Below are positions 1 through 64,000 of a stretch of 64,000 nucleotides of DNA, piece after piece; the stretch's first letter is position 1; every line of letters begins with the position of its first letter. Both the position numbers and the translations under genes were made by a program. Under the pieces are notes generated by a model. It had not been told where the DNA came from. It made no database searches and worked only from the letters and a program-made list of their open reading frames with translations. Source of the stretch: Aspidiotus rigidus (lineage: Eukaryota > Arthropoda > Insecta > Hemiptera > Diaspididae); NCBI GenBank assembly GCA_035079385.1, contig JAVHKY010000053.1, positions 2,046,001-2,110,000 on the forward strand. The letters are read 5' to 3'.

Positions 1-966
1 CTGAAGTTCAATGATATTGATGACGTCATAAAGCGTGGCATCAGGCAGATTTCTAATTGACCCCCAGCCCAAAGACATAAACATGTCAACAGTTAGGAGA
101 AGACCCTGATAAGTCCTGTAAAAACTGTCGAGGATTTTGTCACTCCTGATGACGTCATCAGTAACCTTCATCTACTTTGGGAAGTTGAAAAATTTTAGCC
201 TTCGCTACTTTGGGACCTTTGTCCTTCGCCTTCAATATATTAGGCGGGGACGTGGTACCTTCTGTGCTGTACCACGGCCTTTTGTTTTTTGTTTTTTTTT
301 TCGGTTTGAGCATGCCAATTGTGAAAGATATTATTTTTCGGTTCAGTCTTCGTTCCTCCAAGTTTTTTCTTTCTACCTGTTCCAAATCGGTACTGCACCT
401 TGTCTTTCATCTGAAATTTTGTAAAAGCGTGAGATTGTACTCAGCCATGGAGTCATACGTGGGCCATGAGGAAGGGGGCACTTTGATCATTTGTATCTAC
501 TTCTTCCATGCCGATGATTGTGACTACAAGCTAGTTTAATCAATTGCATTCGTCTTCTTAATTGGTAGTAGAAAAACGGAGCGTAAATTTGGAGTCCGGA
601 TACAAGAGTGGCAAAAATTTGGGTACAATTTTTGGTTCCTCAAATCCATTTTGGTATGAAGATGAAGAAATGTGAAGTAAAAATACCCTCCCCTGAAAAT
701 GCTTGCTAGGTACAATTGCTTTATTCAAATGAATATAAAAGCTACAGATAAATTTTCATGGAACACCTTTCAGCCGATGTACACATTTTTTTTCTTTTTT
801 TGCCGAAAAAGAGGGGGTATAACTATACTGAGTTGATCTTGGGTCAAAGGCTACATTCTTGAACCAACATACAGAGCTACTTTTTTAATAGCTAGATACT
901 ATTCTTAAAACATACCCTTCATCATAATACTCGCGTTTCTTTCTGTGACAATTTTCACATTTACAG
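1..966. other. Intron sequence upstream of the first visible ine exon
   Basis: No SLC6-like coding segment is visible before the acceptor at 965-966. The stretch contains two TGACGTCA palindromes (about 20-30 and 147-157), also seen in the large ine intron, so it is probably repeat-derived intron. Confidence 0.5.
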
Positions 967-3900
967 GCTGTATGGATCACAGCGCTTGCTCCTTATTTCG
1001 TGCTCGTCATTTTGTTAGCGCGAGGTATTACACTACCCGGAGCCTCCGAAGGTATTCGATATTATCTAACACCAGAATGGCATAAATTATTGACGACTAA
1101 AGTGAGCTCGCAAAATAATTTTCATGATCTTTCAACGAGATATCGTCACCATCATAATAAATATTTTCCACGCGTCTACACAGGTATGGATCGACGCCGC
1201 GTCTCAAATATTCTTCTCTTTGGGTCCCGGTTTCGGGACGTTGCTCGCTCTATCGAGTTATAACGAAATCAATAACAATTGCTATAGGTGAGAGTTTTAA
1301 TCTTTTATAATTGTGTTCAAATGCGCGCGTTAAGCCTATAATATTATTTCAATTTCCGGAATGTAAAAGAGGTAACTTCGTACCGTAGTTCGCGCGTAAT
1401 ATCGACGCCCACTCTGATAGAGGAAGATCCTGTACTTTCTTTCGCTTGTATAAATTATTCTAGCGTATAATTTACCTTACAGAGACGCTATACTCACTAG
1501 TAGTATCAACTGCCTTACAAGTTTTCTTGCCGGTTTCGTCATTTTCTCCGTGATTGGATACATGGCTCATATTCAAAATAAAAGCGTTGCAGAAGTCGGT
1601 CTGGAAGGTAATCTTGTAATTTGATCCCTCTATCCTGATGAATTAGAGAATACCTATAATCCAAATTTCCACCATCGACTGTACCTTCCTATGATGATAC
1701 CTAACGAAAAAGGATCTTGATTAACATTCGATAAATCCCCTTTTCTTTTTATCTGGACGATCTTTATGAGCGTAATTATGTCAAGGAACGTTAAAAAGGA
1801 GACAAGCTATTGTCATTTGCTCTCGAAGAATTTGTTCTCTTGATCGTTGACATATAATTGTCGCTTCTCGACCTCACACCTCCTATCGTCCTCATTCTAT
1901 TTTTTCACATTAATTATACACTAAATATTGTTCATATTTGTAGAAGTTGATAATTTTGTTCTTTCAGGTCCTGGATTGATTTTCATTGTTTATCCTGAGG
2001 CTATTGCCACAATGACCGGTTCGGTCTTTTGGGCGATAATTTTCTTTCTCATGCTGATCACATTGGGTAAGCAATTTTTTTTTAGTAATTTAAAAAATCT
2101 TTCAATCATCCCTGCCCCTCCTCCAAGACTGAGACCATCTAACGCCAATACGGGTATTTGCATACTAATTTTAACTTTCATCCTCTTTTTTGATGATATT
2201 CGGTGTAGAAACAGCAAAGAAATGAAACATGTTATGAAAAAAACCTGGGTGAAGTAACTGCAAATTTTTCTTGTCCATCATCGGGGAATTTTTCAGAAAA
2301 ATGTCCAAACATAATGAAAAATATTGATATTAAATTTATGCGATAATTTCAACCTTTTGACTTACTCTTGACTTGAAAAAATGTCGGCTTTCGAGCTCTA
2401 TAAATCGGGAGAGGACTTGGAGCTGGGTATTTGAAGAAGTGGGTTTGAAAATGCCGTTTCATTCTATAGTCTGAAATTTCCTATTTTTTAGCTTACTCAA
2501 ATTTTGATGTTTGGGTGAGGGAATTTGAAAAATTTTCGCCTGAATAAGAGGATGAAGAAGAATACCTTCGAGATATGCATAACTTTGTTTTTGTTCCGAA
2601 GTCAAAATCCATGTCCTGACGATAACATGCCTTGACCCCTTCTAGATCAGTCATCTTACCCAAATATAAATCCTAGGGAACAGGTCACCTGCTCTCCTCA
2701 ATGAACTCCGTTGATGAACCTTCCATTGTTTTTTCTCCTCTCGCTTGTTTACAGTGTCTTGGAAAAACTTTTTTCACGGTTGATCAGCTTTTTGAAATGT
2801 CTTCCTTCCACTTTCCGCTATCGAATAAAGCTCTCGTTTTTAAAACCTCTCAATCACTGCACATTTTGATTCCATACTATCTAGAATATATCCTATTACT
2901 TTTTAAATTACATTTAAAATGATGTATTTCATGATTTGCGTGTCATTTTTATAGGGCTGGATAGCACATTTGGTGGCTTGGAAGCCATGGTTACCGCGTT
3001 ATGTGACGAATATCCTCAGCTACTTAGGAGGCATCGCGAGATATTTGTAGCAGTGTTACTTGCCGGTGTTTACATTTGCGCCTTACCTACTACAACTTAC
3101 GTAAGTATACTAGTTCTAACTCTTTTCGCCATTGTCAGCCGTGTCAATTTTCTCGTTCTCCTAGTTTTATGGCCTGACGTAGTGAGCTGATTTTTCAGTG
3201 AAGTAAGCGGTCCTTTTAAGAATCTCAACCAAAAGTGCTATTTTTATCTTTTCTTTTCTCGATTTTTTTTTTTTCTTTCTCTTCTTCGTCAATAAAATGA
3301 CTAAATTTGTAGTCTGTAAATCACTTTACCTGTGATAAATTTATCCACAGTCCCGTTGTACACGACTTTTAGGTGTGCCGATTCACTTTTGCATCACAGC
3401 GGCACAAGTACTTCACTTTTTGGTCACTTTTGGATAACATTAGTAGCGGGCACCCGTGACGGTCTAGTAGACCACGCCCACTGTACATGATGTCCGGGAA
3501 TGGAGATGATTTGTTGCCATCGTGAGGCTTCACAAAGGAGTCACATTAGTGGAACACTGTTCTTCAAATGTAACACGGATGTGACAGTCATAAAAAAATC
3601 ACGCAACTCGCAGACAATATTTGAAAAATCCTTCTTATTTATACAATTCCGTCCCACCTTTGTCATCATAGGAGAGTTTTTTTTTGGTAGACACTTCTTC
3701 AGATCACATAAGTGACCAGTTTTTAAAAATGAATCGGACACTCTCACTCTACAACCATAATCAACAGTTTCAATATTGACGACGAAAAATGAGCACGAAA
3801 GGAAGTCATTTCTTGAAATCTGGGCACTGCACTGCTCACTTCATTCGTACTGTGAAAAAAAAATTGTAAGAAAGGGTGAAATAAGGATTTCTACACCCAA

Positions 3901-4327
3901 TATTTTCAATTCTTTGATGACGTCTTAGGTTGGGCCGTGGTCTACTCAAGGAACTCTTGAGGAAGTTTGCATATCACTGTCGTATACATAGCCAACTACA
4001 TAGCCTAAGATAATAAACTTGTTCACTAGGTTGAGGAGTCCTCACGAGCACTCAAGCTGGGCTAGAATTTTGGATTTCTGGAAGCTTTAGTCTTACAAGT
4101 ACACAGGCTGTGACGTCATCAAGGGAATTTTGACACCTATGCCTCAAGCTTGACATGTATGGAAAAATTTCGACGTTTGAGCTATAGATAGGAATTTGAT
4201 TAATGTGAAACGAGATACGAGGATGAAAACGAGGCAGCTGGCGGAGGGCATGACGTCATCGGGAGGAACGTAGACATTTTTATGATTTTGAGTTCGAGCC
4301 TGAAGACGTAAAGACCATACTTCTTTG

Positions 4328-4365
<38 letters not shown>

Positions 4366-7300
4366 TCGTTCTTTTTGTTTTAACATGTGTAATTGTATTT
4401 GTCTTTAGGTTGGGGGTGTGTCTGGAATTTACGTCAAGCTTGACCTTGACCTACTTTAGGGACGAGCAATTTTGACCTTAGCCGCCTAAATAAGTTAGTC
4501 TATAACATGAGAGGCTAAAATAGGCTAAAAACGTAGCCTAAAATAAGTATATAAGTTAGCCGATGATACTGGGGTAAATTAGGTCAAAAAATACCGGTGG
4601 AGGGGCTAATAAGCACAGTGAGTGAGCCTGCAAGTCAGTTAGCCTAACATAAACCTCTAGACTGTAGGGTTTCTCAACCGGTGTACCGCGGCACACTACT
4701 GTGACGCAAGCCCACCTTAGGTGTGCCGTGAGATTTTAATCAAAAACGTGAATTAACGTGAACTAGAAAAAGAATTGCCAATTTTTTCCATTCTCTCGAA
4801 AAAGTGATCATAAGCACTACCTATCTGACTGATATATGTTCCAGCTTCTGAATGATATCAATTTTAGTAATAATTTTTGTAAACTGGAGTCTAAACCTGC
4901 ACTGAATTTCCTAAAACTCAAAAACTTTGTGGGACGTGGCTAAAAATGCGGATCGTATCTCATTTTTCCTCTGAAATTTTGGAAATAGGAAAGCTCAGGA
5001 GGCTCCCCCGTGAATTCAAGAATCATCCAGACCTTTTTGCGTGTATTGGTGGCAGAACTCAACATTTTCTCAAATCCTGGCGGAAGGTCAAAGCTTTCAT
5101 TTCTTGAAACGGGCCACTTCGCACGGTAACAAATCCTGACATTAGGGGGAGGAAATCATTTAAGGAGACATGAAAATGTCAAAACGCAGAAAAACTTTGG
5201 ATACAATTTGGAGTCTTTGAATTATGCTGTGCTGCAGGAATATTGTCTCGTGTAAAAATGTACCGCGATGTAAGGAAGGTTGAAAAACACTGTTCTAGAA
5301 CTCGGCCCTAAGTCAGGCTAGGCACAGCTCACTTTTTCGTTAACGCGTACCTACAGACATTTAAAAATGATCTAAATTTTTTCAGGAAGTGCGGAAATTA
5401 TCGTCTGTTATTTTTCCAAATTTTGAGTAAATTGAGGAAGACTCGAGAGTGCAAATGGATGGTACTATATTTGAGGAGTTATCTGTCAAAAGGGCACCCG
5501 TCAAATGGGTGCCTTTTTTGCGGATATCCACATTTTTGAATTCTCTGAACCATTTCCTATCAATATACAAAATTTTGAAAAAATGAAAAATTACATGTAC
5601 GCGTATGGTCACTCAACCCCATCTCCATAAAAAGGGCACCCGAGGTACACATCTTTATGGAATTGTCCCAGATTCATTTGTCGATCAATATGAAAAATAA
5701 TTAGTGATCTGTAAAGATGAAAACACGCAAAATATTTTTTGTTATTATAGATTTTTTGATGAAATGAATGTGGAATGAGTAATCTGAACATGAAACTTCA
5801 AAGACGTATTTTGAAAATTAACTATTGCTCACGGGTGCCCTTTTGACAGATAACTACTCATTTGCGAGATTAATCTTATATATTTTCTCAGAGCCAATTT
5901 CATTATAAGTTTTTGAACAAATCTGAACGGCCTTCCATCCAATATTTACAAAGTTACTTTGGAGATAGGTCAAGATTTGTCTGGACCCACTTCTGCGATC
6001 TCAATTTGTTGCGCGTTTATTTCTCCAATTTCCTATTAAGATACATTCGTTCGGTAAAACCTACTTCTGCTATCAATTTAGCGAACATATTAACCACGTC
6101 ACGCGGGCGTAAAAGTGACGAAGCAATACAAAAAGGGAAACGAGGTCCACAAAATTTATTGTAGATAAAACGATTTTCGTGTCACGTTTGCCGAAGCAAG
6201 AATATACACCGGTAACGCGATATTTTAGGTGAGTTATCTCGTATAGTGTCTGCAGAAAAAGCTCCCTCTCCGCCACCTCTCTATTGCGTCCCTAAACTTA
6301 CTTTCGACCCGCCGAATGAATGAATGAACGAACGACTGCATCAAATTAAACTAAATCAATCGGATATCGAATCGTTTATTCTTCTTCGTTTTCGTAAAAC
6401 TATAAACAACTTCTTTCTTGCAAAAGCGGAACGTATATGCAGAGATAGGCTACCTTTGCGGGCAGGGTAACGGCTTGCTAGACGGTTTCACGCGCTCGTC
6501 CTCGTAAACAATTTGTTAACGATATTAATTCGTATTCTTTCCCGCCCTTCTCGCGATTCTTGTTGCACTTAATAAAGGCAATAGCGTGAGGAGAGGGAGC
6601 GGGGGCATTTCGTATAAAAACATGCTACTGATAACACTTCGGTTTCTATTTCCAAATCAAGAAGCATACAAGAAGGATGGCGATATACGATTCGCCAGGT
6701 AGAAAACCCGCAAAAGCGAAGGAAGAAGGAAATTAAATTGCCCGCGCGCTCCGATGATTTTTCTGGTTAAAAGCTTTCAACTTTTTTCTACACCTTTTTT
6801 CTTTTACCAAAAGTGAGTGTATAAAGGATTCGTTGAATTAAAAGCAGCATCCATAAAACATGAGACAGAACTCTTCGTTTGCCGACGATATACACTAGAA
6901 TAAACCTTTCGCCCAAATATTTATTTATCGCCGCGGTCGCACGTATAATCATTTTAAAATTCCGCTTTTATACCCGCATAGTAATGCAGCGCGGCTTGAA
7001 ATTTTTCTACGCGTCATTCTCACGCGATTCACCCAAGAGCAATCCTACCTCTGTTCCAGGGAGGCTACTATCTTGTGAATCTGTTGAACTTATTCGGCCC
7101 CGGCCTGGCCATCTTGTTCATAGTATTCGTAGAGGCAGCCGGCGTTTGTTGGATTTACGGCGTTGAACAATTCTCCAGGGACGTTGAAGAAATGCTCGGC
7201 TATAAGCCTGGTATCTTTTGGAGAATCTGCTGGGCGTATATTAGTCCAGTATTCTTACTGGTTGGTAGACGTAAAGTAGCCTATACGATCATTCTACATA

Positions 7301-8358
7301 ACTTGCGAACGATTATTTCATTTAAAAATAAAATTATATTTTGTTACAGAGCATTTTCGCTTGTTCGGTGTTGGGTTACAAAGATATGATAGCCGGTGAT
7401 TACGTCTACCCTGACTGGAGTATAAATGTAGGATGGTTGTTGACAGCATCGTCGATTTGTTGTATACCAACGTATTTGATTTATTTACTCTTCAAAACTC
7501 CTGGACCATTTGCAAGTGTAAATAACATTGATGAACTTTTGAGTAGTATATTATAAATACCCCCCCCCCCAACAAAAAAAAAAAAAAAAAATTATTTCTC
7601 GGCATTCACTCGAATACTACGATGGTGACGCCAATAACGCACCAAAAACTTCGAAAGGCGAAACTTACGAATCGAGATAGGGGCAAGTTGAGAAATCAGA
7701 AATAACAAACTTATCACTTCACTTTGTTCATTCGTAAAATAAGGGTCTGATGTAAACATTGATAGGAGGGTGGTAAAACGTATTTTACAAATCAAAATAT
7801 AAATCGAGGAAGCCGCAACGTCGCGTCATTATTTAAAACATGATATAAATAACTACCTAAGCTATCCCTCTCTCTCTCCTTCATTTACTCAGTCATATGT
7901 AAAGCAGTTCGAGGATTAACTTTGGAAAAAGTGAATTGTCGATTATAGAGAGTGATCGACTCAAGAGTGCAGACGTTCACAGAGGTATTATTGGAGGGAG
8001 GGAAGGATTGCGAAACAACAAAAAATGCACTAATTTTTACTCGTTTCCGATCGGGTTTTAATAAGGGACCTCTAGCGTTCGAGTTACATCTTTGACTTGC
8101 TCAAGTAAAACACAAATGTCCATTACTGTGAATAAAACATTGTATTAGTTTTGGTAAGATGTCTCTTTTTTTTCTCTCTCACAGCGCTTCAGGAAGATCC
8201 TGAAACCCATTAAAGAAGACAATAAAGAAGATGATTCGACGACCTCCAGGAATATTATTTATACTAGTACCGTTAATACCACAATCCTCAGCTCAAGGAG
8301 TCAAGAATGTTTGCAAGCAAGAGCGGCAACAATCAATTATGGCGCAACTTGTGTTTGA
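967..8358 (+). CDS. ine: inebriated-like SLC6 sodium/chloride-dependent transporter, 3' part of gene
   Basis: SLC6 carriers are twelve-pass plasma-membrane proteins that move neurotransmitters or osmolytes together with Na+ and Cl-. Eight exons join in frame: 967-1101, 1184-1287, 1483-1607, 1968-2066, 2955-3100, 7060-7260, 7350-7517, 8185-8358 (384 codons with stop). They encode about TM5 to TM12 plus the cytoplasmic tail. Visible landmarks are [19 protein letters not shown] (unwound TM6), [15 protein letters not shown] (TM7), [14 protein letters not shown] (TM8, Na+ site), [12 protein letters not shown] (TM10) and [14 protein letters not shown] (TM11). The wording matches insect inebriated more closely than SERT, DAT or GAT, judged from memory of the families. 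The exons for TM1-4 lie outside the window. The intron at 3101-7059 is almost 4 kb. The donor after 7260 is a weak GTTGGT but is the only one that keeps frame. Reading through 7517 would stop at 7556; splicing to 8185 gives the usual TPGPFASRFRK tail. Confidence 0.88.
4331..4368. repeat. CTTT microsatellite
   Basis: About nine uninterrupted CTTT units lie in the large ine intron. Confidence 0.95.
4662..5292. mobile_element. hAT-like MITE in the ine intron
   Basis: The left end reads GTAGGGTTTCTCAACCGGTG followed by TACCGCGGCACA. The right end, in reverse complement, reads CAGTGTTTTTCAACC and then a matching CGCGGTACA. The flanks share TCTAGA (CTCTAGA left, TTCTAGA right), consistent with a decayed target duplication. 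No coding capacity is seen in about 630 bp. The ends resemble hAT termini of the CTCAACC/CGGCACAC type. Confidence 0.6.
5477..5855. mobile_element. MITE with 25-bp terminal inverted repeats
   Basis: The left arm AGTTATCTGTCAAAAGGGCA (continuing CCCGT) is matched perfectly by the inverted right arm ending GACAGATAACT at 5855. The interior of about 380 bp is non-coding and has more GGGCACCCG copies near 5500 and 5635. No clear target duplication was found, so the superfamily is unassigned. Confidence 0.7.
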
Positions 8359-9381
8359 CAAATGGAATGGCTTGTGTGAGACATGACCTTCGTTCGTCTT
8401 ACGAATTAAAGAATATTTCGTAGATCTATTCTTTGTATTTGTGTAGATATCTTTTGGCGCATTAATAATTTAAGCAGCAAAAATGTTTTAATACGGGTTT
8501 ATACTATATTGCTGCAGATGTTTACTGGTAGATTGTAGAAAATACTCTTGAGTTACCGCCCTAATATTAGACTTTCGTTATTCGTGTAGAGAGAAAATTT
8601 TTTCGGAAAAACGAGAAGTTTTCGTGCGATTTAAAAACGTATTTACTATACCTAACTATATTGTGATGTGTAGGTGATAATTATTGAGCAAAAGCACATT
8701 AAGCTGGAAAAATGAAATTCTAGAAGGATAAAGATTTAATCTACATTGAAAAGACATTTTACTAGACACATTTCTTATTCGAGAAGATTAGGGTTAAAAT
8801 TTTTGATTTTTTTCATGGTGGACTGGTCTACATTTTAAAAGGACGAAAAATAACGAAGGGATTTGTTTGATTTCACTTCAAATCCAAATCATTAGGATGT
8901 TCACTGAAAGAAAGCTAAAGGTGCTTCAAATGAATTAGGCCCATAAAAATTAATTCAAAAAGCATTCGACGTCTCGAGAGAACTTTCCCGTGAGGTCTAA
9001 TAGCAATTGAGCACGAGTAAATATAGAGATTCATAAATTAAAATGATACCTAATAGTAACACTCATGATATTAATGATGATAGGTACCTAAATAAATAAA
9101 ATATTATTTTTTATGAATTCATCAAAACTATTTTTACTAAAATGAAAAATATTAGGCTAGTAATTTTCCAATCTTTACCAAATTGGAAGATCAATTTCTA
9201 AATACTTATTCGCAATTGATGATGTTCAGGCAGAATTGTAGAAGTAGGCCTACAATTTTGAGAAAATTTTCCTCTCAAGTTTGTTTCTTCAAATTTCATC
9301 ATGAGCCATGATACAATTAATTTGTGATCCCGAATTGGAGAGAAAAAATACATACGAGTCATTTCAGAACCTACTTGATTG
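8359..9381 (+). other. ine 3' UTR and intergenic DNA
   Basis: No further coding exon is visible. The stretch is AT-rich with several AATAAA-like hexamers (for example near 9090), but none can be chosen as the cleavage signal without transcripts. Confidence 0.4.
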
Positions 9382-9512
9382 CAGGCGCGGATCCAGACGA
9401 TCACTTTGGGAGGGGAAACAATCCAAAAAAAGTTTAAATGACCTTTTTTTTTTTTTTTTTTACATTTTCTAATGTCCCCCATTCCCCTCCCCCCTCCGTG
9501 GATCCGCGCCTG
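9382..9512. mobile_element. Short hAT-like MITE (131 bp)
   Basis: The ends are CAGGCGCGGATCCA and its inverted match TGGATCCGCGCCTG, with a long poly-T centre. GATTG flanks both sides as a short possible target duplication. It has no coding capacity. Confidence 0.6.
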
Positions 9513-11500
9513 GATTGGACTTACAATAATTTCAATTCAGAAGACACACGAGTAGCTCTTGTACAGTTTCTATTTCGAATACCATCGGTTCACGTTATTA
9601 TAATTCAAATTATGCTCTTATTTTTAAGAAAGAAAAGAAAAAACGCGATTGATCGTTTAAAACGCGACATTTATTATTTTTTTTTCCACCAATATTACGA
9701 CGTTTTTCAATTTTTGTCTCACCTATCCCAGCCATTAGAGTGTGTCATTCATCTAGCTTTCTCGAATTGAATGAATTTCAGCTTGGTATATGAGTAATTG
9801 TAATAACCAAATCGTTGTTTATCTTTTGTGAACATCTATCGAATTTGAAAATAAATAGGAGTTTGATTTCACTATACTTACTCGTTACAGCTGCAATACT
9901 TGCTTATGAGCTTTAAAATTTAATCTGTAGGTACCTATTTTATTTATTGAAATAATTATATTTACCTCAAGCACGTTCCATATCGGACGTATTCTTCTTT
10001 CTCCTTTTTATTCTTTTCCCTTTTTCTTTTCTTTTTTCCCTCATAATTTAAGTTTTACTCACTTTAAATTAACTTATCTCATGTGTTCTGACAATAAGTT
10101 TTTTAAGCGGCTATCAACTTCATTTATGTAATAAGTATTATAAATATAATATATTTTATTGTGATTAGGACTGTATCGTTTACTACTTACTATTGTACTA
10201 CGCTAAAATTCCTGAACTAAAATTGAACAATAATGATCATCAAGTTGTAGGTTTCTAAATAAGTATAAGCAAGTCCATTAAGCGTCATATTGATAAAGAA
10301 AGAGAAAAAAGATCAAGACCAATATTTTAATATATTATTATTCCTCGGTTCGTGTATAAAATAATACGTATTACTCATTCCTTACTAAAATATTAGGTAG
10401 GCGCCTATATTCACCATCGAAAATTTTTATTTTTACTTACTTTCCGGCAAGCTTCTTGTTATAAAATCTATTTGGCAGAGAAAGAAAAGTTCACCTCGCT
10501 GATCTGCGCTTCACATACCTCCAAGCAAAATCTGAGATATTCAAGAGCTCGATCATTTCAAAAATATTATTCCTGAAGGATAACACATAATTTTTTGATG
10601 AAGTGAAAATACAGAGATAAGTAAGTCGGAATGACGTAGGTACTTCAGGCTTCCGACACTTACAATTTGCTACCCTACAATTCAACAGATATTTAGGACC
10701 AATGTAATTTATGAGAAAGATACCTTATCCATTCTTTTGTTCTATGGTAGCGAATATTGACATAACTGGCGGATGAAACTTACAACTAACCTAAGTAGCT
10801 ATATGTTTTCACCATGTTTGGTATTCCTTTTTATAACCCAATTAGCTAGGTACCGATAGAGTATAATAACTTACTCAGAATTTCGACGAGTCAATATCTG
10901 AACTCAATTTAGCACTTCTTTTTTTCTGTAAAACTCAAGTATCTTCTGCAGTTGAATCGTCCGGCCATTGTCGTCAGAAATGAGACACTTATAGTTCCAT
11001 TCATTTTGATATGAGCGATAGTCACTCCTACCAAATTTTATGTATTTTTTCTAAATAGCCCTGACGAATTTTTTATGATCTAATGCCGTACGGTACCTAA
11101 TCAACTAATCTTCTACGAGTTTCTGTCCAAAAATCAAAACTACTGATTAGGCCTAGAATATTATTTGAATTTTGGATTCTTCTCTTCGCTGATTCCAATT
11201 AATGGTACCGTGCTGGAACTTTTCGACGAGACGAGGAGCCCATCAGGAGCCCATTTTCGCTTTCAATATGCGTTCGACTCTTTCGATTATGATGAAGTCA
11301 AAAAAATATCGATATTTCGATCTATCGATAATCCTTATCACCGCGCATCTTCGCACCTCAGCACCTGTCTTCACTCTTCATCTGCAGCATTCAACATCTA
11401 TTCTCAACTTACTCAACTCTATCCGTTCCATTTAATGAGTGAAAAATAGTCAAATACTCAAATACTAAAAAGACGAGAAGCTTCAGCTCTCGTGCGAGAG
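9513..11500. other. Intergenic, no gene seen
   Basis: AT-rich sequence with no exon-like reading frame or recognisable RNA gene. Palindromic TAGGTACCTA-type words recur (about 9930, 10850, 11090). Confidence 0.4.
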
Positions 11501-11635
11501 ACTTCTTTGTAATCGAACAGTGTTACAGTCCTGAAGAAAGCTTTTGTCGAGTAAGAATATTAAAATTTTCTTATTTGATGATTGACACAGCGAACAAAAT
11601 CATATATCGCCTCCGTTTTTTGTTTATAGGATAAT

Positions 11636-11899
11636 ATGAGACATCCGAAGTTTCTATCGAGAACTGTATTAGTTCGAAATGGTAACGTAGACGAAGCATT
11701 TCGAGTGTTGAATTCAATTATGGGTAGAGAAGGATGGTTCGATCAATGGCGAAGAACTCGATACTATGAGAAACCGACGAAATTCAGGTCACGAATCAAC
11801 TTCGAAAAAGCCAAGTCTCTTTATGATGAAGATATGGGCCGTAAAATCAAATTCATATTGCGTAAAAATAGAGTAGACCCATTTCCCGGATGTTCCTGA
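11636..11899 (+). CDS. mRpS21: Mitochondrial ribosomal protein bS21m
   Basis: This 87-residue protein belongs to the small subunit of the mitochondrial ribosome. The product carries the family hallmarks in order: FLSRTVLVRNGNVDEAFRVL at the N-terminus, RRTRYYEKPTKFRSR in the middle, and MGRKIKFILRKNRVDPFPGC at the end. They match animal MRPS21 (RYYEKP, MARKINFLMRKxRADPW) almost position by position, and the length equals that of the human protein. The ATG lies seven bases after a good acceptor (TTTGTTTATAG, ending 11629). A donor GTCGA/GTAAGA at 11550/11551 makes a short 5'-UTR intron likely. The coding region is a single uninterrupted exon. Confidence 0.95.
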   Translation: MRHPKFLSRTVLVRNGNVDEAFRVLNSIMGREGWFDQWRRTRYYEKPTKFRSRINFEKAKSLYDEDMGRKIKFILRKNRVDPFPGCS

Positions 11900-12431
11900 T
11901 TTTTATTTGTACAGCTAAATTGATAATTATAATCTCTTAGTTGAGACGATGGTGTTATATTTATCATCAGTACAAGTTTCAGAGATAGCAAAGAGATTTA
12001 TAATAAGCATGTACTGGGCAGTTGAAGGAATTAAGAAGCATTAGGTTTTCATTTTTGCTTTCAAGGTTCTAGTGAATTATTTATACGAAAGTGTTTCTTA
12101 CGATACCATCGTACCGGAAAAGTGAAATTTAGTCTCATATTATGTTATCAAGTTCAATCCTTGGATCCGTGTCAAAAACTCCATCCAACATTTTAGACTG
12201 AAGTTAGTTGCCTCTCAATCTATACTTCCACCTGTGTGAAGTTCATACCAATTTTTGCCGCCTGAAAATTATGTGTAATTATGGAGATTATACAATAATT
12301 CTAATGATTCACAATACTCATTCATCATTTTTTTCTACGTTAGATACCTATTCGACTTTTGTGTCATATTCGTACATATCATTTTCAATTATTTTCTCGA
12401 TGCAAAGTACTCAGGACTCATCATTTTGCAG

Positions 12432-12596
12432 GCAGAACTGAATTCAATCCATAATCATGTTGAAATTAGCGCGGACCCCAATTCAGCCACTGTTTCGACT
12501 CAATTAGTCATCGCGGAAGTCAATTGTGACGTTCCCGATTATTCTAGCATTATTCCTGAAATTTTTGGAACAAAGAATTCCCCTCCAGTCATCATC
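12432..12596 (+). CDS. Orphan exon candidate, function unknown
   Basis: A 165-base open stretch (55 codons) is framed by a good acceptor (ATTTTGCAG) and a donor (ATC/GTACGT). It translates to an acidic, Asn/Ser-rich segment containing NCDVPDYSSIIPEIFG, with no family I recognise. No partner exon was found on either side. It may be an exon of an unannotated gene or a chance open frame. Confidence 0.3.
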
Positions 12597-12699
12597 GTAC
12601 GTAACTATACGACCAATTTTCGTTTTTCAAATGAACCCAGTTTCTTCTGTGATTATTCGAATACTTCAAGTATGATAAAAAAGTAATTTTTACTATACC

Positions 12700-14150
12700 G
12701 GTACTAAATACATTTAATCGAAATCGTTGAGCACCTGCCATTGAAGTTGTTCCCCGCTGAGAAATAAAGACGTACTGCTATGAGATGCCTATTTCGAACG
12801 TTTCATCCTCTTATGAAAGTAAAATACTGTATAAATAGGATAGATATTATTTCTGTACAAGGGAATGGAAGGGAGAGGATTTGCTACACAAATGCAGAAG
12901 TTCACGAACTGCGTGTTGAAGCTTCGACCATATACTGGTCGAAGTGTTGAAGACTGGGAGAGTAATCACATGAGTAGCGAATTCTTACTTTAGTCAGTTG
13001 AATGGGAGCTACAATATTTTTCTCGAAAAAAGATACTTAGTAAAAATTGGTAGCCTTTACCATCGCAAGTCGAGAAAAGTATTGGGACAATTAAAAAATT
13101 AGCCTGTTTTAAATCATCCATAATACCTACAAAATTTTTGAACATAGAGGTATTAAGGAAAATTATTCGAAATAAGTAGGCAACGATTTACAAATCTTAA
13201 TTTTTTTTTCCATCATTCGATATCCGATATTCCAACAGAAGAAAGTTCTAAATGAGTGTAATGATTGAAATCTTGGACCATTAAAGGTATGTTCTATTCT
13301 ATCTCTTCACAATCAGCATCAAAATTGTAACACGGGGATTAGTCGATAATCGCTAGTTTGATATTTATTTTATTCGAATAACAATCACTGAATCACCTGA
13401 GAAAAATAGTTATTCGTACGTCATCAGTTCAAAGAAGCAAGACATAAGGAGCTATACTATAATTATTATGAATTTATGATCTGCAAAAACAAAAATAATA
13501 CCTGATTTTAACAAATTTCTTGCTCGAAACTGAAATAATGTGAGTAACAGGAATACAGCAGAGGTAAGACTGTAAAAGAGTAAGAGAGGAATTTACCGTG
13601 ACTTACGACGCGCAGCAAGCACGGCTCACGGATGGAATTGGATGAAAGAGTCACAACGCTGCCCAAACGCTGCCGAACAAAAATTGATTTGAATTTGACG
13701 TACCTGCAAAATAACGATTAGGAGAATAAGGCTCATGATATAGCTTACTGCAGGCTGAACGTAATTCTATTCCGCTGTTTGTTGTTATGCAAATACGTCA
13801 CTTCAACTTCATGCGACAGTAACAGCTGAAGACACAGAAATCCTAAAAAGAAAAACAGTCAAAGAGTGACCTTTCGAGTTGGAATGTGGTTGGATTATGG
13901 ATGTTGGATCTTGTAATAATAGTAAAATTGCTGTTTGGCAGAAGTCGCGTTTGTAATTCATTCGTCATTTTGATTTACTTCACTCGGTTCTGAAATAATA
14001 TATTCAGTTTGTGTGTTATTCTAATTAATTCATCAATCGTGTTATAGTATTTGTTAATTCAACGCATTACTGCGTTTCTTATCAGTACATTAGATCACGA
14101 CGAGTGATTTCTGAAACGATTTACAACAGTTTTATTAGGTGTTGAACGCT
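12700..14150. other. Intergenic and BuGZ promoter region
   Basis: No coding exon is seen. The last 200 bases upstream of 14155 are the likely 5' UTR and promoter of BuGZ, since the start codon lies in a short first exon, but no TATA box or initiator could be called with confidence. Confidence 0.35.
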
Positions 14151-14154
14151 AACT

Positions 14155-17100
14155 ATGGGACGAAAAAAGAAGAGGCAGTCGAAGCCTTGGTGCTGGTATC
14201 CTTTCTCTTCATTACAGCGAGTGTGAACTTTTTACTTTTCCTTTGATTTGTTTGATACTTATTTCTCGAAGATTCAATGTGAGCATATTCTTATATTTTT
14301 CCTTAAGAATCCCCCCCAGGTATTGTAATCGTGAATTCGAAGACGAGAAGATTTTAATTCAGCATCAAAAAGCGAAGCATTTTAAATGCCACATTTGTCA
14401 TAAGAAACTGTACACGGGCCCAGGTTTATCGATTCATTGCATGCAGGTTTGCTAACAAATCCTAACGTGCTTGTTCTCTACACTAGAAAATAGATTAAAC
14501 TTATTTATTCATATTTTTGTTTGTACTAGGTACATAAAGAACCTATTGATAAAGTTCCTAATGCGCTTTCGAATCGATCAAATATCGAAATTGAAATTTA
14601 TGGAATGGAAGGAATACCCGCCGAAGATGTCAAAGAACATGAAAGACAAAAACAGGGAAATAATAAAGGTAATATTACTATAATTACAGTAATAATTGAT
14701 TGCGATGTACACGTTTGGGAAGAGTACTCAAATTTAGTCGAAACGCATGTTAACAAGACTAACTCTTATTATGAAGTGGTATTAATGACGTCAAAAGTGT
14801 GTATTAGTTCCGTGCCAACATTTTCTTTCACTTTCAATTCGCTCGCTTTTTCAAATTTTACCTGCACTCCTTTTTGATCCACCCTATTAACTTGATTTTT
14901 GTTTCTACACGACAGCAAATAATAATCGTAATTCAGATAGCGAAGATGAACAACAGCCTCCTCCGTCCAAAAAACCAAAACCCGAGCATCACCATCAAGT
15001 CAACCCAGCTATGGGTGGTATACCTCATGGAATGATGTCCCATATGCCTCCACAATACGGTCCTCCTATGATAGGTCCGATGGGCCCTGTCGGACCGTCG
15101 TATATGAATCCTGGGTAAGTCGGAATTGATGAATTACACCATGAATGCAAAACGGAAGTAATAACAACAAGTATGTTTTAGAATACCTCAAATGATGAAC
15201 CCTGCTGCAAATGCGATGAGTGCTGCTCCTTTAAACGCTCCAGGTACACCGACTTCTGTGAGTGTTCCCGCTCAAACGCATCCTAGTAAACCATTATTTC
15301 CTAGTGCTGCTGCGATTGTAAGTATTCACGAAATGTTTTTTTCTCTTTCTTTTGTATTTTGTTTTTACAACCATTGATTTTCCCAAAAACAAATACAATT
15401 TTGTCCTTGGAGATTCTAATTTGAAAGATAAATTAGTTGTATAGAAGTGTTAAGATTTGACTTGTAGAATTTCATGAATGAAAACTCCGGAGAATCTAAT
15501 TTCGAAAAGTAGACCTGCATTTTAAATTTCTAAATTAAAACTTGTACTTCCTGAGAGTTCGAATTGTGTTTCTAATTTATTGGTACCATTTATGGATGGC
15601 CAATTGATTTCTTGAATGTTTATTTTTCTGTTAGAATCCGAATGCAACCTCGACGTTAGTAGGTAGCGATTTCAAACCAATATGTACCACAGCTGCACCC
15701 ACTGCAACCAAGCCAACGTTCCCTGCTTATGGGTAAGTATAGTGCAGCATCAAATTGTTAACAACTAGTGGATTCGAACAATTAGATTTTATGTTTGTTT
15801 ATAGATCTTCGAATATGGACCAGAAAGTAGCGTTGATCAACACTGTCGGTTCATCGAGTAGAATTGTACACCCACCTGAAGATATTTCTTTGGTGATTAA
15901 ATAAATACTGAATACAAGAAAAATAATTATCAATTTCTAATCATTATCATGACGTTGTTTATAGGAAGAGCATCGCGCTAGACAAGCTAAGTACAAAGTC
16001 GAAGAAGCTGTTGCACCGATCGTCACGTCAACTGCGACTAGTGAAACAAATGGCAATGTTGTGACGTCTTCGCCTATCGCTCAGAACACTGCATCTACAG
16101 CTCTAACGTTTGCCCAGCAAATTGAGGTAACAAGAAATTTTCTGAAGTGTTCTTCAAAAATTATCGAAAGTATTGTTGACACGTCTCCTTAATTTGATTT
16201 TGATCGATTGACATACAAAGACGCGAAATAGAAAAACGGAAAGTGACAGATGAAAAGTTCTGTGCGAGGAGACACCAATAATAGATACTCTAAAGGAAAA
16301 TTTCCTTTTACAAGATTTTCCAGCAACACCAGATAAAATGTTCTTAATTATTATAAAACATTCGTAAGTTTTTTTTCTGTTTTTGTTTCAATTTTGTTCC
16401 CGTTATATCGTCCTCTAAGTACTTTTTTTTTTTTTTAACGCGTATAGTTTATTTTTTGCATATTAAGCCGAGCTTTATGGATCACGAGTAATATCATCGC
16501 TTCAATTTTTCTTTCATTCTGTTCTGTACCTTGTGTAGTGACATGGTGTTACACAATTTTTTTTTTGGTTTCATCTGGTATATTATGGTATTCTCTCGCG
16601 TATTACGAAAATATTATCGTTCAAAATATCATTACTCACTATACTAACGATTATTGTTTGTGTTTACAGATTGGTAAGGTACAACAGCAGCAGCAACAAC
16701 AACAACAGCTGCAACAACAAGCCGCCGCTGCACAAGCAGCCGTGAACGCAGCTGCAGCTGCTGCTGCTATATTGCCTCGTTTCCCTCAAATCGGCACGGT
16801 TCCGATGTCAGTTCCGATGTCTGTACCAATGTCCGTTGCTATGCCGCCCACCAGCGGCATTACGTTAATGACACCAATGCCTGGCACTCAGCTTTTACGA
16901 CCTGCCATGGCATTGCCACCCACAGCAATCATGACTCCTGCTGCTGCGGCTGCTGCCAATATGGGTATGCTAAGGCCTTCTCCTGTTGGCTTCCCAAGTA
17001 AGTTTGGAAGGATTTGAAATTTGAAATGATTGTGATGGTCGCCTTACATTTATTTGTATTTTTGTAGCTGGTTTTCTCGGTGCTACGCCGATGGTAAATC

Positions 17101-17171
17101 CATACGCTGCTGCCCAGATGACTTTTCCCGGTGGTCCGGTTTTGACACCAATGGTTCCCAGATTCAGATGA
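14155..17171 (+). CDS. BuGZ: BuGZ / ZNF207 orthologue, Bub3-binding spindle and spliceosome protein
   Basis: BuGZ binds and stabilises Bub3 at kinetochores and promotes spindle assembly. Ten exons join in frame: 14155-14195, 14320-14446, 14530-14668, 14916-15114, 15182-15317, 15635-15732, 15805-15892, 15965-16126, 16670-16997, 17068-17171 (473 residues; human ZNF207 is of similar length). The start [16 protein letters not shown] matches the family. Two C2H2 fingers follow at about residues 13-35 and 36-58 ([17 protein letters not shown]). A conserved helix [12 protein letters not shown] comes next, then a Pro/Met/Ala-rich low-complexity region. The GLEBS motif (about residues 225-285) includes [20 protein letters not shown] with the Glu pair needed for Bub3 binding. 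The C-terminus has polyQ and polyA runs and a triplicated VPMS. No defect is seen. Confidence 0.96.
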
Positions 17172-19700
17172 TCAGGTTTGTTGGAGGGGATTTGGTTGTT
17201 ATACCCCCCTCATAATATATGAACTAGTTATATGTATAAGATGACTAAATACCATAAATTAGAAAAATTATAAGAAGAAACTTCTTGAAAGGGGAAAAAG
17301 AGAAGAGTATTCTCATACCTAGCTAGAAGTGAAAAGCAATTCAACTGTAAATGAATTTATTGGAAAAATCTGGGTGTCGATATTTTTGATTATGAATTTG
17401 AGCGATGTTTCTTTTGTGCACATGTTACTTGGGATAATAAAAAGAAAAAAACATTGCGTTTGAATGTAAAAACCATTTTGTCTGGTTGATATTGTATATT
17501 AGAAAGAAGGAAGAGGATATTTCTTGATTTCATATCCTTGACAAAGAGAGAAAAGAAGAAAAAACGATTGGAATATCATTTTTTCTCTCTCTGTCTCGTG
17601 TGCTTTGAGAAACGTTATTCTGATTTCTCGAATTATGAAATAATAATGACATTTTCATACAATCTTCATTCTGCTGAACAAATCGGTTAACGGTTTATGT
17701 AAAGGTTGTTACTTTGTGTTTTCCAGCGTGAATCTTACTTGCGAGCGAACGATTAAGAGATCTATCTAAAAATGTTATGTGTCTCGTAAGTTTTTTCTTT
17801 TGGTAACCTCCTTCGTTGATTGCTCGTTTCGTATTTCGCTGTAGTTTTTGGAATTTTTTATTTTGGTTCACGATTTATCTTGACATTTTTCTTTAATATT
17901 CAGTTTTCAGTTTCTTTGTTTATTCATTCGGTTTATTTTGATATTGAGATGGTAAAAGTGCTTGAGAGATTGGTCAATGGAAGTTGAACATTGGCTTTTG
18001 AAATTTTATTTTGTGTATTGATCTTGTTGGTCTGAGAGCGAGGTAGTTTGAATTTATATTTTTGCCACTTAGTAATATTTCAAATTAATTCAAGATAAAT
18101 TTGAAAGCTTTTTAGATTTTTTTTATACGAATCTGTCTTCCTTGGAAGTACTTCGATTTTTTTTTTATCTGAACTTTTTCAATCCACAAGTGATTCGTTT
18201 GCACTATTTTCACGTAATAATTGGCAAGTGAGGAAGCCTGATGTGTTGTCTTCGGTTTATAAGTCGGTTTTTGTAAATTTATGATTAAAAGTCTCATTAT
18301 TTTCATTATTATTTTGTACATAATAGGATTGTTTTCAATTGTCTTACGTCGATATCTAGCATTATCTAGAAAGTTGAAGACGTATAAGCTGTTTTCGAAC
18401 ATCGTGTGATTTTTCTCTTTAAGCTGTGCCAAAATTGTTTTTCAAATCGGGTTTTTCATTATTCATAGGCTATTTTTTACGATGTACCGGGAATATTTTA
18501 GCTTTTGTTTTTTGGTTCGTCGGAAGTTTTCTCGTTTTGAAGTCTTCATCTCCTTTTTTCAACACCGTTTTCTCTTGTTCAACTATGTACCGCATGTATT
18601 TCGTGATCGAAAATCAATACGGTAATTATTTAGTGTTGTTTCATTTTACAAGTCTTCAATAAATTTGGTCCCTCAAATATACATCAGTAAATGACCTGAA
18701 TCTTATGAAGACATTCAATTTTTTCTGCCATCGAATTATGTACGGTATGATTTCTTCTTATGAAGACATTCAATTTTTTCTGCCATCGAATTATGTACGG
18801 TATGATTTCTGTCAACAGATTTATGGCTTAAAGAAAATCCATTCTTTTATTTTCTCAAATAGTTCAGAAAGCATAACTGTTTAGTTTCTCATTTTCTGTT
18901 TGTTTCTTTTATTTATTCATTCATTTTTCTGTGCTTTTTTTGTTCATTCTGCGCACATTCAACGAAGAATGAAAGTTTTGCTTCACCAACTTCACCGATT
19001 ATGAGTTTTCAAAAGTTTTGTCGCTTATGCTATCGTAAGGACTCGTGACTCATCTGAAAGGATAAGCAGAGCACCCTTCTGAAATCTGGACTCTTTACAA
19101 CGTGATTCTTCCAAATGAGAGAGCGTTCAATGAATGAGAAAATTTTGGCTGGGAAGGTGGAAAAAAAGGAGAGAAAAGAAACAAGCAAAATCCTGTGTTT
19201 GGGTAGATTTGCTGGAATTGACCCGGAAAAAATGAAGAAATCCTTAATTTGGCGTTTAGGAACACTAGTCTATAAATTGATACCCTAAAAATGTAGAGGC
19301 ACTTCTCAGATAATCCATTATTTACCTACTTTGCTTGTAAGAGGCGGAAAAATTATCAAAACTCTTTGTTTGTGCCCCAGTTTATTGTAACAAAGCTTCT
19401 CTTATCATTTGTTCATTTCTTCGTGTTTGCGAGTTTTTTTATTTGAATTTGAGTTCATTTTTTAATTTTTCTTTGTCATGATTACTAACGTTAAACGACA
19501 CGAACGAAATTGGGGGTATAAAAATCTAAATGAACTTTTTATTCTATCATTTATCCGAGATCTATTGTAAGAATCGGTAATTTTAGAAAGAATTGTAGAT
19601 TGTTTATTTATTAATGATCACGTTATTACTATTTTATTATTAAAATTATTTATAAAATCATCTCTATTATTAATAATGTTGAATAAAAAAAGAAGATGAA
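17172..19700 (+). other. BuGZ 3' UTR and downstream region
   Basis: No coding exon is seen. Candidate AATAAA signals occur near 17436, 18658 and 19681. CAG/GTTTGT just after the stop and TTTTCCAG near 17725 could allow a 3'-UTR intron. Confidence 0.4.
18701..18810. repeat. Perfect 55-bp tandem duplication
   Basis: The unit beginning TCTTATGAAGACATTCAATT at 18701 is repeated without change at 18756. Identity of the copies implies a recent duplication or an assembly artefact. Confidence 0.95.
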
Positions 19701-20017
19701 AAAAATGAATATGCGTTTTATATTTTTATTCTCCATCTCAGTTCAGGGTCTATTTCCTTCTATAGCGTTAGTTTTAGTAATTATTTGCTCTTACTTCGAT
19801 ATTAATTGTATTATGTTTTGCAGGCCAGTAATGTAGCAGCGAAAATATTATGAGTTAGGACAGGAGTTATCTCTTCTGCTAAATGTTCTCGGTTGAATCG
19901 GTTAGAAGTAAGAGATTTTAAGAAAATAAAAAATTTGAGTGATGGCAGCAAAGGTATCGTACTCCGCTTTTTACCTTTCAATCACCGGGTATTCGTAAGG
20001 TTTTGTTGTTTACGCAG

Positions 20018-20278
20018 TCACAGTAAGGCTGTTGGACGGAGTGAGTCCCTTGTCCGAGAACTGCGGCTCAATAAATGTAGCCGATTCGGGCAGGCGAAAT
20101 ATCACAGCTAAACTGTTGGACGAAAGTCCCTTGCTGAGAATTTTTTCAATATAATGAGCTCGGCAGGTGATGCGCAGATTAGGTATATTGTACTGTACTG
20201 GCGCGTTATCACAGCGTTGGTCGCTGTTGGACTCGACCGGGAGTCCCTTGTGTCGTCATCCGTTTTCGGCACAGGCGA
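20018..20278 (+). ncRNA. Three tandem copies of a three-hairpin RNA module, candidate structured ncRNA
   Basis: The copies are 20018-20097, 20102-20170 and 20209-20278. Each reads UC, hairpin a (ACAG...CUGU), U, hairpin b (GGAC...GUCC), CUU, hairpin c (6-bp stem), AGGYGA. Hairpin b has loop GGAGUGA in copy 1, a GAAA tetraloop in copy 2, and a longer GGACUC/GAGUCC stem in copy 3. Hairpin c changes sequence but keeps all six pairs: GUCCGA/UCGGGC, GCUGAG/CUCGGC, GUGUCG/CGGCAC. In copies 2 and 3 flanking AUC and GAU could close the module. There is no coding capacity. A plausible splice acceptor (TTTTGCAG, 19816-19823) lies about 200 bases upstream, so the modules may be in an exon of a long non-coding RNA. 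The strand is assumed from this acceptor. The family is not recognised. Confidence 0.5.
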
Positions 20279-23200
20279 TCGATATCACGATAAATTTTTT
20301 GTAAATTTATAGTCATTATCGCATATAATAAGTTAACAGTATAATGTTATTTGTTCTTTCTTAATGATTTTTATACTGTAGTTAGGTAATCTCCTTGTCT
20401 ACGTCTGTGGTTTCTGTGATTTTCTGGAAAGTGTCTTGTGTCGGAATTACTGAACGTTAGTAAGTCTCGCTCTTAAAGTTACCATTTTCCAGCACCCGCG
20501 GTGCTCGTTGAGAATATCGTACTTAGCTAGGTATTTTTGGATTCTTTCAATTTATCATAATATTTATTTACACTGCCAAAATTACGTATTGCATTTCTGT
20601 CGCTGTGTAGATGGTGTGGGGTCGCGTAAATCCACTAATGTTGTGTTTTTCACGAGTTATAACGTAGCATGTCTTTATAATTATTATACATAGTATCTCC
20701 TTTGAAAATGTGGTGCGTGCGCTTGGAATGATATTATGTATAATACGTGTATGCCCGTTTCATGCTTTCTTCTTCCTTCGTAAGCTGTTTCATTGAAATC
20801 GAACGAAAAATAACGCGTATTAATCAGAAGCACGTCCATTTTCTTAATATTTATTTTGAAAAATCAAGAAAGTTCACAAATGACATTTCTTATGTTTTGA
20901 AGATTTTGTACGCGATATGACATGTTCGTGCTCTGCTGGTTATCCAGTTCCATTGCACGATCTCGACAGCCTCTCAAACTGTTCACAGAAAACAATAGAC
21001 GTGTACTGTAAGTGTCCACAATTTTTCTAGTTCTACTATGTAACATTTAAAGATGCCTGCGAACCAACTAGAACGTTTTTCATTCGAACATTCCTCACCT
21101 ATGAAAGAGGTTCAGTTAGAAACTGTTTACGATCGAACATCGATGATTTCCACTGAATTCTTTGTGCACGGATCGAGTACTGTACGTATCATCTTGCAAA
21201 TATAAATTCGTGTGAGACGAAGTATAGTTTGACCGGTGTAGCGCTTCAAAAGCCTGAATTGAACGATAATTATTTTTGGTAAATTTTCAACACATATGTC
21301 AAATTTTGTTTGAACTTGATTCGCATATTGAAGGACAAAATTGATGAAGAGAAAATCGGCCTGAATTCTGCTTGCAATCGGCTAAAAATGTTGTGAATTT
21401 TTTTCCTCGAGTTGTGCCCTTGAAATGAAGTAGTCGAGATCAGATAAATTTTAGTGGTCGATTGGAAATACCAGGTTTGTTGGCCAAAATAATTTAAAAA
21501 TATATCCGTATGATCATGCTAAGCTTGATAGAGTTAGCCGACGCTCTTCCATTCTGGATGATGTGAGCTTGATTTTTAAGCAGAAACTGTCGATTATTCT
21601 GGATAGGAAGTTTGTATCATTTTTCTGCTGCAGTCAATTTGGGTCCAAATTGTACGCTTCATCTTTTTGTGTGTAAATTGAATGTAATTATTCGAGTAGC
21701 CATCATCAGCGAAGATCTGTTCAACTCGGCATTTTTTCTTATTGTCCAAAAAAATTGTAAGTACAAAGGGCTTGCAAATTGTGTACTTCGTGGTACTGTA
21801 CGAGTAAAAGTAATCTGATATTACTTTTCCTTTATTATATTTGTTGTTTCACTACAGCTGACAGATGGAAATCTAACTAGATGCTCTTTGCCCTCGGAAG
21901 TCTCATGTCATATTACTGCTACCGTTGTTCTTCAGAATTATAGGGTGGTAATTGCCCAGGTATCTCTGCGCAGTATTCTGTCACGTTGCCCTTTGTAATC
22001 GGTATTCTGACTTTATTAAATGTTTGGTATTTGCACTAGAATATTTTCTAATCATTTTCAGCTTGCGGCATACGTAAGTTTTATCCATCGAATTTTCCAT
22101 ATTGGTCGACTTGATTTGTGTTGTTTACGACGTAAATAATCAAATTGAAATCGTTGAAAGAAGGCACTTATCTGATATATCATAAGGTTCTAAATACTAA
22201 TAAAGGATGAATAATTTTCTTTATGCGTACAGAAGAAGAGATACAATCGCTGTTGTGGAATAACGATTATTTTGCATCCAATCTCGTCTGTTATCTTGAT
22301 AAAATCTTTGTGTACATTATTTTATCCTACTGATACAAAATAAAGTTGTGAATCTATGCAGTTTCTTTTTCTTTCTATGTACCTATTTCCCGAGTCGGCC
22401 TGGGTTACAATGTTTTCTGCAAAATTATCTGTGATCCCTGTTGATGAAAACCTAATGATTCTTCCTTGATATCGTTGAATATTTTGAAATATTTTGTTGC
22501 CCACACAATTGCAGATCTTTCTTTGTAAATGCGTGAATAATTCTCTTAGTACGCAGTGTGGTACCTTCCAATCTCTAGACAAAAAATGTGATATCAACGA
22601 CAAATAGACCTACACCAGTATTTAAATTACCCTCATCACGCTTCCAGTAAGTAAGATTTTGTTGTATTTTACAACAGATATTCTTGGCTGCAAAACCATA
22701 TAATTATAAGTACTTTTTACAGCAGAAACAGTAAGCAAACACTTTGAAGTTATACCAATACTTTTCTTACAATGATTGTATAACTTCAAGTGTTTTGAAG
22801 AAATTACATTAGTCTGCCAATCAATCTAGCTTTTGAAAAATTGCTTGCCCAAAATCGACTGGAATCTCTTGTAACTGTTTCAAGATTAAGCATTTTAATG
22901 GAGTGGAAAAGGGCATAAGTGTTTGAATAATGAATATTCATGAATAAAATCTGTTACCCGTGTCTTATAGCAGCTGGCTGGGCATCTGCAAATTGAAACA
23001 GTATCTGCCGTGAGCAGTAAGGCTTCATGTCTGATCTAATTGGTGATAGATTGATCAATGGATATTTTGAAGATGATCATTCTTATTTTGTCTAAATGAA
23101 ATAATGTCTTCAATAAGAGGATCTGGTTGAGCTTTTAACTCTTCACTATGCATCTAAAAATGTCTTGTTTCTTAAACTATACCGTCAAAGTTTTCATAAG

Positions 23201-24840
23201 CATGCGCTGATACATATATGATCTATGATAATAGATATCAATATCTGATCTCAATTGTTGTTCATACAGGAGTTCTCGTTGTCTATAGAGATGTTATACA
23301 CACATTTGGTATGAACATTTGTCATTTTATTGTGTAAACCAATTCATCAAAAGATAGAGATTTAGGACAATGCTCCAGTGAATTGTCTTTTAGTTCTGCA
23401 AATTCTGTCCGTTGTAGACAAGCTAGAAGGCTCTTTTTCTTTTGGACCAAATTTATTGATTTATGGGTTTATTATTATCACCATTGTGCTGTTACTGATT
23501 TTCAACAGTGCTAAAAATAATTTCCATAAAATTTGTTCCGTTTTTCAAGTTTGAAGCAAATGCATTTAGAAGGAAAGAAAAATTAAGAAGATAATTTGTG
23601 GGGCAGAGAATTGTACAATGAGTTTTCTTTCTACAACAAATGACAAAGATAGAGACTATTTTTTGTATTTATTACTTTTTTTGGAACTAACAAGAACAAG
23701 GTAGTAGAACAAAGGTATTGTCTCATGATCCCTCAAAAGATTAGCCAAGAGCTCCTTGTTTGCTTTTTATATGGCAATCGCCAAAATGGGAGCTATTGTA
23801 GATATTTGTAGATGCTGGGATTCAATTGATCCAACTTTTTCAAAGGAAATCCAAGGGATTGGGTAAGAACAGGTGGAGGCACAACTCCCAAAACATGGTT
23901 AGGCGATCTGAAAAATTGTTGAAAAAAGCATTTATGTATATGACAAATTCAAGAATTGAGATGTAACCTTATAGCACAATTGACGCAAAAATTGACAAAA
24001 GAGTTGATAGTTGATATTTGTCTGTTTTTGATAATGTCAACAGTCGACTCTTATGTTGATATGTGAGTCGACATTGAGCCCATTATTGATATGAATGTCA
24101 CAAGTAGTTGACTTCACCGAACAATATTGATGGAACACATCTATTCTCAGTTTATCATCTTTCTGGTCTCTGAAAGATCTTGGACTGAGGGCGCTCTGTT
24201 CTGTATAGAATGTGTGGTGCTCAAGCCTGTAGAGTCTTCAAGATTCAATAGTTTTTCCTGAATTGTAAAATTATCATGCTAGATTATATTTCTATATAGT
24301 CTTCTCCTGCAATGAGAAGAACTTGCTAGAATGAGAGAAGCAATTCTTGATTTGAGCGGTGATACTTCCCCAGATATTTAATTTGTTCTACAAAATATTG
24401 GTGTTGAATGAGGTTACAGTATTCTACTCATCTACTTTGTTGACAATAGTGGTATGGTGTTGGAAGACCATACCTGATTCTGACACTATAGGTGTGACCA
24501 TTTCAGTGGTGAAGACTAAAAGTGCAATGATCAGTGTAGTTATTATATTGATTTTTGTTACATGAGGCTTAATATCCTGAAAATTATGTCATTTTGGTGT
24601 CCTGCCTCCCATAACAGTCACTCTAGTTTTGCTTATCTTGATAGCCGGATGAGCACTTTTGGACCTGTCTTCTAATTTATCGCATTTATGTCTCTTAATG
24701 ACAGGACTGTGAATTTGGTTAGGTTATCTTGAATTCAGACAATATATTGGTTGTTATGCTTTGTTTTTTCTTTTTTTTAAAACATAGAAACTACATCAAT
24801 TGCAATCTTCTTAAAAAGCTTCTCTATAGTATTTGAGAGT
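20279..24840. other. Long stretch without a recognisable gene
   Basis: No conserved coding exon is seen on either strand over 4.5 kb. A small perfect hairpin AGCAC-CCGCG-GTGCT lies at 20491-20505. The sequence looks single-copy and AT-rich, unlike the transposon-dense DNA that starts near 24.85 kb. Transcription as non-coding RNA is possible but not shown. Confidence 0.35.
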
Positions 24841-24849
24841 TCCTCCCCT

Positions 24850-24890
24850 GTATGGCACCTGCTGTGACAACATAGGCAGGGGTGCCATAC
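24850..24890. repeat. Perfect 10-bp inverted repeat at the edge of the transposon-rich zone
   Basis: Arms GTATGGCACC (24850-24859) and GGTGCCATAC (24881-24890) enclose 21 bases. The outer TGTATGG could be a BEL/Pao LTR start, but no second LTR was found. Confidence 0.5.
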
Positions 24891-25075
24891 CTGTGCGATA
24901 GTAGAATTCACTAGCCACCCGAGGAATAGCTCCTTTAGATACACATAATTATATGAATTACAAAGGTAGGCTAACCTTCACTTCACGTCGGGATTTGGAG
25001 TGGCGGGTAGGTTAGATTTGGGGTAGAGTCCCGACATTTTCTGCTCGGCTGAAACTGAGCCGGTCAAGACTCAGA

Positions 25076-25400
25076 CTACGTAGTCCAGAATGAACGTATG
25101 ATGTTTTTTAGGAGTTTGTAGCGGTTGGAGAGCGGTAGATCGAGTTCAGAAATATCAACCATCCAGGGTGGACCGCTGATCCATAAACGCTGCTGGGACG
25201 GTGCCAAAAATTCTTGAACGGGAACTAAACGCGTTGCTAAATCGGCAGGGTTTTTCTCTCCTCTAACATGGTACCAACGATCTTCCGGTATTTTTTCAGT
25301 GATTTCGGACAACCGTTTTGTAATTTTCACTGGGCCCTTTAATCCAAGATAGGACCACCGTCGCATCTACAAATCCAATTTCTTGTAGATCGATGTTTGA
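25076..25400 (-). pseudogene. BEL/Pao retrotransposon fragment, RNase H to integrase linker
   Basis: The minus strand reads DATVVLSWIKGPSENYK, then after a frameshift SEITEKIPEDRWYHVRGEKN and NPADLATRLV, and then LWISGPPWM. This is the typical BEL/Pao polyprotein segment between RNase H and the integrase zinc finger. It is frameshifted near 25320 and has no flanking RT. In an intact element this part would lie upstream of the integrase tail found at 25934-26294, so the two are separate or rearranged pieces. Confidence 0.75.
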
Positions 25401-25503
25401 TAGGCTCCCTTTGATCCACGTAGGAACGTGAAACTATCTTAAATGGAAACTAAATGAAAAATAATTGATACTATTACAAATAGATCTTTTTTTTGTTATT
25501 TCT

Positions 25504-25692
25504 TTATGGAGAGTTCCAATATTTGTCGCTTACATTATGAAGAAATATCAATCTGTTCACACGTTCAACAGTCAGCCTATTTCTTTTTGCGTTTGTAACA
25601 AAACCTGCCAGCGAAAACATTCTTTTGCTAGGTGTCGACGTAGCTGGTATACAAAGAAACTCACGAACAATTTGACAGAAAAATATACACAT
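25504..25692 (-). pseudogene. hAT transposase C-terminal dimerisation domain fragment
   Basis: The 62-residue frame contains FLCIPATSTPSKRMFSLAGF followed by KRNRLTVERVNRLIFLHNV. This is the hAT dimerisation signature (IPATSxPSERxFS, RNRL, LxFLxxN). The rest of the transposase is missing. It sits between the two BEL/Pao fragments. Confidence 0.8.
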
Positions 25693-25933
25693 ATATCAGA
25701 GGTCAAAGGAAAATAAGTTTTTAATTTCTGGGGAATTTGTTGTACTTTGCTCAAATTTGGAGAGGGTCTGTACCTGTTTGGATGAAAATTGTAGTGTATT
25801 TTTGAAAACTAAAAATGGAACGATACATACAGAATGATGAATATTGTATCTAAAAATATAAAAATTGAAAAGACAAAAAAGAAGATATCTTGAAGTATAA
25901 AAAATAGATATAAGTGAGTTCACCGTAGGCGCG

Positions 25934-26294
25934 CTCTAGAGACGCTTCCTCAAAACATCCTCCCCTGGGATGGGCTGCAGGTCCATCATCAGGGAGAAGT
26001 GGAACCATATTGACAATAGACTTTGACCAAACCAACCCTTTAGTCAATACATCAACATTTATGACAGAGCCTTTAGAATTGGGATACGTCTTGACCACTA
26101 GTCCGTTGGGCCAATCTAGGTGAAGTGTTTTGGTCTTTAATTAAAACTACGTCATTAATCTGGATATTAGGACACGCCTTCCTCCATTTGTAACATTTCT
26201 GCATCTGGGAAAGATAGTCGACACGCCACCATTTCCAAAAGGCATTGATACAATTCTTCAAATTTTCATATCTAGTAGACAGTTTGAGGGCCAC
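25934..26294 (-). pseudogene. BEL/Pao integrase C-terminal region (DUF5641-like)
   Basis: The minus strand reads FWKWWRVDYLSQMQKCYKWR, NDVVLIKDQNTSPR, then in a shifted frame LDWPNGLVVKTYPNSKGSVI, VDVLTKG and HPRGGC. These are the end-of-polyprotein motifs of BEL/Pao elements. One frameshift near 26115 breaks the gene. Confidence 0.8.
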
Positions 26295-26318
26295 ATCTTT
26301 AGGCTCAGGAGGACTATA

Positions 26319-26606
26319 CTAATCTTGACCATAAATCTTGACATTGTACACGATTTCCATTACAGCTGCCCATTCTTCATAACAACAATCTTCAATGTCT
26401 GCGTAGTCCCTTGCTACAATTTGGATCATCTTATTACAACATTGATCGCATTCTCTGAAAGGACACTCCTCAGTAATTGATTCACAGAACATCTCGGTTT
26501 CTATCAGATTTGATAAGTTCTGATCATTGACAAGAAGTAATACTAGATTTGGATTATCAAGATGATGCGGTAGTCTACCTGGTAACACCAAGCCATTGCT
26601 GAGCAA
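26319..26606 (-). pseudogene. Fragment of an unclassified Cys-rich element family, same family as 52164-53391
   Basis: The 95-residue frame has FCESITEECPFRECDQCCNK, with the same Cys spacing as CDDPKLECHFGECGLCTNN in the copy near 53.0 kb, followed by a comparable acidic, Trp-containing stretch. This in-window match is the only basis for the assignment. No function is inferred. Confidence 0.45.
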
Positions 26607-26803
26607 AGTGCAAAATGAACTTCACTGTAGTTCTTTTCTCAAAAGAAACAGCGTATATACTTTTACATGTATTCTTATGCATTTTTTCCCCTAACTGCTT
26701 CTGTTAATAATGTCTTCTTTATATTTCATTCAGTTGTTTCATGCCAACGCCTTTAACAAATTGAAAAAGTTTGGCGCACACCACAATACTCCAGAACAAA
26801 TAC

Positions 26804-27505
26804 AGTCAATGCCGACTATAACGAGATTCAAGGGCCTGATACTTTTTCTTCCTTTACCCGGGAGCTCGCAGTAGACATACACCGGATATAACGAGATTCT
26901 CGTTATGTCCGGATATACCAAGAAGCTCGCTACTTACAAAAATGTAGAAAAACTCACACAAATACAGTACAGGAAAATTAACGAGGGGGTTTGTATTTAT
27001 TTCATAGGTAGAATTTATTTTGAATGTTTTCTTCTTCGCATTTCTTGATAATAGTGAACGAGATACGGGATGCTAAGTTATCGCCTATCACTTTTGGGCC
27101 GTCCAAACGGCAAAAGTAGAAGACTGCGATCTGCAAAAACCAGTCCTCAAAAATTTGAGCACAAAACCACCCAGATACTGCACGGTTGTATGCAGATCTG
27201 TTGGGACCCTTCATTAGCCATGTATAATATACATATTTTTGGCTTTATATACAATATAAGGTGGCAATAATGTACCATTAGCAGCACATGCAAACATCAA
27301 GGAGATGGGTGTTTGGGAATGATCGATAATATTTTCCGCGCGTCCGCTGCATTGGAAAACAAATTTTTCTTCACCAGGATCATTGACAAAAGCAGTTTCA
27401 TTGTAATTTACAATATTGCTCCCAGGAACTTCATTCAAGGATGTCTCTAATTTATCGAAATTATATTTATTCAGTATTTCTGGCGACACAAAAGTCTTGA
27501 CATTG
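26804..27505 (-). pseudogene. pogo/Tigger-like DDE transposon fragment with one terminal repeat
   Basis: The minus strand gives PGSNIVNYNETAFVNDPGEE with the first catalytic Asp replaced (NYNET for NYDET), then SLMFACAANGTLLPPYIVYK, then after a frameshift YNRAVSGWFCAQIFEDWFLQ and KVIGDNLASRIS, which holds the second Asp. This order matches pogo-type DDE_1 transposases. The low end carries TACAGTCAATGCCGACTATA at about 26803, a pogo-like terminus. The N-terminal half is missing; a Copia fragment abuts at about 27505. Confidence 0.75.
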
Positions 27506-27556
27506 TACTTAGAAGTGATAATAGATTTGGTCCTTACATTTGACTTCTAATTGTAC

Positions 27557-27640
27557 AATGTTTAAGAGTTTGGGATTCTTCAGTTTTTGCAAGTTTGATG
27601 GCGGCTCTGTTGTCCTTGTAAACAGTGGGAATTCCTGTGT
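27557..27640 (-). pseudogene. Copia RNase H fragment
   Basis: A minus-strand frame reads GIPTVYKDNRAAIKLAKTEE followed by SQTLKHC. This is the Copia RNase H motif (YxDNQxAIxLAxNPxxHxRxKH). It is short and lacks the rest of pol. Confidence 0.6.
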
Positions 27641-28439
27641 TGTGTTTGGACAGCTTTCAAAGTTGAATAATTCTCAATGTTGATACCTTCTTTCGCTTTA
27701 ATTGTTGATTTTAATTTGGAAATTACTCCCCATTTGTATATGGAGGGTTTATATTTCTTCACTTCCCGCAGGTATTTCAAATAAGCGAGAAGGACGTTCT
27801 CAGATGAGCTGCTTGTACGTCTGTCGTTCTTCCATGTTTTCTTGATGGATTTCAAGAGACTTGAATAAATTATAAAAATGATATTTTAAACACTAGAATT
27901 TTGGATTTATTGTTGGATCTTGAAATACAATCTATCTATATTATCTTGGAATCTCTCATTGTCGGAATTCTTACATTAGGCTTAGGCTGTATTACCCGCC
28001 AAAAGTATTTACTACAAATACAAATAAACATATGTTTGATACGTCATCGACACATTGGTAACAATTCACAATCACAAGTCACAACATTCACCTCTCACGT
28101 CCGTGCGCCGTGACACTAGATGTTGAATGGTCAAGTTGAAGGAAGCACGTTTTCACTTTTTCATAGGATTGCATTTCCGTTTGACAGGCGATGTTATTGT
28201 AAAATGAGAAATAGGGAGTTGATGGATTGTATATGCTAGATATCTTCTGTAGAAACAGTGAAGCAAGGAATTCATCATTGAATGTAGTTCCTAGTTCCTA
28301 ACAAAGTGAAATCTTCTATGCAACTGTCAAATTTGCTGGTGAATCTAACTGGATCATATCCAATTACAAAGCGTAGATTCGTGAATTTTTTGCACATGCT
28401 GAATAAAGTCTCAGTGGACAGTGGAGCTTTCAGGCCCCT

Positions 28440-28870
28440 ACATGGTTAGTACAGTCTTTTATGACCTTCACGCGCATTTGGCAAACTAGTTGAGCAATAA
28501 GTGCGCTTCCTTGCAGCGTCTGCTATTATTAAAAGTTTAGCGACATGTGCAAGCTTGGTGCTTGCGGCTTTATTGCAGAACGCCACAATACATTGGAGCC
28601 AACTTCCCAGCTGCATTATCACAAAACATGAGAGACGTACATACTTTCTAAGAATTTTGAATACGTTCTGGATACTTGCATCCTTGTTTTGTTATCACCT
28701 TCTTAGCACTGGGATCATCTCTCAAATTTGATTCATTGTAATTCCACATATTTTCAATCGGCACACCATCCATTTCACGCTGCAAATTATCAAAAAATGA
28801 GTTCAATGATTCTTCATTTGTCCCAGCTTGAGCATATGTTATATTTTGGAATCTTACGCTCACTCAATTT
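28440..28870 (-). pseudogene. Second pogo/Tigger-like DDE fragment
   Basis: The minus strand contains MWNYNESNLRDDPSAKKVI and KYPERIQNS, then in another frame KVCTSLMFCDNAAGKLAP. These align with the 27.2-27.5 kb fragment and the same DDE_1 family. The frame is broken repeatedly. Confidence 0.65.
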
Positions 28871-29249
28871 GCTTTTATGGCGTTGCAAGAAGCCGACTAC
28901 CCAGTCTTTTCCTAGAAATGAACGATATGATTAATTATTCATGTTCCTGGGTACCTGATGCAGAATGGTTTGTTCAGTAAGTGATGTACCTGGAAAATTG
29001 TCTTTGAACTGAGGAACTTGTCAACTCACTCTTTTGATATACTCATGTATTCTGACATCAAATACTGTCACCGGGAAAATTCTACAAATGAACCATCATC
29101 CGCAGATGGTTGTGGAGTGACGTACAAGCACGGAACTAAGGCTGATCCTCAAGAATACAAACAAAATTTGTTTTCAGAGTATTACTATTCTCTTTCTGTT
29201 TAGAATTGATATACTTTGTCCAATCCAATTTCTTGTTTGCAGAATCTAA

Positions 29250-29762
29250 CTTTTTAGGAGCAGGATTCTCAGTTGACCATTCCATCTTCTGTTGTCGATC
29301 CGGGCAATCCGGGCGCTTATGTCCAACTTGGTTACAATGAAAACATTTCGGTTTGCCTTCTGATTTGGACGCTGATCCGTTCCCATTAAAAGGTTTCTTC
29401 TTATCCGTTGATTTTTCCTTTTCATCTTTCTCACTTTTTGTTTCTCTAGATGAGGATTGTTTATCAAAAAGTGAATGGATGTCCTTATGCTCAATAGCAC
29501 GTTCTCAAAATAATGCAAATGTTTGAACAGCTGTAGGTTCATTTTGAAACAAATGAAGGACGCTAGGATACTCAGGACCTAAGGTGGTCGCACATTGATA
29601 AACTATATTGCGTTCCATAAACTGGTTACCTGCAACAACAGCCTCATCTACTTTTAATTTGAACAGGTTTAAAAACTTACAAAGGTCAAACTTTCTATTG
29701 TATTTCAAGTTGTTTAGGATTGAACGAGTGCCAACCGCATTTGTGTCCGTTTGAGTACAATA
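29250..29762 (-). pseudogene. Copia gag, C-terminal part with zinc knuckle
   Basis: The minus strand reads SILNNLKYNRKFDLCKFLNL, VVAGNQFMERNIVYQ, LGPEYPSVLHLFQNEP and then in other frames KCFHCNQVGHKRPDCP, a CX2CX4HX4C knuckle. It is the continuation of the gag N-terminus at 34789-35137; the 5-kb pogo-like element separates the halves. Frameshifts near 29510 and 29400 show decay. Confidence 0.75.
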
Positions 29763-29764
29763 TA

Positions 29765-30025
29765 GGGTAAATCAGCCAGTTTGCAACGGGTTAAGGACTT
29801 CACCAACTTCAAACTAATTTTTCTCATTTAGTTTTGAAGCAAATTAAGAGTTATTAGGTTCTATAGCTTCGTGAAAGAGTCTAGTATTTGTATTTATTTT
29901 CCTTCTTCTAGTTTTTTCACTTGGTATAAGATATATTTATCAATAATTGAAAAAAATTGAAATTACCAGTTTGCAACATCTGAAGTCTAGTTTGCAACAT
30001 ATGACAATACCAGTCTGCAACGCTT
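29765..30025. repeat. Left subterminal repeats of the pogo-like element
   Basis: CCAGTTTGCAAC or close variants occur at about 29775, 29967, 29989 and 30010. They are probable transposase binding sites by analogy with pogo and Tc1 elements. Confidence 0.65.
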
Positions 30026-30802
30026 TCGAATTTTTTCAAAGATTTTTATTTAAACAGGTTTCTTTCTGAAATACAATTGTTTTTTTCGCGACGTAGCCAA
30101 AGGAGGAGGTGTGAACTCCCCCCAAAATGAAAAATCATCGCAAACCTTTTTGTAGGAAAAAGATTGAGCATAGTAACGCAGAGATTTCTACTAAAACCCC
30201 TCCTGAAAAATTTCCTACTTTGCAGAGAATTCTACTAAAAACCCTCCGGAAAATTTCCTGCTTCGTTGTGCGAATTTTTTTTGGTACACTAAAATTCCAT
30301 ATTTTTCACATCAGACAAAGTTTTTTTCCATTGTTTTCAAAACTCAGCAATGAAAAGCTGGAAAGTGAAAATTTATTTACGTCAAACCCGAAGAAAACGA
30401 AAATACTTAAAAATAAGGAAACAACAAAGATAGGTAATTAGGTAGGTAGAGAAATTGGTAAGCAAATGTAAAAGATATTGTCTCAGCTAAAGACAGAATT
30501 GCAAAAAAAAAAATTTCTTTCGTTCCGAAAGAATAAAAAAAATAAATTGATAATAAGTAATGAAATAATAAGAAAAATAGATTGATAGTAAGTAATGAAA
30601 TAATAAGAAAAATAAATTGATAATAGGTAATAGGTAGAAACAGAAGACTAGGGCCCATTTTTATTAATAATTAAGAACACCATAAGAAAGTAAAGAGACT
30701 AGGACCCATTTTGAATGATTGAGAACACATTTTATGAAAATAATTTAAAAAAAAAATGTAGGTAGGTACCTCTAGAAATGACTATAAGCACGTTTTCATG
30801 AC

Positions 30803-33800
30803 TTAGGTTTCGAACGAGTATAAACCCGCTTTCCGTCCTGTACCCTCCGAGACTTTTGGCGCTGGCAGAACGTCAATAACATTTTCTTTAGTATAAAAAA
30901 TTCTATCTTCTTTTTCAGGCCATCTCCACATTTTTTTCCCTTGTATCTGAACTTTGGTTAACGCGCTGACCTCGACGTCGTCGTCGCTGTCATGGCTGAT
31001 TACCAACCCAGGATATTGGGTTGCATTGTACGACACCAGCACCCAGCTGCCATCCGGTATATCTTTCAAAGATGGGACAGCCGGTTTCTTTTTCTTCAAT
31101 GAAACTTTCTTCTTTTCATCAGGAATCAGTGATGAGAGAGACCGTTTCTTTTTTTTCAACAAAACTTTCTTCTTTTCACCGTCATCTTCTTTCTGTATGC
31201 CTAACGAAGATCGTTTTTCAATTCTTCTCGCGAGCTTCTCCTCACGGCCTTCTTCTTTCTTCTTGCGGTCTTCTTCTTTCTTCTTGCGGCCTTCTTCTTT
31301 CTTCTTGCGGTCTTCTTCTTTCTTCTTGCGGTCTTCTTCTTTCTTTTTAGCGAGCTCCTCTTTTTCCTTCACCTTTGCTTCTTCCATCGATCTCCAGGTG
31401 GAGCTGGTTATCACAGGAATTCTATTCATTGCAGCTCTTTTCTGTCGACCAGTTTTCTTTATAAAATCAGCTCGGGATAAAGATTTTAAAATGCCATCAA
31501 CAGTTGAAACATTGACCTGTAAAAATATGAGACCTGGTCGGAGTACAGGAAGCAGAATGTAAGGAATTCATAATACCTTGTTCCACCAGCACTAATCATT
31601 TTCACTTCAAAATGTAATCATTTAGGCTAACATATTCATTTTTTTTTCTTCTCAACTCACATCAGAATCAGGATTTCCTGTAGATTTCTCGGGTGAGGAG
31701 TGATCAGTTGTACTTGTTGCAATCGTCTCCACAGTGGACACAAAATTATCCGGAATCTGAAAAATAAATTCATATAGGATTATGTCTCAAATTATTTCCT
31801 CACAGAACACAAAAGTCAGGTGATCTTACATTCTCATATTCTTTGGGTTCCGTATCAATATCAACATTTTCGGAAGATTTTTCGGGTGTACTTGCTGCCA
31901 TTGGTTCAATAGTAGAGTCAAAATCATTGGAAATCTGAAAGATGATTCATATCTTAAACTGTTACCTCACAACACGCACAAAAATAAAGTATTTTCAAGC
32001 GATCTTACATTTTTATTTTCTTCCAAACCAATATCAACATTTTTGGAAGATTTTTTGCCTGAACTTGCTTCAATAAGTTCAACAATTGAGCTCCCATTCT
32101 TCTTTGAACTTGTATCAATTTCCAAAATTTGGACAGATTTTTCGGTTTCTCCATCTTGAGCAATGACAGAGTCTAAATTATCTATAGCCTAAAAAAGAAT
32201 TTGTGTTTTTTTTTTGTAACATTTGTGGTGTTTCACAATAGACTTATTTTTAATTCTGAGCTTACATTTTCACTGTTCGATTCGAGTCCGTCTTTATCAA
32301 AATTTTCTTTTCCGCACATTTCAATTAGGTCGACATCAGTCACATTCACTGGTATTTCAATTTCTCGATCCGAAACCTAGAAATTAAATAAAATGCACAT
32401 TCAAGTAGGTACCCATAAGCAAAAAGATACAGAACTGTCTACTGACTTCTCATCTTTTATGGATAGCCAAGGTAATTTACTCACTGTTGGGTCCGTCAAT
32501 CCCGTCAAAATTTCACCGTAATTCCTCCACAATAATTCTTGCGGAATATCCTCTGGATCAACAAGTGTAATATTTGAAACATCTTCAGATACTGGTACCT
32601 AAAAAAAATTTTACTCATTACAGTTTCAGCGCAAAAAAGCTAAAATTAAGGTAGCCTGTATAATAACTTACGTTAGATACATTTGCTTCGTTAGAAACGT
32701 TTGCTCTGTTAGATTTGTTCGCTTCGTTGTGAACTGCATCGTCCAATTCGAGAGTAAGATATGACTGGTTATCTTGGGTAAGACTGCGCCATACTCGAAA
32801 CAATTCTGCGTATTCTTGGTTCCCCTCCCAGGATTGATTTGTCCTCATGAAGTCCTTCAATATATTGCTGTCTATTTTTGATTCAAATAGATCAAGGACA
32901 ATATGCGATCTTGGTAGTGGGACAGATTCAGGTTTTGGAGCTGAAGATTTCAACACACATTTCGAATAATCGACGTTATTAGGCTCCCACGGAGATAAAC
33001 CGCATTTCCGAAATCCATTGATCATGCTCTTAGGTAAACTATTTTTTTCAAAAATAAGATCCAAAATTCTGGGAATCTCATATTTGAAAATGTTGCGCTT
33101 TTCTTTGAATTCGAAGAGATTTCTCTCTTTCTTCCACAATGCTTTGAGAGGCTTGAAGACAGCCACATCCAGTGGCTGACAGATGTGAGTAGCATTTGGA
33201 AAAAGACAAATGAAAATGACGTTGTTGTCAACCGCGAGAGTGCTAACTTGATAAGTGATGTGAGATCGATGACCGTCGAAGAACACAATGATCTTGTCAT
33301 CGCCGTGCTTTTCTTTTTTGTAGGGTATGAACACGTTGGCGAAATATTCGTAAAATACCTCCCCGTTCATCCAACCTGTTTCTGAAGTGCCAATGCACCA
33401 GTTTGGAGGTAAGGACGACCCATAAACAGCAGGCAAACGTACATATTTATAAACGACTAGTGAAGGTGCCAGATCGCCACTCGCAGACACGCACAGAGAA
33501 ATCGTAGTGCTGTCTTTATCATTGTTATTGTTGATATCGTAGACTGCAGAGCCTCGTTCAGCTAGGACCACTTTACCGTTCGTGTTCATGAAGAACGCAG
33601 ATTCGTCTAAATTGTACATACGATTGGGATAAATTAAGACATCAAAATCGTCATCATCCTTGAGGATCTTTGATACTTTATCAAACCACGCGCGAATTGA
33701 TGATTCTGTGACTGACGCTCTTGCTGAGCTGAGATATTCTGAACGTTTCTGCACAACTTTTGGGTGCCTCCTTAAAAATGATCGAAACCATTTTTCACCC

Positions 33801-34472
33801 GGCATTCCATTCTTGAACGGCAAATTTTCTTTATCATAACATTCTTCCACTAACTTTTTTACGCTATACAGTAAATCATTCTTTGTAATCGGAAAACCAC
33901 GTCTGGCTTGTTCTAAAATCCACGTTACGAGCTTCTCTTCGTTATCACTTCCTGTGAAATAGGTTCAGATAGAGTCTCATCATTAGAGTAGACAGTATGG
34001 TAAGTATCTAAGTGCTAACAATATAGTAGATTTTTACCAAGAATTGCCTCCGGGCCACATTTTCCCTTCTTCTCCGGTCGAATTTTCAAAAGTTTGCAGC
34101 TGAGTGTGCTTCGCGGAATGTTGAAGTTTCTTGACGCCTGACTAACTGAATATAAACCTCCTTTTATTCCATCGAGACATTTCTGGAGTTTACGAGGTGA
34201 ATAATCGCCCTTCTGCGGCTTACGTGAACTCTGAAAATAATGTATTTATCAATGTGAGTGCTTAAGAGAAGGCAATTTGTTCATAAAATGATAGCATGTT
34301 GCATAACGGGATACGAAATTCCACAACAACTAGACCATTTTGCAACGACCGTTGCAATCTGGAAATATGGATATTCTTTAAACCACTTCGAAACCCTTTA
34401 ATATTTTATTTAGAAATTTACATAATTAATTCGAATGATTTTTTTTCTTGATATTTGAAGTGTACTTACCAT
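30803..34472 (-). CDS. pogo-like transposase, spliced, 931 codons
   Basis: Nine exons join in frame: 34472-34470 (ATG exactly at the donor), 34230-34038, 33951-32672, 32598-32485, 32376-32266, 32188-32009, 31934-31830, 31756-31661, 31516-30803. The N-terminus has a pipsqueak-type helix-turn-helix (YSPRKLQKCLDGI, then ASRNFNIPRSTLSCKL, residues about 10-50). A CENP-B-like helix region with GEKWFRSFLRRHP follows. The DDE_1 catalytic core has Asp in NLDESAF (about 181), FFDGHRSH (about 291) and QPLDVAVF (about 327), with 35 residues between the last two. Four short exons then encode an acidic Ser/Glu-rich linker. The last exon has KKKEEDR-type heptads, KKKK patches and a compact domain starting DGSWVLVSYNATQYPGLVIS. 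All exon phases agree and no internal stop is seen. Confidence 0.85.
31246..31350 (-). repeat. 21-bp in-frame tandem repeats coding for KKKEEDR heptads
   Basis: About five 21-base units in the last transposase exon encode EEDRKKK or EEGRKKK heptads, a highly charged helix. Confidence 0.85.
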
Positions 34473-34786
34473 CTTTGATACTAGCCCCAGTCACTCCGCA
34501 TCGTTTGAGGCAAATATAGCGCCAAATTGAAATCCCGGTGCTTATCATTTTCTTATAAGAAAACTGATAACATGAACATTTGGCTTGCAGCGTAAACTTC
34601 AACGAATTATTTTCACTCGAATAAGCACAGATAAATTTAAGGGGAATGAATCTTTGCACAGAGAAACTCAAACGGAAGTATTGAAAAACTCTCCAAGCTC
34701 CTGACTCACACGATTTTCTTAATTCTCGCGTCTAAAGCAAAACGCGTTGCAAACTGGTATAGGCGTTGCAACTGGGTATGTCACCC
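34290..34786. repeat. Right subterminal repeats of the pogo-like element
   Basis: GTTGCAAACTGG and variants occur at about 34745 and 34764 and, as divergent copies (TTTTGCAACGACCGTTGCAA), around 34290-34360. They mirror the left array. Confidence 0.65.
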
Positions 34787-34788
34787 TA

Positions 34789-35137
34789 GTTGATTGAGGA
34801 AGTAAATCATCTGCATTGCGGTGGTACAATCTTTGATTTTGTGAAAATCTGCTGATTGTAGATGTTCAGAAATTACCTGCTTCGCGATGTCTTGACAATG
34901 ATCATAATCTCTAAAATGAGGCATTGAGATGCGATTGTATTCTGTAGAATTTACATAATCAAGTTCAAGGCGATTAGTCACCATTGTAATTTTTGCACCT
35001 TCCTTATTGATAGTTAAAATTGTGCGAGAACTCCAATCTTTGTAGTTCCCACCATTGAAAATTACTTCAGGGTTCTTCAGCGCCAAGGAGGAAGATGTAG
35101 CACCAGAAGCCGGTGAACTATTCATCTGATACGCCAT
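34789..35137 (-). pseudogene. Copia gag, N-terminal part
   Basis: The frame starts MAYQMNSSPASGATSSS and continues with VIFNGGNYKDWSSRTILTIN, the Copia gag opening (FxGxNYxxWxxR). It ends at the pogo-like insertion with IYFLNQL. The other half is at 29250-29762; joining across one TA leaves the two halves one base out of frame, so the gag carries an indel of its own. Confidence 0.75.
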
Positions 35138-35164
35138 GCGGCAGCCGTAACAGGAGACCCACAA

Positions 35165-35680
35165 TTAACGGCAATACCGGAATTCTGACAAGACTGTTCA
35201 GGCTGTCTTGTACCAGCTACACGATGAAGATAACAAGAAAATACTAACATTTAGCGCTCTACTAACATCTACAATACTAAAACAATACAATGAACGTTTT
35301 CTTATAAGGAACTGTTTTATTAGACCAAAAAGCGATAACAAAGCAAGAATATAACAGTGTTACCACATAGACAAAAATGTAATTCGACATTCTGCCCCTG
35401 TTTTGTGAGGGAATGTACAGGCGCGATCAAAAATAAAAAAAAATGGCAAACAATAAAAAAATGTAAGGCGGCCGTAATCTCCACCGGTTTTTGTACGAGC
35501 GCAAAAAGAAATTCACGGAAAAACAGTCGACCAAAATAAGGGAAAAAGTAAAAGGATTAAAGAAAATCAAAATGTAAGAAAAGTAACATTATTTTGAAAG
35601 TATGTACATCCTTAATAGGGCCGTTGTCATATTTTTTGTCCATTGGAATAATGCTTTTTGAACTTATGAATTGTGCTTTG
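35165..35680. other. No gene seen; possible Copia leader or LTR remnant
   Basis: In the - orientation this lies upstream of the Copia gag, where an LTR and primer binding site would be. No second LTR copy was found to confirm it. Confidence 0.3.
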
Positions 35681-35682
35681 CA

Positions 35683-36372
35683 GTAAAAGTTCTAGAAAGA
35701 CAAACGTACTTCTGCAGACTCGAGTACTTCTGCAGACTCGAGTACTTCTGCAGACTCGAGTACTTCTGCAGACTCGTAATACAACATAAGTTTTTCATAA
35801 AATTCAGCAGCGATTTCTTCATTAGGGATTGCCACTATAATTTTGTCTATAAATTTACCTTTTTTGAGGTAACCTTGTTCAAGTATAAAATTAAAAAATA
35901 TACTCACATCTTCAATACCATAATCTGTAGCATTTAATATATTTCTCAAATCTCTAATGTGATCGTATTGAATTTTCTTCAAATGATGAATTTCTACTTC
36001 ACTTGATATACTACTCAATAATTTACTTATGTTTGACCTGATAGCGGATATTCAGAATGCGTCACGAAGTTTAGTAACAAAACCAGATTCCTTCCAATAA
36101 TTCATATTTTCAATTTCTCCACAACGCCGCTTCTTCTTGTTTAAATAATTCATCACCGACCACACGTTGAGCATGTCATTCCTATACCCGTTATAATAAT
36201 CCTTGGTTATCTCGAATTCAGAAAGGAGATTAACTTCGGGCTTGTGCTTTGCAGTAAAAGTTCTAGAAAGACAAACATACTTCTGCAGACTCGTAATACA
36301 ACATAAGTTTTTCATAAAATTCAGCAGCGATTTCTTCATTAGGGTGATTCTCAAAATTAGGGCATATTTCAA
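35683..36372 (-). pseudogene. U-repeat fragment, uncharacterised ORF in two partial copies
   Basis: The minus strand has SSISSEVEIHHLKKIQYDHI and IPNEEIAAEFYEKLMLYYES, followed by four ESAEVL hexads (35692-36018). A second partial copy at 36052-36372 has EVNLLSEFEITKDYYNGYRN, then KKKRRCGEIENMNYWKESGF. The same protein recurs at 37.3-37.7 and 41.5-41.9 kb. I do not recognise the family. Confidence 0.45.
35709..35776 (-). repeat. 18-bp tandem repeat coding for ESAEVL
   Basis: Nearly four units of TACTTCTGCAGACTCGAG. The related copy near 36272 has a single unit, so the array expanded only here. Confidence 0.9.
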
Positions 36373-37277
36373 GTGAATAAAATTTTTTTTGCTGAAGAGC
36401 TTTTTTTCAGGATTTTTTTCTGTAGGTTGTTAGTAGACAGGTTCCTGATACTAGTACACGCCTTTAGCTTAATTCATTCCAAGAAGGGGCGGGGGTAGAG
36501 GGTATTCAAAAATATTGATCCATTACGTAGGAATTTCCATCGTAATGGCAACCATGGGTGTAAGAATTTCCATCGTAGTGGCAACCAAAATGTAAGAATT
36601 TCTTTGGTAATGGCTAGACTGGATGGCTGATTTTCAAGTATCTAGATATCATAACGTTGATATTGCAAGGTGAGTTGACTAACAGCATAATTATGTACGT
36701 TTGTTACACTTTAATGAGTGCCTAAATTCCCTTAATTTCAGGTGAATATTGTCATTTGTAGAATACAAAATAATGGTCCATTCTGTTTTTTGGCTGACAT
36801 GAAGCTAGCAACACAAGAGGAATATCACATGTAAGGATTTAAACTATACTCGTTTTACTATTTAGTAATAAGAAAATATAATTGAACAATATAATTGAAC
36901 TCACAAAGGAGAAACAAAAAACATGACTAAAAAAAGTAACTTCATCGGCTGCTAAAAACATAAAGAACACAAAATGTGAACAAGTAATATTCTCTAGGAT
37001 TTCTTCATACTCCTGAATCCAAATGTTGTAAATAGATGAACCATGAATTTAACTTACAAAATAAACTTACAAAAAAGAAAAAAAAAAAAAAGAACTAAAA
37101 CAGGTAACTTCTGTCATTTTGAGGTACATGAAGGGGTGGGGGCACGAATCTATGTGGCTATACAGGTTGGGGGGATACTATATTATCTATATTCACAAAA
37201 GAAAGAAGGAAAATGGACGCATTTTAGTCCTTAAAAAGTGGAGTTACAAGAATATGCCCTAATTTTGAGAATCACCC
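36342..37277. mobile_element. 936-bp inverted-repeat element within the U repeat
   Basis: The left end GGGTGATTCTCAAAATTAGG is matched in inverse at the right end (CCTAATTTTGAGAATCACCC), about 27 bp in all. ATTA flanks both sides (36338-36341, 37278-37281). Removing it restores the uninterrupted U sequence seen at 35821. No transposase is seen inside. A stray end of the same type (GAATCACCC) lies at about 54885. Confidence 0.75.
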
Positions 37278-39480
37278 ATTAGGGATTGCCGCTATAATTT
37301 TGTCTATAGATTTACCTTTTTTGAGGTAACCTTGTTCAAGTATAAAATTACAAAATATACTCACATCTTCAATACCATAATCTGTAGCATTTAATATATT
37401 TCTCAAATCTCTAATGTGATCGTATTGAATTTTCTTCAAATGATGAATTTCTACTTCACTTGATATACTACTTAATAATTTACTTATGTTTGACCTGATA
37501 GTGGATATTCTGAATGCGTCACGAAGGTTAGGAAGAAAACCAGATTCCTTCCAATAATTCATATTTTCAATTTCTCCACGACGCCGCTTCTTCTTGTTTA
37601 AATAATTCATCACCAACCACACGTTGAGCATGTCATTCCTATACCCGTTATAATAATCCTTGGTTATCTCAAATTCAGAAAGGAGATTAACTTCGTGCTT
37701 TTCTAGAACATAAGTAGTCCAGTATCTTCTGGTGTGAATTCTTCAGTGTCGTCACGATTGTGTGATCAGATATTTTTTACGCAATATCTCTGTGAATCTA
37801 TTTTGTATGTTCACAAAATTTTAAACTGTAGTATAAGAAAAAATAAAAGGGGATTATTTGGTAGCGTCAAATAACTCATTCCACACCTGTTAGGCCTGTC
37901 AGAATTTCTTACATTTTTCTTCTTTCCATTTGAAAAAGTAGTTACCTATATATTTTCTGGCATTATTACAGTCGTGTGATCGACATTCCTTACGCGATAT
38001 CTTTATGAACCTATTTCATGTTCACAAAAGGATTGATGGATCGATAACAATAACACATGATTTAATTTTGCACTATCAGAAAGAAAAGTTCTTTTGTAGT
38101 TGTCGAAAAGGTACAGTTTGCCTGATTGCTGATTTGGATATACATTTTGAATTGACTACAGACAATCTGCAAGGCACGAACCTCTTCCAGCCTGCTACGG
38201 GCTGCTTGTTTTCTCATTTCTTCACTTTTTTTAGAAACTTTCTCAATATGCATTTTTATGGCAGGATCGTAGATGCCCAAGTATTTTATAGACTTGATTA
38301 TTTGAAGCAAATATTGGCTTTCACAAACGTGATGTCCATACGAAGTGTCTGAAACTTCGGTGGTTTCTGGGAGGACTTCTTCAGGGGGCACATATAAACC
38401 TCAGGCAATATTTCACCTGCATGTTGAAAGTTTTTCAATTCCAACTCTTCATCAATGGTTTGGCTGTGAGGATTGAGGTGTGACCCGTAGTGTTCATATT
38501 AACAATGCAAGAATATGACAGTGTTACCTCTTAGACAAAAATGTAATTTGACATAGACTCTTCCTCTTCATTGTCCAATGTATCGCAATCTACTGAATCA
38601 ATTTCCATTTCATTAATCATCTGTACTATTAATATTAATCCCTCCAATGTTGTCTTCACAAAGAACTAATCAATTATCAGAGCTGATTATCATCAACACC
38701 AGAGCTCATAAGTTTAAGATTGAGTACAGTCTAGTTTTACTGTACAGCAAAAACTAAAACCGGCAAGGTGGGACCTTTTACCATGGAATGCCACATTTAT
38801 AGAATGGACTTCAAATTGTATGTACCAGAATTTATCATCGCTATTTCCGGATTTCATTAAAATACCTGCAGAACTGTCATAATTTACTATACATTCTCGT
38901 CAAATTTGATTTGAAACTTTCTTTTCATTTTTCTCAATGAGAATAGGTTTTTTGCTAACAGGATGGAAGTAAAGAGGATGTGATTGTTGGTTCCACATTT
39001 GATACAGAGAGGTTTTGTTTGTTTCTGATTTGTTCTGTTGGTTTGTTTTGTCATTGTATTTATAGACATTGCGGCTTCTTTCCTCTTGTAAGCCGTCCTG
39101 AACACGTCTCTAATCACAGGCATCTCACGGTACGCGATATTAATATGTAGACTATACCCTCCCCAACTATTCTCGATTTACACTAAGCTTCTCGCCTAAT
39201 CTGTTGGAGCGCTATAGCCCCATAGGTGATAACACGTTATCACTTCGAAGTGACCGTCTTCACTCCATGGTGACCGCCTTCACGTCCATTGACGGTACAG
39301 AAAGTTTATAAGATTTAAAAAATATTGTATCTTGTGCACATCTTCTTGGTTAATAAACTAAAATTAAATTAGTTCAATTTTTATTCTGTAGGTACAGTAA
39401 AAATAATTCCAAAATACAGTATTACATAAAAATTACTTCACTTCATCTATTGAAGATTGCGGTGTCTTATTATTTAGATC
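37278..39480 (-). repeat. U repeat, copy 1
   Basis: Nearly identical to 41540-43370 plus 44410-44840. It lacks the roughly 1-kb block (43370-44410) holding the Copia-type gag and a helix-turn-helix piece; the junction is at about 39088. Minus-strand frames are the uncharacterised protein RRYWTTYVLEKHEVNLLSEF...NYWKESGFLPNLRDAFRI (37278-37740), a helical frame SQYLLQIIKSIKYLGIYDPA (38060-38391), and a gag knuckle remnant CIKCGTNNH (about 38990). Confidence 0.7.
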
Positions 39481-39770
39481 TATTAAGTCACTTCAAGAAA
39501 AATATGTGGTTGAAAATGAAACAAATTTAAACGAACTACTGTACTCAGAGAACACGACTGAAAATGTGAAAAGTGGCGTCAATTTTTAAGTTGATTGAGT
39601 AGTCTTAGTTATCATTGTTGACTGAGTGGTCTTAGGTATAGAAGGAGGAAATAACTTGCATTCATTACTCCGGAATTTATGTGTACTTGACTGAGTGGTC
39701 CCAATTATCATTGACTGAGGGGTGTGAGGTGTAGAAGCAGGAAATAACCCACATTGGTCGAACCAATTTC

Positions 39771-40252
39771 TTATACTTTTTTCGGTAACTTTTGCTCGAG
39801 TTCACTTAGGTATTCACTTCTTTTTCGCGAGATTTTTGGGTGTCGTTTCATGGAGCACCGAAACCATTTTTCACCTGGTTTTCCGTCAAGGAATGGTAAT
39901 TTATCTGCATCGTAGCACTTTCTAACCAGCTTCTCGACGCTATACATAAAACATACTTTATTCAAGGGAAATCCTCTTTGTGCTTGATCGAGTACTGTCC
40001 AAATATCACCAACAAGTACGTAATCAGAATAGTAAAAATAGCAAGAACAGATTTTAACAAGTGTTTTATTATAATTCAAATTGCCATCAAACATTCGTGT
40101 GTAGTTACAAGATGGAAGGTGGAAGTAAAGTAAAGTAAAGTAAAGGTAAAAATATATGCATTTTGGTATTTTGGGACCGGGACTTGAACATTTGTTCGAA
40201 ATATCCTAAAATTCGGTTTATCGATGTTCGACTTAGCAAGGTTCGACTGTAA
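39771..40252 (-). pseudogene. pogo-like transposase N-terminal fragment with 5' terminal repeat
   Basis: The minus strand contains LDQAQRGFPLNKVCFMYSVE, KLPFLDGKPGEKWFRC and RHPKISRKRSEYLSELEQKL, homologous to the second coding block of the intact pogo-like element (GEKWFRSFLRRHPK). The high end has GGTTCGACTGTA, a pogo-type terminus (CAGTCGAACC in reverse complement) with TA. The DDE core is absent. A near-identical copy is at 47124-47399. Confidence 0.75.
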
Positions 40253-40444
40253 TTGATATGTGGTACAGTTTTATCAAAGATGTGTAAGAATATGATCGCA
40301 GGTAGTTCAAGTTCTGAGAAGGAAATTTATAATGATTGATAGCCGAACGTCAGTTGATTTCTCTATTTTGTATTAAGATTGGCAAAATGGAATGCATCAA
40401 TATGTAAACGATCACCCAATTCTTACAGATATACTTGTACTTAC

Positions 40445-41112
40445 GAGATGGCTGCTGCCGATGATACGCTGGGAACTCCCCAATTTGGCTGTTCCCAGCG
40501 TATATCACTGGGCCTCCGCTCATTGAAACTATCTTTTCAATTTCAGCCCGCCTATTTCGACGGGCGAGATTTTCTTCTGGCATCTCCTTACCATTCTTTC
40601 TTCGGCGATTCTCTAGCGATTTCGTGCTTTTTGCTCTTAATTTGATGTCGCTCCAACTCTGAAAGATGATGTTGAATTCTTTATGAATGAAGTGGTTGAT
40701 GGTAATAAAGATAGGCAGTCCAATTTGATATGACGAATGATATTGAAATATTTGTGTACATGAGAAAAACTCACTTTTGGCCACTGGCGCTCATTTTTGG
40801 TCGCCCCCTCCATCGAATTGAGGTCCGACGCACACTCTCTCCATAATTTTTCGATTTTGGAGTACGAATTGGCACCATCAAACTGATTCGTCACAAGTTG
40901 AGGGTGTTCCATCATAAATGCGATTAGTTTTTCCCGCTGTTCCATCGTCATGCGATTACGTCGGCGATTAATAGTTTGGCTGCTTTGAGCACTTGCGCTT
41001 CCATTCTCGGATCTATCCAAATACTTTAGTCACGCAATTATCAGAATTCATTTTTTTTAGGTGAATAATAAAGACTGTCGAGTAAAAGCTGAACTTACGT
41101 AGAGTCTGCCAT
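40445..41112 (-). CDS. Myb/SANT-like DNA-binding protein, 3'-incomplete
   Basis: Three exons join in frame: 41112-41099, 41012-40775 and 40658 to a donor at 40445. The start is MADSTSENGSASAQ. Then come RMTMEQREKLIAFMMEHPQL and YSKIEKLWRECASDLNSM with the helices and spaced Trp residues of the zeste/Adf-1-type Myb/SANT fold, and SWSDIKLRAKSTKSLENRRR. Such proteins occur both as host transcription factors and as accessory factors of Harbinger transposons. The next exon is not identified, and reading on past the donor stops at 40350. The setting among transposons favours a mobile-element or captured gene. Confidence 0.6.
40464..40503. repeat. Perfect 13-bp inverted repeat inside a coding exon
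   Basis: Arms ATACGCTGGGAAC (40464-40476) and GTTCCCAGCGTAT (40491-40503) enclose 14 bases within the third exon of the Myb/SANT-like gene. Confidence 0.9.
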
Positions 41113-41282
41113 AATATACGAGTAATTGAACACGAAAGACAAATAAAACACAAGATACCTACTCAAAAATAATTCAAAAATGAATCACAATTGGGCCTAG
41201 TTCAAACAAACAGGCTGTATAAACTGGAAACACACTGTATAAACTTTGTGAACCCCTGATACCAACGAGACAGTTTGGCGAT

Positions 41283-41415
41283 TGATGATGATGAATAATG
41301 ATGATCCGTATTATGGTGAGAGTGATATAAATGGTGATGCCGTGATGGTGACTGATAACGTGATAAAGTGATATGGTGATACGGTGATATGTGCTGTAGT
41401 GATTCAGTGAGATGA
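41283..41415. repeat. Degenerate GGTGAT-rich simple repeat
   Basis: Short imperfect repeats built on TGATGG/GGTGATA. Confidence 0.7.
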
Positions 41416-41539
41416 TGCGGAAGGTCGTAATCGTTACCCAGGAACTTCATTCAAGGACGTCTCTGATTTATCAAAATTATATTTATTCAGTATTTCTGGT
41501 GACACATAAGTCTTGACATAGTTTGTCTATAAATTTATC

Positions 41540-44500
41540 TTTTTTGACTGTTTTGACTTTTTTGAGGTAACCTTGTTCAAGTATAAAATTAAAAAATATA
41601 CTCACATCTTCAATACCATAATCTGTAGTATTTAATATATTTCTCAAATCTCTAATGTGATTGTATTGAATTTTCTTCAAATGATGAATTTCTACCTCAC
41701 TTGATATACTACTTAATAATTTACTTATGTTTGACCTGATAGCGGATATTCTGAATGCGTCACGAAGGTTAGGAAGAAAACCAGATTCCTTCCAATAATT
41801 CATATTTTCAATTTCTCCACGACGCCGCTTCTTCTTGTTTAAATAATTCATCACCAACCACACGTTGAGCATGTCATTCCTATACCCGTTATAATAATCC
41901 TTGGTTATCTCAAATTCAGAAAGGAGATTAACTTCGTGCTTTTCTAGAACATAAGTAGTCCAGTATCTTCTGGTGTGAATTCTTCAGTGTCGTCACGATT
42001 GTGTGATCAGATATTTTTTACGCAATATCTCTGTGAATCTATTTTGTATGTTCACAAAATTTTAAACTGTAGTATAAGAAAAAATAAAAGGGGATTATTT
42101 GGTAGCGTCAAATAACTCATTCCACACCTGTTAGGCCTGTCAGAATTTCTTACATTTTTCTTCTTTCCATTTGAAAAAGTAGTTACCTATATATTTTCTG
42201 GCATTATTACAGTCGTGTGATCGACATTCCTTACGCGATATCTTTATGAACCTATTTCATGTTCACAGAAGGATTGATGGATCGATAACAATAACACATG
42301 ATTTAGTTTTGCACTATCAGAAAGAAAAGTTCTTTTGTAGTTGTCGAAAAGGTACAGTTTGCCTGATTGCTGATTTGGATATACATTTTGAATCAACTAC
42401 ACACAATCCGCAAGGCACGAACCTCTTCCAGCCTGCTACGGGCTTCTTGTTTTCTCATTTCTTCACTTTTTTTAGAAACTTTCTCAATATGCATTTTTAT
42501 GGCAGGATCGTAGATGCCCAAGTATTTTATAGACTTGATTATTTGAAGCAAATATTGGCTTTCACGAACGTGATGTCCACACAATGCGGCTGAAACTTCG
42601 GTGGTTTCTGGGAGGACTTCTACAGGGGGCACATATTCAGCTATTACATTGTGATTTTCAATAACCATCCCAGACCAAACCTCAGCCAATATTTCACCTG
42701 CATATTGAAAGTTTTTCAATTCCAACTCTTCATCAATGGCTTGGCTTTGAGAATTGAGGTGTAACCCGTAGTGTTCATATTAACAATGCAAGAATATAAC
42801 AGTGTTACCACTTAGACAAAAATGTAATTTGACATAGACTCTTCCTCTTCATTGTCCAATGTATCGCAATCTACTAAATCAATTTCCATTTCATTAATCA
42901 TCTGTACTATTAATATTAATCCCTCCAATGTTGTCTTCACAAAGAACTAATCAATTATCAGAGCTGATTATCATCAACACTAGAGCTCGTAAGTTGAAGA
43001 TTCAATACAGTCTAATTTTACTCTACAGCAAAAACTAAAACCGGCAAGGTGGTACCTTTTACCATGGAATGCCACATTTATAGAATGGACTTCAAATTGT
43101 ATGTACCAGAATTTATCATCGCTATTTCCGGATTTCATTAAAATACCTGCAGAACTGTCATAATTTACTATACATTCTCGTCAAATTTGATTTGAAACTT
43201 TCTTTTCAATTTTCTCAATGAGAATAGGTTTTTTGCTAACAGGATGAAAGTAAAGAGGATGTGGTTGTTGGTTTTACATTTGATACAAAGAGGTTTTGTG
43301 TGTTTCTGATTTGTTCTGTTGGTTTGTTTTGTCATTGTATTTATAGACATCGCGGCTTCTTTTCCTCTTGTCTTCTTTGTACTTCTTTCTGATTTTGTTC
43401 TTCCACCAACAGGTTTTCTTTTGTTTCCTCAATTGTCATTGGTTTTGTCAACTCTTTATTTATGATGATTGGACAATGGTAATGATCTTTGATGGCAAAG
43501 ATTAAGTTTTGTTTTTCCTCATTCATTGTTAATTCGGAGCACTTCCGTATTTTTTCAACAACTGCCGTGAATTGCGTCAAACTCTAGCGCTGTTTTTTTT
43601 TTTTTGGAGTCGAAGCACGTGTCACCAAACTGACATTGTTTTAGAAGGTATCTTCAATTGTCCAAAATAAAATAAGAAAGTTGGCCAAAAGAAGAAGAAA
43701 CAAAAAACAAAAATTTATTATCACATTAGAATTCCAGACTAGGCAGGTAACTAATGAATATTATTGTTATCGTCGCCGTCATAGAGGAATCCACCAGTCT
43801 CACCCTGGTTTATTCTCTTTGAATTCGGTTATTTTTTGAAGAGTGTTCAGGTAATCTCAAATCGCGCCTCCCTTAATGGGAATTTCCACTCTTGGCACTG
43901 AATAATTATTTGGACCAATCTTCTTCTTCCTCCTCTGATAAAATGGTTTGACCACCATAATATTTTTTACAAGGCTGATCACGCGATCTAGAGACATTTT
44001 CTTGGAGGGTTGAATACAGAATCGCAAATGTTCGTGACGCTTTACTTATCAACATCTTCTTATCTCAAACTGCAAAAATAGCATTCTGTAGAAATGTTTG
44101 GTTGTACTTACAATTGGTCGTTTCATTTGGCTTTTGTAGCATGGAACTATCTATAATCGACAAGCCAAATTATCATTACTAGGAAAATGATCTCGCAAAA
44201 ATTAGCTCAACATGAGATAGGGTATTTTTTGCCTACCTCGACGAAAATTTTTATGCGTGACCATTTTCACCCCACATGAACATTTACAACGATAGCTCAT
44301 CAATGAGCAATCGAAACAAAACGATCTGATGGCTAAACAGTTCTTTACAAGAAACTTGATCTCTCTCCTCTGAAGTTTAAAAAAAAATCAAAATGTACAA
44401 AATCCGGCATTCTGCGTAAGCCGTCCTGAACACATCTTTAATCACAGGCATTTCACGATCCGCGATAGGAATATGTAGACTATACCCTCCCCAACTATTC

Positions 44501-44850
44501 TCGATTTACACAAAGCTTCTCGCCTAATTTGTTGGAGCGCTATAGCCCCATAGGTGATAACACGTTATCACTTTGAAGTGACCGTCTTCACTCCATGGTG
44601 ACCGCCTTCATGTCCATTAACGGTACAGAAAGTTTATAAGATTTAAAAAATATTGTATCTTGTGCACATCTTCTTGGTTAATAAACTAAAATTAAATTAG
44701 TTCAATTTTTATTCTATAATACAGTAAAAATAATTCCAAAATACAATTACATAAAAATTACTTCGCTCCATCTATTGAAGATTGCGGTACCTTATTATTT
44801 AAGTCTATTAGTCACTTCAAGGAAAATATTATGTGATTGAAAAAAACACA
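41540..44850 (-). repeat. U repeat, copy 2 (longest form)
   Basis: On the minus strand, from high to low coordinates, it holds: a decayed pogo-type helix-turn-helix region (43875-44020); a Copia-type gag (UBN2-like) with TQFTAVVEKIRKCSELTMNE and TIEETKENLLVEEQ (43341-43580) and a decayed knuckle (43168-43350); the helical frame SQYLLQIIKSIKYLGIYDPA (42393-42725); and the uncharacterised NYWKESGFLPNLRDAF protein (41540-41872 and upstream). The low end joins a segment also found at 27419-27505, a pogo fragment. It is a composite repeat that has been copied as a block. Confidence 0.7.
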
Positions 44851-44910
44851 ATCGGTGACATTTTTCCGAAAAAATTTTTCCGACAGTACATGTTTCCGAA
44901 TTGAAATTTT

Positions 44911-45080
44911 TCCGACACTCACTTTTTCCGACAGACAAAATTCCGAAAACCTTTTTTTCCGACATCATTGTCCGACACTCACTTTTTCCGACAGACAAAA
45001 TTCCGAAAAACTTTTATTCCGACATCATTGTCCGACACTCACTTTTTCCGACAGACAAAATTCCGAAAAGCTTTCAAGTA
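44911..45080. repeat. 60-bp unit repeated three times in the left MULE arm
   Basis: TCCGACACTCACTTTTTCCG recurs at 44911, 44971 and 45031 with exact 60-base spacing. The opposite arm has one copy. Confidence 0.92.
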
Positions 45081-45112
45081 CAAATTATTTTTCCGACTAC
45101 AATTTCAATGCA

Positions 45113-46638
45113 TTAAAGGGTAACATTATGCGATAATGTTCTCAAATACTGAATGACTGGCAAGTTCGGATAGTCTGCTGATATTGCTTCTAACCGCGTC
45201 TGCAGATCTCGCCACTTTTTCGAAGGGCCATCCTTCACTCTCTTCCCTAATGCCAGTTCGGCCACACAAACTTCAGAGTAACCTTGCTCCTTCTTAAATT
45301 CTGATATAGTGGTATATATGTCGGGATGATGTCGTCCCACGATCGATTGAAAGCGGTTGTGCCAGGCCTCCGAGATATTATTTGTCCGATGCGATTTGGC
45401 TACCGCAGTATCGTATTGATTCCATAGGGCTGGCTCAAACGTAGGCCTGACAGCTCTCCGATTTCCTCGCCTTGTTACTCCACGGATGTAATTTCTGTCG
45501 AAGTAATCGTACACGGGAAGAAGTGCTGCTGGGCACTCTCTTCGAAGCTCTCTGTACGCACTAACTACATCTGCCGGCGGAACAAAAGCGAGTGCCATTA
45601 ACATATGCGTGTGAAGCTTTAGTGATCGGTCATTTTCGTCATTATATGCCACCTGCAAGCCTTCTCGTTGCACCCTCCTATATATTGATTGACAGAGGTG
45701 GAAGAAACATCCGGATACTGTGACAGCAGGGAAGAGAGTTTTGCATGCGTTTATGATTCCAAGTTCAAAGTTGCACATGATCTTCAACGGTATGCAGGGG
45801 TCGATACGGAACTGGTTGACAGCGTTCGAAATTACTTCTAGTGCTTCAATGTACATTGATTTCTTCTTGCTCGAAAGTAGGGCATACACTAGAGGTATTG
45901 CCACTGCCTCTCCAGAGTCGCCAGTGCGTTTACGAAGGCCCATTACGGTAAATATTTGAGTGAAGATGGAAGGCGCGGTTTTAAAGGTGCCGTCAACGAA
46001 CCAGACGGTACTGGTGCACAGTATTTCAATATTTCGCCTCGTGGCAAATACAAGTACTCTTCGTGGTGGCTGCTCTTCGTCGTCGTCGTCCGACAGCCCT
46101 TCGTCCTCCTCGTCTTAGGTATCGCGGTCGTCATGCGCATCAGTGAGGGAGTCGTACATGAGGAACTGTTCATCGAGCAACGTCTTCTGGTACTCATCCG
46201 GCAGCTCGCCTAGATCGGCCAATGATTTCGGGTTTGGTACGCTGTTCGTACTTCGTACACGCCTGATGGTGCGTAGCAGCGCTGTTTGTTCAGGCATTTG
46301 GCTGAGTACAGAACCCGAGGTACCCTGCAGTTCACACCTAAGAAGCTGTGCAGGCCGCAACTCCGGTTGTGTAGCAGCCTTGCGCTTTATTCCTTGAGTT
46401 ATTTTCTCAGCGGCTACCTCTTCGCGATCAGGTGGATGTGAGTGAGTGGAATCCGTCGGTCCTTTGAGTACCTCAATATGTCCGTCCGAAGCATTTACAA
46501 TTGTGACGGCTCGCGCGGTACACTCCTTCCTCTTCGTTCTTCTGCAATCCCAGTATGTTTTCTCTTTTCGCTCACGGGACTTGTAATTTATATGTATCCA
46601 TCGAGGTGTAGCTTGTTGGCCATGATTTCAGGAGGCAT
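45113..46638 (-). pseudogene. MULE transposase with FLYWCH zinc finger, one frameshift and one stop
   Basis: The start is MPPEIMANKLHLDGYI (ATG at 46638), then after a 1-base loss near 46587 a FLYWCH finger: KTYWDCRRTKRKECTARAV with His pair HSHPPD. Next comes LLRTIRRVRSTNSVPNPKSL. A single in-frame TAA at 46115-46117 is followed, in the same frame, by an acidic run and VWFVDGTFKTAPSIFTQIFT, the first catalytic Asp (DGTF). Then GEAVAIPLVYALLSSK, PLKIMCNFELGIINACKTLF (second acidic site), CFFHLCQSIYRRVQREGL (CxxH) and RTNNISEAWHNRFQ. These are the MULE domain motifs in order. Only two lesions in about 500 codons indicate a young copy. Confidence 0.85.
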
Positions 46639-47123
46639 CTTCACTTGATACTGAAGGAATGCCCGTTCATGCACACGGGGTTTAACTGTTTTTCCGGAAT
46701 GCCAGGCAAAAGTGTCCGAAATTGGTTTTTTTAAATCGTTGTCGGAAAATTTTTTTTCGGAAAAAATGTTGTCGGAAAACTTTCAATGTTAGCATTCGGA
46801 ATAAAAGTTTTCGGAATTTTGTCTGTCGGAAAAAGTGAGTGTCGGAAAAATTTCAATTCGGAAACATGTGCTGTCGGAAAAATTTTTTCGGAAAAATGTC
46901 CGGCAACCTACTGAAAATGTGAAAAGTGGCGTCAATTTTTACGTTGATTGAGTAGTCTTAGTTATCATCGTTGACTGAGTGGTCTTAGGTATAGAAGCAG
47001 GAGATGGCTTGCATTCATTACTCCAGAAGTTATGTGTACTTGACTGAGTGGTCTCAATTATCATTGACTGAGGAGTGTGAGGTGTAGAAGCAGGAAATAA
47101 CCCACATTGGTCGAACCAATTTC

Positions 47124-47830
47124 TTACACTTTTTTCGGTAACTTTTGCTCGAGTTCACTTAGGTATTCATTTCTTTTTCGCGAGATTTTTGGGTGTCGTT
47201 TCATGAAGCACCGAAACCATTTTTCATCTGGTTTTCCGTCAAGGAATGGTAATTTATCTGCATCGTAGCACTTTTTAACCAGCTTCTCGACGCTATACAT
47301 AAAACATACTTTATTCAAGAAAAATCCTCTTCGTGCTTGATCGAGTACCCAGTTGTGTAATCTTTCTTCGTACTCAATTCCTGTCGTGGATACAGTCAAT
47401 TTTAAATGTGTAGGTACCTAGTTATAGAAAGTTGTTTCAATGCATAAAATTCGAGCGGTTTTACGAGCATGGAAAATTCTTTCAAGCAAAGTTTCTTATC
47501 ACACTGATCAGAGACAACTGGAACTTCATTATCTGTAGTTACAAGCTGACAGCTACGGATTATAAAACAGATAGGTAGCTAGGTCTATGTGTAGGTACCT
47601 AATACTCACCTGAAACTGGAACTGGACCGCTTTTACTCAATTTCTCTGGTCTTAGCCCTGACAGTTGGCACAATAATGTAGACCAAGGAATGCCAAAGTC
47701 TCTAGCTGCCACAGTTACAGTCACTCGTCCCGACTTGATCTCCTCCAAACATTTTGTTAACTTTGTTGGTGAATACTGCCCTACAGGTTGCGTCAATTTC
47801 TTACATTTCAACGATTTCTTCGGCTTCTAA
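47124..47830 (-). pseudogene. pogo-like transposase N-terminal fragment, second copy
   Basis: A pipsqueak-type helix-turn-helix exon (about 47826-47620: QYSPTKLTKCLEEIKSG, VTVAARDFGIPWSTLLCQL) is followed, after an intron, by LDQARRGFFLNKVCFMYSVE and DEKWFRCFMKRHPKISRKRN (about 47390-47124). It matches the 39.8-kb copy and is diverged from the intact element at 30.8-34.5 kb. The DDE core is missing. Confidence 0.75.
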
Positions 47831-47891
47831 AAATTGTAATATGAGCAGTAATCATCAAAAAATTGAGAAAACCGAGCTCATCATATGCAAT

Positions 47892-49182
47892 CTTTTTTTT
47901 TTTTTTTTTGGGGGGGGGGGGGGGGCCCATTGAGGACTTTCCCTCTGGGGCTACGCGAAATATCACACATTTAGAGGTTAGCCTCTGCAGGGAGCTCCCT
48001 GCAGAGGGTTTTCACAAATGTCTCCCATCCCGAGAACTTGCCTGACAGTGGTCTCTCTCAGCATGCGTTCTGGTTATATCTTATATTTACTTATCTAAGT
48101 GGTTGCTGGATATCCATCCTTGCGTTGTCCTAAGTTTTCGAGGGGTCGGCCGTGAATAGCTTGGAGGCCTTTTTCCAGCGGTCAAGCTCTCTTCCGCTCA
48201 GTTTTTTGGCAGGAGGTTGGAGTGGTTTGGTTTCTGGTGTCAGGAACGGAAGTTAGGGTTCTCCTTCTTCCAGAGACGGAGGGCCATAGATCGCATGAAT
48301 TTGCGTGTGTATTCCTTACTTATGTCCAGTTGAAAAGGAGGACGATCTAAGACGAAACGGAGGCATTCTTCCATTACGTGTTGTGGTGTCTCGGTTCTGA
48401 AGCCACATTCGCAGTCGTGTGTTGTGCGGCATTTTCTTTTCAGCAGGTACGAGGCAAACACCCCATGACCGCTGATTGCCTGCGTGAGCCAGAAGTCGGG
48501 TTTTAGGTCAACTTCTAGCCTGCTTTTTACTGTTGGGAAGAGGAGTTGGGTCCATGTACCATTCTGGTCGTTTTTCCATTCCTCTTCCCACTGGTTGTTG
48601 CGGTGGTCTTTCCAAATGTTACGCATTTCGCGAAGGGTAACAGGGGTGCCTTCGACTGCTAAGCCGCCGTCTTCGTCTATGGTCGTAGTTGGTATGTGTC
48701 CCCAGTATGGGATGGGGAGATCTTCTTTGACGAGGTATTCGACTGCGCGCTCGGTCAGGTGGAAGCGGAGTGGAGGTTCTGCTGCGATGATTCTAGCAGA
48801 TCCGTGTGATATATCCTTGTACCCACGGGACATGAGGATGTTACATCTCCTTTCAAGTTTTTCAATGATTGCGTAGTAAGTTTTTAGCCTGAGGCGGTGG
48901 TTGTAGACACTGCTCCAGTAGTGTAGTAGGCTATACAGGAAGCCTTTGACCATAATTTTGCGGGAGGCAAAGTTATAGGCATAGGTGTTTTTACAGATCT
49001 TCCCTAGTAGTGGGAGCCTTTTGTTACATTTCTCAGTGATGTATTGTAGATGCTCTCGGAAGGTCAGCTTCTTGTCCAACATCACTTCCAGCACTTTGAT
49101 GCAGTATTTAGGCCAGATGATTTTTGATCCAACTCTGTAATGGAACATTGTTTCTCCTCCTGCATCTGCCCTTTGCCAAACC
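47892..49182 (-). mobile_element. R1-type non-LTR retrotransposon, 5'-truncated copy A
   Basis: A poly-A tail (T run at 47893-47910, next to a G run) ends a minus-strand copy. Its reading frame (about 49150-48240) is the C-terminus of ORF2: KVLEVMLDKKLTFREHLQYI (RT thumb), RRCNILMSRGYKDIS, QAISGHGVFASYLLKR and CRTTHDCECGFRTETPQHVM with the CCHC end motif. The frame is open over about 300 residues. The element is 5'-truncated where copy B's tail begins. Confidence 0.85.
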
Positions 49183-49962
49183 TTTTTTTTTTTTTTTTTT
49201 TTTTTGATTCCCCAGTCCGGACGTACCCGGTGGGGCGAGTTTATTAACGCGTAAAAAGACAGGTTAGAAGCTAGCCCTTGCAACGAGATCGCTCGCTACA
49301 AGGGGTTTTAGCAATCGGTGCTTTCGTGGTTGAGGGTCGCCCGCAGAGACTTATCAAGACGATCTATGCACTGAAGGGTCCCCCTCTCGCACTACCGGTT
49401 TTTTAATCGATCTTCCCAGCTGGCCTGAATCAGTCTAAACAAGTGACCTCAGGTAACAGCCGGTGAAGAGAGAAAATGTGATTTTAGTCATCTCCAACTT
49501 CGGCTAGAATTGGCCTAGACAGTGGCCTCAAGTCGGAAGAGGGAGAGAAAAGAAAACTTATAATACATATTACAATTTATACAATTATGTATCAAGGTTA
49601 TAATTATAAACATGAAGTGTTAGATAGTGATCAGCAACTTATTCTACGCTGAAATGGAAGAAAAGTGTTGATCCGCACTGTTGGCTAAGTACTCCACTTA
49701 CGGCCCGTGGTGACAGGAAATAGCTGCAATCCCAGTACTTTCGCCTCAGGTGCGGTGTGGTGGTGGTGATGAGCAATTACATGTATGTATAGTGTTATAG
49801 CTTATTAACATCTTAGCTTAAGCTGAGAGTCGATTTCCGGGTTTTTGATGCGGAAGTTGGGATTTTCTAGTTTCCACAACTTCAGTACCACTTTCCGCAT
49901 ATACGAGAGGTGGTACTCTTCTACCTTTTCCCAGTCCATGGGACAACCGTCAACAACCTACC
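49183..49962 (-). mobile_element. R1-type non-LTR retrotransposon, 5'-truncated copy B
   Basis: A poly-A tail (T run about 49183-49205) precedes, in minus orientation, a 3' UTR of about 600 bases. The last ORF2 codons at about 49815-49950 read SYMRKVVLKLWKLENPNFRI, matching KFMRSMALRLWKKENPNFRS of copy A. Only the extreme 3' end was integrated. Confidence 0.75.
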
Positions 49963-52070
49963 TTTTTTTTTTTTTTTTTTTTTTTTTTCGGGGTTCCTCA
50001 GTTGGAACTTACTCCATGGGGCTCGTTTATTTCGCGTAATATGTAATACTTAGAAGCTAGCCCTTGGGTGATTTCATCCTGAGTGATGGATTTATGTACA
50101 CCGTGGATGCGTACCTCTGGGAGTTTAGATGCAGTCTTCTTTTCCAAGATGCCAGCAGTAGCGGCGACCTTACGGAGTGCATCCGCCTTCTCCTGGGAGG
50201 AACATGAGACGAGGACCGCTCCAGAGGGGAAGGGTACATGCCTTTTAACGCCCAATTTTTCAGGGTTGGCCTCCGGCATGTTTTGAAGTTTCTGCAGGAC
50301 ATTCCTAGGGTCTTGCTTCTGCGAGGAAGGCAGTCGCTGTTTCTTTTTTGATGTTGATGGGTGAGGTTTCTCTGCCTCGGCTTTTTTGGCCGCTGGTTTC
50401 TGAGCCATTTTTTCTTTCCTCTTCTGTCGCCGTTTTTCCTCGCGTTGGACCTCAAATTCCAGTTCAGCCGCAGGGGTGGCTGATTGTGGAGCAGGCGCGG
50501 AGGTGGAGGCGGCTGTTTTCGCTGCATGGGCAGCCGCAACTTTCCTAACGTGAGCTGTGGCTGGACCACTGCCTGCAATCTGGGAAGAAGAAGAAGGCAA
50601 CGACGCAGCGGCAGCGTAGGTATTGGTTGCAACTGGTGCAGAGGGCGGTGCGGGAGCTTTCCTCTTCTTTGTGGTTGAGGAGGTGGTGGCCTTATTTGTC
50701 AGTGAGTTCAAGACTGGCTGCAATATGGATATTACTAGCTTCTTGATTTTGGGAGTTAGTAAGTCCGTGCTGGGTGCTTCACTAGTGGTAGGCAAAGGCA
50801 CTTCCTGCTGTTTGAGCTGTTTGGTCAGTTCTTGAATGGTTGTTGTAAGAGATTCAATCTGTTTGGTCATTACTGACACTTTGTCTTGAAGCTCTCTTCT
50901 TGCCTTTCGTTTGTAGAGGAGTTCTGTTTTCAGAGACTCCACTTCATTGGGTGTTGTTGTTTCAGTGCTTTGATGCGTCCTTTTGCGGTTTGTGGAGTCG
51001 TTCAGGTTGATGTCCTTTAATTTGATCACCAAGTTCTTTGCATTCTGGGGTAGAATACAGCTGGGCCGGGAGTTTCCTTTGGTTGGCTTGAGTGCTTGAT
51101 TCTTCTCAAGTTGATCGCAAAGGTTGGTCATGTTGGCACATTCACGCGTGCGTCTGGCTTTTTGTTCAGCGTCGGTTTCACCATCTTTTGTGGGCTCCCA
51201 GTATTCAATCCCTGTGTCTTCGAATCTGGTTATACCCAGAGCTCTGAGCCGTTTCATATGTGTTTTGGCTGCTTTGTTGACCGGGGGTGGATGGGTCTTA
51301 GGGTTTGTTGGTCTTTTCTTCTTCTTCCTGCTAGGTAGTTGTCGTTCTTCTTCAGAGGAGGAGAAATCCTGGTTCTTCTTCTGTTGTTGTCTTGGTAGTT
51401 CAAACACGTCATCTGTGGACATGACGGAGCCTTCTGAGGTAGTTCTTGTGACAACAAGGTTTCCTCAGTTTCTTGCGGGAGATTCATCTGAGCAGCAGCC
51501 GCAAGGTTCTGCATGTTCAGGTCCAGTGTTCATGTTCCAGTGAAATCGGTGGATGCCTCATCATAGATTGACGATCCCTGGGATGCTGAGCGCATTACAC
51601 CCGCAGGTACCGGCGCCGGGGTCCGAATCCCAGCAGTTGAATTCTTCATGGTCGACATTGTCATGTAGATTTGAGTTGTCTTTTGTTGTGCAGTTAACGT
51701 CTGCGTTGTGGTGGAGCGGGACGTGAAGGCCGAAGCAGTACGTAAGCCCGCTCAAGAAGATGATCCTGCTGGAGGTGTGACTGCCACCAACAGTTGAATG
51801 GGGAGGTGGGAGGGAATTAGGAAGGGGTGAGAATAGGAAGAGGAAGAGACATGAGGATGAGGGCATATGCAGTTGTACTGCTGCAAGAGCCTTGCTGCTA
51901 TTAGCTTGACAGTGACCTGCGCTCCACGCCCAGAATACTTGTTTCCAAGTAGACCCGTAGGACGGAGGGGTGGTGATAACACACTGGGTTGTGGGCTACA
52001 CTCGCCCCTGAGTCAACTCGGCATATAGAGTTGAACAGGCCAAGTCGTGAGCCCCCTTACCACAAATACG
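49963..52070 (-). mobile_element. R1-type element C, internally deleted, ORF1 joined to 3' UTR
   Basis: A poly-A tail (T run about 49963-49988) and the end sequence resembling copy B (GGGCTAGCTTCTAA, TTACGCG, AAACGAGCCCC) lie directly downstream of ORF1, with no ORF2 in between. The 5' UTR runs from 51423 to about 52070, where the match to element-like sequence ends; the exact 5' border is uncertain. Confidence 0.75.
49998..51422 (-). CDS. R1-type ORF1 (gag-like), truncated and fused to 3' UTR codons
   Basis: ORF1 proteins of R1-clade elements bind the element RNA. The 474-residue frame starts MSTDDVFELPRQQQKKNQD. It has a basic, Lys/Pro-rich N-terminus, a coiled-coil stretch around residues 165-210 (ELLYKRKARRELQDKVSVMT), an Ala/Ser-rich linker, a second basic helix (REEKRRQKRKEKMAQ), and the conserved LGVKRHVPFPSGAVLVSC and EVRIHGVHKSITQDEI that normally lead to three CCHC knuckles. 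After DEI the frame passes into 3'-UTR sequence (TQGLASKYY) and stops. The knuckles are therefore missing. Confidence 0.75.
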   Translation of the reverse strand: MSTDDVFELPRQQQKKNQDFSSSEEERQLPSRKKKKRPTNPKTHPPPVNKAAKTHMKRLRALGITRFEDTGIEYWEPTKDGETDAEQKARRTRECANMTNLCDQLEKNQALKPTKGNSRPSCILPQNAKNLVIKLKDINLNDSTNRKRTHQSTETTTPNEVESLKTELLYKRKARRELQDKVSVMTKQIESLTTTIQELTKQLKQQEVPLPTTSEAPSTDLLTPKIKKLVISILQPVLNSLTNKATTSSTTKKRKAPAPPSAPVATNTYAAAASLPSSSSQIAGSGPATAHVRKVAAAHAAKTAASTSAPAPQSATPAAELEFEVQREEKRRQKRKEKMAQKPAAKKAEAEKPHPSTSKKKQRLPSSQKQDPRNVLQKLQNMPEANPEKLGVKRHVPFPSGAVLVSCSSQEKADALRKVAATAGILEKKTASKLPEVRIHGVHKSITQDEITQGLASKYYILREINEPHGVSSN

Positions 52071-52163
52071 GTTTCTCTGGGATTTTTTCTTCCTTGCAAT
52101 ATTGCAAGTAACCACGGTACACATCATGTTTTGAAAGCCATAATGTTTCTAAGTGCGGCTACG

Positions 52164-53391
52164 TTAGTAATGCGAAGGTACTTTCTGTAACAAATTCAAG
52201 AATTTTTCCGCCGTGGTTCTTCTCTTCTCCATAAGAGCCATCTTCTTTGGACTTAATTTCCTGTTCGCCTTTTTTGTTAAGCATGAATCCTCTTCTTTAC
52301 TCCAAGCCTGTACTGACCAGTCAGTTACTGATAATGTATTCAAGAATTGCGTTTTACACACCCGAATCAGACTACCTTCTTTTTTCACATAGTATTGAAG
52401 AGAACTTCCGCGTCTAGAAGTCTTCTTTTTCTGATTTGTCGTATCTCGGGGAGTTGACCTCTGGGTAAGAATTTTTACTGTAGTTCTTTTTTCAGGCCAA
52501 CTTGATTCCCAAAACTTTTCGAAAATTTGCTTTCTTTCATCCTCTGAAAATTCACGGCATCTTAGTTTTGATTTTGTTTTACTAAGCGCGCAATTGCATG
52601 TCGGTTTCATCAATCTTGCAGGTCTCGGAATGTTGTACTGGTTCGGTTTCTTCGCTTTTTTATTTTGTCCTTGATATTGAGCCACCAAAGTGTACTCCTT
52701 GCACTTCTGCAGCGTATTTGCAATTGTAGTTTTCACTAAAGTCAATGTGTAACATGGCTTCATCAGGCTGTAAATTTTTTCGCAGGTCTTTCATCGCTGT
52801 CTTCTGAACAGTATTATTGGCGGTATGATAAACGAAGTCTCGAAGTTTGTCAACAAGAAGTTGCACCAGCTCATGCACCAAGCAGGTCTGAGTTTCTTTC
52901 CCAAGTCTACGTATTTCTTTCCCATTGAACTCCTCGGTTTTCCACGTCCAAACGTCATACGATGTTTCCTCGGTTCCATTAAAATCTGAAAGTGTGAAAC
53001 AGATTTCGTTGTTGGTACATAATCCGCACTCTCCAAAATGACACTCGAGCTTTGGATCATCGCACATTAAATCTTGGGCGACAGTATGAGGATCGGAACT
53101 GGCCAACGCGCCATCCCGCCACAACTGCTTCGTGATGAATTTGATGTTCTCACATTTCACGCATAAACAGGTATCACGACTGGAAAAATCTTTCATGACG
53201 ACGTAAAATGGTTTCAATTTACAGAACGCGGAATATGAGATCATAACGGGGATATCTGATGATACGCAGAATTTCTTGTAGAAAACTTTCAGAGAATTGG
53301 TGAGATAACGTTTTTGTACTCCTCGAATACAATCTTTCTTTCCAGGAGAAACGATCGTTACGTCGTCTTCCAAAAAAAAATCAATTACCAT
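52164..53391 (-). pseudogene. Unclassified insect mobile-element protein (DFSENY family), rearranged
   Basis: The first block (53391-52665) reads GKKDCIRGVQKRYLTNSLKV, FCKLKPFYVVMKDFSSRDTC, ECHFGECGLCTNNEICF and LHIDFSENYNCKYAAEVQGV followed by HFGGS. I know this as a widespread uncharacterised family in hemipterans and cnidarians, usually continuing SRxQxSLHT. Here it breaks after HFGGS. The second block (52660-52164), in another frame, reads KLRCREFSEDERKQIFEKFW and IRVCKTQFLNTLSVTD, ending FLNLLQKVPSHY. In related proteins that motif set lies N-terminal. The order is thus permuted, or two copies abut. Function unknown. Confidence 0.6.
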
Positions 53392-53399
53392 TTTCTTAA

Positions 53400-54885
53400 T
53401 TACATTGTTTCTTAACTTCGACGATCCAAGTTCATGATGACGACGTCTCGAAGATCTAACGCATAGATCATAATTAGGTTTTGTTTTAATAATGAAAATA
53501 GCTCCCTTTTTCGTATGAAGTGTTTTTTTTTATTGATTTAGAGACACTTACCATTATAGCGGATGAAACAACTTTGAGTTATCTGATTACACAATGCAGC
53601 ATTTCGCGTTCGAATGTCAATCCCGCGATTTTGTGCCAATATAATTTTTTGTTATGAACATTCCACAGTATGGATGAAACCACTGTCAACGGCAATTTCA
53701 CCTACTTAAAAATCAATCAACCTGGAAAAAAGGGTTTATTCTCATTCTTGTGGGTTCACTTTACAACTAATGAAAGGCAGATTGTACCCACATTCTTTTA
53801 TTATTATATTTAACGCGTTTTATAGCGCTCCAGTGACGCTAACTGTAAGCTGACGCGAACTGTTGCCGCACCCTAGTGCTCAAGCTGACATTCTGCAGAT
53901 CAACTGGAAACGAAACTGTACGCAAATCGTGACCACGCGATCACACACAGCGGTACTGTGGGTCAAAACTCACGAACATGGTTTCACGAAGTAACATCAA
54001 TCGATCTAGGAAAGAGTGTCTCAGTCATAGAGAAGGCACGTGCTCTTTTCGCAGACTAATTTCCAATGTTGAGAGATTCATGTCCTTCAACGTGGACACA
54101 GGAATTACGTGACTGTCCACGTTGAATCACATTTATTTGCCCACGCTGCCGGACAAACTCGCCCTTTTCCCCTCCATATGGGATAAATGTGCAAAGATTA
54201 TTTAATGTAAGTTGCTAGATGTAATGTGGCCAACATTGGATGTATGATTACGTCATTGCAATTCCATACCAGTAAATTCAAGATGTCTGCCGATGTCCAC
54301 GGTGAAAAACATTTTTTTTTTTTTAGAAACTAGAATTTCAATAATGAATGAGTATTTTAATCACAAATCATAATTTTTTGAAAAAATTTCTTGTTGGAAC
54401 CTCTCGAAGTAGGTTATGAGAAAGCTATGAACGCATTTCAGAGGAGCTCATCCTGATACTGGAACCCTCTAGAGACACTTGAAAACTATCCACATTGGAG
54501 GACATTTCCTCTCTTTCCACACAACTTTGAGGCATTCTAAAAGTAACTTGAGATGCTCAGAGACATATCATAATACGTCTACTGTGTTGCCACAACTTGA
54601 CTCTTCAACAAGGAGTATCAATAATTCCAGTAAATTAAATAAAAATGCTTCCAGCAGACTAATACAAAATGGATTAGACCTGTGTGACATCCACGTTGAT
54701 GGACATTTCAAGTGTATTCTCACTTTTTTAAGTATGTTACACTAAAGTGGGGAAGGATTTTACTATTGCCTTTGCTAGAATACCTCATTTCCTCAATTTT
54801 AAGCTATTGCGCGCAGCTTTCAGACAATAAGCGAAAGAATTACAGTTGATTAACATAAATTGTCCATTTTTTGAAGAATCACCCA
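53400..54885. other. Repeat-derived sequence without a recognised gene
   Basis: No recognisable coding region. A perfect 13-bp inverted repeat (TTCAACGTGGACA at 54086-54098, TGTCCACGTTGAA at 54114-54126) and further GTCCACG/ATCCACGTTGA words at about 54295 and 54690 suggest a decayed element. An 88-codon + frame at 54479-54745 is open but unlike any family I know. Confidence 0.35.
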
Positions 54886-56419
54886 TGTACCAGAATTTAT
54901 CATCGCTATTTCCGGATTTCATTAAAATACCTGCAGAACTGTCATAATTTACTATACATTCTCGTCAAATTTGATTTGAAACTTTCTTTTCATTTTTCTC
55001 AATGAGAATAGGTTTTTTGCTAACAGGATGGAAGTAAAGAGGATGTGATTGTTGGTTCCACATTTGATACAAAGAGGTTTTGTGTGTTTCTGATTTGTTC
55101 TGTTGGTTTGTTTTGTCATTGTATTTATAGACATCGCGGCTTCTTTTCCTCTCGTCTTCTTTGTACTTCTTTCTGATTTTGTTCTTCCACCAACAAGTTT
55201 TCTTTTGTTTCCTCAATTGTCATTGGTTTTGTCAACTCTTTATTTATGATGATTGGACAATGGTAATGATCTTTGATGGCAAAGATTAAGTTTTGTTTTT
55301 CCTCATTCATTGTTAATTTGGAGCACTTCCGTATTTTTTCAACAACTGCCGTAAATTGCGTCAGAAACTCTAGCGCTGTTTTTTTTTTAGTACATGTCAC
55401 CAAACTGACAATATAATGAATAAATTGTGTTGGAAGGTATCTTCAACTGTCCAAAATAAAATAAGAAAGTTGGCCAAAAGAAGAAAAAACAAAAAACAAA
55501 AATTTATTATCACATTAAAATTCCAGACTAGACAGGTAACTAATGAATATTATTGTTATCGTCGCCGTCATAGAGGAATCCACCAGTCTCTCCCTGGTTT
55601 ATTCTATTTGAATCTGGTTATTATTTGAAGAGTGTTCAGGTAATCTTAAATCGCGCCTCCCTTAATGGGAATTTCCACTCTTGGCACTGAATAATGGACC
55701 AATCTTCTTCTTCCTCCTCTGATAAAATGGTTTGACCACCATAATATTTTTTACAAGGCTGATCACGCGATCTAGAGACATTTTCTTGGAGGGTTGAACA
55801 CGGAATCGCAAATGTTCGTGACGCTTTACGTATCAACATTAAATTTTCTTATCTCGAACTGCAGAAATAGCATTCTGTAGAAATGTTTGGTTGTCCTTAC
55901 AATTGGGTCGTTTCGTTTGGCTTCTGTAGCATGGAACCATCTATAATCAACAAGCCAAATTATCATTACTAGGAAAATGATCTCTCAAAAATTAGCTCAA
56001 CATGAGATAGGGTATTTTTTACCTACCTCGACGAAAATTTTTATGCGTGACCATTTTCACCCCACATGAACATTTATAACGATAGCTCATCAATGAGCAA
56101 ACGCAACAAAACGATCTGATGGCTAAACAATTCTTTACAAGAAACTTGATCTCTCTCCTATGAAATTAAAAAAAAAAATCAAAATGTACAAAATCCGGCA
56201 TTTTGCGTAAGCCGTCCTGAACACATCTCTAATCACAGGCATTTCACGATCCGCGATATGAATATGTAGACTATGCCCTCTCCAACTATTCTCGATTTAC
56301 ACAAAGCTTCTCGCTTAATCTGTTGGAGCGCTATAGCTCCATAGGTGATAACACGTTATCACTTCGAAGTGACTGTCTTCAACCCATGGTGACTGCCTTC
56401 ACGTCCATTGACGGTACAG
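54886..56419 (-). repeat. U repeat, copy 3, first part
   Basis: Matches 43080-44640. It holds the Copia-type gag TALEFLTQFTAVVEKIRKCS, NEEKQNLIFAIKDHYHCP and TIEETKENLLVEEQNQKEVQ (55403-55125), its decayed knuckle CIKCGTNNH (about 55060), and a pogo-type helix-turn-helix remnant ASRTFAIPCSTLQENVSR (55636-55839). It is cut by the Harbinger-like element and resumes at 57663 and 61587. Confidence 0.7.
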
Positions 56420-57659
56420 GGTGCGGTTTACGACCGGGCGTTCGCGAGCGTTATGGGTATTAACGAAAAACGATGACAATCGTTGAGCGTGTTAATTAAC
56501 GCCAACTCGAGAGGTGGCGTTAGCCTTGCGTTAACGTCGTTAGCCATCGTTATGTGGGTTAAGACATTGTTCATCACGAGGAGAGTTTTTTTTTGTCTTG
56601 TCAATGTTCATCGATGTCATGATTGTCATCCTCGTGCTCATCGTCGCGTCGTCGGTGTTTCGCGCATATAATATTGAAGCATGATACCGGCATTTCAATT
56701 TTTATTAGTTTGTTCTCTTTCGGTTCAAATTCCGACGACAAGTGAGCGTTTCAATTAAGCACAAACAATTACCATATTGCACAAAGGAACAAAGCGTTCA
56801 TTCCTCACCTTTGTTTCGATATTAATTTATGGCATACTTCGTTCGTCCTTGGTGCAAATAAGGACCTAATTCCTGCAGGCATAATTCAAAGTTATGCCTA
56901 CTTACACGAAAGCATTGTTTGAACACCACTTCATTGAACATCTCAGCTGTATGTAAGGAACAAATGAAATGTCTTTCTCTGTGATGTTGGCGTCGGACAC
57001 CATCCTCCTCATCAGCATTTTGAAAGAGGTCCATGACCATAAACGAACACTTTCCCTCAATACGGCAGCTTAGGGCAGGGGTGCTCAACCTTTTTGGACA
57101 TGGGGCCACATAGAATGAGTCGAAAATTCTCGCGGGCCACAAAAAAAAGTAGAATGCTCATTACTTTTTAATAGGTAACTATCAAATCAGCAAAAATATG
57201 GAAAAGAAGGCACACATTTTCATATCCTCTACCTACTAAAAAGTTGCAAATATTGTTCATTTCTTAATCAAGTTTCTTGCCATTTTAATTTAACCCCTTC
57301 CCCCCTTTTTTTCCTTGTCTCCCTATTTATTTATTTCTTGTTAAGGGCTCGCGGGCCGGGTGGAAACCTTTCCGCGGGCCGGACTTGGCCCGCGGGCCGT
57401 AGGTTGAGCACCGCTGGCTTAGGGCAATAAGTCTTAACTGTAATAACACAAAATATGCACTGCTACTGTCTTTTTTTTTCGGAGTTACGCCATTTCTTGC
57501 ATCGTCCAAACAGATGGTGAAAACCAAATAGTGCCACAGTAATTGACAAATCCATAGTGATAAGAGGAACTTTTTAGCGGTTTAAGACTAATGTTCCTAA
57601 ACGGTAAAAAAATTGATAACGATCGTTACCAACATAACGCAACAGTCGTAAACCGCACC
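56420..57659 (-). mobile_element. PIF/Harbinger-like element with CAG target duplication
   Basis: Perfect terminal repeats GGTGCGGTTTACGAC and GTCGTAAACCGCACC are bordered by CAG on each side (56417-56419 and 57660-57662). The uninterrupted site GGTACAGAAAGTTT is present at about 39295 and 44625. Inside, a minus-strand frame (57060-56822) has MFNEVVFKQCFRVSRHNFEL and CLQELGPYLHQGRTK, the start of a Harbinger-type nuclease (FRxSRxxFxxLLxxxGP). Most of the nuclease is missing, so the copy is non-autonomous. Confidence 0.8.
57076..57416. mobile_element. hAT-type MITE nested in the Harbinger-like element
   Basis: Ends CAGGGGTGCTCAACCT and AGGTTGAGCACCGCTG, an inverted pair with one mismatch, are flanked by a perfect 8-bp duplication GCTTAGGG (57068-57075 and 57417-57424). 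It is 341 bp, with GC-rich subterminal parts and no coding capacity. Confidence 0.92.
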
Positions 57660-57833
57660 CAGAAAGTTTATAAGATTTAAAAAATATTGTATCTTGTGCA
57701 CATCTTCTTGGTTAATGAACTACGAGGGCTGTTTCAGAAAGAGTGAGACAACGCTTGGTACAGGCTTAATAATGAACTTTATTAGTCAAAAATTCGTACA
57801 CGCTCGATGTAACTCCCCCCCACTAAAATACAA

Positions 57834-58869
57834 TCATTTTTTCCAACGTTTTTCCCATTGTTTGAATGAGTTTTGAAACATACTTTCCGAAATCCCTCTC
57901 AATTCACCCTGTACAGCATTTTGTATTTCCGGAATCGACTCAAAAACACGACCCTTCAAATTTTTTTTAATAGTGGGGTATAAAAAAAAATCATTTAAGG
58001 CAAGGTCCGGGCTGTACGGGGGATGAGGGACCAATTCGATCTTCTTTTCGTCAAGGAACTTCTTTACCAAAATTGCTGTGTGCACTGGCGCGTTGTCATG
58101 GTGAAGTTTAAAGGCGCCTCCCTGAAATTCCGGCCTCTTCCTTGGGATATGGACCCGTACGAGTTTCTTCAGAACACTAGTGTAATATGCTGCGGTCACC
58201 GTTTTACCCTGCTCAACAAAATGGCAATAAATCATCCCACGGCAATCGAAGAATGTGATGGCCATTGTCTTCTTCGCTGATTTTTGGGCCTTTGCTTTCA
58301 CCGGCGGAGCGGATCCTTTTTTCCGCCATTCCGTGCTCTGCTGTTTCATTTCTGGGTCAAAGGCATACATCCAACTCTCATCGACCGTAACGACATTATA
58401 AAACCAATTTTCGTCTTCCTCAAGATGCGAGAGCATTTCTTTGCAAATGCGAACTCGATTCTCCTTCATTTTGTCCGTAAGCAAGCAATCGGGGAATCCA
58501 CCGCGCACTAATGCGTGAATAGCCGAGATCGTGTTTCAAAATTCGTTGAGCGGACGACAGCGAAATATGTAGTGCTCTACTTAAAGCACGAAGTGTAATT
58601 CGTGCATCATCGGCAATCAAGGTGGCAGCAGTGTTCACTAACGTCTCCGTTCGCGCGCTTCGGGGAACACCTGGCCCGCCTTTCAAATCCCCACTCGTTC
58701 GACCACTCTTGTACGCGTTCAACCAACGATAAACAGCTGCACGTGATAGACAATCATTGCCGTATGTCTCCTTTAATTGTCTATAAATTTCGGCCGCTTC
58801 AACATCGCGTTTTCGAAGAAAATTAATGACGTAACGTTGTTCCCGTTTAATTTCCAAAAAATCACTCAT
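57834..58869 (-). pseudogene. mariner transposase with one frameshift
   Basis: The start is MSDFLEIKREQRYVINFLRK, with paired helix-turn-helix motifs (CLSRAAVYRWLNAYKSGRTS, ITLRALSRALHISLSSAQRI) and WIPRLL. A single base change in length near 58485 shifts frame; it resumes at TDKMKENRVRICKEML. The DD34D triad is intact: TVDESWMYAF, LHHDNAPVHTA and YSPDLALNDFF. The C-terminus ends WEKRWKK. This frameshift is the only lesion seen. Confidence 0.93.
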
Positions 58870-58941
58870 TGTTTTGTACAGACCTAAAACGAACACGTTT
58901 CACAAAACAACTTGACAGGAACGAGTCGTGTTAGCAACAAC

Positions 58942-61454
58942 AGGGTTGCCAGATTGAAGTGGCAAAAATGGACCAGTTTGTTATTTTCTTGAGACACAAA
59001 AATTTGCAAAAAGGACCAAATGATTTTTCTTTCAAAAAGGACCAAAAATGCTGAAAAAGACCCAAATTTTTTTTTTCTGCAGCATCATTCCATATATTTC
59101 TCATACGTTTTACCAAAACGCTTTACTAACAGTAACTTTTCACACATCTTCAATAAACACACTGGTGATTAGTGCGGCAGCGTTGCCAACCTTCGATAAT
59201 GGGCTGGCCGTATTTTCGCTCTGTTTCAGTTAAGCTTTTTCGCATTTGCTCCAATGACATTAGGGCTTTTGGACCAATATAAATTTGAGAATTGTTGAGA
59301 AAGAACTCTGGATTCTTGTATGCAATTTGAGTGATGTCAGTTCGAATCACATACTCTTTTTGCAGAAAATTTTTCAAGATAAGTCGAGTAAAGCTTTCCA
59401 TCCTCTCATATAATACGTATATTTTTGGTTTTTCAGCTTCAGCTTGAAATTCAATATTTACATCTACTATGATTGGTAGAACGTAGTCAAGGAATTCAAG
59501 ATATAGTTGAAACGTGGAATCATTTATGAACTTCCAGATGTACGACACATTTTCTCGTTGAGCTCCCTGCAAGGCAGTTAATTTTAAACCACGTGTAAGA
59601 TCCTTTAGCTCACTATCAAAAAATTTGCGGAGCGCTGGTAATTGTTCAAGAATTCTTCGAACTGAATTCCTATATGAAAGCCACCGGGTATCAGATGTCT
59701 TCAAGATCTTGTGAAGCTGTAAGTCCAACATCTCCTGCTCAACAGCTAACTTCACTTGGCGTTTACTACTATGTTTAAAATAGTAGTAAATTTTGATAAG
59801 AACATCTTCTATCTCGTGAGGTATTCCTCTTTTAGAAGCATATTTAGCACAGAGGGCTAAAGAATGACAATGACATTTCAAGAGAAATAGAAACGGTATC
59901 TCTTTTTTAAATAACGTGGCAACTGATGATTTTGAGCCTGCCATTGTATTTGCTCCGTCACTAGCAAGGGCGATCATATTCTTTTTGTAATTTATATTCA
60001 AATCGTTGAAAAATTTGACCATGGTGTCAAAAATAGTTTTACTTGTACCATCAGTGAGGGGTAGTAAACATAGAAATTCGTCTTCAATAACAAAATTATC
60101 AATTTTTTCCCTTACTAATCGCACTACAGCTGCCAAATTCTTCGATTCAGTTACATCTGTCGACTCATCCACAAGTAATGAGAACTTCTTTTCATTCATC
60201 TCGCATACTAGTTGTTGTAAGCTGTATCCACCAATCACTTTTTTGATTATTGAACTACACTTCGTACGGTTACAAGTTATTTGTGCAACACTCGAATGTA
60301 TCGTTCTGATCAATTCAGTAAGATGATCTATTACCTGTATACTATTATCATGCTCAACGATAAACATACACAGTTTTATTTCCAACCGTTTTATCTTGTT
60401 CATATACACCAAAGCCTGTGAAGAAGGCTCGAACAATGACGGTTGCTTCTTCAAGGTGGACGCATTTCTTTCATGTTTCTTCGTTCCTTCGTGTCGTTTC
60501 AATTTCTTGTCAGAGCCGCACTTGATATCGTCGCCGCAAACATTACACTTGAAGAATAACGTTCCTAGAAGCGAGAGTATTCAAATTCTTTAAGAAATTG
60601 TCATAAAATACAACTTCATTCTTTTGTGAAATCTAGATGATTCAGTTAAGTTTCCATATTTGCTTACCTTTCAAAGATTTTGCGATCCACGGATACATGT
60701 TCACCCATTTCTGCTGGAATTTATGGTTATATTTGGTAACTTTTTTGATGAGCAGACCTGTTTTCAATTTCTTCTTACGTTTTAACGAGGATCCTGCGGA
60801 ATCTTCCGCTGATGAGGTGGATGATATCTCTCCTTCTGAATTTGATTGTTCTTGCGCGGATTTAGATTCAGATTTTGATTTGGAGTCATCATCGGATGAC
60901 GACGACGAAGTAATGATTCGGTTTCGTTTTTTCAACATGTGTACATAAACAAACTAAAGAAATTTGATGAGAATTGTTGAACATTCATAAATCTTATCCA
61001 ATTGAATCGTAGAAGAATTGATTCCGATTTCTCTGATCTGATGGTAAAGTTTAGTTAGCAATAGGATTAGTATTAGTCGGGAGCATGATAACAACCTGTG
61101 ATAACAACAACATGAGAGTGTGTAGCTGTATTGCTGATTTCTGCACAGTTTCATAGGACCTAGGCACCTAGGACTCATCAGTCATCAGTCATCGCAGGCG
61201 AGAAATTATTGTTTTCCTTTTTGTAAAAACTGTTCAGTTTCATTATTTATAGAAAAGTAAGTACATAATTATTATGGGAACTATTTTTTCCGTGTATGCA
61301 GAATTTTCACTTGAATTTTTGAAAAGGACCAAAAAGGAAAAAAAAAGAACCACGAAAAATCAAAAGACCCAAAAAATGGACCATTTTTTCCCCAAATTAT
61401 GAAAAAGGACCAGATTTGGTCCTTTGGTCCTAAAGGACCAAATCTGGCAACCCT
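58942..61454 (-). mobile_element. hAT element inside the mariner
   Basis: Terminal repeats AGGGTTGCCAGATT and AATCTGGCAACCCT are bordered by an 8-bp duplication with one mismatch (GCAACAAC 58934-58941, GCAACAAA 61455-61462). It is 2.5 kb long with one spliced minus-strand gene. GGACCA-rich subterminal sequences occur at both ends. Confidence 0.9.
59150..60938 (-). CDS. hAT transposase with BED finger, two exons, C-terminus short
   Basis: Exon 1 is 60938-60668 and exon 2 is 60564-59150, joined in frame for 561 residues without a stop. Exon 1 encodes a Ser/Asp/Glu-rich acidic N-terminus, then KVTKYNHKFQQKWVNMYPWI. Exon 2 opens with a BED zinc finger (CNVCGDDIKCGSDKKLKRHE, KKH). Then FSLLVDESTDVTESKNLAAV supplies the first catalytic Asp, IALASDGANTMAGSKSSVAT the second, and FLLKCHCHSLALCAKYASK the CxxH. 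KTSDTRWLSYRNSVRRILEQ follows. The usual C-terminal dimerisation block (IPxSxxxxERxFS) is absent and the frame ends soon after IIEGWQRCRTNH. The protein may therefore be inactive although open. Confidence 0.85.
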
Positions 61455-61586
61455 GCAACAAAGACGTACGAACGTGAACTTATGTAAAATTGACCGATCT
61501 TTGGAATGGCGGTGTCGGTTTATGCGTACAGTGTTACCAGGAGTCAGGAAAACAAAAGTCTCACTCTTTCTGAAACAGCCCTCGTA

Positions 61587-61720
61587 AAATTAAATTAGTT
61601 CAATTTTTATTCTATAATACAGTAAAAATAATTCCAAAATACAGTATTACATAAAAATTACCGTACTTCGCTTCATCTATTGAAGATTGCGGTGCCTTAT
61701 TATTTAGGTCTATTAAATTG
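61587..61720 (-). repeat. U repeat, copy 3, last part
   Basis: The sequence after the mariner (AATTAAATTAGTTCAATTTT onward) continues the copies at 39370 and 44695, confirming that copy 3 was one block before the Harbinger and mariner insertions. Confidence 0.8.
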
Positions 61721-61909
61721 TTTTGTAGCAACTGAAACATATAAAGCCTATAGATATATTTTGCTATTTATGCAGAGGGACTCGAAGAGCATAAAAGTTC
61801 ACGATGTACTTTCTTTGTTTTCATTTTTTTAGTTAAAAACTCCATATGACTTTTAAACTTGTAATATTAGAATAAATATAAGTAGGTAGATAGGCTACAA
61901 TTTACTTAC

Positions 61910-62685
61910 CCGTTCTTGGAGTTGACGACGTTCGAAAATAACATCATCCCGCTCTCCAAACCTATGAGGGTTATTTGCAATTACCCATTGAGCATTTCTC
62001 TACAAATAAGAAAAATGAAAACAAAAAATTTTAAAAACACCTAATGATAAGCCCAAAATAGTTTTTCCCCCATTATCAGATTGAGGCAATATTTCATATA
62101 CCGGTCTACTGTATCATTTTCGATACTATTTCAATCAGAGATGTTCATGCATAAAAACGAAAACGAATCACAAAATTAACAAAAATTTTTAGGCTGAAAT
62201 AGGCTAACAAAACGAAATGCAGTAACGGAAACGAAAATCATTTTGTTCCAACAGAAAATTTCGAAAAAAGGAAATACCCAAAGAAAATTGGAGAAGTCTG
62301 AGCAAAATCAATGCATTTTGCATGAAAACGAAAAGGAATAACGAATATAACGAAATTTTTTGGGCTGAGAAACGAAATTCAGTAACGAAAACTTTCGTTT
62401 TAACAGAAAATTGTAAGATAACGAAAGTTTAGTACCTAAATATCGAAACGAAATTCAAGAAATTTCGCGCAATATCTCTGATTTCAATCATGTGCGGAAA
62501 GCATATACTTACAGGTAGTTCTAACCAGCTGTTCTAACGTGTTGACAAGTACTTGGATGTAAAATTACTTACTTGAGAAATGAATTGAATACGGATTTCT
62601 TGAAATTCTCCCCCATTTCGATCGATGCTCAAAATATTGCGAAACCTTTGTCGCATATCATCATTACTTATGCGACTCGGAACAT
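61910..62685 (-). CDS. Two linked exons of an unrecognised gene
   Basis: Minus-strand exons 62685-62573 (acceptor AACAACAG, donor CAA/GTAAGT) and 61999-61910 (acceptor TTTGTAG, donor CGG/GTAAGT) keep one frame through both: DVPSRISNDDMRQRFRNILS, then EIRIQFISQ, then RNAQWVIANNPHRFGERDDV and IFERRQLQER. The four splice sites are good. I do not recognise the family. The exons lie downstream of the P-element relic and may belong to it or to a separate gene. A MITE lies in the intron between them. Confidence 0.4.
62136..62480. mobile_element. hAT-type MITE with 8-bp target duplication
   Basis: Ends CAGAGATGTT and AATATCTCTG are flanked by a perfect ATTTCAAT duplication (62128-62135 and 62481-62488). 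The interior is built from AACGAAA-type degenerate repeats and has no coding capacity. Confidence 0.9.
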
Positions 62686-62789
62686 CTGTTGTTAAAATAT
62701 TATTATAACGTTGAAAAATAGGGTGGTCAAAATTCCTGACTACCTAATGTTTTCATATTTATACAATAGCTACAATATATTATTGAAAA

Positions 62790-63560
62790 TCAATTCACCA
62801 CTTTGACGAGATTGACATGTTCTATTTTGTACGCATGTGTTGTTGAATACACAAGTTCCTTTTTGAGTACCAAAGTATTCTTTACTTGTGATGGGTTGCA
62901 AAGAAGGACGCATTTTTTTCTTACTCCATCCTGAATATTTTGTAATGCACCCGCCGAATCATCTTCCTCGCAATTTGAACCGACTGAATAAGAGGACATG
63001 AAATTGTTCAGCAGAGTTGTCTTGAATGCACTTCTGAACTGAGATGGTGTGGGTTATTACTGCAAACGCCGTTTGCTCAAATTGAACCAAAATAATTCTC
63101 CAGTGGATCTTGGTCAAAGACGCGAGTGTTGACGTATTTAAAACCCAGCTTTTTCAATGTAAACCAAATCCGACGTAAACCTCGAATTGTGCAAATCCAA
63201 TTTTTCACAGATGGTGGTTGCGTTTCTGTTCCTTCATAAAACAATATTTTACAAAGTTAGAAATGCTTTTCCCGCATATTTTAATTATCAAATTTGATAG
63301 TAGTAACAAGCCTGTGACTAACTTTTTCCCTTGACAAATTTGATGAATTTTATCGACTCGAGAACTTTTTGCGCCTCTTTCCAGAATTCTAGATGTTGCG
63401 AGTGAGAATGAATCGCACTTTTCAATAAATTTTTCAACCTTTCACGCCCACGCCTTGCACCGCTATTCTGCGATCTAACTCCACCAACACCATTACAAAA
63501 ATCGAATAATTGAAGCGCTGCGTGGAAAAGGGGCCTCCGTCTAATGTATTTCATGGCCTG
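62790..63560 (-). pseudogene. P-element (THAP9-like) transposase C-terminal relic
   Basis: The minus strand has RRRPLFHAALQLFDFC and FWKEAQKVLESIKFIKFVKG, then after a probable intron PPSVKNWICTIRGLRRIWFT and YVNTRVFDQDPLENYFGSI. The QDPLENxFG motif is the hallmark of P-element transposases and THAP9. A TGA stands where Arg is expected after FGSI. One base is missing in the following NNPTPSQF-like stretch, after which the frame continues FRSAFKTTLLNNFMSSYSVG. Two lesions mark a pseudogene. The THAP finger and catalytic core would lie at higher coordinates and are not in the window. Confidence 0.75.
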
Positions 63561-63734
63561 ATGTTACATACAAGAGCAACCAAACAACGAGTTAGCCAGA
63601 GTAAACACCAAGAAATCATAATACTACTAATTATACATCCATGTCAGGTCGGCTCATCTTCTAAGTACAAAGGTATCATTCTCCTGTCTCAACAACCCGT
63701 CTTCATTAAGTCAGTACTGCCGTCAAGAGGGGGC

Positions 63735-64000
63735 GCGAATCATCAAAAAGTGATTCGAATCACGAATCAGTCGCTTTTTGTAAAGATTCGAATCACGAAT
63801 CATAAATCGTTCAGAAGTAAATGATTCTAAATCAATCACCATGAAAATGAGTCGAATCAATTTCGAATCAAATCCGAATCACCTGGAGAAAATGATTTGT
63901 GATTCGAAAAAGATTCGATTCAAATCCATATCAAATCATTTCAAAAGATTTTTTGATTCGAAAAGGATTTGAATCGAATCTCTTTCAAATCACTTTGAAA
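63735..64000. repeat. Degenerate array of GATTCGAATCA words, cut by the window edge
   Basis: GATTCGAATCACGAATCA and variants repeat about every 15-25 bases to the end of the window. The self-complementary words suggest a MITE or satellite-like array. Confidence 0.7.

What the first reader, a model, noticed from the sequence alone, without database searches (positions are those of the whole stretch)
20018..20278. Three tandem copies of an unrecognised three-hairpin RNA module with compensatory changes
The copies share UC-(ACAG..CUGU)-U-(GGAC..GUCC)-CUU-(6-bp stem)-AGGYGA. The third stem differs in sequence in each copy yet keeps six pairs, and the second stem keeps its pairing with different loops, including a GAAA tetraloop. 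Primary sequence outside the conserved joints has diverged. This pattern indicates selection on RNA structure. The joints CUU and AGGYGA are invariant except for one pyrimidine, as expected for a binding or catalytic site. It sits in a 4.5-kb stretch with no protein gene, downstream of BuGZ. It may be an exon of a long non-coding RNA with a repeated protein-binding module, by loose analogy with roX RNAs.
Basis: partly seen in the sequence, partly recalled or inferred. Interest (0 to 1): 0.88.

Follow-up and report, generated by a model that had tools for sequence, protein, structure and literature searches.

The report
Tandem three-hairpin RNA modules, scale insect
Downstream of the BuGZ gene in what is likely a scale-insect genome, three neighbouring stretches each have the base-pairing for the same three-hairpin RNA, with one hairpin rewritten in every copy yet still paired; it likely marks an unrecognised RNA element whose repeated modules are predicted to dock a protein.

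Summary
Three copies lie at 20018-20097, 20102-20170 and 20209-20278. The "joints" CUU and AGG are the paired foot (CUUG/CAGG) of a third stem of 9 contiguous pairs in each copy. Its outer five pairs are rewritten in each copy (arms share 0-2 of 5 letters), yet 15 of 15 pairs hold, while arms swapped between copies give 1-3 of 5. U-G wobbles fit the + strand (9 of 9 pairs; 7 of 9 on minus).

BLAST finds the array once in its 441-Mb genome. It has no Rfam match, no protein match and no U1-type promoter element upstream. The host is likely a scale insect (BuGZ 67% identical to Planococcus citri).

Most likely: a + strand non-coding transcript with a three-fold docking site for an RNA-binding protein. 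Transcription, binding and conservation are untested; no related insect genome could be searched. Against: folding energies are modest; with flanking sequence, P1 of copies 1 and 2 is predicted to pair elsewhere and the closing stem has probability 0.0. Kinship with roX is not supported.

The parts
20018..20097 (+). Module copy 1 (c1): UC, P1 20020-20032, U 20033, P2 20034-20048, P3 20049-20094, C 20095, GA
   Evidence: coordinates; cut alone it folds so at minimum free energy, -27.7 kcal/mol; with 6-nt flanks P1 changes partner
20102..20170 (+). Module copy 2 (c2): P1 20104-20116, U 20117, P2 20118-20129 with GAAA loop, P3 20130-20167, U 20168, GA
   Evidence: coordinates; folds so, -19.6 kcal/mol; with 6-nt flanks a 4-pair closing stem also forms, a four-way junction, but its two inner pairs have probability 0.0 in the three longer contexts
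20209..20278 (+). Module copy 3 (c3): P1 20211-20227 (two extra pairs), U 20228, P2 20229-20246 (two extra pairs), P3 20247-20275, C 20276, GA
   Evidence: coordinates; folds so, -29.6 kcal/mol; with 6-nt flanks P1 is replaced, in longer contexts P1 has probability 0.92-0.95
20049..20094 (+). Stem 3 of c1 (CUUGUCCGA / UCGGGCAGG); counterparts 20130-20167 (c2) and 20247-20275 (c3)
   Evidence: 5 of 9 pairs changed on both sides, 100% of cells paired; swap test
20282..20288 (+). AUAUCAC box after c3, like the UAUCAC that opens c2 and c3 (c1 opens AGUCAC)
   Evidence: read from the sequence
20290..20310 (+). 8-bp AU hairpin AUAAAUUU-UUUGU-AAAUUUAU after the array
   Evidence: sequence; present in the fold of 19824-20330
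19824..20459 (+). Possible exon: AG at 19822-19823 before it, GTAAGT at 20460 after it
   Evidence: splice sites read by eye (inference). GC: first rise in 19820-19879 (0.433), a dip to 0.267, then above 0.41 from 19940 to 20299; further rises at 20390-20540 and 20570-20659
14155..17171 (+). BuGZ/ZNF207 coding exons, stop codon 17169-17171, 2.85 kb upstream of c1 on the same strand
   Evidence: exons joined by eye; best match Planococcus citri ZNF207, 67% over 100%

Best explanation
Three tandem copies at 20018-20278 have the base pairing of one three-hairpin RNA module, likely part of a + strand non-coding transcript in which the repeated module would dock an RNA-binding protein several times over. 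Shown: the copies, stem 3's rewritten but paired arms, the wobble-pair strand bias, a single BLAST locus in the genome. Inferred: that it is transcribed, that the conserved helix feet and junction (UC-P1-U-P2-P3-Y-GA) rather than the divergent loops are recognised, and that three copies raise avidity. Because the P1 arms are identical in the copies, P1 can also pair between copies 1 and 2, so the array may exist in an open form (separate modules) and a locked form (copy 1-copy 2 swapped), which protein binding could choose between.
For: Stem 3: the five distal columns change on both sides and pair in 3 of 3 copies; own arms 5/5, swapped arms 1-3/5. + strand 9/9 pairs, minus strand 7/9 in each copy; array z -3.46 on +, -1.02 on minus. 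Conserved letters sit in helices and junction while the loops cannot be aligned, which suggests an old duplication kept under constraint. GC 0.506 in 0.31-0.347 surroundings. Single locus: BLAST of 507 nt, 1 match, itself. The model scores 67.8, 56.2 and 45.4 bits here against at most 24.7 in 321 viral and prokaryote loci picked by core patterns. No Rfam match. Not coding: no Pfam at E<=0.1, none of 47 protein candidates at E<=10.
Against: No RNA data. No homologue in any other species, because no related genome was searchable. Only three sequences, so covariation rests on one helix. Single-copy energy z-scores are ordinary. In longer contexts P1 of c1 and c2 has probability 0.02-0.07 and the closing pairs P0 0.0 in all three copies, so neither P1 in two copies nor the four-way junction is predicted there. 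In the genome the core pattern's 3 matches are fewer than the 6 of the reversed control pattern, so its rarity alone proves nothing. No protein partner is suggested by any search.
Confidence: 0.45

Rival explanations
1. The array is a cis-acting element in a long 3' UTR isoform of BuGZ mRNA, controlling its stability, localisation or translation, and not part of a separate RNA.
For: Same strand as BuGZ, 2.85 kb after its stop codon; no Pfam family above cut-off in the frames scanned between and after; AATAAA signals downstream at 22199, 22339 and 22943.
Against: AATAAA signals at 17436, 18658, 19682 and 19925 lie before the array and one at 20070 inside c1's P3 loop, so a long 3' UTR would have to read past them; an AG at 19823 with rising GC after it could be an exon start.
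Confidence: 0.25
2. A relic: an old structured element (for example a tail of a lost mobile element) whose copies duplicated locally and are now drifting.
For: Transposon remnants elsewhere in the window; no function shown; stems 1 and the closing stem are poorly predicted in context.
Against: Drift would break stem 3, yet 15 of 15 rewritten pairs hold; no other module found in the genome among the loci scored.
Confidence: 0.15
3. DNA-level element: palindromic protein-binding sites (ACAG-N-CTGT, GGAC-N-GTCC) in an enhancer or silencer; pairing is incidental.
For: P1 and P2 are perfect DNA palindromes and do not vary; the other strand near GGGACT resembles kappaB-type sites (recalled, not tested).
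Against: Stem 3 is kept by pairing, not by sequence, and uses U-G wobbles that would be mismatches in a DNA cruciform.
Confidence: 0.08
4. A small self-cleaving ribozyme array.
For: Compact module with conserved core, in tandem; a Y before GA at the junction.
Against: Nearly all conserved letters are base-paired, only U and Y are not; no Rfam ribozyme reaches threshold.
Confidence: 0.04

Closest known systems
roX1/roX2 lncRNAs (Drosophila)
   Same: Tandem structured repeats in a non-coding RNA; [quoted passage not shown]
   Different: No roX-box consensus near the element (consensus recalled); three-hairpin modules instead of roXbox stem-loops; likely scale insect, not a fly; chromosome linkage and protein partners unknown.
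Tandem structured elements of viral 3' UTRs (e.g. flavivirus exoribonuclease-resistant RNAs; recalled)
   Same: Duplicated multi-helix modules in tandem.
   Different: The core sequences I recall are not seen; no viral gene was noticed beside it; no Rfam match.
snRNA-type genes (U1, U6, 7SK-like)
   Same: Compact structured RNA in an AT-rich setting.
   Different: The element shared by this genome's U1 genes is absent upstream of the array.

Membership tests
roX RNAs | roX box motif (GUUNUACG, recalled) in stem-loops | tested here: not met
   2 matches in 64 kb, at 6393 and 47458, against 5.26 expected; none near the array
roX RNAs | Binding by MLE/MSL proteins and association with the X | not testable with these tools
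   no RNA-protein or chromosome data
roX RNAs | Tandem structured repeats with alternative pairings | tested here: met
   three modules; predicted array fold pairs P1 arms of c1 with c2; prediction only
Any described RNA family (Rfam 15) | Score at or above a family's gathering cut-off | tested here: not met
   0 matches in 64 kb; at E<=10 two sub-threshold matches in 19700-20700
snRNA-type gene | Proximal sequence element shared with this genome's U1 genes | tested here: not met
   element typed from 5 of 6 U1 loci (L355 lacks it); 0 matches with up to 3 mismatches in the window, 0.23 expected by chance; best + strand score at 17.2-20.02 kb 0.6 against 28.2-31.5 for the five sites the matrix was made from
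Protein-coding tandem repeat | Open frame with homologues or a domain | tested here: not met
   frame 0 has a TGA at 19851 and a TAA at 20109; no Pfam at E<=0.1; no protein at E<=10 among 47 candidates
Dispersed repeat or transposon part | More copies in the genome | tested here: not met
   BLAST of 19824-20330: 1 match, itself (the tool skips very common words); 3 of 3 core-pattern matches are these copies. BLAST of the flanks did not complete
BuGZ 3' UTR element | Inclusion in BuGZ mRNA | not testable with these tools
   no RNA-seq; same strand, 2.85 kb past the stop codon

The most novel reading that the evidence does not exclude
A scale-insect architectural lncRNA: three modules form a switchable, multivalent protein platform, in a lineage known (recalled) for silencing or eliminating the paternal genome, so that this could be a roX- or Xist-like chromosome-acting RNA that arose independently.
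Probability: 0.04. Interest if true: 0.95.

Novelty: new variant of a known kind. Interest (0 to 1): 0.5.

Why it matters
Structured lncRNA modules kept by compensatory change seem rarely described in insects outside flies (my impression, recalled). If relatives keep the three stems, the three copies give a ready covariance model for tracing an RNA through scale insects, a group with unusual chromosome biology (recalled). A search for papers with mealybug and lncRNA gave 21, of which the 20 listed titles and abstract starts name no such RNA (listing only). If it proves to be a BuGZ 3' UTR element, it would still be a new cis-regulatory RNA module.

Tried and rejected
Coding repeat: frame 0 over 19854-20312 is open but for one TAA, and the GTTGGAC cores are spaced 84 and 111 nt, both multiples of 3; rejected because I saw no ATG in frame before the copies, a TGA stands at 19851 after the presumed splice site, and there is no Pfam or protein match.

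snRNA-type or Pol III type-3 gene: a T-run follows c3, but the promoter element of this genome's U1 genes is absent. The nine U6-like loci printed (of 15 found) shared no element that I could see, so U6 gave no yardstick.

More copies: none further in the window by model, also with filters off for 17-24.5 kb (next best 6.5 and 6.1 bits). Own genome: of 8 matches of TTGGACN{3,14}GTCCCTTG (reversed control 90), 5 are elsewhere; all 5 were scored and only the C56 one appears, 17.1 bits, E 0.0063, lacking P1 and most of P3. Of 32 matches of CACAGN{2,16}CTGTTGGAC (control 13), 29 are elsewhere; 27 were scored, none at E<=1, two had no locus. Of 12 matches (control 2), 11 are elsewhere; 8 were scored, none at E<=1, three had no locus. 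The pattern CTGTTGGACN{3,14}GTCC did not complete.

Viral and prokaryote collections: each stopped at 120 stretches (lower bounds), one search gave 81, one search gave 1. The model over the 321 loci gave 32 matches at E<=1, best 24.7 bits in L254, a prokaryote contig; these loci were picked for the core letters, so such scores are expected. L331: 10.9 bits. A script over 329 loci and the window listed 18 rows: 8 from the window or loci overlapping it, 10 from five other loci; of these L156, a viral contig, has the whole P1-U-P2-P3-N-GA layout without the CUUG/CAGG foot, a reminder that the layout alone can arise by chance; it did not reach E 1. That script missed c1 through a greedy match and can have missed others. 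These collections hold no insect genomes meant as such and say little.

Stability alone as evidence: rejected. In 650 windows of 80 nt over 17-23.5 kb on both strands (40 shuffles each), the array's best windows stand 18th and 19th by z.

Papers: search listings (0 papers); passages of PMC6536480, PMC4719309 and PMC6451107. No paper on this element was seen in those listings; one search found 47 papers holding one of four short letter strings, of which 20 were listed, none on this element by title.

Full report
What is there. The + strand of the window carries three copies of one module: c1 20018-20097, c2 20102-20170, c3 20209-20278. Each reads UC, stem 1 (ACAG..CUGU), U, stem 2 (GGAC..GUCC), stem 3, Y, GA. 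Stem 3 is CUUGnnnnn..nnnnnCAGG, 9 contiguous pairs in each copy. Cut exactly, each copy has these three hairpins as its minimum-energy structure, -27.7, -19.6 and -29.6 kcal/mol. A box AUAUCAC like the one opening c2 and c3 returns after c3 at 20282-20288, followed by an 8-bp AU hairpin at 20290-20310.

Is it more than chance. The sequence core occurs 3 times in the window against 0.03 expected. That shows duplication, not structure. Structure is shown by stem 3. Its outer five pairs have arms sharing 0-2 of 5 letters between copies, yet each copy pairs 5 of 5 with its own partner and 1-3 of 5 with another copy's. The five columns change on both sides. Drawing arms from local composition gave 15 of 15 pairs in 2 of 500,000 trials; shuffling interiors gave a product of 7e-7. 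With only three sequences, column shuffles cannot say more than 3-5 of 500. Among 120 chance viral loci with the same core and a free partner position, 3 reach 9 or more pairs. These tests follow a structure that had already been noticed. Stems 1 and 2 do not vary; in c3 each gains two further pairs by matched additions, which is mild support.

Strand. Each copy's stem 3 uses two U-G pairs; on the minus strand 7 of 9 pairs remain in each copy against 9 of 9 on +. The array folds with z -3.46 on + and -1.02 on minus. Both point to a + strand RNA, the strand of BuGZ.

Limits of the folding evidence. Single-copy z-scores are -1.68, -2.42 and -2.73, and the array's best 80-nt windows rank 18th and 19th of 650 between 17 and 23.5 kb, so energy does not single it out. 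With 6 nt of flank, c2 keeps the three hairpins and adds a closing stem; c1 changes P1; c3 keeps P2 and 7 pairs of P3. In the 281- and 501-nt contexts P2 has probability 0.91-0.99 and P3 0.80-0.98; in an 877-nt context 0.67-0.91 and 0.79-0.98. P1 is 0.92-0.95 in c3 but 0.02-0.07 in c1 and c2, whose identical arms pair between copies instead. The closing pairs P0 have probability 0.0 in each context, so a four-way junction is not predicted there. Whether the P1 swap is real is untested; it resembles the competing roXbox pairings described for roX2 (PMC4719309, passages).

Surroundings. BuGZ/ZNF207 ends at 17169-17171, 2.85 kb upstream. Its best database match is Planococcus citri, 67% over the whole query; the next by E-value is an unnamed protein at 49%, and the next named one with full coverage is Daktulosphaira at 47% (best 120 of 1492 listed). 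The host is therefore likely a scale insect. Ten open frames of 79-109 aa, nine between 18 and 23 kb and one at 25.1 kb, not every frame there, gave no Pfam family above its cut-off. GC is 0.506 in the module against 0.31 and 0.347 in flanks. It first rises in 19820-19879, after an AG at 19822-19823, dips, and stays above 0.41 from 19940 to 20299; there are further rises downstream. A GTAAGT begins at 20460. An exon 19824-20459 is plausible, by eye only.

How widespread. In the 441-Mb own genome the 507-nt stretch has one BLAST match, itself (the tool skips very common words). The core pattern has three matches, these copies; its reversed control has six, so the pattern's rarity alone is not evidence. 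Looser patterns found no further module among the loci scored: 5 of 5, 27 of 29 and 8 of 11. The best, on contig C56, has 17.1 bits and no P1, and is likely chance. No Rfam family matches. In 321 viral and prokaryote loci picked by core patterns the model reaches at most 24.7 bits against 45.4-67.8 here. No related insect genome was open to search, which is the main gap. BLAST of the two flanks did not complete.

What it most likely does. Conserved helix feet with free loops are what a protein recognising helix grooves or a junction shape would leave. Three copies suggest avidity. I therefore favour a multivalent docking array in a non-coding transcript, at 0.45; rivals are a BuGZ 3' UTR control element (0.25), a relic (0.15), a DNA-level element (0.08) and a ribozyme (0.04). 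Everything past the pairing is inference.

Known relatives. It shares with roX RNAs the design of tandem structured repeats, but no roX box is near (consensus recalled), so it is not filed there. It is not an snRNA-type gene by promoter, shows no sign of coding and is not seen as a dispersed repeat.

Noticed in passing
44858-45074 and 46739-46896: Arrays of short repeats, TTTTTCCGACA on one side and its complement TTGTCGGAAAAA on the other, flank an open frame with a MULE transposase domain (45113-46114, with 46115-46627 next to it): likely a Mutator-like element with repetitive inverted ends.
   Followed up: partly
18701-18810: A 55-bp unit duplicated head to tail with 100% identity in the stretch downstream of BuGZ, so a recent event or an assembly artefact.
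   Followed up: no
22720-22850: A hairpin-rich stretch with the lowest z-score of the folding scan, -4.07 on the minus strand, containing AAGTTATAC..GTATAACTT arms; could be a small inverted-repeat element or a hairpin precursor.
   Followed up: no
37272-38352 and 41483-42593: Two near-identical open-frame pairs about 4.2 kb apart, a local duplication, probably of a mobile element.
   Followed up: no
32618-33964: Tigger/pogo-type transposase frame; the named relatives are mostly from insects.
   Followed up: partly
57834-58899: Mariner-like transposase in two overlapping frames, so probably broken.
   Followed up: no
19854-20312: Frame 0 is open but for one TAA, and the GTTGGAC cores are spaced by multiples of 3; no coding evidence found.
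   Followed up: yes
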